From Planctomycetota bacterium (lineage in GTDB: Bacteria; Planctomycetota; Phycisphaerae; Phycisphaerales; SM1A02), in NCBI GenBank assembly GCA_003671055.1, contig QWPV01000023.1, forward strand, positions 1 through 38,089: DNA of 38,089 nt, given 5' to 3'. Below, piece by piece: positions 1 to 38,089 of the stretch (positions within the stretch are counted from its first letter, which is position 1; the number at the start of each line of letters is the position of its first letter). The notes beneath the pieces are model-generated. The model did no database searches, was not told where the DNA came from, and was given only the letters and a program-made list of their open reading frames with translations. A program made the translations under genes and the position numbers.

Positions 1-173
1 GACGATGAGGGTGACCGTGAAGCTGGCGCGCAAGGCATAGCGACCGCCCGGAACGCCTAGAAGGTGACTGCACCCCCTAACAATCCGCGCAAACTACGAT
101 TTGTGGAATATTCCTCGCGCCCAAGTCGAAGATCTGCTTGACTCTCGACTCATGTTGGGCGATTGTTCCTTCT
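1..173. other. Left-edge region, possible tail of a + strand gene and upstream region of the pseudopilin
   Basis: Reading frame 1 on the + strand is open from the window edge to a TAG at 58-60 and would end in ...GIATARNA. This could be the 3' end of a gene that begins outside the window, but 19 codons are too few to judge. Positions 105-114 are a perfect 10-base palindrome (GGAATATTCC), about 60 bases before the next start codon. It could be a regulator site. I saw no convincing promoter, and the short minus-strand frame over 77-292 looks like a shadow of the pseudopilin gene. Confidence 0.25.
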
Positions 174-986
174 ATGCGCACGCATGACGACCACTCGGCT
201 CGGAAGTGTGCCAGCTCTCGGAGCCGGCTGCGCTCTGCATTCACGCTTGTAGAGATGCTCGTGGTGGTTGCGGTTGTGGCGATGCTGCTCACGCTTGTGC
301 TCGTCGGCGCGGCAAAGTTGAAGCAGCAGGTTCGCCTCGCTGAGTCGATGCAAAATCAGCGAACGATCACGACTGCGTTCCTCGCATACTTCGTGGACAA
401 CAACGGCAAGTTCGCAGGCGTTGATACTGGAACGCATCCGACCTACGACTGGGTTGTGAGTGCGCTCCCTGGCAATACCTCCGTCGAGGGCTACGAACTT
501 GAGTCCGCGATCACGCGAGGCTCGCTGTGGGAATACGTCGGCGACCTTCGCGCGTACAAGAGTCCGTTCGACCCGCATCCAACCACTGAACGATTGCGCA
601 GCTACTCCCTCAATGGATTTCTCGCGTCAAGTGAGACTGCTGCATTCTGGGGCGGCCCACCGAGTGCGCAGGTCGATCGGATTTCGAAAGTTGTCCATCC
701 CGCAGAGACGCTCTGCTGCGTCACTGAGTTTGACCATCGCGGCTACAACCGCAATGGTTGGAGCATCATGGGAAATTTCAGTTACGTGTGGATCGACAAG
801 TTGCAGAATTGGAGTCCGGGATTCTGGGAGTTCTCCTACATGGATGGACACACCGAACCCTTCCGTCATGCGTCGAAACAAGCTGATGTCGACTACTACA
901 TGAATCTCGAAACGCCAAGTTTCTTCTTCGAAACAACGGATTACAAGTGGCTCGTGCTGCACCTCTATCCGGGGCAAGAGTGGTGA
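174..986 (+). CDS. Type II secretion/pilin-like protein with prepilin N-terminus
   Basis: A 270-residue protein with a short basic leader and a type IV prepilin motif near residues 22-27 (SA/FTLVEM). The cleavage position has Ala where Gly is commoner, and Glu sits at mature position 5. A hydrophobic helix of about 18 residues follows (VVVAVVAMLLTLVLVG), then a charged heptad-like stretch and a soluble domain rich in Trp, Tyr and Phe. The motif fits export and assembly by a prepilin peptidase/type II secretion-like machine. Planctomycete genomes carry many such proteins (DUF1559-like and relatives), and what most of them do is unknown. I chose the ATG at 174, which keeps a short leader; the frame can also open at a TTG at 138. 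The stop overlaps the start of the next gene by four bases, so the two are probably translated together. Confidence 0.8.
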   Translation: MRTHDDHSARKCASSRSRLRSAFTLVEMLVVVAVVAMLLTLVLVGAAKLKQQVRLAESMQNQRTITTAFLAYFVDNNGKFAGVDTGTHPTYDWVVSALPGNTSVEGYELESAITRGSLWEYVGDLRAYKSPFDPHPTTERLRSYSLNGFLASSETAAFWGGPPSAQVDRISKVVHPAETLCCVTEFDHRGYNRNGWSIMGNFSYVWIDKLQNWSPGFWEFSYMDGHTEPFRHASKQADVDYYMNLETPSFFFETTDYKWLVLHLYPGQEW

Positions 987-1465
987 GCCATCGCACTCCG
1001 TTGCTGTGCTTGACGCTCGGTTTCATTGCGCTTTGCTACGCTGGTTGCGATCGAGAAACCGCAGGAATTGCTGGCTCGAGCGAACCTCCCTCCATGAAGA
1101 CTGCATCGATGGCTCTGAGAGCGAGTGACGTCTCCGTCGATGGACCAATCGCTGCTGCGCCTGGATGTTCAGACACTGCACGCATTGCGTTTGCGCGATC
1201 TCAGGAACTCGTCACCGAGCTTCGGTTCGACGACTTCCGCGCATCAGCGAAGCCCTACATCGCCACATTGCGCAGCATGTTGCCGCTCGACCGCAAGTTC
1301 GCGGACAGCAGCATCAGTGCAGAAGAGCGCGCGCAATACTTGGAATTGGACACGACAAAGAATGCGCAGTGGCGCGCAGTGTGGAAATGCATCTACGAGG
1401 AGCGATGGTCTATCGAAGACCGAGGCGCGATGATGCAGTGGCTCTTGTTTGAGAGCAACGGCTAG
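983..1465 (+). CDS. Small putative lipoprotein of unknown function
   Basis: A 160-residue protein starting at GTG 983, which overlaps the upstream TGA (GTGA). An in-frame GTG also lies at 980. The N-terminus SHRTPLLCLTLGFIALCYAGC is a lipoprotein-type signal, with Cys expected to be lipidated after YAG. The mature part contains LRFDDFRASAKPYIATLRSML and ends with a segment rich in Trp and charged residues. I recognise no family. The overlap with the pseudopilin gene suggests a shared role, perhaps as a membrane-anchored partner, but that is inference. It converges on the next gene with 9 bases between the stops. Confidence 0.65.
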   Translation: MSHRTPLLCLTLGFIALCYAGCDRETAGIAGSSEPPSMKTASMALRASDVSVDGPIAAAPGCSDTARIAFARSQELVTELRFDDFRASAKPYIATLRSMLPLDRKFADSSISAEERAQYLELDTTKNAQWRAVWKCIYEERWSIEDRGAMMQWLLFESNG

Positions 1466-1474
1466 CGCGACTGC

Positions 1475-2068
1475 TCAGTCCTCATCGTCTTCAACGCCAA
1501 ACTCTTCGTGACCATGTTCACGCGCTGCGTCGAGTTTCACGAGCATTGCTTGTGCGTCAGCTGTCTTTCCGTTCATCACGGCAAGTTCAAGTTCAAGCAG
1601 CGACTGCGTAAGCTTGATCATGTCCTTGCGATAGTGCGTGGCGACCTTGGCCTTCGCTGCATCGTCTGCTGCGTCCTTCAACAAGTCTGCGGGAAACGGC
1701 GCGTTCTTCGCGAGAATGCAGCCGCGTTCCATTTCGCCGATGAGTTTCAGATTTTCCGCGAGCTTCATCGGATCCCCGATAGAACCCTTCAACGACTCGA
1801 GTGCGCGATTCATGGACTTCATCGAGCTGCCAACACTTGGGTTCTCACCACGAGCACCACGAGCGCCGCCGCCTTCTTGACCAGGTCGTCGGGCGCCGCC
1901 GCGTGCAGGAGCAGCGTCACTCTCTTGCGCCTCCTGCGTTGGCGCCTTGGCTGGAGCAGCGGACGGTGCATCCTGCGCGAATACTGCAATTCCCCCTGTG
2001 AGGAGAACCGTTGCTGCGACGGCGGAAGCCGCGAGCGCGATTGCGGAGAGTCGGCGTGTGAATTGCAT
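1475..2068 (-). CDS. Cytochrome b562-like periplasmic protein
   Basis: A 197-residue protein with a signal peptide (cleavage near FAQ-DA, residue 32), then an Ala/Pro/Gly/Arg-rich linker (about 33-78) and a helical domain (about 80-190) like cytochrome b562. Met83 (SSMKSMNRAL) aligns with the heme-ligand Met7 of the E. coli protein, and His187 (REHGHEEF) aligns with His102. A four-helix b-heme bundle is therefore plausible, although no heme binding can be proved from sequence. There is no CxxCH motif, so heme would not be covalently bound. I chose ATG 2068 because AGGA lies six bases upstream; ATGs at 2089 and 2095 lack this. It follows the zinc-ribbon gene by 28 bases and probably shares its transcript. 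The acidic tail (GVEDDED) is unusual. Confidence 0.7.
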   Translation of the reverse strand: MQFTRRLSAIALAASAVAATVLLTGGIAVFAQDAPSAAPAKAPTQEAQESDAAPARGGARRPGQEGGGARGARGENPSVGSSMKSMNRALESLKGSIGDPMKLAENLKLIGEMERGCILAKNAPFPADLLKDAADDAAKAKVATHYRKDMIKLTQSLLELELAVMNGKTADAQAMLVKLDAAREHGHEEFGVEDDED

Positions 2069-2096
2069 TGTGATTCCTGTGTGTCTCATGATCAAA

Positions 2097-2417
2097 TCAC
2101 GAGCGGTTGAAAAGTCGTCCCATGATCCCAGCGCGTGCCTTCGAGTGGCTCAAGAGCAACTCGAGTTCGCCGCTATCGAAGAACACACCTTTGCACGACG
2201 TGCACTGATCGATTGTGACATTCTCAAACGATTGCTCGCCCATTTCACTTCCACACTTCGGGCAACGCAGCCAGTGTGCCGCCTTCGCTGCTGCAGCCTC
2301 GGTTGCTTTGCGTTCTGCGTCGAGGCGAGCGCGCATGTCTGTCAGCGCCTTCGAATCGAGTTCGTGGAATCGTGCGTCTTCGTGGCTGTAGCCGGATGGT
2401 TCAATAGATTTTGTCAT
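2097..2417 (-). CDS. TFIIB-type zinc-ribbon protein
   Basis: A 106-residue cytoplasmic protein. Residues 52-90 hold a zinc ribbon with two CxxC knuckles (C52/C55 and C72/C75) followed by GVFFDSGELELLL, which is diagnostic of the bacterial zf-TFIIB family (PF13453). Residues 15-50 form a charged, Ala-rich helix that may be a coiled coil. The function of this family is not established; a structural or nucleic-acid-binding role is often supposed. I chose ATG 2417 because the longer frame to 2456 runs through a strong hairpin and has poor coding character. The hairpin ends 8 bases before this ATG. The downstream gene is the b562-like protein. Confidence 0.75.
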   Translation of the reverse strand: MTKSIEPSGYSHEDARFHELDSKALTDMRARLDAERKATEAAAAKAAHWLRCPKCGSEMGEQSFENVTIDQCTSCKGVFFDSGELELLLSHSKARAGIMGRLFNRS

Positions 2418-2425
2418 AGAGGTGT

Positions 2426-2461
2426 TCCGAATGGGCGGCGGAGTATACGCGCCCATTCGGA
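2426..2461 (-). promoter_or_regulatory. 12-bp perfect stem-loop just upstream of the zinc-ribbon start codon
   Basis: Positions 2426-2437 and 2450-2461 are perfect reverse complements (12 bp, core CCGAATGGGC/GCCCATTCGG), separated by a 12-base loop. In the minus-strand transcript the stem ends 8 bases before the ATG at 2417 and lies 31 bases after the stop of the large cytochrome gene. No T-run follows, so a classical Rho-independent terminator is unlikely. It could end the upstream transcript by another route, stabilise an mRNA end, control ribosome access to the zinc-ribbon gene, or be a protein-binding site. Confidence 0.6.
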
Positions 2462-2492
2462 TTGCTTGTCCTGCGAAGCAACTCTCACTTGA

Positions 2493-5207
2493 TTACGGAC
2501 ACGCGCCCCACGCACCGAGCAAGATTGCCATATCTGCGGCATCCGTGATGCCGTCGTCGTTGAGGTCAGCGAATCCGACCGACCCCCACTGCGAAAGCAT
2601 CGCCGCCAAATCCTGCGCGTCGACGACACCATCATGTTGCGTGGGCGCAATGTCAGCGAGGCATGCGCCCGGAATACTCTTTGCATCTGCTGGATCACTT
2701 CCCGCGAGCAATTCATCAGCGTCGAGATACGCATCACCATCGCGATCGATGCCGAGTCGGCGTTGTGAGCCGATGGGAATCAGCGTGTAGGTGAGTTCAC
2801 TGCCGAGCGACGCAAGTGCGAGTAATTGCGCTGGCGAACGAAGCGCGTCCGCGGCTTGATCACTGCGGAAAGATCCGGATTCGTACATCCATCCGCGAGG
2901 CACGCCACTCAATGAACCCTTCACGATCAAGCCAACTTGGTTCGTCGCTGCGATAGAGAGGAACGACGCAATGCGCGCAGTGTCGTTGCCAACGCCGGTC
3001 GCTGTTGTCTGCGCACCAACACCCGCACGAGTCTCGGTACCAAAGCTCAAACAGAACGCTTCAACATCGCGGCGCTGTTGTTGACCGGTCGCTCCGGCTG
3101 GAAACGCGAATCCGATCGAGAGCAAATCTTGCAACGTCGCTTCTTCGCCGTTGTGATCGAATCCGAATCCACGGAGCGCAGTTGTCGACGCGCGGTTCGC
3201 GCCGACCTTTCGCCACACATCACGCAACGGCGCGTTCTTCCGGTTCTGCGCTTCACCGCCTGGCGCGGGAATGTCGACGATGTTGTTCGTCCCTGCGATG
3301 CCTGCGTGACAATTCAAACACGTGAGTCCGGGAGGCGCTCCGAAAATTCGCGCGGTGTTGAAGATGGTTTGTCCTGCGACTGGATTGCCCGTGCCACCGA
3401 GTCCCGTGACCACACCACCGAAGATCGGCAGCGATGTCTTGAGTGAGTTGTCGAGATTGCGATTTGGATTCGGCGGAAAAGTGAGCGATGAGATGTAGTT
3501 CGTCAGCGATGTCATCTCGCTCGGTGTGATTTCCGTACTGCGCCCTTGAAGGTGCGTGAACGCCACATTGAACTCAGTCATGTCGTTCTTCTCGCCGCGC
3601 CAGTGAAATGGCTCATTGCCGATGATTCCGAACAATGTCTGCGTCGTCATCACGCCCTTCATCGGGTGCCACGCGATGCAACCAGGAACCTGACACGTCT
3701 CGTCAAACGCTTGCACTGCGCCGGTGGGATCGCCGAGATCCCAGCCAAGTCGATCGCTGCGTCCGTCGATATGACAGGTTGCGCATGAAGTATGGCCGAG
3801 GCCTGAAGTCAGATTCGTGTCGTACAAAAACTTGCGCCCGTTTTTCACGAGTACTGGCGTTGCATCGTGAAACGAAATGCGCGCAGTTTCGTTGAGCGCG
3901 GTGGTGCTGATCACGCTCACGGATCCATCGAAGCGATTCAATGCGTAAACGAATGCGCCACTCGGCGACGCGACCACGCCACTCGGCCCCTCGCCGACGC
4001 TGATCTTCGCGATACGTGATCCGGAGGGCGAAATCGCAATCACGCAGTTCGAACCGAGTGATGCGACGAACGCCGCGCTGCTATCGGGAAGCCATGCAAC
4101 GCCGCGAGGATCGCCGATGGATTGAAAGCGTTCGAGTTCAGGAATCGAAGACGATGTGTACGTGAGATGTGGATTGAGATCTGCAATCGACGGCGTACCG
4201 ATTCCGCCCGCAGGAACAAACGCGCCGAACATCTTCGCGAATTTCCCGTCCATCACAGGTTCAAAACGAATCTCGTTGGATGCTTCAATCCCAACCGCGA
4301 GAACCATGCCGTTGGGTGCAACGCCGATGCTCGCGACGCACGACATAAGTCCGGTCACATAGGTTGTCGCGAGTGTGCTCGCGTTGACGACCGCGATGTC
4401 GTTGTCGACAACGCCCCAAGTAATCTGCGTCGTCCAGTTGCGGTTGTTGTCATCCATCCACTGATTCGCCGCGTTCTTACGCGCGATGTGCGCGACGCGG
4501 GGCGGATTGGCTTGCCCGACTGTGCGCGGCGGATTGAATGCCGTACCTGAGTTCGGCGGCGGATTCACACCTGCGTATGGACCTGCTGCGCTGTTCACCG
4601 TCGTGCGCGGAATGACAGTTGTCTTGTTACCTGATTCAAAGATCGCGAGATAGACCTTGGTGCCATCTGGACTCACTGCGAGCGCGCGTGGTTGCGCGCC
4701 AAGGATTGCGGTAGAGGTCAGCGTTGGTGTCGCGAGCGTTGGGTCGAAGCTCACCAATCGATTGGATGCGACGAGCGAAACAAAGGCGCGAGCGGGCTTC
4801 GCGGTGAACACGATGTCCGCAGGTTCGTCGCCCACTTGCACCGTTCGCGTGACGCGCATCGACGCAAGGTCAACCACACTCACGGAATCCGAGATCTGAT
4901 TCACAACCCATACTTCGCCGTTGCTTCGCGCACGCACTGAAACTGGATCCACGCCCACAGCAACAGCGCCGCGACGCACAGGCAGACCGCCGATCAAATC
5001 GAAGACTTCAAGTTGACCATCAGCCGTGTTCACCACGAGCAACGCGCTTCCATCGGGCGTGATGTCAATCGGGTGCGACTGCGGAGACTCGAAGTTTACG
5101 AATCCATTTTGCGCGTGCGCAGACTGCGGCGACAACCATGCAACACTCGCAACGAGCGCAAGTGAAAAGAAGGACAGTCGGAAGGTACGAACGAGATCTT
5201 GTGGCAT
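2493..5207 (-). CDS. Secreted beta-propeller/cytochrome c protein with C-terminal dockerin-like repeats
   Basis: A 904-residue exported protein. Signal peptide 1-33 (cleavage near AHA-QNG). Residues about 40-450 hold YVTN/YncE-like beta-propeller repeats (for example IDITPDGSALLVVN and GPSGVVASPSGAFVYALN). Two c-type heme motifs follow, CATCH at 475-479 and CLNCH at 630-634, within a region resembling MauG/di-heme peroxidase relatives. Residues 821-832 form a calcium-type loop (DRDGDAYLDADE). Residues about 852-904 carry two dockerin-like loops, ending WGACP. ATG 5207 has AGGAG seven bases upstream; ATG 5222 lies within that leader. The role is probably extracellular or periplasmic redox chemistry, but the substrate cannot be read from sequence. 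Dockerin-like tails are common in Phycisphaerae proteins that have no cellulosome, so the tail may serve anchoring or sorting. Confidence 0.85.
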   Translation of the reverse strand: MPQDLVRTFRLSFFSLALVASVAWLSPQSAHAQNGFVNFESPQSHPIDITPDGSALLVVNTADGQLEVFDLIGGLPVRRGAVAVGVDPVSVRARSNGEVWVVNQISDSVSVVDLASMRVTRTVQVGDEPADIVFTAKPARAFVSLVASNRLVSFDPTLATPTLTSTAILGAQPRALAVSPDGTKVYLAIFESGNKTTVIPRTTVNSAAGPYAGVNPPPNSGTAFNPPRTVGQANPPRVAHIARKNAANQWMDDNNRNWTTQITWGVVDNDIAVVNASTLATTYVTGLMSCVASIGVAPNGMVLAVGIEASNEIRFEPVMDGKFAKMFGAFVPAGGIGTPSIADLNPHLTYTSSSIPELERFQSIGDPRGVAWLPDSSAAFVASLGSNCVIAISPSGSRIAKISVGEGPSGVVASPSGAFVYALNRFDGSVSVISTTALNETARISFHDATPVLVKNGRKFLYDTNLTSGLGHTSCATCHIDGRSDRLGWDLGDPTGAVQAFDETCQVPGCIAWHPMKGVMTTQTLFGIIGNEPFHWRGEKNDMTEFNVAFTHLQGRSTEITPSEMTSLTNYISSLTFPPNPNRNLDNSLKTSLPIFGGVVTGLGGTGNPVAGQTIFNTARIFGAPPGLTCLNCHAGIAGTNNIVDIPAPGGEAQNRKNAPLRDVWRKVGANRASTTALRGFGFDHNGEEATLQDLLSIGFAFPAGATGQQQRRDVEAFCLSFGTETRAGVGAQTTATGVGNDTARIASFLSIAATNQVGLIVKGSLSGVPRGWMYESGSFRSDQAADALRSPAQLLALASLGSELTYTLIPIGSQRRLGIDRDGDAYLDADELLAGSDPADAKSIPGACLADIAPTQHDGVVDAQDLAAMLSQWGSVGFADLNDDGITDAADMAILLGAWGACP

Positions 5208-5227
5208 GAGGGACTCCTGCAACTCAT

Positions 5228-5250
5228 TCCCTCGCGGATGCCCCGAGGGA
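5228..5250 (-). terminator. Stem-loop between the thioredoxin and cytochrome genes
   Basis: TCCCTCG at 5228-5234 pairs perfectly with CGAGGGA at 5244-5250 around a 9-base loop. It lies in the 99-base gap between the TlpA-type gene (stop at 5307) and the cytochrome gene (start 5207). No T-run follows on the minus strand, so it is at best a weak terminator or a leader hairpin. Confidence 0.35.
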
Positions 5251-5306
5251 CAACCGCAAACGAGAACTCAATGCATTCAATGGAGTCTGCTCAGCATGCG
5301 TTGAAG

Positions 5307-5945
5307 TCAACTCGGCTTGACAGGTGCACTCGCTGGCGCGTCCTTCGCCGCATCCGCAGGTTCATTATCGTCTGCTGCGTCAGCATCCTTGCCATCGCCC
5401 TTCGCGGGCTTCTTTTCCGGCAACTTACTCGTCTTCGACTGCTTCGTAATCGCAGCGCCGAACTCGTCTGAAGTTGGATGACCGATGAACGCAATCTTCC
5501 CTTGCGTATCGACGACGAACGCGCAGGGAATGCCGCCCTGTTTCGCTGCCTGCATCCACGCCTTGCTCATCGAGCTGTCCGAGTCAAGCGCGACGCGGTA
5601 CTCCATCTTCTCACCTTGAGCGGCAACAAACTTCTTCACGCCTGCTGCTGCACCGCTGCCGCGCTCAGATCCAGCGACGCCGATGAAAATCACGTTTGGA
5701 TTTGCCTTCTGCAATTCGGTGAGGTGCGGAATGCTCGACACGCATGGCGGACACCATGTCGCCCAAAACTCCACAACATACGCAGTGCCGGTTTCGAGTT
5801 TGCGCACGCGCTCACCCTTCACCCATGCGTCGACGGAAATCTTTGGTGCTGCTGACCCGACCTTGAGGTCCGCTGCATGCGCGGCGGTTGTCAAGAAAAT
5901 CGATGTCACTGCCAGAGCCGCGTGGAGGATTGAAGTTCGAAGCAT
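5307..5945 (-). CDS. Periplasmic TlpA/ResA-type thioredoxin-like protein
   Basis: A 212-residue exported protein: signal peptide 1-24 (AHA-ADL), a thioredoxin fold at about 27-165 with active site WCPPC (C65/C68), and a cis-Pro segment GGIPCAFVVD. The WCPPC motif and redoxin-like start (VGSAAPKISVDAWVKG) fit TlpA/ResA proteins, which reduce disulfides, often in cytochrome c maturation. That role suits the downstream c-type cytochrome gene but is inference. The C-terminal 40 residues are a low-complexity Lys/Asp/Ala/Pro tail with no known fold. I chose ATG 5945 because the 49 residues before it are basic and noncoding in appearance. It is divergent from the asparaginase, with 44 bases between them that must hold both promoters. 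Confidence 0.85.
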   Translation of the reverse strand: MLRTSILHAALAVTSIFLTTAAHAADLKVGSAAPKISVDAWVKGERVRKLETGTAYVVEFWATWCPPCVSSIPHLTELQKANPNVIFIGVAGSERGSGAAAGVKKFVAAQGEKMEYRVALDSDSSMSKAWMQAAKQGGIPCAFVVDTQGKIAFIGHPTSDEFGAAITKQSKTSKLPEKKPAKGDGKDADAADDNEPADAAKDAPASAPVKPS

Positions 5946-5989
5946 GAACGCAGAGTAACGCGAACGAAGCGAATTGGTAGAGTTTTGCT

Positions 5990-7009
5990 GTGTTTCACTC
6001 CCACACACCACGGCGCGACGCCTGCCGCGCGCTTCTCGGCGCTGCAATCGGCTCCTCATTCCTCGATCTCGGCGCGTGTGCGACAGCTTCAAAGGGATCT
6101 CTATCTATGCCAACGCCCCCCACGCCCTCGGCCACGATTTTGAGCACCTGGAAACACGGACTGCCCGCCAACGACGCTGCGCTCGCGATTCTCGCGCGCG
6201 GCGGAAGCGCGCTCGACGCTGTCGAAGCTGGCGCGCGCGTTGTTGAACTGGATTGCCCTGATCGAAGCGTTGGACTCGGTGGTATGCCTGATCGCGATGG
6301 CATCGTCACGCTTGACGCATCGATCATGACCGACGACGGCCGTTGCGGTTCTGTCGCAGCAGTCGAAGGCGTTGTGCATCCCATCTCGCTTGCGCGACGA
6401 GTTATGGAAGACACGCCGCACTGTTTACTCGTCGGTGAAGGCGCGCGGCAATTCGCGCAGTTCTGCAAACTCGAAGTGCGCGCGAACACACTTTCGCCAG
6501 AGGCCGAACAAGCATGGCGCAAGTGGCTCGTGGAGAAAAACTACGCGCCAGTGGTGAACATAGAGAACCACGACACGATTTCATTGCTCGCACTTGATCA
6601 ACATGGTCGCCTCGCCGCCGCCTCCACCACAAGCGGGCTGAGTTTCAAGATGCACGGTCGCGTCGGCGATTCTCCTATCGTGGGCGCAGGCATCTATGTC
6701 GAACCGAAAGTCGGCGGTGCTGTTTGCACTGGACTCGGCGAAATGGTGCTGCGCACGCTCGGCGCGTTTGTCGCGGCTGATTGCATGCGGCGCGGCGCAA
6801 AGCCGCAAGAAGCGTGTGAAGAAGCACTCCGCATCGTGATGGCGAAAAACGCAGCGGATCCAAAGACCTATCAAGTTGGCATGCTTGCACTCGACTTCGA
6901 TGGCAATATCGGCGCCGCAGCAGTGCAAACGGGATTCAACTACGCGCTCGGACGAATTGAAAATGGCGCCACATCAAACACACTGTTTGATGCGCGCCAT
7001 CTTGTTTGA
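5990..7009 (+). CDS. Exported N4-(beta-N-acetylglucosaminyl)-L-asparaginase-type Ntn hydrolase
   Basis: A 339-residue member of the asparaginase_2/aspartylglucosaminidase family, which cleaves the GlcNAc-Asn bond left after glycoprotein breakdown. The catalytic Thr196 lies in NHDTIS; autoproteolysis before it would give alpha and beta chains. Also seen are GGMPDRDG (98-104), the substrate segment STTSG (212-216), GRVGDSPIVGAGIY (223-236) and CTGLGE (246-251). The N-terminus has twin arginines (R8-R9) and a possible lipobox LGAC ending at Cys30, suggesting Tat export as a lipoprotein. This depends on the GTG start at 5990. An internal ATG at 6107 would give a cytoplasmic form that still includes the whole catalytic core. 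Confidence 0.85.
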   Translation: MFHSHTPRRDACRALLGAAIGSSFLDLGACATASKGSLSMPTPPTPSATILSTWKHGLPANDAALAILARGGSALDAVEAGARVVELDCPDRSVGLGGMPDRDGIVTLDASIMTDDGRCGSVAAVEGVVHPISLARRVMEDTPHCLLVGEGARQFAQFCKLEVRANTLSPEAEQAWRKWLVEKNYAPVVNIENHDTISLLALDQHGRLAAASTTSGLSFKMHGRVGDSPIVGAGIYVEPKVGGAVCTGLGEMVLRTLGAFVAADCMRRGAKPQEACEEALRIVMAKNAADPKTYQVGMLALDFDGNIGAAAVQTGFNYALGRIENGATSNTLFDARHLV

Positions 7010-7025
7010 CAATTGCGTTCTACGC

Positions 7026-8372
7026 TTACTTCACGAGCAGCGCAGCATCGATTGCTTTGCGTAATCCATCCGCGCCAGCGAATCCGACTTCGACAAACCC
7101 GATGTTTCCCTTGCCATCGATCACGAGAAGCGTAGGAATTCCAGTCACGCCGTAGGCTGTTGCGAGTGCATCGCCCGCAAGTAGACATCCGTAGGTGAAC
7201 TTTTTCTTCGCCATGTACTTCACGCCCGCATCAGGCTTCTGCTCGCCCATGTTGACACCAAAGATGACGACATTCTTGTCCTTGTACTCATCGCTCAGCT
7301 TCTGAAGCTCAGGCATCGCTGCCTTACATGGACCACACCACGTCGCCCAGAAATCAAGCACCACAACTTTTCCGAGAAGCGATGCTTGCGTCACTTCGAT
7401 GCCTGCAGCATCCTTGAGTGTGAATGCGAGGGCAGCATCGCCGACTTTTGCGTTGAGCTCAGGCGCAGACATTCCTGCTCCCTCTTCAATCACCGTTTCC
7501 TTCCACGCTTCTGGCGTCGCAATCACGAAGATCGAATCCTCGAAAGTTGGATCCACAGCGATTGCACTCATCAGACTTGGGGGAAAAAGTTGCTGCTCCC
7601 CTTCGCCGTTGTTCATCGCGACGCCAACTCTTCGCGGAAGCCCATCCACTCGAGCAATCGCGAGTGTCTCCATGACAAGGATCTGAGGTTCATCGTCCGC
7701 TGCTTCAGCATTTGCTGCATCCGCATCCGCTGCTTCAGCATCTTCTTCTTCGTCTTCGCCACCTGCGGCGAATGCCTTCGTGATTTCGATGAGATCGCAT
7801 GGAGTTCCATCCACGATCTCTTCGCCAACCCAACGAGACGCAACTACTTCCGCGCCGCCCCCGAATCGGATTTCGAGAAGCCACTGCGGAAGCGCCATCA
7901 TGCATGGTCCAATTGCCGCGAATGGATTCTCCTTCGACGCCTTCGTAAACGTGGAAGTTGCGTAATCGAGATACAGCGCGCCGTCAGCGTTCAGTACCGC
8001 TGCGGCGCTTGGCTTCGCGAAATCCCCGCTCTCACTGGCAATATCCACGCGCAATTTCGAAATCGGAAATCCGCCGCTCGCATTGAACTCGGCGCGCACG
8101 CGTGCTGGAAGCAACGCCGAAGGCGGAAGCCCTGGCGGCAGTTCCTTCGCTTCTATCTTCGTCACGAGATCCATGGTGCGCATTGCCTTCGCCACCGCGA
8201 TGGCGCGGTCGTAGATTGCCTTCGACTTCGCGTCGACTGCAGTCGCTGGCGCGGCTTGCGTTGAGAGAGCAACTCCAACTGGCGCCTTCTCTTCTTGAGC
8301 GCTCAGCGGCGACGCGAATGAGGCGAATGAGGAGATGAGTACGGCCGAACAAAGTATGTGTGTGTGTTTCAT
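7026..8372 (-). CDS. Redoxin (TlpA-like) fused to an N-terminal DUF2092/LolA-like domain
   Basis: A 448-residue exported protein. Signal peptide 1-25 (LSAQ-EE). Residues about 45-285 look like a DUF2092/LolA-type beta sheet domain (for example AEFNASGGFPISKLRVDI), interrupted by an acidic Ala/Asp/Glu segment. Residues about 310-448 form a thioredoxin fold with active site WCGPC (C346/C349) and GVTGIPTLLVID for the cis-Pro loop. This combination is recurrent in planctomycetes; the N-domain may bind a lipidic or hydrophobic ligand, but its role is not established. ATG 8372 removes five residues that precede the signal peptide. It starts 11 bases after the SerB-SerA stop, so the two genes may share a transcript. 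Confidence 0.8.
   Translation of the reverse strand: MKHTHILCSAVLISSFASFASPLSAQEEKAPVGVALSTQAAPATAVDAKSKAIYDRAIAVAKAMRTMDLVTKIEAKELPPGLPPSALLPARVRAEFNASGGFPISKLRVDIASESGDFAKPSAAAVLNADGALYLDYATSTFTKASKENPFAAIGPCMMALPQWLLEIRFGGGAEVVASRWVGEEIVDGTPCDLIEITKAFAAGGEDEEEDAEAADADAANAEAADDEPQILVMETLAIARVDGLPRRVGVAMNNGEGEQQLFPPSLMSAIAVDPTFEDSIFVIATPEAWKETVIEEGAGMSAPELNAKVGDAALAFTLKDAAGIEVTQASLLGKVVVLDFWATWCGPCKAAMPELQKLSDEYKDKNVVIFGVNMGEQKPDAGVKYMAKKKFTYGCLLAGDALATAYGVTGIPTLLVIDGKGNIGFVEVGFAGADGLRKAIDAALLVK
7696..7741 (-). repeat. Two-copy 30-bp repeat encoding an acidic Ala-rich linker
   Basis: A 16-base sequence (TCCGCTGCTTCAGCAT on the + strand) occurs at 7696-7711 and again at 7726-7741, 30 bases apart. 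It encodes a ten-residue repeat within the acidic insert of the redoxin protein (DAEAADADAA then NAEAADDEPQ). The unit is a multiple of three, so loss or gain by slippage would keep the frame. Confidence 0.7.
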
Positions 8373-8383
8373 AGGACGTGGAC

Positions 8384-10273
8384 TCAATACAGCACGCGAA
8401 ATCGAATGGTTGCAACGACTGCTTTTAATTCATCGATGACGGCTTCATCGTAACTCCGATTCACATCGGTGATCACATACCCGCTCGTCTCATCTGTGCG
8501 GAGGGACTGCCCGAGGATATTGATCTTGTGCCGCGCGAGAATGCCGTTCACCTGTGCGAGCACCCCTGGCTGGTTGCGATGCAGGTGAAGGAATCGATGC
8601 GCTCTCGGGGTCGCAGCAAGGGCGATCTCGGGAAGATTCACAGCCCCCGCGGTGGTGCCCGCATTCACGTACTCGACCAACCTTGAGGCAACGAACATGC
8701 CAATGCCCTGCTGCGCTTCAGCCGTTGATCCACCGATATGCGGCGTGAGAATCGTGTTAGGAATCCCGCGCAACGGAGTGTCGAACGGTTCCTTGTTCGA
8801 ATTCGGCTCGTGCGGAAACACATCCACCGCCGCGCCTCCGAGGTGCCCGCTTCGAAGGCTGCGCGCGAGTGCGTCAAGATCAATGATGTGACCGCGCGAA
8901 AGATTCAGCAGCACCGCGCCGTGCTTCATGCGACGCAACTCTCGCTCGCCGATGAGATGCGTGTTGTCGCGGCGACCATCGACATGCACGCTCACGATGT
9001 CGCTGCGCGAAAGCAGATCCGCCATCGACTTCGCCTTGCGTGCGTTGCCGAGTGGCATGACCTCCGCAAGGTCGTGATAGAGCACTTGCATGCCCATTGC
9101 TTCTGCGAGCACGCTCAACTGCGAACCGATGTGACCATAGCCAAGGATGCCAAGCGTCTTGCCGCGCACTTCGGTGCAACCCTGCGCACTCTTGCGCCAA
9201 CCACCCGCGTGCAATACCCGATCACTTTCGATCGCGCGGCGAAGCAGCATGACGATCTCACCAATCGCGAGTTCCACGACGCTGCGCGTATTCGAATACG
9301 GCGCGTTGAACACACCCACGCCGCGTTCTTGCGCTGCAGCGAGATCAACTTGCTCGGTGCCGATGCAGAAGCAACCCACGGCAAGCAAGCGATCCGCATG
9401 CGCGAGTGCTGTGCGAGTCAATCGAGTCTTCGAACGAATGCCGAGAATCGAAACACCCTTCAATGCGCGACAGAGTTCCTCTTCCGGAAGCGCGTCGGAA
9501 ATCGCCTCCACGCGATAGCCTTCTTCTTCGAGTCGCTGCGCTGCATCAGGATGAATGTTCTCGAGCAGTAACGCGACCATCCGCGACTTCGGGTAACTCG
9601 GTGCGCCAGGAAGACTGTAAATCCAGAGCAATTCGTCGACGCCGCGCACCACGCGATCCGCGCGCGCGACCACGCCTTCGCGTTCGATGTTCTCGCAATA
9701 GGCGACGAATTCCGCTGCAGCACCCGCGTCGCGAATCTCGCAATCGGTTGCGCCATCGCCCACCGCAACGACGCGACCCTTGAGTTTCAAACTTCGGACT
9801 GCTTCCGACTTTCCATTGACGCGCGCAAGCGGCGACTTGCGGTCGAAGCCGCTGACCACGCCATCCTTCGTCCAGGTGAACGCATTCGCGAGCACATGGT
9901 CTTCAGGAATGCCGAGCTCCGCGCACACAGGCACGACATACTCACGGAACCCCGAGCTCACCACATAGATGCGTGATGCGTTGCGCTTCACAAGCGCCTT
10001 GTGCCGACGGAAACTCGGCGCGATGCGACGCTTGAGTTCCTTCACACACGCAGCGACATGCGCTTTCGTGATCGTGAGCATTGCAAGTCGTCGCTCGAGC
10101 GAGACATCGATGCCGATGCGCCCCTCCATGCCATCACGCGTAATACCTTCAATCGCGAGCACCTTCGCTTGTGCCTCTGGATCTTTCGCAAGCGCGAGTT
10201 TGGCGATTTCATCGAGGCCTTCGGCGGCGACGATGGTGGAGTCGAAATCAAGAATGAGAGTGACGGCGTCCAT
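8384..10273 (-). CDS. serA: Fused phosphoserine phosphatase / D-3-phosphoglycerate dehydrogenase
   Basis: A 629-residue two-enzyme protein. Residues 1-215 are a HAD-IB phosphoserine phosphatase: DFDST (9-13), VVSSG (104-108), GKSEAV with Lys155, and GDGATD (172-177). Residues about 230-629 are E. coli-type SerA: NAD motif GYGHIG (378-383), catalytic Arg460 (LSRG), Glu489 (HEP) and His512 (TPHIGGST), then an ACT domain with His565, Asn567 and Asn585 matching the serine-inhibition site of E. coli SerA. It would catalyse the first and last steps of serine synthesis; the middle step needs a separate SerC aminotransferase, not seen here. I chose ATG 10273 because GGA lies eight bases upstream; ATG 10279 is too close to it. 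The upstream gene is FkbM and the downstream is the redoxin. Cytoplasmic. Confidence 0.93.
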   Translation of the reverse strand: MDAVTLILDFDSTIVAAEGLDEIAKLALAKDPEAQAKVLAIEGITRDGMEGRIGIDVSLERRLAMLTITKAHVAACVKELKRRIAPSFRRHKALVKRNASRIYVVSSGFREYVVPVCAELGIPEDHVLANAFTWTKDGVVSGFDRKSPLARVNGKSEAVRSLKLKGRVVAVGDGATDCEIRDAGAAAEFVAYCENIEREGVVARADRVVRGVDELLWIYSLPGAPSYPKSRMVALLLENIHPDAAQRLEEEGYRVEAISDALPEEELCRALKGVSILGIRSKTRLTRTALAHADRLLAVGCFCIGTEQVDLAAAQERGVGVFNAPYSNTRSVVELAIGEIVMLLRRAIESDRVLHAGGWRKSAQGCTEVRGKTLGILGYGHIGSQLSVLAEAMGMQVLYHDLAEVMPLGNARKAKSMADLLSRSDIVSVHVDGRRDNTHLIGERELRRMKHGAVLLNLSRGHIIDLDALARSLRSGHLGGAAVDVFPHEPNSNKEPFDTPLRGIPNTILTPHIGGSTAEAQQGIGMFVASRLVEYVNAGTTAGAVNLPEIALAATPRAHRFLHLHRNQPGVLAQVNGILARHKINILGQSLRTDETSGYVITDVNRSYDEAVIDELKAVVATIRFRVLY

Positions 10274-10284
10274 GCACATGTTCC

Positions 10285-10321
10285 AATCTGCGTAATGCTC
10301 CCCTTGAAGATACCGCAGATT
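10285..10321 (-). terminator. Dyad between the FkbM stop codon and serA
   Basis: AATCTGCG at 10285-10292 and CGCAGATT at 10314-10321 are perfect reverse complements (8 bp), with a 21-base loop. One arm ends in the FkbM stop codon. There is no T-run. It may be a weak terminator, an mRNA end stabiliser or an operator for serA. Confidence 0.35.
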
Positions 10322-11124
10322 TATACCGGCAAACAGAGGAGATCGAAGCGGCGGGCGTGCGCCATATCGGAAGCGGCAAGTTGCCGCCCAAGCATCGATT
10401 CGTCGCCGCCGTAAAGATGCACGCGATAGCCGAGGTCAGAAAAGTATGCATAGAGCGCGCGCCGTCCCTCGTCAGACAGATGCGTGAAGACTTCGCTCTT
10501 CACAACGGGTCGATGAAGTTCAATCAACGGCTGCAGCGTCTTGAGCACCGCGAGGTCATGCCCTTCGACGTCGGTCTTGATGAACGTGAGTTTCGAGAGC
10601 CGATCGCCGTGGAGTTGCGTCAGTAGCTCGCCGATGTTCTCACCTTGCACGCGCTGCTTGAACTTCGGTCGGAAGCGCGATGCGGCGACAGACTCGCCGC
10701 CGTTCATGAAGTCCGGATCGCCATATTCAAACTCGACTTCGCGCCGCTTGTCGAGCGCAGCCAATGCGTAAGGCGTGATGTTCGTGTGCGTTCGATTGAG
10801 TGATGCGTTCTGCGCGAGCACTGGAAAGATGAAGCGATTGGGCTCCAACGCAATGACCTCACCGCTTGAGCTCGCAGCGAATGCAATGGGCAGCGTGGAG
10901 TCGCCGCAGTGCGCGCCGATATCGATTGCGAAATCACCCGCACGAACGAACTGCTGCATCTCGGTGATCATGCGCTCAGTCAGTCGCAGTGATTCTGCGC
11001 GCGGATGCGTCCATTGCGCGACGGTCGCCACTCCAAATGCACCAACATCACGCGATTCCATGCGCCCTGCAAAAATACGCGGGGCTGGCTTACGAATGAA
11101 GTACCAGAGTTCTTTGAGCTTCAT
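10321..11124 (-). CDS. FkbM-family methyltransferase
   Basis: A 267-residue cytoplasmic SAM-dependent methyltransferase. Motif I is AIDIGAHCGD (66-75), the acidic residue of motif II is Glu94 (ALEPN), and the FkbM hallmark appears as KTDVEGHDLAVL. FkbM enzymes typically O-methylate sugars or polyketides. The start ATG overlaps the stop of the glycosyltransferase gene (ATGA) and has GGAG just upstream, so the pair is translationally coupled. Together they probably modify a surface glycan; the acceptor is unknown. The length is normal for the family. Confidence 0.85.
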   Translation of the reverse strand: MKLKELWYFIRKPAPRIFAGRMESRDVGAFGVATVAQWTHPRAESLRLTERMITEMQQFVRAGDFAIDIGAHCGDSTLPIAFAASSSGEVIALEPNRFIFPVLAQNASLNRTHTNITPYALAALDKRREVEFEYGDPDFMNGGESVAASRFRPKFKQRVQGENIGELLTQLHGDRLSKLTFIKTDVEGHDLAVLKTLQPLIELHRPVVKSEVFTHLSDEGRRALYAYFSDLGYRVHLYGGDESMLGRQLAASDMAHARRFDLLCLPV

Positions 11125-12002
11125 GCGCGCTCCGAAAGCATGTGGAAGTGTTTGATCGAAAAATCCATGTGAAGCGCGCGTTCGAACCAGTCCTTCACGC
11201 GCAAGCGACGATCGCGTGAAGTGAGTGTGTACTGGGGATCAGGCGCGAAATCTTGATTCGCCATCGTTTTCAGCCAATGCTGTGCGACCGCTGGGTGCGT
11301 GCCGGTGAACGTCGCGAGCGCGGTGCGATCCACTTGCGCGTAGGGCTTTGCTGGAACGACTTTGCCGCCCCACATCGGCGAAACATCAATCGCTTTCGCA
11401 AGGTGCGCTTCCGTCGGACGCAACCAACCATAGTGAAACATGCGCGCGCCAGAAGGTCGCGCGTTGGGATACCGCATGCGTCGATTGCGATCAATGATGG
11501 TGTAGCACTGCGCATCACTCGGCACCACAAAGCGCTTCGAGTTTCGCAGGAGGCGCACTTCGCGCCGATACCAGCGCGAGCCTGTGCCGAGGATGTCCGG
11601 TCGTCCGTAGAAATGGAGGTAATCAAATGTCAATGCTTCCACGCGATCATCGCGATCCGCGCGTTCAATCGACGCCTGCATGCTCGGGAGATCGTCTTCA
11701 TGCACGACCTCGTCCCCTTGAATCGAAAGCACCCAGCGCGCGCGTGTTTGAAATAGCGCAAGCATCGTCTGCTGCGCGTAGACGAAACCATTCGGCACCG
11801 ACGTATTCCATTCGGTTGGCACGACACGAATCTTCGGATCGTCTATCGCTCGGACTGCGTCGAGCGTCCCGTCATCACTCGTGCCTACCGCGACAACAAA
11901 CTCATCGACCACGGGAAGAATGGAGCGAATACTTTCAACGAACGGGTAGCCCAAGCGCACCGCGTTCCGCAAGAATGTGATTCCAGCCAACCGTGGCTCC
12001 AT
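11121..12002 (-). CDS. Glycosyltransferase family 2-like protein
   Basis: A 293-residue GT-A fold protein. It begins with MEPRLAGITFLRNA, has SDDGTLDAVRA (41-51) for the nucleotide-sugar site and SIQGDEVVHEDD near residue 95 in place of a DXD-type metal motif. The rest is rich in Trp, Tyr and Arg with no transmembrane segment. I chose ATG 12002; the longer frame to 12089 would run into the divergent metallo-beta-lactamase gene. Upstream sequence shows no strong Shine-Dalgarno. It is coupled to the FkbM gene and probably builds the glycan that FkbM methylates. Donor and acceptor are unknown. Confidence 0.8.
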   Translation of the reverse strand: MEPRLAGITFLRNAVRLGYPFVESIRSILPVVDEFVVAVGTSDDGTLDAVRAIDDPKIRVVPTEWNTSVPNGFVYAQQTMLALFQTRARWVLSIQGDEVVHEDDLPSMQASIERADRDDRVEALTFDYLHFYGRPDILGTGSRWYRREVRLLRNSKRFVVPSDAQCYTIIDRNRRMRYPNARPSGARMFHYGWLRPTEAHLAKAIDVSPMWGGKVVPAKPYAQVDRTALATFTGTHPAVAQHWLKTMANQDFAPDPQYTLTSRDRRLRVKDWFERALHMDFSIKHFHMLSERA

Positions 12003-12072
12003 CCGCGCATCGTATCGCCACGGAAGACGCTGAAGTTTCCCACTCAAGCGAGGTTCACGATAGAGTGACGAT

Positions 12073-13515
12073 GTGAAAATTGTGCGCATTCATGACGACT
12101 CTCTTGCGCAGGTGAGCTACCTCCTCGGTTGCCCGACCTGCAATGAGTGCGTCGTCCTCGATCCTCCTCGCGATATCGATCGCGTCTTTACTGCAGTGCA
12201 GGCAGCAGGATGGAAACTTGTGGGCGCTGTGGAAACTCATGTGCATGCAGACTTCATCAGCGGGTTGCGCTCGCTTGTAGAAGAGCACGGCATCCATGGC
12301 CATATCAGTGGCGAAAGTGGCGCGTTGCCAGCATGGACAAATGCGTGCACTGCACGAATCACCGCTATGCATGATGGGGACGAGTTAGCCGTTGGCGCGT
12401 CACCAAGCATTCGACTGCGCGCGATTCACACGCCTGGTCACACGCAAGAGTCAATGTCTTTCGCAGCAGTTGGTGAGGACGGCAAGGTTGTCGCACTCTT
12501 CACTGGTGATTTCATCTTCGCGGGCGAAGTAGGACGCCCCGACGTCGGCGCACGATTGATGGGCGGAACCGATATGCGTGTTGCGGCGCGTGCGTTGCGA
12601 GAGGCACTGCTCAAGCTCGATGGATTCGCAGGCGAAGTCGCGCTCTATCCCGGGCACACTGCGGGAAGTATGTGCGGGCGAAAAATCTGCAGGCTGCCGC
12701 TTTCGACGATGGCGATCGAGCGGCGCATCAACAAGTCGCTTCGCTGCGCGAATGATGAAGAAACGTTTATCGATCAAGTCACGCGTGGCTTCCCTGATCC
12801 TCCAAGCTATTTCTCGCGCGTGAAGCAAATGAATGCGATCGGCGCGGACGCGCACGCGATTCCAACGCCGGACCGATTGCATGCTGCGGACTTCCTCGCA
12901 CTCTCGCGCACACCAGGCTGCGTCGTGCTCGACACGCGCTGCTTCACTCGATTCAGCGAAGCAGCACTTCCCAACTCCATCTCCGTCTCCGTCGATGCAT
13001 GGTTTGCATCCGTTGCTGGCAGTTACCTCGAACGCGACGATCGGGTGCTTCTCGTCGTCGAACCTGCGATGATGGAGAAAGCCGTTCGCGTGCTCTTCCG
13101 CGTGGGCGTCGATCACCTGCTTGCGTGGACAACGCCTGATGAGCTTGAGACTCTTCCCGACGACGCGTTCCACGAAATCGATATTGCGGAAGTCTCTCCA
13201 CGCGAAGCGAAACAACGGCTCGAAGCCGGAACCGCAACATTTCTCGATGCACGCCTCTGCGCGGAGTACGAGATGGGACATCTCCCTGGCGCAGTGTTCG
13301 CGCCATTCACGCAGATGCCGCAACGCGTCGCTGGACTCCCGCGAGATCGCGAAATCATCTGCTATTGCCGCAGTGGAAAACGATCGTCGCTCGCGTGCGC
13401 CTACCTACGAAGCCAAGGATTCAAAGTCGCGAATCTTCGCGGTGGCTACTGGCCATGGGCAGGACGCGGCTTCCCAATCGAAGTCGGTGCGCCTGAAGGT
13501 CTCGTCTACTGCTGA
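12073..13515 (+). CDS. Metallo-beta-lactamase fold/rhodanese protein, persulfide dioxygenase-like
   Basis: A 480-residue cytoplasmic protein. Residues 1-245 are a metallo-hydrolase domain: THVHADF (55-61), His123 (TPGHTQES), Asp146 (FTGDFIF) and His195 (YPGHTAGS). Position 61 is Phe where binuclear enzymes have His, which fits the mononuclear iron site of ETHE1-type persulfide dioxygenases. Residues about 265-355 are a rhodanese domain without a catalytic Cys (VVEPAMMEK at the loop). Residues about 375-475 are an active-looking rhodanese with C432 in YCRSGKRSS. The order matches CstB/YrkH-type proteins that oxidise persulfides and move sulfane sulfur. The GTG at 12073 is the likely start. The protein probably detoxifies sulfide or persulfides; no sulfide:quinone oxidoreductase is nearby. 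Confidence 0.85.
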   Translation: MKIVRIHDDSLAQVSYLLGCPTCNECVVLDPPRDIDRVFTAVQAAGWKLVGAVETHVHADFISGLRSLVEEHGIHGHISGESGALPAWTNACTARITAMHDGDELAVGASPSIRLRAIHTPGHTQESMSFAAVGEDGKVVALFTGDFIFAGEVGRPDVGARLMGGTDMRVAARALREALLKLDGFAGEVALYPGHTAGSMCGRKICRLPLSTMAIERRINKSLRCANDEETFIDQVTRGFPDPPSYFSRVKQMNAIGADAHAIPTPDRLHAADFLALSRTPGCVVLDTRCFTRFSEAALPNSISVSVDAWFASVAGSYLERDDRVLLVVEPAMMEKAVRVLFRVGVDHLLAWTTPDELETLPDDAFHEIDIAEVSPREAKQRLEAGTATFLDARLCAEYEMGHLPGAVFAPFTQMPQRVAGLPRDREIICYCRSGKRSSLACAYLRSQGFKVANLRGGYWPWAGRGFPIEVGAPEGLVYC

Positions 13516-13521
13516 TGCGTT

Positions 13522-14271
13522 TTAAGGAAGTTTCGCGAGTTCTGCGCGAATGCCGTCAGCCCAGATTGCATAGCCCTTCGGCGTGAGATGCAGGGCGTCG
13601 GGCATGAGTTCATGTGGAATTGAACCATCGGGATTCAAAAACTTTGGACCGAGGTCGAGACACACAACTTTGCTGTCTCCCGCAAACGCGCGCACAACTG
13701 CTTGATTGACCTGCAAGGCTTCGCCGCGCATCACGTTCATCTGTTCGCCTCGCGGAAACACCGCGCACGCGATGATGGTCGCGTCTGGCGCTTGAGCACG
13801 AAGCAGTGCAATCACCTTCACTGTGCCGGCGAGGGTCTCGTACACCGTCGCGGTGCCGTGTCCGAAGTTGTTGGTGCCGATGAGCAGCACGACCGCTTTG
13901 GGCTTGATACGTGTGATCGGTGCTTCTTGTAATCGCCAGAGCACATGCTCAGTGCGATCGCCGGAAACACCGAGATTTACCGCACCGATCGGCGCGAAGT
14001 GTTTGTCCCACATCGCAACCCCACCATCGTTCCAGCCTTGCGTGATTGAATCGCCGACGAACACAAGCGACGCGGGCGCGCATTCCTTGGCCAACTGCAC
14101 GCAGTCCGACTGACGCGCGAGAATGCCTGCGTCGGTGCGAGGCGCGGCAACGGTTGAGGAACTCGTTCGTTCTTGTGGCGGCGGTGGTGGTGACTGTGCG
14201 AGGCTCATACGAAGGATTCCGGCGAAGACGACGAGGAACATTCCACAACACGCGATTCTCGAAGATCTCAT
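13522..14271 (-). CDS. Exported SGNH/GDSL hydrolase
   Basis: A 249-residue exported protein. A hydrophobic N-terminus (GMFLVVFAGIL) is followed by a Pro-rich linker (SPPPPPQERTSS). The catalytic domain shows block I GDSITQG (Ser75), block II GVSGDRTEH (Gly104 as oxyanion residue), block III GTNNFG (Asn134) and block V DALH (Asp225/His228). The sequence resembles PAF-acetylhydrolase-type SGNH esterases common in planctomycetes and may deacylate carbohydrates. Start choice is uncertain between ATG 14271 and ATG 14283; both give a signal peptide. It converges on the metallo-beta-lactamase/rhodanese gene with 6 bases between stops and is divergent from the Gfo/Idh gene. Confidence 0.85.
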   Translation of the reverse strand: MRSSRIACCGMFLVVFAGILRMSLAQSPPPPPQERTSSSTVAAPRTDAGILARQSDCVQLAKECAPASLVFVGDSITQGWNDGGVAMWDKHFAPIGAVNLGVSGDRTEHVLWRLQEAPITRIKPKAVVLLIGTNNFGHGTATVYETLAGTVKVIALLRAQAPDATIIACAVFPRGEQMNVMRGEALQVNQAVVRAFAGDSKVVCLDLGPKFLNPDGSIPHELMPDALHLTPKGYAIWADGIRAELAKLP

Positions 14272-14377
14272 GGAAACGAGCATACCGCCCCGACAGACAG
14301 CACGATCGTGCGGTATTGTCGAGTCACCAATCTCTTCAGGCTTCAAGGCAGAAACCATCTTTCGACAAGGAACGCAG

Positions 14378-15697
14378 ATGCTCGAGCACAACGACGCAAC
14401 TACCGGAAACTCTCGCCGCAACTTCCTCGCAAGTAGTGTCGCTCTCGGCGCTGCAGGCATTGTGGCGCCCTACGCGTTCGGTGCACTCGGACGCGCCGCT
14501 ATCCAATCGAAGAATGGATTCATCAACATCGCCCTCATCGGATGCGGTGGACGCGGCAGCGGCGCAGCGAATGACACGCTCACCGGAAACCCTGGCGTGC
14601 GACTGGTCGCGATGGCTGACATCAACACCGAAGCTGCGAAAAGCGCGCGCGATGAGCTCAAGAAGAAGTTCGAGGATCGTGTCAGCATCGCAGACACAGA
14701 TATCTACGGCGGACTCGATGGCTATCTGAAGGTGCTCGCGCGCGCCGACGTTGATCTCGTCATCCTCGCGACTTCACCAGGCTTCCGACCGCATCACATC
14801 GCTGCAGCAGTCGCTGCGAAGAAGCATGTGTTTGCAGAGAAGCCAGTGTGCGTCGACACGGCTGGCTACCACATGTGCTGCGCGGCGCACGATGCAGCGC
14901 TCGCGCAAGGCACTGCGATCGCGACAGGCACGCAGTACCGACGACAAGAGAGTTTCGTCGATGCGATTGCGAAGATTCGCGAAGGGATGATTGGCGACGT
15001 TGTTGGCATGACGGCGCGCTACTGCTCGAACGGCATTTGGTACCGCGATCGCAAGCCAGGCATGAGCGATCTCGAATATCAAATCTACAACTGGATGCAT
15101 TTCATCTGGCTCTCGGGCGATCAAATCAGCGAGCAAGCCGTGCACAATGTCGACTGCATTCACTGGGTCATGGGCGGACCACCGATTCGCGCGTTTGCCT
15201 CGGGCAGTCGTTGGAAGCGACCTGCAGATAGTGAAATGTGGGACAGCTTCTCGGTGGATTACGAATGGGCGGATGGTCGCATCTGCTCACTGCAATGTCG
15301 TCACTGGGAAGGCGCATCGACTGACTTCGCAAACGTGGTGTATGGATCCAAAGGCACGGCGACAATTCGCGCGTTCTCCGAAGGCTCCGTCATCCGCGAT
15401 CGTGCGGGCAAAGAACTTTGGCGTACGAAGGGCGACATCGGTGCTGCGTATGTTGCCGAGCACAAGGCGCTCGTTGCATCCATCGCAGAAAACAAGCCCG
15501 TTGTTGAACTTCGACAAACTGCCGAAGCATCACTCATGGCAGTGATGGGGCGTGAAGCTGCGTACTCAGGCACAGTTGCAACTTGGGAGTTCATGACGAC
15601 GGAATCGAAACTCGATCTCTTCCCCAAGAACATGGATCTCCAAGGCAGCGCGCCGACACCATTCATCCGTCGACCTGGCGAGTATCAACTCTCCTAA
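14378..15697 (+). CDS. Tat-exported Gfo/Idh/MocA family oxidoreductase
   Basis: A 439-residue protein. Twin arginine signal NSRRNFLASS (11-20) with a following hydrophobic stretch points to Tat export, so the protein would fold with its cofactor before export. The NAD(P) site is ALIGCGGRGSG (52-62) and the family Lys lies in AEKPV (153-157). Long loops with Trp and Tyr follow. Many planctomycetes encode large paralogous sets of such Tat-exported enzymes; a few Gfo/Idh/MocA relatives act on glycosidic sugars (GH109) but the substrate here is unknown. ATG 14378 has AAGGA six bases upstream, ahead of a poor 85-residue extension that overlaps the SGNH gene antisense. Confidence 0.88.
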   Translation: MLEHNDATTGNSRRNFLASSVALGAAGIVAPYAFGALGRAAIQSKNGFINIALIGCGGRGSGAANDTLTGNPGVRLVAMADINTEAAKSARDELKKKFEDRVSIADTDIYGGLDGYLKVLARADVDLVILATSPGFRPHHIAAAVAAKKHVFAEKPVCVDTAGYHMCCAAHDAALAQGTAIATGTQYRRQESFVDAIAKIREGMIGDVVGMTARYCSNGIWYRDRKPGMSDLEYQIYNWMHFIWLSGDQISEQAVHNVDCIHWVMGGPPIRAFASGSRWKRPADSEMWDSFSVDYEWADGRICSLQCRHWEGASTDFANVVYGSKGTATIRAFSEGSVIRDRAGKELWRTKGDIGAAYVAEHKALVASIAENKPVVELRQTAEASLMAVMGREAAYSGTVATWEFMTTESKLDLFPKNMDLQGSAPTPFIRRPGEYQLS

Positions 15698-15703
15698 GCA
15701 GAC

Positions 15704-17134
15704 TCAGAGGCACAAACTTATCGCCGCAAGCAACGCGAGCATCCACGAGACGACGCCCGTCTCGCGTTGTCGACCAGCTGCGAATTTCATCAGCGGCCAG
15801 AGGATGAATCCAAATGCGATGCCATGCGCGATGGAGAACGTGAGTGGAACACCCGCGATGACCGCAAGCGCTGGCACGCTTTCGGTTGCGTCATCCCACT
15901 GCACACGACGAAGTGATGCGAACAGCAATGCGCCGACAAACATCAGCGCAGGCGCTGTCGCTGGCGCGAATGTTCCGAAACTTTGCAATACGGGGGCAAA
16001 CGGCAGTGCGAGCAAGAAGCACACGCCGACGACGATCGCGCACAAGCCAGTTCGCGCGCCGATTGGTGCACCGATCGCACTCTCCATATATGCGCCAACT
16101 GAACTCGTGCCAATGAGCGGCGCTGCGGCAGATCCGATTGCGTCTGCGACGAAGCCTCGTTGAAATCTCGGATCGAGTGCTGCGGCACCTGTGGTCGCGG
16201 TCTCGGTCTTCGAATGTGTGCCGATCGCGTCGGTCACAGCAAGCAGCGTGCCGGTTGCATCAAAGAGAATCATGAAGAACAACACGATTGCGCCGACGAA
16301 CAGGCGCGGATCAAACATCGCGCCCCACTCAAGACCTAAGAACAACGGTGATGGCGAAGGCGGTAGCGCGACGATCGCGTTCGGCATCGAGAGAAGCGTC
16401 ATGGTGGCGCTTGTCGTCACCGCGCTCGAATGCGAGATCACCTCCGGAAGAAACGGCATCAACTCTCGTGCAAGCAGTCCTAGTGAAAACGTGAGAATGA
16501 TGCCGACAACCACCGCGCTTCGAGACCCGCGTGCATGAAGTGCAACTGTCGCAACCAGACCGATCGCGGCAACGATGACGTCAGGTGAAAGTGGATGCGG
16601 CGTGAATGCAACGAGCGTGCTTGGGCTTGCGACGACGATCCCTGCTGCTTTCAATCCGAGGAACGCGATGAAGAGACCGATGCCGCCGCCGATCGCTGCG
16701 ACAAGCGTCGCGGGAATCGCTTTCGCAAGCAGGCTCCGCAACCCTGTGATGCTCACCGCAAAGAGGAGCAGCGCGGCGAGCAGTGTTGTCGCGAGTGCAG
16801 CGCGCCATGGCTCCGCATAACCCGCTGCGGCCGCGGCAGGGATCAGTGCTGTGACGAAGAAAAAATTCTCGCCCATGTACGGAGCTGCCGCGATCGGGAG
16901 TCGACCAATCACGCCCATCAAGATGCACGCAACCGATGCAGCAATACATGTCGCGGAAAACGCCGCGCCTTCTGGAATACCCGTATCCACACCGAGCGCG
17001 CGACCAGACAATACCGCGGGCTCAATCACGACAATGTAACCAACAGCAAGAAAGATGGCGATGCCGCCCTGCACTTCCATCCATCTTTGCGCGCTAGACG
17101 CTGAAGTAGATTCGTTCACGGTGTTCATCGCCAT
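15704..17134 (-). CDS. NCS2 (AzgA-type) purine/xanthine permease
   Basis: A 476-residue integral inner-membrane protein with about 12-14 hydrophobic segments. The N-terminal part (GGIAIFLAVGYIVVIEPAVL) and the segment AAPYMGENFFFVTALIPA match the AzgA branch of nucleobase:cation symporters. That segment reads MGEN where E. coli members have MGLN, so substrate range may differ. Other family landmarks are MILFDATGTLLAVTDAIG and GTSSVGAYMESAIGAPIGA. Likely imports hypoxanthine, guanine or adenine with protons. ATG 17134 has GGGGAAG about nine bases upstream; ATGs at 17143 and 17128 are alternatives. It follows pcp by 60 bases, and it converges on the Gfo/Idh gene. Confidence 0.85.
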   Translation of the reverse strand: MAMNTVNESTSASSAQRWMEVQGGIAIFLAVGYIVVIEPAVLSGRALGVDTGIPEGAAFSATCIAASVACILMGVIGRLPIAAAPYMGENFFFVTALIPAAAAAGYAEPWRAALATTLLAALLLFAVSITGLRSLLAKAIPATLVAAIGGGIGLFIAFLGLKAAGIVVASPSTLVAFTPHPLSPDVIVAAIGLVATVALHARGSRSAVVVGIILTFSLGLLARELMPFLPEVISHSSAVTTSATMTLLSMPNAIVALPPSPSPLFLGLEWGAMFDPRLFVGAIVLFFMILFDATGTLLAVTDAIGTHSKTETATTGAAALDPRFQRGFVADAIGSAAAPLIGTSSVGAYMESAIGAPIGARTGLCAIVVGVCFLLALPFAPVLQSFGTFAPATAPALMFVGALLFASLRRVQWDDATESVPALAVIAGVPLTFSIAHGIAFGFILWPLMKFAAGRQRETGVVSWMLALLAAISLCL

Positions 17135-17194
17135 ACCGAACATCTTCCCCGAAAATTGGTGCACCGCGCAACATGTCGAAGGACGCGATGAAAT

Positions 17195-17830
17195 TCATGC
17201 GAGAGATTCTCCAAGTAAATGCTCGAGCACCGCAGCAATACCGCGCGCGGACTCTTCCGCGTCCATCGACGGACCACCGCGCGACTCTGCTTGCTCAGGA
17301 AGTTGGGGCACGTGAATGAATCCGCTGCGTTGCACACTCGACACGCCGCACGCTGATGCATGCAGCGTTGCGTACATCACTTCGTTACAGAGAAACGTGC
17401 CAGCACTGAGTGAGAGTTCATTCGCGACCGACGCACGGTCGCACGCAGCCAAGAGTGCGCGAAATGGCAGCGTGGAGAAGTACGCATCAGGCGCGCCGTC
17501 CACCACGGAAACATCAGCGACCTTCGATCCGCCATTGTCTGGAATCCGACTATCCCGAAGATTGATCGCCACGCGCTCAACCGAAACGCGACTCCTCCCC
17601 TGCGCCTCGCCGAGATGTACAACCACGATGGGGCGAAGTGACTTGATCAGTTCGGCGCAGACTGCTCGCGCGCTCCCGATACCTTCACCGCCTACAACGG
17701 GCAGTTGGGCGAACGCCACGCCTCGCGGCTCGTACTCGTCGCGAAGCAACTCCGCGATCGCAATGGTGGGGTTGGTCGCGCTTCCGCCAAAGGGGTCGAA
17801 ACTTGTGAGGAGCAACTTCGCGCGAGTCAT
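17195..17830 (-). CDS. pcp: Pyroglutamyl-peptidase I
   Basis: A 211-residue cytoplasmic peptidase of family C15, which removes N-terminal pyroglutamate from peptides. Seen are TSFDPFGG (9-16), SVERVAINLRDS with Glu85, TFLCNEVMYATLH with catalytic Cys148, and SGFIHVPQLPEQ with His173. All three catalytic residues are present and the length is normal. ATG 17830 starts right at the family's conserved beginning (TRAKLLLTSFDPFGG); the 52-residue extension is noncoding in appearance. The gene is divergent from the GH13 gene, with 41 bases between starts that must hold both promoters. Confidence 0.93.
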   Translation of the reverse strand: MTRAKLLLTSFDPFGGSATNPTIAIAELLRDEYEPRGVAFAQLPVVGGEGIGSARAVCAELIKSLRPIVVVHLGEAQGRSRVSVERVAINLRDSRIPDNGGSKVADVSVVDGAPDAYFSTLPFRALLAACDRASVANELSLSAGTFLCNEVMYATLHASACGVSSVQRSGFIHVPQLPEQAESRGGPSMDAEESARGIAAVLEHLLGESLA

Positions 17831-17871
17831 GCGCAAAGCGTAACGCAGTAGTGCTATCGTCGTGTCTTCAG

Positions 17872-19404
17872 ATGCAACCGCTTCTCCACACCGACACACG
17901 ACCTCGCTTTGCACGACGAGACCAAGACTGGCGCGCAGGTGCTGTCGTCTATCAAGTCTTCGTCGATCGTTTCGCGCCAAGTGCAAATCTCAACGCGAAA
18001 CTTGAGCATTACGCAGCACCACGCACGCTGAAGTCGTGGAGCGATGTTCCCGCACACGGACACTTTCTTGCCGAGCACGATGTGTGGACACAAGAGCTCG
18101 AGTTCTGGGGCGGTGATCTCGCAAGCGTTCGCGCGCATCTTGATCATGTGACAAGCATGCATGCGGACGTGCTCTACCTCAACCCGATCCAGAGTGCGTT
18201 CACAAATCACAAGTACGACGCGATCGATTACATGACGCTCTCGCCGGAGTATGGCACGCGTGAAGAACTCGCCTCGCTTGCGACTGAAGTGCACGCGCGC
18301 GGCATGCGCATCATGCTCGACGGCGTCTTCAATCATGTCGGTCGACGCCACACGTACTTTATCGATGCGCTTGCGAATGCAGCGAGCGCGTATCGCGACT
18401 GGTTCTTCATCGGGAGCGAGTATTCGCATGGCTATCGCGGTTGGGCGGATGTCGCGAACCTTCCTGATCTTCGGCTTGAGAACGAGAATGTCCGCGCGCA
18501 CTTGTGGGGCGATGCGAACAGCGTCGTGCGCTCGTACCTCAACGATGGCATCGACGGTTGGCGACTCGATGTCGCAAGCGACCTCGGGCCCGTATTCCTT
18601 CGCGCTCTCACCACGGCGTCGCATGAAACAAAAGCGCAGTCCGCGATCGTCGGTGAGATCTGGAATACGCCGGCTGGTTGGGAAGGAACACTTGACGGCA
18701 TTCTCAACATGCATGCGCGGATGATCATTCTCGATTACTGCTGCGGCAGTGCGGATGCGACGAAAACTGCCGCGCGATTGTCAGACATGATTGCCGACGC
18801 GGGCATCGAGTTCGTGCTGCGCTGCTGGACCACGCTCGAAAATCACGACACCGAGCGAATCGCGCATCGCATTCCAAACGCTGAACTCCGACGCATCGCG
18901 CATGTGCTGCAAGCAACGCTGCCGGGCTGTCCGAATCTTTACTACGGGCAAGAACTCGGGATGGAGGGCGGCAGAGATCCAGCCAATCGCGCGCCGATGC
19001 GCTGGGATCTTTGCAACGAACACAACACCGAACTGCAATTCGTGCGCGCGCTTTACGCAGCGCGCAGCGACTTGCGTGCACTGTCAAAGGGCGACATCAT
19101 TTTTCTCCGCGGTGATCGACTGCTCGCGTTTCTTCGTACGACAGACGCGACGCTTGAAACGTGTCTCGTCGTTGCGAACATGCAGGATGTCGATGTCGAG
19201 GAGTCCATCTCCGTCCGCGATGGTCGGTTGATGGCTGGCACGGTGTTCCGTGATGCAACCGCGCATGCAGACGATCGACACGCAAACACCTCGCGCGTCG
19301 AAATGGGATTCGCAACCCTTCGCATCAAGGCAAAATCTGCGTGCGTATTCCGCATCGTGCCTCCGCCAGCTGGACAGCACTCGCCGTTCAAGCGAATGCA
19401 CTGA
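17872..19404 (+). CDS. GH13 alpha-amylase-family enzyme, neopullulanase/cyclomaltodextrinase-like
   Basis: A 510-residue enzyme without a signal peptide, so cytoplasmic. All four GH13 regions are present: DGVFNH (150-155), DGWRLDVAS with nucleophile Asp233, GEIWN with acid/base Glu262, and ENHDTE with His325-Asp326. The segments WGGDLASVRAHLDH and YDAIDYMTLSPEYGT are typical of the neopullulanase/cyclomaltodextrinase branch, though the usual N-terminal CBM34 domain is absent. A C-terminal beta domain (about 405-495) is present. It probably degrades maltodextrins or glycogen branches. ATG 17872 is favoured over GTG 17851 although neither has a clear Shine-Dalgarno. It ends 2 bases before the stop of the convergent beta-CASP gene. 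Confidence 0.87.
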   Translation: MQPLLHTDTRPRFARRDQDWRAGAVVYQVFVDRFAPSANLNAKLEHYAAPRTLKSWSDVPAHGHFLAEHDVWTQELEFWGGDLASVRAHLDHVTSMHADVLYLNPIQSAFTNHKYDAIDYMTLSPEYGTREELASLATEVHARGMRIMLDGVFNHVGRRHTYFIDALANAASAYRDWFFIGSEYSHGYRGWADVANLPDLRLENENVRAHLWGDANSVVRSYLNDGIDGWRLDVASDLGPVFLRALTTASHETKAQSAIVGEIWNTPAGWEGTLDGILNMHARMIILDYCCGSADATKTAARLSDMIADAGIEFVLRCWTTLENHDTERIAHRIPNAELRRIAHVLQATLPGCPNLYYGQELGMEGGRDPANRAPMRWDLCNEHNTELQFVRALYAARSDLRALSKGDIIFLRGDRLLAFLRTTDATLETCLVVANMQDVDVEESISVRDGRLMAGTVFRDATAHADDRHANTSRVEMGFATLRIKAKSACVFRIVPPPAGQHSPFKRMH

Positions 19405-19406
19405 TG

Positions 19407-20816
19407 TCACAGTTCGATCGTGTCGCCATACATTGGCTCATGCGCGTCAACACCAAAGCGCGCCTTCACCGCGAGCGCGAGTTCATGCCGTGGTTCGATT
19501 TCACCGTGCGTGAGAACAAGCATGGGCTTCGATCCACCGCCGCATCCACCGCCAATCCAATTCAGCAATCCGCTCTGCCCCGCATGCGCGCTGAGTCCGC
19601 CGATCGTGTTGATCTTCGCGCGAACGAGCACATCTTGTCCCATGACACGAACATGCGAGCGCTGACCACGCGACACTTCCACGAGCGCCCGACCAAGCGT
19701 TCCATGCGCCATGAATCCAGGCAACACGACCTGCACGCCATGACGCCAAAGATTGTGACGAAGGTGATGCACGATGCGTCCACCGTTGCACATGCCTGAG
19801 CCAGCGATCACGACCATCGGCTCCCACAACTGATTCAACTCGCGTGACTCCGCGCCACTGAGCACTGGCTTCGCTATCGCGAGATCTCGTGCGAGGTCGC
19901 CCACCCGACAGGACGTTTGCAGTTCATCGTCGAGCAGATCGCAGAACGAGGTGTACAACTTCGTCGCCTTCGCAGCCAGCGGCGAATCGAGATACACAGG
20001 CATTTGCGGCGAACGACCTTCGCGCGCGAGCTCCATGACCGCGTGAATCATCAACTGCGCGCGACCAACCGCGAACGCTGGCACGAGCACCTTGTGTCGC
20101 GCCCACGCTGCTTGCCGCAGAATCTCCGCGAGTTCTTCGAAAGTTTCCGAGGAAGGACGGTGATCACGATCGCCGTAGGTTGATTCGCACAACACAAGAT
20201 CCGCGTCGGGCGCGCAGAGATCGGGGTCTCGGATGAACGGCATTCCATTCTGTCCGATGTCACCGCTGAACACGATGCGTTTAGGCATCCCGCCTTGTTC
20301 AGTGACATCGAGCACCACCGATGCAGATCCAAGAATGTGCCCAGCTTCTTGAAAGCGAAGACGCACGCCTGGCGCGACTTCACGCTCCACCCCGAGTTTA
20401 AGCGGGTTCCAGCGCGTGCTGATTGCATCAACATCTTCGCGTCGGTAGAGCGGTTCAACTTGCGGCTTGCCTTCGCGCTCTCGCCAGCGATTCTCGCGAT
20501 CTGCTTCGGACTCTTGAATGCGCGCGGAGTCTTCAAGCATGATGCGTGAGAGTTCCACGGTTGCCGGTGTCGCATGCAACTGCGCACGAAGTCCGCGCAA
20601 GAGCGGCAATCGTCCGGTGTGATCTTGATGCGCGTGCGTGACGATGACGGCGTCGAGTTCTTCAGGAACGATGATGCCAAGGTCACGATTGCGCCCGTCA
20701 TCACTTCGCGCGCCTTGAAACATGCCGAAGTCGATGAGAACCTTCGCTTGAGCTGTCTCAAGCAAGTAGCACGATCCCGTGACTTCACCTGCCGCGCCGA
20801 GTATTCGAATTCGCAT
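19407..20816 (-). CDS. Metallo-beta-lactamase/beta-CASP RNase-like protein (CPSF/YSH1-like)
   Basis: A 469-residue cytoplasmic protein. The MBL motif THAHQDHTG (60-68) carries the zinc ligands His61, His63, Asp65 and His66. The middle holds a beta-CASP domain (ESTYGDRDH, then VLVPAFAVGRAQ), and the C-terminal RNA-specificity part shows GSGMCNGGRIVHHL, GGLSAHAGQSGLLNW and VLTHGEIEPRHELA. These are the features of the bacterial branch of CPSF-73-like RNases. It may act in RNA processing or turnover; bacterial members are only partly studied. The start is ATG 20816, two codons into a frame that opens at TTG. The following 36 bases lead to the beta-barrel gene upstream on the same strand. Confidence 0.9.
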   Translation of the reverse strand: MRIRILGAAGEVTGSCYLLETAQAKVLIDFGMFQGARSDDGRNRDLGIIVPEELDAVIVTHAHQDHTGRLPLLRGLRAQLHATPATVELSRIMLEDSARIQESEADRENRWREREGKPQVEPLYRREDVDAISTRWNPLKLGVEREVAPGVRLRFQEAGHILGSASVVLDVTEQGGMPKRIVFSGDIGQNGMPFIRDPDLCAPDADLVLCESTYGDRDHRPSSETFEELAEILRQAAWARHKVLVPAFAVGRAQLMIHAVMELAREGRSPQMPVYLDSPLAAKATKLYTSFCDLLDDELQTSCRVGDLARDLAIAKPVLSGAESRELNQLWEPMVVIAGSGMCNGGRIVHHLRHNLWRHGVQVVLPGFMAHGTLGRALVEVSRGQRSHVRVMGQDVLVRAKINTIGGLSAHAGQSGLLNWIGGGCGGGSKPMLVLTHGEIEPRHELALAVKARFGVDAHEPMYGDTIEL

Positions 20817-20852
20817 GCGCAAACGATAGCAGGTCAGTCCTTCGATGCTGCG

Positions 20853-21800
20853 TTAGAACGCCTTCTCAAGACCGAGCCACATCGCGCCGGTTGCGACGCT
20901 TGATTCAGGTCCATCCGCTTGCATGCCAACGGGTGCGAGAAAGGTTTCGTCGAGCGTGCGCCAGCCTGCATTCAACGAGAAACGCCACGATTCAGGCAGC
21001 GCGATTCCTGCTTGCGCTGTCGCACCCCATGAGGGATCTGCATCCATGTTGGTGCCACCGATATCCGCTTGCAACACGAAATCAATCGCGTTGAACAATC
21101 GCCACGACGCGCGCGCGCCGATGAGCGCACCAGCGATCGACTCCATTTGCGCGCTTGTTGCAAGCGTTCCCTGCTCCACGGCGTAGACACGCGTGCCCGC
21201 AAGAAAATCAAGCTTCATTCCATCGCCTTCGGTCGTGTCATCACTCACAAGGCGCAGTGCAGTTTGCGCATCGACGAAGAAACTGCGTGTCCCCAATCCA
21301 TTGCCGAGATCCGCATCATCGAGTTGCACGATGCGTCCATCGAGCACCACGCCGAAGGACTCATCGAACCACGCTTCACCGCGACCTGCGAAACCGAAGC
21401 GATTGGGATTCTCTCCGTCAGCGGCATCGAGCTGCGCCATCGGCATCGCGATGATGCTCTGCGCGACATCGATGCCTTGCAGTGGAACCCATGTGCTCGG
21501 TTCAAACGAGAACTGCCATCGTGCATCTGACACGAACGTTCCAGTGCTTGATGGGCTTGGCACCCACGAGGTCTTCGCGCGCACAATTTCGTTGCTGCCC
21601 TCTTCAGGTGTTGGCATCGGATCCTCTGCCAATGTCGGATCAAACACGCGCGGCGGTGCTTTCTCCGATTCCTTTGGCGCCGGTGCCGCTAGCGCAGGTG
21701 CAGTTGGCGGAGTGTTCGCATTCTGTGAAGACGCCATCGCAGCGCCCTGAAGACGCACGAGAAAGACGAGAATGATGCACAGAGTGACCCGCATGAACAT
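20853..21800 (-). CDS. Putative outer-membrane beta-barrel protein of unknown function
   Basis: A 315-residue exported protein: signal peptide (TLCIILVFLVRLQGAAMA, cleavage near residue 24), a Pro/Ala-rich linker (about 27-60), then strands with alternating pattern (for example WQFSFEPSTWVPL, FGVVLDGRIVQL, RASWRLFNAIDFVLQADIGG). The last residue is Phe after a short amphipathic strand (MWLGLEKAF), the classic outer-membrane barrel end. I recognise no named family, though similar barrels occur in Phycisphaerae. Starts at ATG 21800 or, equally plausible, ATG 21794. It may share a transcript with the beta-CASP gene; it diverges from the phosphodiesterase lipoprotein. Confidence 0.7.
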   Translation of the reverse strand: MFMRVTLCIILVFLVRLQGAAMASSQNANTPPTAPALAAPAPKESEKAPPRVFDPTLAEDPMPTPEEGSNEIVRAKTSWVPSPSSTGTFVSDARWQFSFEPSTWVPLQGIDVAQSIIAMPMAQLDAADGENPNRFGFAGRGEAWFDESFGVVLDGRIVQLDDADLGNGLGTRSFFVDAQTALRLVSDDTTEGDGMKLDFLAGTRVYAVEQGTLATSAQMESIAGALIGARASWRLFNAIDFVLQADIGGTNMDADPSWGATAQAGIALPESWRFSLNAGWRTLDETFLAPVGMQADGPESSVATGAMWLGLEKAF

Positions 21801-21876
21801 AAATACGTGGAACGCAGATTTCTACCTGCAGGATAGGCGAGGAGCAGGCGCGAATTCCTCCGTTACGATCCAATGC

Positions 21877-22992
21877 ATGAAGGTTCGTTGGAAGCACTTT
21901 TCCTCTTTACTCTGTGCGTTCTGCGCACTCACGATCAGTGCGTGCGATCAAGGCTCCAACGCGACGCCGCTCGTGCAACGCCCAGCCTCCACGCGCGCCG
22001 CTGCAGCGCAGCATGTGCTCGTGATCTCTGTCGACGGACTGCGTGGGGATGCGTTGGGCGCGCCGTGGATCGAACAACTTCCCGCGTTCTCCCAGCTGCT
22101 CGTCGGACCACACACGCTGCAAGCGCGCTGCGATCCCGATATCAGCGTCACGCTTCCCAACCATGTCGGCATGGCAACAGGCAGGCTATTCATCGGCGAA
22201 GATGGACATGGCTGGCTCCCCAACATCGACCCTCCGATTGCGAGCAAAGGCGGCACGCTGCACGCCACACACGATCGCTACACCGCGTCGATGTTTGATG
22301 TCGCGCACGATGCTGGTGCGCGCACTGGGCTCTTCTCGATGAAGTCGAAGTTCATCTTGTTCGAGCAGAGCTACAACGATCAAGCAGGCGCACCATCACT
22401 TGGCCTTCGCGATGCAGGTCGCGACAAAATTGATGCATTCGAGTCCGCGCTTGAAAGCGAAGACCTCGCACGCAAGGCTATTCGATTTCTTCATCAAGCC
22501 GAAGCATCGCAAAATTCAAGCCTCGCCTTCCTCCACTTCGCAGATCCCGATATTGCGGGTCACGGTGATGTGTGGGAACTGTCACCGAACTCGTTTTACC
22601 TCGAAGCCATTCATGTTGTGGACTGCGCGCTCGGAGAGATTCTCGCAGCGATTGCATGCGATCCATCGTTGCGCGGACGCGTCGCGATCATCCTGACTTC
22701 CGATCACGGCGGCGGAAATCCTCCTTACAGCCACACGGTGCACACCGATCCACTCAACTTCACCATTCCGTTCGTCGTTTGGAACGGAACGCTTCCGTCC
22801 ATCGAGCTCTACACGGTCGCATCAACCGCGCGCTCGACTCCATCTGCGAGTGAACGCGCGACGCCGAACGCCGCGCCGCCGATTCGCAACGCCGACGCAG
22901 GAAACACCGCGCTCACGCTGCTCGGCCTTCCGGCAATTCCTGGCTCAACAGTGAACGCGCGACAAGATCTTCTCGGCGAACTTCTTCCGTAG
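21877..22992 (+). CDS. Alkaline-phosphatase-superfamily lipoprotein (NPP/phosphodiesterase-like)
   Basis: A 371-residue protein anchored as a lipoprotein (lipobox ISAC with Cys23). The metal and nucleophile sites of the nucleotide pyrophosphatase/phosphodiesterase family are present: SVDGLRGD (Asp53), DISVTLPNHVG with Thr92 as likely nucleophile, FADPDIAGHGD, TSDHGGG and SHTVHTDP. The protein is shorter than most family members and has no second domain. It probably hydrolyses phosphodiester or phosphate ester bonds outside the cytoplasm, perhaps to gain phosphate or to degrade nucleotides. ATG 21877 is set by the signal peptide; the frame extends upstream without coding character. It converges on the 2-hydroxyacid oxidase gene with 4 bases between stops. 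Confidence 0.85.
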   Translation: MKVRWKHFSSLLCAFCALTISACDQGSNATPLVQRPASTRAAAAQHVLVISVDGLRGDALGAPWIEQLPAFSQLLVGPHTLQARCDPDISVTLPNHVGMATGRLFIGEDGHGWLPNIDPPIASKGGTLHATHDRYTASMFDVAHDAGARTGLFSMKSKFILFEQSYNDQAGAPSLGLRDAGRDKIDAFESALESEDLARKAIRFLHQAEASQNSSLAFLHFADPDIAGHGDVWELSPNSFYLEAIHVVDCALGEILAAIACDPSLRGRVAIILTSDHGGGNPPYSHTVHTDPLNFTIPFVVWNGTLPSIELYTVASTARSTPSASERATPNAAPPIRNADAGNTALTLLGLPAIPGSTVNARQDLLGELLP

Positions 22993-23006
22993 CGCGCTAA
23001 CCGCGC
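22992..23006. terminator. Small GC hairpin at a convergent junction
   Basis: GCGCG (22992-22996) and CGCGC (23002-23006) form a 5-bp stem whose 5-base loop holds the minus-strand stop codon, and whose first base is the last base of the + strand stop. It would form on either transcript. It is short and lacks T-runs, so a terminator role is weakly supported. Confidence 0.25.
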
Positions 23007-24121
23007 AACAGATCCGGCGAAATGTCTTCGAGCGTTGCACATCCTGCAAGTGCCATCGCGAGATCGAATTCGGTTTCGAGCAACTCAAGCGCGCGCGCGA
23101 CACCTGCTTCACCGCCAGCGCCAAGGCCCCACAAGATGGGACGACCCGCACTCGCAGCGTGCGCACCGAGTGCGAGAGCACGCAACACATCGACACCGCG
23201 TCTGATTCCGCCATCGACGATCACGCACGCGCGATCGCGGACTGCTGCGGCAATCGCGGGAAGACTTTCGGCGGTTGCCGGTGCGCCGTCCAACTGACGG
23301 CCACCATGATTGCTCACGATGATGCCCTGTGCGCCGGCATCCACTGCGCGCAGCGCATCGTCGACTCGACACACGCCCTTCACAAGAATCGGCAGCGACT
23401 GCTTCGCGATGAGCCACTCCAAATCTTTCCATGAAAGCGACGCGTCGATTGCCCAACCGAGCGCTTCGCCGAGGCCCGCCCCAGTGTGTCCGGTCGGTCC
23501 ACCTGCTGCGCCGCTGCGCATGAGATTCACTGCTTGAATTCCAGCAGGAATGCAGAACCCATTGCGAATGTCTCGTTCGCGCACGCCCCACACTGGCGTA
23601 TCAACGGTCAACACGAGCGCACGACATCCCGCTGCTTGCGCGCGCGCGGAGAGATCAAGCACATGGGCGCGCTCTTTGCCGATGTACAACTGCATCCACA
23701 CATCGGCGTGCTTTGCAACGGCGCAGACTTCTTCAACGCCTGTTGAGGAAAGGCTCGAGAGAATCAGCGGAACGCCACGCGAAGATGCCGCGCGCATCGA
23801 CGCCAATTCGCCATCGGGATGCGCGAGTTTGTGCAACGCTGTCGGCGCGATGATGAATGGGAACGCACTCTTCGAACCGAGCAGGGTTACTGCGGTCTTT
23901 CGACGACTCACATCCACGAGTGCGCGATGGAAAATTCGGATCTCTTCCCACGCGTCGAGATTCCACTGCAGTGTGTGCTCCCCCCACGCGCCGGATCGGT
24001 AGTAATCCGCAGCCATCGTCGTCATGCGTTCGTATGCAACCGCTTCAAGTTCATCCACGCGAAGGAACTGCTTGGGATCGAACGCGGCGCCTGAATCTGG
24101 GGAACTCGATGCATTCAGCAA
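22997..24121 (-). CDS. FMN-dependent 2-hydroxyacid (probably L-lactate) oxidase/dehydrogenase
   Basis: A 374-residue TIM-barrel flavoenzyme. Seen are DYYRSGA near residue 40 (substrate Tyr), FIIAPTALHKLAHPDGE, QLYIGKER with Tyr146, TVDTPVWGVRERDIRNGF, Lys248 in PILVKGV, and SNHGGRQLDGAP with catalytic His272 and Arg275. These are the residues of glycolate oxidase and L-lactate dehydrogenases. Position in a fucose operon that yields L-lactate makes that the likely substrate, though glycolate or other hydroxyacids are possible. The gene overlaps the SDR stop. The best start is TTG 24121, six bases after GGAGG; TTG 24127 is adjacent to that GGAGG and is unlikely. The protein is cytoplasmic. Confidence 0.87.
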   Translation of the reverse strand: MLNASSSPDSGAAFDPKQFLRVDELEAVAYERMTTMAADYYRSGAWGEHTLQWNLDAWEEIRIFHRALVDVSRRKTAVTLLGSKSAFPFIIAPTALHKLAHPDGELASMRAASSRGVPLILSSLSSTGVEEVCAVAKHADVWMQLYIGKERAHVLDLSARAQAAGCRALVLTVDTPVWGVRERDIRNGFCIPAGIQAVNLMRSGAAGGPTGHTGAGLGEALGWAIDASLSWKDLEWLIAKQSLPILVKGVCRVDDALRAVDAGAQGIIVSNHGGRQLDGAPATAESLPAIAAAVRDRACVIVDGGIRRGVDVLRALALGAHAASAGRPILWGLGAGGEAGVARALELLETEFDLAMALAGCATLEDISPDLLRG

Positions 24122-24867
24122 CTCCAACCTCCATCGACAACAAATGTCGCGCCTGTGGTGTACGAACTCTCGTCGCCCGCAAGGTGCAAGACAAGTTCAG
24201 CGATCTCTTCAGGCGTTCCCAAACGCCCGATCGGTTGGCGTGCGACAAATGCTTTGCGAATCTCCGCGCCGCCACCAAGGGCTGCGATGCGTTCATCGAG
24301 TGAGGGTGTCTGCACCGTGCCCGGACAAACTGCGTTGCAACGAATGCCGCGCGCGACGAAATCAGCTGCAACAGACTTCGTGAGTCCAATCACCGCACCT
24401 TTCGTCGTCTGATACGCAAACCGATTCGGCACGCCCTTCAAACTCGACGCGACACTCGACATGTTCACGATCGACCCACATCCCTGCGCGAGCATCGTCG
24501 GCAAACAGGCGCGAATCGTGCGGAACATCGACGCCACATTGAGATCGAAAGCGAACGCGAGGTCCGCAGCAGTTGCATCGAGGATGGATCCTTGATGCAC
24601 CACTCCCGCGCAGTTGAAGAGCACGTGTACCTCGCCCCACGCAGCGATTGTCTGCGCAACGCTTGCATCACTGCGCACATCCATCAGCGCGGTGTGCATG
24701 GTTGGATGCTCGGCTTTCAGCACAGCCAGCGCAGGCGCATTGATGTCGGTGGCAAGCACCTCAGCGCCCTCGCGCAAGAACGCGACTGCTGCTGCGCGTC
24801 CGATTCCTTGCCCTGCAGCGGTGATGATTGCGCGTTTACCTGCGAGTCGACCAGATCCTGTACTCAT
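24115..24867 (-). CDS. SDR oxidoreductase, probable 2-keto-3-deoxy-L-fuconate dehydrogenase
   Basis: A 250-residue short-chain dehydrogenase: TAAGQGIG (16-23), Asp41 (ATDIN) which favours NAD, NCAG (85-88), catalytic Ser near 137-138 (NMSSVAS), Tyr152 and Lys156 (YQTTK), and a typical end TFVVDGGWSC. The start RLAGKRAIITAAGQGIG is like the BDH2/2-keto-3-deoxy-L-fuconate dehydrogenase branch. In Xanthomonas the equivalent enzyme oxidises 2-keto-3-deoxy-L-fuconate to the 2,4-diketo acid. The gene begins at ATG 24867 within ATGA shared with the L-fuconate dehydratase stop, with GGAG seven bases upstream. The assignment rests on both sequence and neighbours. Confidence 0.87.
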   Translation of the reverse strand: MSTGSGRLAGKRAIITAAGQGIGRAAAVAFLREGAEVLATDINAPALAVLKAEHPTMHTALMDVRSDASVAQTIAAWGEVHVLFNCAGVVHQGSILDATAADLAFAFDLNVASMFRTIRACLPTMLAQGCGSIVNMSSVASSLKGVPNRFAYQTTKGAVIGLTKSVAADFVARGIRCNAVCPGTVQTPSLDERIAALGGGAEIRKAFVARQPIGRLGTPEEIAELVLHLAGDESSYTTGATFVVDGGWSC

Positions 24868-26201
24868 AATTGTGCTCCCACGGGCGCTGCTTCGGCGCGC
24901 CGTCTCAACCACTCACTGCCGTTTGGATATGCAAACGCGCGCAAAGTTTCTTCCTTGATATCAGAGGAATACCCAGGCATGTTCGGCGATTGATACCGTC
25001 CACCGCGCACCACACAGGGATCCTCGAAGTGTTCATGCAGATGATCGACGTACTCGCACACGCGACCTTCGTCGCTGCCTGTGATCGCGCAGTACTCGAA
25101 GTGCACGAGATGGTTCACAAGTTCACAGAGTCCGACGCCGCCAGCGTGAGGACACACGCGCACGCCAAACTTTCGCGCCATGAGTAACACCGCAAGCACT
25201 TCATTTACGCCGCCAAGTCTGCACGCATCAATCTGACAGAACTCAATCGCGTTCGCCTGCAGCAGTTGCTTGAACATCACGCGGTTCTGACATTGCTCAC
25301 CGGTTGCTACCCCAATCGGCGCAACTGCACGCGCAATCGCGGCGTGACCGAGGACATCATCAGGCGATGTTGGTTCTTCGATCCACCACAGATCAAACTG
25401 CGCGAGTGCATTGGTCCATTGAATGGCTTCACCAACATCCCAGCGCTGATTCGCATCGATCATCAACTTGCGCGTGGGACCGATCTCGGCGCGAATGATG
25501 CCCACGCGGCGAATGTCGTCTGCGAGATCTGCGCCGACTTTCACCTTGAAGTGGTTGAAGCCCTCTGCGATCGACTCGCGGCACAAGCGACGGATCTTCT
25601 CGTCGCTGTAGCCGAGCCATCCGCAACTCGTCGTATAGGCGGGATAGCCATGCGATGCGATGTGGCGCATGCGTTCCGCGCGATGCGGCTCTTCTGCGCG
25701 AAGGATCGCGAGCGCCTCGTCCTCGGTGAGCGCGTCGGTGATGTATCGAAAATCAATCGCCGCAACGAGCTCTTCACTTGTGAGCGCGCAGAGATGTTTC
25801 CACAACGGTTCGCCTGCAGCTTTCGCGAGCAAGTCCCACACACCATTCACAACCGCAGCAGTCGCAAGATGCACCACGCCTTTCTCAGGACCTACCCAGC
25901 GCAGTTGCGAATCACTCGTGAGCGTGCGCCAGAATCCGCGCATGTCACCTTTGATCGATGCGAGCGTGCGACCGACAACGAGCGGCTCAAGCAATCGCAC
26001 CGCCGCGACGCACAAGTCGGTGCCTCGACCAATCGTAAAGGTGAAGCCGCGTCCTTCGAGCGTCGGATGATCAGTAAGCACTCGAACGTACGCCGCCGAA
26101 TAGTCGGGATCGGGGTGCATCGCATCGGAGCCGTCGAGCGTGTCACTCGTCGGAAACCGAAGATCGATGACTTCAAGGCGTACGATGCGTGCGTGCAACA
26201 T
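24864..26201 (-). CDS. fucD: L-fuconate dehydratase (ENOSF1/FucD type)
   Basis: A 445-residue enolase-superfamily enzyme converting L-fuconate to 2-keto-3-deoxy-L-fuconate. It matches human ENOSF1 and Xanthomonas FucD along its length, for example RGFWRTLTSDSQLRWVGPEK, AYTTSCGWLGYSD and CEYVDHLHEHF. Catalytic and metal residues are all present: Lys219 and Lys221 (KVKVGA), Asp249 (IDANQRWD), Glu275 (WIEEPTSPDD), Glu302 (TGEQC), His352 (PHAGGVGLCE) and Glu383. ATG 26201 fits the family start and overlaps the lactonase gene by 29 bases. There is no obvious Shine-Dalgarno, so coupling to the upstream gene is likely. The protein is the best-supported member of the cluster and fixes the pathway. 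Confidence 0.95.
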   Translation of the reverse strand: MLHARIVRLEVIDLRFPTSDTLDGSDAMHPDPDYSAAYVRVLTDHPTLEGRGFTFTIGRGTDLCVAAVRLLEPLVVGRTLASIKGDMRGFWRTLTSDSQLRWVGPEKGVVHLATAAVVNGVWDLLAKAAGEPLWKHLCALTSEELVAAIDFRYITDALTEDEALAILRAEEPHRAERMRHIASHGYPAYTTSCGWLGYSDEKIRRLCRESIAEGFNHFKVKVGADLADDIRRVGIIRAEIGPTRKLMIDANQRWDVGEAIQWTNALAQFDLWWIEEPTSPDDVLGHAAIARAVAPIGVATGEQCQNRVMFKQLLQANAIEFCQIDACRLGGVNEVLAVLLMARKFGVRVCPHAGGVGLCELVNHLVHFEYCAITGSDEGRVCEYVDHLHEHFEDPCVVRGGRYQSPNMPGYSSDIKEETLRAFAYPNGSEWLRRRAEAAPVGAQL

Positions 26202-27105
26202 TGCGCGTGAGGTTACCCGAGGTTTCCATTGGGCTGCGCGGAGAAAGTTGGTACTCGCGCACCGCGTTGAGTCCGAAGATTGCGTCGCGTTCGGTCGGCG
26301 TGAGTGATTGCATGCACTCGAGCGCGACGCTCTGCCACGCAGACGCACTCGACCGCAGTGTCACGACTGGCCAATCGCTTCCCCACAGAAGTCGTGCCGC
26401 GCCGAAACATTCGAGCGCTGCCTCGATATACGGCTGCACATCCGCAACGGTGGAGGTCTCACTTGCCTCCGTGACCAGCCCTGAAAGTTTGCAGCACGCA
26501 TTCGGATGCACCGCGATCGCACGAAGTTGCGTGCGCCACGCGGTGAAATCAGTCCAAGTCCTCCCCTCACGCACTGCAGGCTTCGCAACATGGTCAAGCA
26601 CGATGCGCAACGGCGACTTGAATCGCGCGGCGATCTCAAGAAACTCGAGCAACACGCTCATGTGCTTCGGAAGGATGAGCGCATCGAACGCGCGTGATCG
26701 CTCGCGATTCGCGATGCACTCAAGCGACGCCACGACTTCCTCGCGTAAGAGATAGCGAGCATCAGAAAGGTCTTGCAACATCGGTCGCACGCCGACGAGC
26801 AACGCGTCATCAAGTGCGTCGAGCGCGCGCGATGTCTCGACAGCACCATCAAGCGGCAGCCATCCAACCACACCCGCCGCGCGTTCCCAGTGCTTTGCGA
26901 TGTCGAGCAAGAATTTTGTCTCCGCGATCGTCGGCGCTGCTTGCACGAGTACCGCAGTTTGCATGCCACACGCGTCGAGTGTTTCAGTCGCTTCAGCAAT
27001 CGTGAACTCTCGTTGCAGCGCCAACGGCGCTTGTGCGAGCCATGCGTAATCGCCTCGCGATGGAGTCCAAAGGTGAAGGTGTGCGTCGACGGTGCGCGCA
27101 GTCAT
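26173..27105 (-). CDS. Amidohydrolase_2 family, probable L-fuconolactonase
   Basis: A 310-residue TIM-barrel metallo-hydrolase. The metal motif is AHLHLW (8-13), followed by LVQAAPTIAETKFLLD, GVRPMLQD, LDHVAKPAVREG (His as ligand/base), CCKLSGLVTEA and LLWGSDWPVV (Asp). These are shared with L-fuconolactonase and other sugar lactonases, which open L-fucono-lactone to L-fuconate. The start ATG 27105 lies in ATGA with the stop of the Gfo/Idh gene. The 28 residues before it in the longer frame are noncoding in look. Related L-rhamnono-lactonases share this fold, so the specificity comes from the neighbours. Confidence 0.88.
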   Translation of the reverse strand: MTARTVDAHLHLWTPSRGDYAWLAQAPLALQREFTIAEATETLDACGMQTAVLVQAAPTIAETKFLLDIAKHWERAAGVVGWLPLDGAVETSRALDALDDALLVGVRPMLQDLSDARYLLREEVVASLECIANRERSRAFDALILPKHMSVLLEFLEIAARFKSPLRIVLDHVAKPAVREGRTWTDFTAWRTQLRAIAVHPNACCKLSGLVTEASETSTVADVQPYIEAALECFGAARLLWGSDWPVVTLRSSASAWQSVALECMQSLTPTERDAIFGLNAVREYQLSPRSPMETSGNLTRNVARTHRTP

Positions 27106-28202
27106 GCGTCGCTCGCAAAAGACGCGATCGGCGTGGACCCCGCACGCTGACTCGCGTAACACGCTTCCACCAGCGCCATGGTCTTGCACGCATCGAGCGC
27201 GCTCGAAACGAGTGTTTCATCTTCTCCTGCCACAAATCGCTGCAGATTGCACATCGGTCCCTCGAACGCTTCGATGAACCACGAACCGCGCAACGCGATG
27301 CTCTCCCAACCCCGCGCCGCATCAAGATGTACACGCAAGGTGTCTGCCTCGCCTTCTGGATACGCGAGATTCGCGCCAAATGTCGCGATCGCCGCGCCTT
27401 GCGTGCCCTCAAGACGCAATTCGCTTCGCTGCCCGTCGCCGCCAAAGGAGTGATGATGATTCGTCATCACGAGCGCACGCACATCGCTGCCATAATCAAG
27501 AATCGCCGCCGACTTCGAACTCGCGAGGTGCATCGCCGACGGATGTTGCACCGTTTGCGCCCACACACCCTTCGGTTCACCGAGTAGCGCGCGTGTGAGA
27601 TCAAGGTAGTGAATCGAGTGCATCAGAAATTCCATGCGCTCATACTTCGCAAGGAACGGCCACAATTCCCACGGCATTGTGCAATGCACACTCGTCTCGC
27701 AATCCACGATACGACCGAGTGCGCCGCGCGTGAGCAAGTCGCTCAGCGCCAACATCGCAGGCGAGAATCGAAGTTGAAAATTCACCGCGATAGTCAGGTT
27801 TCGCGCGTGACAGAGTGCGAGTAAACGCGATGCTTCTGCGAGATCTCTTCCGAAGGGTTTCTGCACCAGCGCAGCAGATCCAACTGGAAGCGCACTCAAG
27901 ATGGACGCGATGGCTTCAGGCGGCACAGCGATGTCAAACACCGCGCGCGGAGTCGCTATCGCTTCGTCGAGTGTTGCGAACACACGCGTTTTCGCAACGC
28001 TCGCGACCTCTGCAGCGTTTGCGGCATCGATGTCAAACACGCCCGCGATTTCAAACCCAATGGCGCGGTACGCAGGAAGATGCGCCCCTCGCACGATCCC
28101 ACCTGTACCGATGCACACGATTTCGCGCGGCGATCGAGGCCGTTTCCACTGCTGACGGAGTTCAGCGAGCGTGATGACGGGCCCGTCGCTCATAGGGATC
28201 AT
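27102..28202 (-). CDS. Gfo/Idh/MocA dehydrogenase, candidate L-fucose dehydrogenase
   Basis: A 366-residue cytoplasmic oxidoreductase without a Tat signal, unlike the relative at 14378. NAD(P) site CIGTGGIVRGAH near residues 30-41; the family's EKP motif reads VQKPFG, with Lys kept. Next are NFQLRFSPAM and HSIHYLDLTRALLG, where the His and Asp fit the catalytic region. In the fucose pathway the missing first step is oxidation of L-fucose to its lactone, and this protein is the only unassigned dehydrogenase in the operon. That role is inference; Xanthomonas uses a different family (aldo-keto reductase or SDR). It could instead be an inositol-like or other sugar dehydrogenase. The start ATG 28202 lies in ATGA with the lipoprotein stop; ATG 28193 is an alternative. 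Confidence 0.85.
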   Translation of the reverse strand: MIPMSDGPVITLAELRQQWKRPRSPREIVCIGTGGIVRGAHLPAYRAIGFEIAGVFDIDAANAAEVASVAKTRVFATLDEAIATPRAVFDIAVPPEAIASILSALPVGSAALVQKPFGRDLAEASRLLALCHARNLTIAVNFQLRFSPAMLALSDLLTRGALGRIVDCETSVHCTMPWELWPFLAKYERMEFLMHSIHYLDLTRALLGEPKGVWAQTVQHPSAMHLASSKSAAILDYGSDVRALVMTNHHHSFGGDGQRSELRLEGTQGAAIATFGANLAYPEGEADTLRVHLDAARGWESIALRGSWFIEAFEGPMCNLQRFVAGEDETLVSSALDACKTMALVEACYASQRAGSTPIASFASDA

Positions 28203-28681
28203 GGAGTTTTTGTCGCTTCAACCACCGGCAGCACCACCGACACGGGATGCATGCCTTCAGCGATCTTCAACGCGATAAGAAACTTCTGCCCGAATGCTTC
28301 CGTCGCTTGCTTATCAAGCGCGCGACCATGCCGCACCACGAAGTTTCCGAGTTCCGAATCGATGCCAAATCGCACGCTTCTCGGTTCAACACGCTCAGGC
28401 TTCGACACATCCACCACCACATACAGCGCACTCTCGCCACGATAGAAATCTCCGCGATACGGCAGATCAATCTCCCCTGCTGCTCGATCGATGCGCGGAC
28501 GCGGCACGCCGCCTTCACTCGCCTGACGTTCATCCGCGTCGGACATCGCGTGTGCAACGCGCAGCGTGGAAAGCGTCACCGCCCACACGCGATCTGCATT
28601 ACCTTCAATCTTCACAGTCGTTCCGCACGCGGCGAAAAACACCATCGAACAAAGCGTGATGACTCGAGCACACACATGCAT
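28199..28681 (-). CDS. Small putative lipoprotein of unknown function
   Basis: A 160-residue protein with lipoprotein signal MHVCARVITLCSMVFFAAC, with Cys19 in lipobox FAAC. The mature part opens GTTVKIEGNADRVWAVTLSTLRV and has alternating strands (ALYVVVDVSKPERV, RSVRFGID). The pattern faintly recalls DUF3568 envelope proteins; I do not assign it firmly. It sits at the head of the coupled fucose genes (ATGA overlap with the Gfo/Idh gene) and 38 bases after the Rrf2 gene. Whether it serves the pathway, for example in an envelope transporter, or is just cotranscribed is unknown. Confidence 0.6.
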   Translation of the reverse strand: MHVCARVITLCSMVFFAACGTTVKIEGNADRVWAVTLSTLRVAHAMSDADERQASEGGVPRPRIDRAAGEIDLPYRGDFYRGESALYVVVDVSKPERVEPRSVRFGIDSELGNFVVRHGRALDKQATEAFGQKFLIALKIAEGMHPVSVVLPVVEATKTP

Positions 28682-28719
28682 GACCTCGGATCATGCCGCG
28701 CAGTGCGTTTCTTCGCAAC

Positions 28720-29217
28720 TCACAACGCCTTGCGAGTTCTCGTCGCGCGAAAACTCTCCCGCGCAGCAGGAGCACGCACGCCCTTCGCCACTGGCACTAG
28801 TCCCTCTTCTTGCACCGCGACACGGAAGGTTTCGAAGGTTGTTTCCGTGAGGAGCTTTCGCACGGAGGCCTGCATCCCCACGAGTCGATCGTGAATCGCG
28901 CAGGGAGCCCCGACGCCGCAGACACCGCCGCCGAAAGGGCAGAGATCACTGTGATCTTCGCGCTCAAACAACTTCGCAACATCCGCGAGGCAGATATCTT
29001 TGGGGACTCGCGCAAGTGCGTAGCCGCCACCAGGGCCAGGAGCACCGATCACGAGTCGCGCCTGCGAGAGCGTCGCGAGAAGTTTCCCTACCATCGCGCG
29101 CGGAAGGCCTCGGGCATCAGCGACTTCCACCGCGGACAGCCGCGTCTTCCCACCATCCCAGACCTCAGCGAGACGACTCATGGCGGCAATGGCGGTTTCG
29201 GTTTGCTTTCCGTACAT
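28720..29217 (-). CDS. Rrf2-family regulator with IscR-like Fe-S cysteines
   Basis: A 165-residue regulator. Residues 1-70 are a winged helix of the Rrf2 type (ETAIAAMSRLAEVW, then LSAVEVADARGLPRAMVGKLLATL, wing GAPGPGGGYALAR). The cluster segment LCPFGGGVCGVGAPCAIHD has Cys93, Cys100, Cys106 and His109, matching IscR with its three Cys and one His, although the first spacing is x6 rather than x5. This suggests a [2Fe-2S] sensor of iron, oxygen or nitric oxide stress. The C-terminus is basic and rich in Arg. A 16-base dyad sits 16 bases upstream of its start, so self-regulation is possible. It is 38 bases upstream of the fucose operon on the same strand and may be cotranscribed. Confidence 0.88.
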   Translation of the reverse strand: MYGKQTETAIAAMSRLAEVWDGGKTRLSAVEVADARGLPRAMVGKLLATLSQARLVIGAPGPGGGYALARVPKDICLADVAKLFEREDHSDLCPFGGGVCGVGAPCAIHDRLVGMQASVRKLLTETTFETFRVAVQEEGLVPVAKGVRAPAARESFRATRTRKAL

Positions 29218-29232
29218 ATGAAGTGGTTCCTA

Positions 29233-29248
29233 CCTCGTTCGAGCGAGG
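29233..29248. promoter_or_regulatory. 16-bp dyad in the rrf2 upstream region
   Basis: CCTCGTTCGAGCGAGG has perfect 5-bp arms (CCTCG/CGAGG) and a TCGA centre, with one mismatched pair. It lies 16 bases upstream of the rrf2-like start codon, in the 210-base divergent region shared with the winged-helix gene. It could bind the Rrf2 dimer or another regulator; it could also form an RNA hairpin near the ribosome site. Nothing else convincing is seen in 29249-29427 except an AT-rich TATATT just before ATG 29428. Confidence 0.45.
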
Positions 29249-29427
29249 ACGCCGTCACAGAGTCGTTGGAAGCATTCACGCGGAACGCATCACTGAAATA
29301 AAGATATAAGGATCCACAGTTGCGCGCAATGCAGCACGCTCCAATACGACTTTCGGATATTGGATAGGCTTCGGAGCAAGCGTCTGAATGTGCGCGCATT
29401 TCCCATAAACGGCGCTATATTTTGAGT

Positions 29428-30021
29428 ATGCACCCGCCGCGCATGCTTCAAGTCACAACTCCCGCGCAGTGGCGCCTTTTCCGAAGTGCCGCCAAATCGC
29501 GCGTGCTTCGCGCTTTTCTCGATCAAAAGCCACGATCCGTCGCAGAGGCAGCCAAATGGCTCGGCCAACCCCCGCAATCTGTCTACCCACACGTCGAAGC
29601 GCTTGAAGCGGCGAGCGTTTTGGAGCGGGTCAAAAGTCCGGGCGTTGTGTTCTACGTTTTCCCCTACGACGGCGTGAGTTTCGAATCTGCCGACACAAAT
29701 GACACCTCGAGCAACGCTTGGGATGAGATCATTCGCGGAGCATTTCGCGCGACAGAACGTGTCTACACCGACCGCAATGCGAGAGTTCCCGCTCGACAGG
29801 CGGCGCGCCACTCACTGACGAGTGAAGAAGCGCTGCTCACCGTTGAGGATGCAAACGAGTTTGCAAGGGAACTCACAGCACTTCGGAAAAAGTTCCATGA
29901 CGCGACCGTCCGAAGCCTCACGCGCGAGCCAGCCGCAGTAACCGTCCGCGTGAACCTGCTTCTCGGCATGACCGACATCGAAGACGGAAGTTCGCCAGCC
30001 CGCCGTACTCCGAAATCCTAG
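29428..30021 (+). CDS. ArsR-like winged-helix regulator
   Basis: A 197-residue predicted DNA-binding protein. Residues 10-80 form a winged helix: LFRSAAKSRVLRAFLDQKPR, then SVAEAAKWLGQPPQSVYPHVEALEAAS with the recognition helix, and wing VLERVKSPGVVFYVFP. The C-terminal part (about 100-185) is mostly helical and contains LTVEDANEFARELTALRKKFHDATV, a likely dimer or ligand domain. No metal-binding Cys are seen. ATG 29428 is preferred over an upstream TTG. The gene is divergent from rrf2 and is 80 bases upstream of the OPT transporter, which it may control. The effector is unknown. Confidence 0.75.
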   Translation: MHPPRMLQVTTPAQWRLFRSAAKSRVLRAFLDQKPRSVAEAAKWLGQPPQSVYPHVEALEAASVLERVKSPGVVFYVFPYDGVSFESADTNDTSSNAWDEIIRGAFRATERVYTDRNARVPARQAARHSLTSEEALLTVEDANEFARELTALRKKFHDATVRSLTREPAAVTVRVNLLLGMTDIEDGSSPARRTPKS

Positions 30022-30101
30022 CACTAGCGGAGCAGTCCGATCGGTCGCGCGCGGAGGACCCGCTATGCACCGCAGCTCGCTTCCCTTTACAGTCTGCGTC
30101 T

Positions 30102-32342
30102 ATGGCATTGCCCCACCTGACGGACGAAGAAGTTCGCACTTGGACTCGTGAGAAGAAGGACCGTTGGTGGTTGGAGAACGTCTTCCGCGGACACATGCCG
30201 CAGTTGACGATTCGCGCCGCCCTCACAGGCTTTTTCCTCGGCGGCATTCTCAGCGCAACGAATCTTTACATCGGTGCGAAGACAGGCTGGACACTCGGCG
30301 TTGGCGTGACCAGCGTCATCCTTTCGTTCGTGATGTTCCGTGTGCTCTCGAAGGCGTTCTTGTCCAAGGACATGACGATCCTTGAGAACAACGCTGTGCA
30401 ATCCATCGCGACAGCCGCGGGCTACATGACCGGTCCGCTTATCTCGGCGCTCATGGCGTACATGTTTGTGACCAACACCACGATGGAGTGGTACAAGATG
30501 CTCGTCTGGAACGTCATCGCGAGTTTGCTCGGCGTGATGGTTGCATTCCCCATGAAGCGACGCTTCATCAACGATGAACAACAACCGTTCCCTGAAGGTC
30601 GCGCGTGCGCGGTCGTGCTCGACTCGCTCTATCCAGAAGCGCCGCAAGGTGGCACGAAGAATATGGTGAACGGGATGCCTGTCGCGAATGCAACCGCGAG
30701 CGCGTCCGGCATCGAAGCGGGCGTCTTCAAGGCCAAAGCACTCGCGGGCGCAGCAGCGCTCGGTGCAGGATTTCAACTGCTCGTTGCAGGCGGCTATATG
30801 GCGATCTTGCAGATCAGCGTGCTCGGCACATCGAAAGTGAAGGACACGCTCTACAAGATCCCTGATCGATTCGACGCGTGGTACTACGATTTGACGAAGA
30901 ATGATGCAGGGTTGTGGGTGCCGAACGTCAAGGGCGTGAGCCTCAATGAACTCGGTGTCCATGTTGTCTTCGATCTCTCGATGGTGGGCGCAGGCGGTTT
31001 GATGGGCATGCGCGTCGCGTCGAGCGTGTTCATCGGCATGGTGGTGAATTTCCTCATCGTCGCACCGCTCATGATCAGCGCCGGTCAGATTATGCCTAAG
31101 AATTGGGCGAAAATCGTGCAGCCTGATGGCACCTACGCCATGTCCGACGCAATCTTTGGCCGCCCGCACCTCACCAACAGCTGGTGCTTGTGGTGGGGTG
31201 TTTCGATGATGGTGACTGCATCGATGGTTGGACTCTTCGCGAAACCAAAGATGATTCTCAGCGCGTTCACAGGCATCTTCGCGAAGAAGGAGAAGACGGA
31301 GGATTGCCTGCGTGACATCGAGTTCCCCGTTCGCTGGAGCGTGATCGGCATCCCGATCGCGTCTGCGGCAATCATCTGGTTGAACTGGCTCTGGTTCGAT
31401 GTCGATCCATTCATCGGCGCGCTGTCGATCCCACTCATCATCGTCCTCACACTCATCGCAGCCAATGCAACCGCGCTCACATCGACAACGCCTACAGGCT
31501 CACTCTCGAAGATCACACAGTTCACCTTCGGCACGATGGCGCCGACGAATCCAGCTACGAATCTCATGACCGCTGGTGTGACGACGGAAGTTGCATCGAA
31601 CGCATCGAACCTGTTGATGGACATCAAGCCTGGCTACATGCTCGGCGCGAAACCTCGTCAACAAGCGCTTGGTCACTGCATCGGTATTCTCGCCGGAGCA
31701 CTCGCGTCGACGCCGTTGTTCTTCATCCTCTTCTTGACGAACAGGGACAAGGACGTTTCGATCAAGGATCACATCACGGAAGAATGGGCGGTGCCTGGTG
31801 CGCAGCAATGGGCAGCGATTTCCGACGTGATCGCGGGCATGGGTACCAAGGGCATCGAACTCGTTTCCACGAGTGCTGACGGCGTCGCAAAGTTCTGGGG
31901 TGTGCTTCCCGTGAGCGCCGCGTGGGCGATGCTCGCGGGTGCAATCATCGCCTTCGTGTTTGAGATCTTGCGCATCGTGACCAAGGGCAAGTTCCCACTC
32001 AGCGCAGTGGGTATTGGCCTTGGCATCGTGCTGCCACCCGACTCCACCATCATGATGTTCATCGGCGCGCTGATCTTCATGTTCTTCGAGCGCAAGTATC
32101 ACGAGAAGATCGGCACGTTCGGATGGAAGCTCTGGGTTGATTCGAAGGAAGCCGTGTGCGCAGGACTCATCGCAGGATGGGCGCTCTTTGGCGTGGGCGA
32201 TGGCGTGATCGCAGCATTCGGCGGCTATCACGATTCACTTGAAGACAAGGCAAAGGCTGAAGAGAAAGCGAAAGCACTCGACGCAGCTGCGCCACAAACC
32301 TCGGCTGAGAAGCTCGCGGCCGAGGCCCTCGCCGCGCGCTGA
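30102..32342 (+). CDS. OPT-family oligopeptide/metal-chelate transporter
   Basis: A 746-residue inner-membrane protein with about 14-16 hydrophobic segments, as usual for OPT transporters. Landmarks are FFLGGILSATNLYIGAKTGW, ENNAVQSIATAAGYMTGPL, and later NATALTSTTPTGSLSKITQ. OPT members carry peptides, or siderophore- and nicotianamine-type metal chelates, driven by protons; the substrate here cannot be told. It begins at ATG 30102 without a good Shine-Dalgarno. The C-terminus is a cytoplasmic Lys/Glu/Ala-rich tail (SLEDKAKAEEKAKALDAAAP). The proximity of an Fe-S type Rrf2 regulator hints at metal supply, but this is a weak inference. Confidence 0.9.
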   Translation: MALPHLTDEEVRTWTREKKDRWWLENVFRGHMPQLTIRAALTGFFLGGILSATNLYIGAKTGWTLGVGVTSVILSFVMFRVLSKAFLSKDMTILENNAVQSIATAAGYMTGPLISALMAYMFVTNTTMEWYKMLVWNVIASLLGVMVAFPMKRRFINDEQQPFPEGRACAVVLDSLYPEAPQGGTKNMVNGMPVANATASASGIEAGVFKAKALAGAAALGAGFQLLVAGGYMAILQISVLGTSKVKDTLYKIPDRFDAWYYDLTKNDAGLWVPNVKGVSLNELGVHVVFDLSMVGAGGLMGMRVASSVFIGMVVNFLIVAPLMISAGQIMPKNWAKIVQPDGTYAMSDAIFGRPHLTNSWCLWWGVSMMVTASMVGLFAKPKMILSAFTGIFAKKEKTEDCLRDIEFPVRWSVIGIPIASAAIIWLNWLWFDVDPFIGALSIPLIIVLTLIAANATALTSTTPTGSLSKITQFTFGTMAPTNPATNLMTAGVTTEVASNASNLLMDIKPGYMLGAKPRQQALGHCIGILAGALASTPLFFILFLTNRDKDVSIKDHITEEWAVPGAQQWAAISDVIAGMGTKGIELVSTSADGVAKFWGVLPVSAAWAMLAGAIIAFVFEILRIVTKGKFPLSAVGIGLGIVLPPDSTIMMFIGALIFMFFERKYHEKIGTFGWKLWVDSKEAVCAGLIAGWALFGVGDGVIAAFGGYHDSLEDKAKAEEKAKALDAAAPQTSAEKLAAEALAAR

Positions 32343-32380
32343 GACGCTGCATAACTCGCAAACACGACCGCTCAGGCGAA

Positions 32381-32397
32381 TGCCGGCTCAGCCGGCA
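32381..32397 (+). terminator. GC stem-loop after the OPT gene
   Basis: TGCCGGC (32381-32387) and GCCGGCA (32391-32397) form a perfect 7-bp stem with a TCA loop, 39 bases after the OPT stop. No T-run follows, so it may be a weak or Rho-assisted terminator, or a 3' end stabiliser. The rest of the 210-base gap to 32553 holds only a small ATCGA/TCGAT dyad at 32505-32517. Confidence 0.5.
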
Positions 32398-32552
32398 CAG
32401 CCGTACCAGAGGAAGCGAAATCACGCGCAGTCCATCTAGTAAAGCGAACAAACCCCAACGCGCGATCATTCGCGACCGCTCAAAAATCCCCTCATTCCGA
32501 AGCAATCGATGGTCGATCGAATGCGTTGTTGTCCTTGCACTGAGGGTTTTCT

Positions 32553-35273
32553 ATGCCAATCACACATCGACTTCAATCCATCCCGCTGTGTGCTGCCGTA
32601 CTGTTGACTCTCTCCGCAGCACCGCCAGTTGATCCGATGGACGATGACGCGATGAGCGGTTCGTCGATGTCCTCTGGCGGGATGGCATCCACTGGCATGC
32701 GCCAGAAGGATCCGTCCGAACTCACGCAAGCCGAGATCTCGTTCTTCGAATCCAAGATTCGACCCGTGCTCAGTGGCGCGTGCTTCAAATGTCACAGCGA
32801 AGGCTCGCGTGTGCGCGGCGGACTGCGCCTCGACACTCCTGATGCAATGTTGCGCGGCGGAGACTCTGGTCCTGCAATCGTGCCAGGTGATGCGGACTCA
32901 AGCATTCTCATTCGCGCACTCCGCCACACCGATGAAGACTACGAAATGCCGCCGTCGGGAAAACTTTCCGATGCAGTGATCGCGGACTTTGAACGATGGG
33001 TTGCAATGGGTTGCCCCGATCCTCGCGCGCGCGAAACATTCGGCGCAAATGGAGACGCAAGCAAAGCACTTCCGATCAGCGCAATCGACATTGCGAAGGG
33101 TCGTGACTTCTGGGCGTATCAACTTCCAGTTTCCACGCCGCTGCCGACCGTCGCGAAAGAAGCGTGGCCCACATCCACGCTTGATTTCTACTTGCTCGCA
33201 GGCATGGAAGCGAACGGCATCACGCCCGTAAAGGATGCGGACAAAGGCACATTGCTTCGACGCGTGAGTTTCGATCTCACAGGACTTCCACCGACACCTG
33301 CTGAAGTCGCCGCGTTCTTGCGTGACACTTCACCCAACGCATATGCGGAACTCGTCGATCGATTGCTCGCGTCGCCTGCGTTCGGTGAACGATGGGGTCG
33401 ACATTGGCTTGATGTTGCGCGCTACGCGGAGTCGAGCGGCAAAGAAATCAACATCCTCTATCCACACGCGTGGCGCTATCGCGATTGGGTCATCGATGCG
33501 TTCAACAAGAACCTACCGTACGACCAGTTCATCGTTGAACAACTCGCGGGTGATCTTCTTCCTGCGCACAACGACCGCGAGTTCGCAGAGCATTGGATCG
33601 CGACGGGCTATCTTGCGATGGGCACGAAGAGTCACAACGCGCGTGGCCGTGCACAATTCACCGCCGACCTTGTGGACGAGCAGATTGACGCAGTAAGCCA
33701 AGGCATTCTCGCGACCACCATCGCATGCGCACGCTGCCACGATCACAAGTTCGATCCGATTCCGCAACGCGATTACTACGCCGTCGCAGGAATCTTCGCG
33801 TCTACTGAAACGCGCTACGGCACCCTCGCTCAACAACAGAACAATCATCCCGCGCAGCTCATTCGTCTTCCCGACAACGCGGGACTCTCGCTCGGTGGCG
33901 CGCAGCCAGCGCAAGTGCAGCGTGTTCTTCAAGGTGCCTACGACCGCACGAAAGCCCTCGTTGCCGGTGCGCCGACTGACGCAGAGATTCGTGAAGCGCG
34001 CATGGCGGAGAATCGCGGCGAGAAGCCCAAGATCGATCTCCAAGCAGCCCAACGCATTCGCGCCGCGCAAGATCAGTTGAACATGTACGAACATCTGGCC
34101 ACGCGCTTTGACGAAAGCGGCAATCCCACAAACGGCAATCTTCTCGCGATGGGAGTTGCGGAATCTGGTCGCGTCATCGCAGTGCCACTACTTGAGCGCG
34201 GTGAAATCGACAAGGCAGGCGCGATCGTTCCACGCGGCGTTCCTGAAGTGCTGTGCGCTGGCGAAACGCCAGAACTTCCAAGTAACGCGAGCGGACGACT
34301 TGAACTTGCGCAATGGATCGCGAGCGAAACGCATCCACTCACCGCTCGCGTGTGGGTGAATCGTGTGTGGCTCCATCTGTTCGGCAAGGGCATCGTGAAG
34401 ACGCCCGACAACTTTGGTTCAAGCGGTCAACAGCCCACACATCGCGAGTTGCTCGATCGCATGAGCGTTGAGTTCATGGCAAATGGATGGGATACGAAGG
34501 CGCTCGTGCGCGAAATCGTGCTCTCGCATTCCTATCGCATCGACAGCGTGCCTGACGCAGCGCAAGCGAAGAGTGACCCTGATGCCGACTGGTACGGCCA
34601 CATGCTGCATCGACGACTTGAAGGCGAAGCGATCCGCGACGCGATGCTCTTCGCTGCGGGCACACTCTCGCTCGAACGGCCTGCAGGAAGTTTCGTGAAC
34701 ATGGTGGAAGGCGGCACGCGTATCGAGCAACTTATGCAGTTCCTCGATGCCAACACGTCCTCGCGCAGCGTCTATCTGCCAGTGGTGCGCGACTTGGTGC
34801 CGCAGTCGCTCGAGACCTTTGACTTTGCAGAATCAAGTTTCGTCACAGGCGATCGTGCGGAAACGACCGTGCCAACCCAAGCGCTCTACATGCTCAATGA
34901 TGAGCAAGTGATGCGCGTCGCCGATGCATTTGCTACGCGACTACAACGCGATGCGAAGACGACTGATGAACGCATTCAACGTGCGTTTCTTCTCGCACTC
35001 AGTCGTAAGCCCACAGGCGCCGAAGCATCCGCCGCACGCACATTCGTCAAACACTTCGAGCAACTTGCAGCTCGCGCGGGAAGCGAAACAACGGAAGCTC
35101 CAGCTGCGCAAGGCAATCGTCGCGCGGCGCAGCGTCAAGGCGGCGTTGCGCAGAGACTCCGCGAACGCATGGGTCGTGCTGAAGCAACGATTCCCAATGA
35201 TCCCGAACTCATCGCGCTCAGCGCATTCTGCCAAGCACTCTTCGCGACCGCTGAATTCCGCACCATCGACTGA
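32553..35273 (+). CDS. Planctomycete cytochrome c/DUF1549/DUF1553 protein (PSCyt1-PSCyt2-PSD1)
   Basis: A 906-residue exported protein. The signal peptide ends near residue 23. Next is a Ser/Met/Gly-rich linker, a PSCyt1 heme domain with CFKCH at 77-81 followed by GGLRLDTPDAMLRGG, the DUF1549 domain (PSCyt2; LLRRVSFDLTGLPPTPAEV, then FGERWGRHWLDVARYAESSG) with CARCHDHKFDPI at 392-403, and C-terminal DUF1553 (PSD1; LELAQWIASETHPLTARV). It ends with a low-complexity stretch before a C-terminal helical segment. The family is a planctomycete hallmark with unknown electron-transfer substrate. ATG 32553 has GAGGG about six bases upstream. The DUF1501 gene follows after 22 bases, the usual partner order. 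Confidence 0.93.
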   Translation: MPITHRLQSIPLCAAVLLTLSAAPPVDPMDDDAMSGSSMSSGGMASTGMRQKDPSELTQAEISFFESKIRPVLSGACFKCHSEGSRVRGGLRLDTPDAMLRGGDSGPAIVPGDADSSILIRALRHTDEDYEMPPSGKLSDAVIADFERWVAMGCPDPRARETFGANGDASKALPISAIDIAKGRDFWAYQLPVSTPLPTVAKEAWPTSTLDFYLLAGMEANGITPVKDADKGTLLRRVSFDLTGLPPTPAEVAAFLRDTSPNAYAELVDRLLASPAFGERWGRHWLDVARYAESSGKEINILYPHAWRYRDWVIDAFNKNLPYDQFIVEQLAGDLLPAHNDREFAEHWIATGYLAMGTKSHNARGRAQFTADLVDEQIDAVSQGILATTIACARCHDHKFDPIPQRDYYAVAGIFASTETRYGTLAQQQNNHPAQLIRLPDNAGLSLGGAQPAQVQRVLQGAYDRTKALVAGAPTDAEIREARMAENRGEKPKIDLQAAQRIRAAQDQLNMYEHLATRFDESGNPTNGNLLAMGVAESGRVIAVPLLERGEIDKAGAIVPRGVPEVLCAGETPELPSNASGRLELAQWIASETHPLTARVWVNRVWLHLFGKGIVKTPDNFGSSGQQPTHRELLDRMSVEFMANGWDTKALVREIVLSHSYRIDSVPDAAQAKSDPDADWYGHMLHRRLEGEAIRDAMLFAAGTLSLERPAGSFVNMVEGGTRIEQLMQFLDANTSSRSVYLPVVRDLVPQSLETFDFAESSFVTGDRAETTVPTQALYMLNDEQVMRVADAFATRLQRDAKTTDERIQRAFLLALSRKPTGAEASAARTFVKHFEQLAARAGSETTEAPAAQGNRRAAQRQGGVAQRLRERMGRAEATIPNDPELIALSAFCQALFATAEFRTID

Positions 35274-35295
35274 TCCAAAGAAGGAACACGACATC

Positions 35296-36735
35296 ATGCA
35301 ATTCGATTGCTGCTCCAATTCTGAAACCGTCGTCTCTCGCCGCGACATGCTCACGCAGGTTGGTTGTGGATTCGGCGCGATGGCATTCGCTGCGATGCTC
35401 GCGCAGAACTCGATGGCGAGCACGATCCTCGGCCCAGATGGACGACCTGCGCTCGTTGCAGGAAAGACGACAGCCAAGGCCAAGCGCGTGATCTTCCTCT
35501 ACATGGCGGGCGGACCCTCCCACCTTGATACGTTCGATTACAAACCCGAACTTGCGAACGCAGATGGAAAAAATCTCTCGGTCGGTCGCGGAAGCGGTCA
35601 ACTCCTCGCGAGTCCGTGGAAGTTTCAGCAAGGCGGCAAGAGTGGACTCTGGATCAGTGATCTCTTTCCCAATGTTCGTGAGCGCGCGGATGACATTTGC
35701 CTCTTACGCGGCATGAAAACTGCGGTGCCTGCGCATGCGCAAGCCTCCGTGATGATGCACACAGGCTCTTTCCAATTCGTGCGACCGAGTTTCGGTTCGT
35801 GGGTTCTGTACGGCCTCGGCAGTGCGAATGAAAATCTGCCTGGCTTCATCACGATCAATCCAGGCAACGGCAACGGCGGCGCACAGAATTACGGCGCGTC
35901 GTTTCTTCCTGCCTCGGTGCAAGGCACGCGCGTGGATGTTGCGCGCAACGGCAATCGTGGCGGCGGCGGCGGTCGCGGACAAGCAACGCCTGATGAGCCT
36001 ATCGAAGATCTGCGCAACGATCGTTACACACGCAGTGCGCAACGCGAGCAGATCGATTTCGTGCAAACTCTCAACAAAGAACGCCAACGCCGCGAGAAGG
36101 ACTCCGCGATTGAAGGGCTCATCGAGAGTTACGAACTTGCCTTCCGCATGCAAGCGGAAGTGCCTGAACTCATCGATCTCACGAATGAGAAACAATCCAC
36201 GCTCGACATGTACGGCATCGGGCAAACGGCCACGGATGGATTCGGTCGACAATGCTTGCTCGCCCGCAGATTCGCGGAAGAAGGCGTGCGCTTCATCGAA
36301 GTCTCGCAAGGTGGTTGGGACACGCATCGCAATCTCCGCGTCGATCTCGAACGCCAATGCGGCGCGGTGGATCGACCAATCGCAGCGCTGCTGACTGATC
36401 TCAAACAGCGCGGCATGCTCGACGACACACTTGTCATCTGGGGCGGTGAATTTGGACGCACGCCCTACGCACAAAATGGCGACGGACGCGATCACAACGC
36501 GAAGGGCTTCACGATCTGGATGGCAGGCGGCGGCGTGAAGGGCGGACTCAGTTACGGCAGCACCGATGCAACCGGCGGCGAAGCAGTCGACGGCGTGATG
36601 GACATCCACGCTTGGCACGCAACCGCGCTCCACCTCATGGGACTCGATCACTCAAGCCTCACGTTCAACCACGCCGGTCGCGACTTCCGTCTGACGGATG
36701 TGAAGGGTCGTGTGGTGCCTGAGATCGTCGCGTAG
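35296..36735 (+). CDS. DUF1501 domain protein, Tat-exported
   Basis: A 479-residue protein with a Tat signal (VSRRDMLTQVGCGFG, Arg15-Arg16). The sulfatase-like core begins with VIFLYMAGGPSHLDTFDYKP, continues with DICLLRGM, HAQASVMMHTGSF and ends with VIWGGEFGRTPYAQ and DHNAKGFTIWMAGGG. Metal-site residues typical of the alkaline-phosphatase superfamily are present, but activity is unproved. A five-Gly run lies near residue 221. It almost always sits next to a PSD1/PSCyt protein and may form an exported complex with it. ATG 35296 has AAGGA nearby; the longer upstream frame from 34924 overlaps the previous gene. A weak dyad at 36766-36795 follows. Confidence 0.92.
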   Translation: MQFDCCSNSETVVSRRDMLTQVGCGFGAMAFAAMLAQNSMASTILGPDGRPALVAGKTTAKAKRVIFLYMAGGPSHLDTFDYKPELANADGKNLSVGRGSGQLLASPWKFQQGGKSGLWISDLFPNVRERADDICLLRGMKTAVPAHAQASVMMHTGSFQFVRPSFGSWVLYGLGSANENLPGFITINPGNGNGGAQNYGASFLPASVQGTRVDVARNGNRGGGGGRGQATPDEPIEDLRNDRYTRSAQREQIDFVQTLNKERQRREKDSAIEGLIESYELAFRMQAEVPELIDLTNEKQSTLDMYGIGQTATDGFGRQCLLARRFAEEGVRFIEVSQGGWDTHRNLRVDLERQCGAVDRPIAALLTDLKQRGMLDDTLVIWGGEFGRTPYAQNGDGRDHNAKGFTIWMAGGGVKGGLSYGSTDATGGEAVDGVMDIHAWHATALHLMGLDHSSLTFNHAGRDFRLTDVKGRVVPEIVA

Positions 36736-36765
36736 TCACATTGACGCGTCGCACATGACTTAGCC

Positions 36766-36795
36766 GAAGGCACGCGGCAAATACACGCCGCCTTC
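36766..36795 (+). terminator. Dyad downstream of the DUF1501 gene
   Basis: GAAGGC (36766-36771) pairs with GCCTTC (36790-36795); an alternative stem pairs GCGGC (36774-36778) with GCCGC (36787-36791). It lies 30 bases after the DUF1501 stop. No T-run follows, so this is a tentative terminator in the 112-base gap before the phosphoesterase gene. Confidence 0.35.
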
Positions 36796-36847
36796 ACAGG
36801 CGTTGCCGATATTCCTACGTCAAGAATGACGGACGGGAGATTCACGG

Positions 36848-37756
36848 ATGAAGCTCAAAGTGCGAACATTATTTCTGAGTGATTGCCACCTTGGCTCGAG
36901 CGGTGCGCAAGCGGAGCAACTCGCGCGCGCACTCAAGCATGTTGAGTGCGAGTCGATCTATCTTGTCGGTGACATCATCGACATGTGGCGACTCAGACAG
37001 CGTTGGTACTGGCCCGACGCGCACAACAGCGTGATTCGAAGGCTGCTCAAGATGTCCCACCGTGGCACGCGGATTACCTATATCCCCGGCAATCATGACG
37101 AATTCGCGCGTCCCTTCTGCGGGCTGACTTTCGGCGGCATTCGCATCAGCATGGATGCAGTGCACGAGACCGCAGATGGCCGTCGCCTTCTCGTCACTCA
37201 CGGCGATCAATTCGATCTTGTGGTGCGCAACTCGCGCATGTTGGCACTGGCGGGATCGATGGGTTACGAGCTGTTGCTCAAAATCAATCGCGCCTACAAC
37301 GCGATACGCCGACTGCTCTCGCTCCCCTACGACTCGCTGTCACAAGCCATCAAGGCGCGCGTGAAACAAGCGTGCACCTTCATCTCAAACTTCGAAGGCG
37401 CGCTGGTTGCGGAGGCGCGACGAGGCGGGTTCGATGGCGTGGTGTGCGGACACATTCATAAGGTCGAGCAGCGCGTGATCGATGGCATCGATTATTACAA
37501 CTGTGGTGATTGGGTCGAGAGTTGCACGATGCTCGTCGAACACGAAGATGGGCGTTTCGAGGTGGTCGACGGCCTTGCGTTCCTCGCGAAGATCGATGCG
37601 CTGAAGGCGATGCAATTGGAGACCGATGCTGGAACCCTCGGCGGTAGTCAAGGCGCTGACGACGACTTTGAACTGGATGCGGGCGAAACAGATCCATGGT
37701 TTACCGGCCCTGTCGCTGCGGAACGCCGACTCTTCACCATGTTGAACTCCAACTGA
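36848..37756 (+). CDS. LpxH-like metallophosphoesterase (UDP-2,3-diacylglucosamine diphosphatase-type)
   Basis: A 302-residue cytoplasmic calcineurin-fold phosphoesterase. All metal motifs are present: SDCHLG (11-16), GDIIDMW (41-47), PGNHDEF (80-86), THGDQFD and VCGHIHK. Segments YLVGDIIDMWRLRQRWYWP and DYYNCGDWVESCT are typical of the LpxH-like branch that cleaves UDP-2,3-diacylglucosamine to lipid X in lipid A synthesis. No other lpx gene is in the window, so this exact role is a family-based inference. The C-terminal 50 residues are acidic and variable. ATG 36848 has GGGAG about eight bases upstream. It converges on the glycosyltransferase gene with 4 bases between stops. Confidence 0.87.
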   Translation: MKLKVRTLFLSDCHLGSSGAQAEQLARALKHVECESIYLVGDIIDMWRLRQRWYWPDAHNSVIRRLLKMSHRGTRITYIPGNHDEFARPFCGLTFGGIRISMDAVHETADGRRLLVTHGDQFDLVVRNSRMLALAGSMGYELLLKINRAYNAIRRLLSLPYDSLSQAIKARVKQACTFISNFEGALVAEARRGGFDGVVCGHIHKVEQRVIDGIDYYNCGDWVESCTMLVEHEDGRFEVVDGLAFLAKIDALKAMQLETDAGTLGGSQGADDDFELDAGETDPWFTGPVAAERRLFTMLNSN

Positions 37757-37760
37757 CTTT

Positions 37761-38089
37761 TCAGCGCGAATGCACAGCAGTTAGTTCAGAGTTGGCCGCT
37801 GTGATCCCACCAGAACTCGCGTTCACCGTGTCGCGTTGCAACGCACTCACAATCGCATCGGCCGCAAATGGTTTGGCGCGTGCCAACGCGCGTGCGCGCA
37901 TCGCAGCAAGCCGTTCGCGATCAGTGAGCAGTGCGCGAAGCCGCCAGCCAATGGTCATGGGTGAGTTCAAACGAACCGCAACCCCCCACTCGAGGAGATG
38001 ATCACTATTGCGCTCTTCTTGCCCAGGAAGTGGATTCACGATCGCCATAGGAAGTCCACTCGCCAACGCCTCGCAGGTGGTGAGTCCGC
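37761..38089 (-). CDS. C-terminal part of a MurG/MGDG-synthase-type glycosyltransferase (partial)
   Basis: The gene runs off the right edge, and only its last 108 codons are visible. They start GLTTCEALASGLPMAIVNP, continue LPGQEERNSDHLLEWGVAV and end in an Arg/Ala-rich helix. This is the UDP-sugar-binding C-terminal part of GT28-type enzymes such as processive diacylglycerol glucosyltransferase and MGDG synthase. It probably glycosylates a membrane lipid. The neighbouring LpxH-like gene on the other strand also concerns envelope lipids. The start and N-terminal acceptor domain are outside the window. Confidence 0.85.
   Translation of the reverse strand, partial: GLTTCEALASGLPMAIVNPLPGQEERNSDHLLEWGVAVRLNSPMTIGWRLRALLTDRERLAAMRARALARAKPFAADAIVSALQRDTVNASSGGITAANSELTAVHSR

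Follow-up and report, generated by a model that had tools for sequence, protein, structure and literature searches.

The closest described systems are the route 3 L-fucose clusters of Xanthomonas campestris and Herbaspirillum huttiense, in which the dehydratase FucD, an SDR of the L-2-keto-3-deoxyfuconate 4-dehydrogenase (L-KDFDH) type and an Amidohydro_2 lactonase are encoded together. The same three genes were clustered in the window (the whole stretch of planctomycete DNA analysed, 38,089 nucleotides). This locus differed from route 3 in that FucG was neither in the operon nor found in the genome, an FMN oxidase was added, and a Gfo/Idh enzyme stood instead of an SDR-type fucose dehydrogenase. 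We consider it probable that the locus is a route 3 oxidative L-fucose operon whose FMN enzyme would oxidise the L-lactate formed by the pathway to pyruvate. In the open-access literature covered (PMC), no FucD cluster was described as carrying an FMN oxidase or LutABC genes. Nor was the position of the oxidase described there for the L-fucose pathway; in the original prediction, too, the oxidase was not known as a standard member of the Xanthomonas-type cluster.

Organisation of the operon and assignment of steps 1 to 4

Analysis of the minus strand between 28202 and 22997 revealed five genes, each abutting or overlapping the next (Table 1). Profile and structure-database matches confirmed the genes that had been named for this region. 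The Gfo/Idh/MocA gene, which had gone unnamed, lay inside the same coordinates. The Gfo/lactonase and FucD/SDR junctions were both ATGA overlaps, and the FucD ATG at 26201 was overlapped by the 3′-end of the lactonase gene. The FMN gene started within the 3′-end of the SDR gene, at TTG 24127 or at TTG 24121, the latter having the better spacing from GGAGG; the coupling of the oxidase to the SDR was thus upheld. Co-expression of the five genes would be expected from this layout. The 160-aa lipoprotein-like protein matched no Pfam or NCBIfam profile and had counterparts (62–64%) in loci L003, L004 and L005; its gene is perhaps the first of the transcript. No regulator gene belonging to the operon was identified.

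Table 1. Coordinates and assignments of the operon genes and of the adjoining upstream gene.
Feature	Coordinates	Strand	Assignment	Basis or remark
Lipoprotein-like protein, 160 aa	28199..28681	-		4-nt overlap with Gfo start
Gfo/Idh/MocA-family dehydrogenase	27102..28202	-	Candidate L-fucose 1-dehydrogenase (step 1)	By elimination; Pfam PF01408/PF22725/PF02894
Amidohydro_2 lactonase	26173..27105	-	Probable L-fuconolactonase (step 2)	Pfam PF04909
FucD/ENOSF1-type L-fuconate dehydratase	24864..26201	-	Step 3	phmmer against PDB
SDR	24115..24867	-	L-KDFDH (step 4)	Aligned substrate residues
FMN-dependent 2-hydroxyacid oxidase	22997..24127	-	Probable L-lactate oxidase, from sequence	PF01070

The nearest structures to FucD in phmmer were human ENOSF1 (4a35, E 1.3e-176) and L-fuconate dehydratase (1yey/2hxt, E about 1e-171); the next PDB group reached only 2.4e-45, some 130 orders worse than the FucD/ENOSF1 chains. 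The SDR was nearest to DHRS6 (2ag5) and to 8y11/8xwk/8y4j, scoring 273 bits to the H. huttiense L-KDFDH 8y11 and 274 bits to DHRS6/BDH2. Alignment to 8y11 showed that it keeps all four L-KDFDH substrate residues (Arg148, Arg192, Arg214 and Trp252) given in PMC11199699. These residues are also present in BDH2 and so do not discriminate between L-KDFDH and BDH2. A role of the SDR as L-fucose 1-dehydrogenase was ruled out, as it was far closer to L-KDFDH/BDH2 and kept the 2-keto-3-deoxy-L-fuconate residues.

The Gfo gene headed the same gene order in nine FucG-bearing and three FMN-bearing loci in a gene-order survey of 80 FucD loci, kept from 158 confirmed relatives. The folds nearest to its AlphaFold model (pLDDT 89.8) were 1,5-anhydrofructose reductase, glucose-fructose oxidoreductase and L-glucose/inositol dehydrogenase, neighbours that do not fix one substrate; L-fucose, oxidised at C1, would be the substrate expected from the place of the enzyme in the pathway. 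The best NCBIfam model for the lactonase was L-fucono-1,5-lactonase, at 182 bits (below the cut-off of 400), and its sole PDB match at E <= 1e-10 was 4dlf, 'Amidohydrolase 2'. The FucD and KDFDH-type SDR assignments support the predicted oxidative (non-phosphorylative) L-fucose operon. Two GH29 alpha-L-fucosidase matches in the same genome also count for fucose, and the assignment of the operon to this sugar is well supported.

The FMN oxidase and its linkage to fucD

The FMN enzyme matched PF01070 with 418.6 bits. Its catalytic set (Y42, Y148, D176, R183, K250, H274 and R277) was invariant in a 20-row alignment, and we take these Tyr/Tyr/Asp/Arg/Lys/His/Arg residues to have the roles that they have in the PF01070 family. 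The enzyme did not reach the NCBIfam cut-off set for L-lactate oxidase (252 of 645.5, TIGR02708) or either of those set for LldD/lactate dehydrogenase (245 of 550, NF033901; 278 of 376, NF008398) and was therefore not filed as an equivalog of any of the three. In its own assembly (G000, 95.8% complete) it was the only near-full-length PF01070 match, a second match being partial (36 bits). TIGR00273 (LutB) at E <= 0.001 gave no match in this genome or in two others of the genus (G345 and G353) and one match in the fourth (G309); the FMN enzyme is thus the sole L-lactate oxidiser of the two types, FMN and LutB, found in G000.

Leu126 of the FMN enzyme occupies the position of the glycolate-oxidase Trp, and Leu was found there in 19/19 sequences examined. 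According to Table 2 of PMC7020209, L-lactate oxidases have Leu or Val at this position, whereas glycolate oxidases have Trp. The active-site triplet is given there as Met/Leu/Phe for the Nostoc L-lactate oxidase, Met/Val/Phe for that of Chlamydomonas and Thr/Trp/Val for glycolate oxidase; the Thr/Leu/Leu found here agreed with the Nostoc enzyme at one of three positions and with glycolate oxidase at one of three. A role of the enzyme as L-lactate oxidase is probable.

A different and rather unlikely reading takes the operon as a shared route for several C4-equivalent sugars (L-fucose, D-arabinose and L-galactose) and the FMN enzyme as a broad 2-hydroxyacid oxidase of whichever acid is released, be it L-lactate, glycolate or L-glycerate. 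L-KDFDH also accepts D-2-keto-3-deoxypentonate, according to PMC11199699, and cleavage of that compound would yield glycolate. The structure model of the FMN enzyme was also nearest to the glycolate-type HAO1 (Z 52.0; the L-lactate oxidase 7f20 reached 48.6), and the Thr of its triplet is glycolate-oxidase-like. Closeness of fold, however, says nothing on substrate, the Leu at the Trp position argues against a broad oxidase, and the prokaryotic family members analysed in section 2.4 of PMC7020209 are stated there to prefer L-lactate.

The oxidase had been expected to stay next to fucD in related genomes. This held in all four genomes of the window's genus and failed outside it. Among 61 family genomes, the oxidase was found in 21, fucD in 11 and both in five; they were linked in three of these five, all of the window's genus, and 16 of the 21 oxidase-bearing genomes had no fucD. 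Outside the genus the two were on separate contigs wherever both were found (two family genomes), as they also were in 4 of 36 non-genus FucD genomes. Seven of 15 family loci of the oxidase that were examined lay near imuA-like genes. Across the family the oxidase shows no fixed association with fucose, and its belonging to the fucose pathway is supported only in part. A candidate fucose lactate module in Pseudomonas japonica was rejected, as its FMN enzyme lay about 5.6 kb from fucD, beside DapA-like/MFS genes.

The whole region including its flanks was syntenic within the genus, and the four genomes are therefore one inherited arrangement and not independent cases; the linkage was rejected as independent evidence. 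It would be consistent with an oxidase of general use for lactate or hydroxyacids whose gene came to lie beside fucD in the genus ancestor and is co-transcribed with no special fucose role, its adjacency being plain inheritance, and relatives 55–60% identical do stand away from fucD in family genomes. We nevertheless consider this improbable, since the FMN gene overlapped the SDR gene in 4/4 genus genomes although the immediately downstream genes differed among them; as the sole such gene found in G000, its product would in any case meet the fucose-derived lactate.

FucG and the cleavage of the diketo acid

FucG, the hydrolase that produces the lactate, followed the SDR in nine homologous operons, and the FMN oxidase fills that slot here; this absence had been overlooked in the original prediction. 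The operon lacks FucG, and no FucG-type gene turned up in any of the four draft genus assemblies. Cleavage of the diketo acid must fall to some other enzyme, for which a free-standing FAH-family protein is one possibility. Each of the four genomes encoded one hydrolase-like FAH protein of the free-standing kind, 79–100% identical to that of G000 and 35–41% identical to FucG. A displaced FucG was rejected, as the FAH match on contig C2 of G000 (52403-53061 region) was of this kind, and so were the corresponding proteins of G309, G345 and G353. A second G000 match (C44, ended by the contig edge) gave no tblastn match to FucG at E <= 0.001, and the relatives also contained 443–459-aa frames of fumarylacetoacetase size. 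The C2 protein is the most likely candidate for the hydrolase; a fucose-specific role of its gene was not supported, PF01557 matches being present in 58/61 family genomes, mostly without fucD.

The lack of FucG after FucD-SDR was not peculiar to FMN-bearing operons. Gfo-FucD-SDR without an FAH match in the chain was found at 10/80 loci, three of which end <=0.9 kb from the SDR. Genome G251 also had this layout, and in G310 and G346 Gfo-lactonase-FucD had neither SDR nor FAH adjoining, with an OprB porin next.

A role of the FMN enzyme inside the pathway, with L-fuconate, a 2-hydroxy acid, as one possible substrate, or as some other replacement for FucG, seems very improbable. In its favour, the gene sits in the exact FucG slot of genomes in which no FucG-type gene was found. 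Against it, FMN_dh enzymes oxidise 2-hydroxy acids, and none is known to hydrolyse acylpyruvates. L-fuconate, moreover, is already used by FucD, and the FMN active site matches the one in relatives that stand alone in genomes lacking fucD.

In the favoured route 3 reading, L-fucose would be oxidised at C1 by the Gfo/Idh enzyme, the lactone opened by the lactonase and L-fuconate dehydrated by FucD. The SDR would then convert 2-keto-3-deoxy-L-fuconate to 2,4-diketo-3-deoxy-L-fuconate, an acylpyruvate that a hydrolase encoded elsewhere, likely the C2 FAH protein, would cut to pyruvate and L-lactate. The FMN enzyme would turn the L-lactate into pyruvate. It probably uses O2 and forms H2O2 like soluble members of the family, from which its electron acceptor is presumed, and every carbon of fucose would then be recovered in pyruvate. 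No FucG, transporter or proven fucose dehydrogenase was found, so that L-lactate formation is itself presumed. More tentatively, FucG may have been lost in the genus and a general free-standing FAH-family acylpyruvase may complete the pathway, a soluble L-lactate oxidase in the vacated slot pulling the reaction by removal of L-lactate to give two pyruvates per fucose.

Comparison with known systems

The first four genes and their order were shared with the planctomycete Gfo-lactonase-FucD-SDR-FucG operon of nine loci (L006, L007, L008, L009, L010, L012, L016, L020 and L025), with FucD and SDR identities of 54–71% (combined range); the fifth gene encodes an FAH-family hydrolase there (FucG, at 10064-10939 in L006) and the FMN oxidase here.

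Three FucD clusters elsewhere (L021, L028 and L029) likewise had L-lactate oxidation genes beside fucD on the same strand, although these encode iron-sulphur LutB/LdhH-type proteins that are non-homologous to the FMN enzyme. Their matches (198, 334 and 379 bits) were all under the TIGR00273 cut-off of 444.8, and L021 ends at a contig edge. Three such cases inside the fetched FucD loci compare with about 0.11 expected by chance, an estimate made after the cases had been noticed and based on 34 LutB-type copies in 31/50 genomes, a self-chosen line of 187 bits and rounded genome sizes. An FAH gene also adjoined lutA-lutB-lutC-type genes in G299 and G341; this case was set aside, as the operon also had Zn-ADH and epimerase-like genes and fucD was on another contig. 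A lactate module seems to have been added repeatedly to FucD clusters by different enzymes. If this is right, a sugar pathway has been prolonged beyond its textbook end by a recruited lactate-oxidising enzyme, and different lineages have used unrelated ones, an FMN oxidase here and LutB-type proteins in the three other clusters.

Rhamnose regulons contain lldD or lldEFG, as described in PMC3870299, and there too an L-lactate oxidiser takes deoxyhexose catabolism on to pyruvate. They differ in the sugar, in their phosphorylated route (RhaEW), in that the genes belong to a common regulon and do not form an overlapping operon, and in that lldD is named a dehydrogenase.

Compared with the mammalian L-fucose set (HSD17B14, ENOSF1 and BDH2), FucD was nearest to ENOSF1 and the SDR was equally close to BDH2 and bacterial KDFDH, whereas the first enzyme here is not of the HSD17B14 (SDR) type and the genes form a bacterial operon. 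The last hydrolase is without an assigned gene in both (PMC13406643, section 3.5, for the mammalian set). Should the free-standing acylpyruvase complete the pathway here, the genus would have a bacterial equivalent of the mammalian route, made up of the ENOSF1-type dehydratase, the BDH2-like dehydrogenase, the acylpyruvase and the HAO1-like oxidase, and the FAHD1-type candidate would become directly testable.

The pathway encoded by the fucD operon

FucD and the SDR, both encoded in the minus-strand operon of the window (see table), strongly support, on sequence grounds, L-fucose catabolism as the pathway. In a PDB search FucD matched ENOSF1 and the Xanthomonas-type L-fuconate dehydratase with E values of 1e-171 to 1e-176, the next group reaching only 2.4e-45. 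The SDR scored 273–274 bits against both human DHRS6/BDH2 and the Herbaspirillum L-2-keto-3-deoxyfuconate (L-KDF) 4-dehydrogenase (L-KDFDH), and alignment showed it to retain all four residues (Arg148, Arg192, Arg214 and Trp252) that bind L-KDF in the L-KDFDH crystal structure (PMC11199699, available text). As BDH2 also has equivalents of these residues and L-KDFDH accepts D-2-keto-3-deoxypentonate (PMC11199699, available text), D-arabinose is a possible substrate. The identity of the two enzymes agrees with the fucose operon of the original prediction.

The lactonase belongs to a family that fits L-fucono-1,5-lactonase, scoring under the NCBIfam cut-off. The first step, L-fucose dehydrogenase, was putatively assigned by elimination to the Gfo/Idh enzyme; its AlphaFold model (pLDDT 89.8) resembled sugar dehydrogenases of the Gfo/Idh/MocA family, a fold which does not single out a substrate. 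Two matches to GH29 alpha-L-fucosidase were found elsewhere in the genome. The lipoprotein-like gene had no Pfam or NCBIfam match. Named relatives of the locus were planctomycete MAGs, the nearest (L003) being titled a Phycisphaerales bacterium from Baikal.

Elsewhere in the window, the HAD phosphatase gene is possibly a serine-biosynthesis fusion, and the DUF1501 gene probably starts further in than listed because of its overlap with the 906-aa frame.

Coordinates and gene content of the loci described
Locus	Position	Strand	Content
Window	28202–22997	−	Five abutting or overlapping genes: Gfo/Idh/MocA dehydrogenase, Amidohydro_2 lactonase, FucD, SDR, FMN 2-hydroxyacid oxidase
Window	28681–28199	−	Lipoprotein-like gene, 160 aa; 4-nt overlap with Gfo start; 62–64% identity in three genus genomes
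Window	8384–10279	−	HAD phosphatase fused to D-3-phosphoglycerate-dehydrogenase-type domain pair and ACT domain
Window	32553–35273	+	906-aa frame
Window	34924–36735	+	DUF1501 protein; overlaps 906-aa frame by 350 nt as listed
L196 (G299)	9979–13815		LutA-LutB-LutC-type genes overlapping FAH hydrolase gene; Zn-ADH and epimerase-like genes upstream; sugar-binding protein gene diverging
L197 (G341)	9493–13313		As L196
L021 (Gemmatimonadetes MAG)			SDR, FAH, fucD, fucosidase, one unassigned frame, YkgE-type, YkgF-type
L028 (Salinivenus MAG)			LUD/4Fe-4S protein, MFS, fucD, lactonase, SDR, FAH
L029 (Thermosporothrix hazakensis)			fucD, GH29 fucosidase, one unassigned frame, SDR, LUD-domain protein, LUD/4Fe-4S/CCG protein

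The FMN enzyme and its linkage to fucD

The FMN enzyme belongs to PF01070 (418.6 bits). Its nearest single-domain PDB chains were plant glycolate oxidases and human HAO1 (290–301 bits); two double-length L-lactate oxidase chains outscored these only through two summed domains of ~195 bits each. Its model (pLDDT 86.6) aligned best with HAO1 (Z 52.0, rmsd 1.6, 351 residues), then with glycolate oxidase 1gox from spinach (Z 49.1) and with 7f20, an L-lactate oxidase (Z 48.6). The catalytic residues were unchanged in 20/20 aligned rows, and the Trp position of glycolate oxidases was Leu in the window and 18 relatives (19/19). At three diagnostic positions L-lactate oxidases carry Met/Leu/Phe or Met/Val/Phe and glycolate oxidases Thr/Trp/Val, and cyanobacteria and all other prokaryotes considered prefer L-lactate (PMC7020209, Table 2 and available text). 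L-lactate is the likeliest substrate, given the Leu for Trp and this prokaryotic preference, but the assignment is putative as the enzyme has Thr/Leu/Leu and scored under the NCBIfam cut-offs for L-lactate oxidase and LldD.

Among the 61 genomes of the family, 21 had an FMN match (E <= 1e-20) and 11 a FucD match (E <= 1e-60). Both occurred in five, adjacent in G000 (the window's own genome), G309 and G345 and on separate contigs in G310 and G251; 16 had the oxidase without fucD and six the reverse. Coordinates identify G309 and G345 as the source genomes of L004 and L005. L003 (G353; FucD 84%, genus placement assumed from this identity) was a fourth adjacent case. Of 36 additional FucD genomes taken from beyond the genus, four had an oxidase match, always on a different contig from fucD. 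Across 80 FucD loci, taken from 158 confirmed relatives, an FMN enzyme was found in L003–L005 and, at 39% identity and ~5.6 kb away, in L071. Around the FMN gene, seven of 15 family loci continue with one gene family, which in L162 is a weak imuA match followed by imuB- and dnaE-type genes.

Because the oxidase mostly occurs without fucD in the family and is unlinked outside the genus, it is a general enzyme that was recruited to a place next to fucD on a single occasion, in this genus. Within the genus, synteny extends over both flanks of the locus, so the 4/4 linkage represents one inherited arrangement; genes directly 3′ of the FMN gene vary. Adjacency in relatives, the check named in the original prediction, held in all four genus genomes and failed beyond them, and any pathway-specific role is limited to one genus.

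The position of the hydrolase

The order Gfo-Lac-FucD-SDR-FAH was found in nine of the 80 loci and Gfo-Lac-FucD-SDR-FMN in three; L018 shares the gene order, its sequence ending inside the SDR, and L027 lacks the Gfo end and has FAH after the SDR. Three tested FAH proteins belonged to PF01557, with 2,4-didehydro-3-deoxy-L-rhamnonate hydrolase as best NCBIfam model (419 bits, cut-off 500), and the fucose and rhamnose routes have a diketo intermediate in common (PMC11199699, available text). The FMN gene therefore occupies the position of the L-lactate-forming hydrolase, FucG, in relatives.

PF01557 searches of the four genus genomes, all draft assemblies, found no FucG-type gene; they returned a free-standing protein of ~220 aa (79–100% identical to that of G000, 35–41% to FucG) and a fumarylacetoacetase-sized protein, in G000 present only as a fragment at the end of a contig. 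The neighbours of the free-standing protein are ABC-transporter and hflKC-type genes rather than genes for fucose use, and PF01557 matches occur in 58/61 family genomes. In the PDB the free-standing protein is related, among others, to 8gsr, an L-2,4-diketo-3-deoxyrhamnonate hydrolase (148 bits), and to the acylpyruvase FAHD1 (107–108 bits). By elimination, it is the leading candidate to catalyse the missing step; G251, G310 and G346 also had only this kind as best FAH match. Of all the points raised here, the absence of FucG most deserves a test.

Two other layouts were observed. L177 and L178 (G346, G310) carry a Gfo-Lac-FucD operon with no SDR or FAH adjoining, then an OprB porin. In L075 and L076 (MAGs titled Rhodobacteraceae), another FucD-like match lies upstream of Gfo-FAH-FucD, with no SDR match nearby.

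Lactate genes in other clusters and known parallels

A scan of the 80 loci with E. coli LldP, LldD and YkgEFG revealed LutB-type genes on the fucD strand in L021, L028 and L029, none over the TIGR00273 cut-off. Such genes (at least 187 bits) numbered 34 in 31 of 50 genomes tested among the 80; the three seen in fetched loci compare with 0.11 expected by chance, an after-the-fact estimate. This suggests that a lactate-oxidising module recurs beside fucD. Separately, L196 and L197 perhaps belong to a further deoxysugar pathway that carries a lactate module of its own.

Support for the fucose reading is strong, and the lactate reading is probable. The pathway is ordinary and this edition of it unusual. 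In some Actinomycetales and Rhodobacterales there is a published parallel, in which lldD and lldEFG occur in rhamnose (RhaR) regulons and are read as an extension to pyruvate (PMC3870299, available text). The mammalian L-fucose route shares the gap, likewise having no assigned hydrolase in the available text of PMC13406643, where FAHD1 is a candidate both proposed and doubted.
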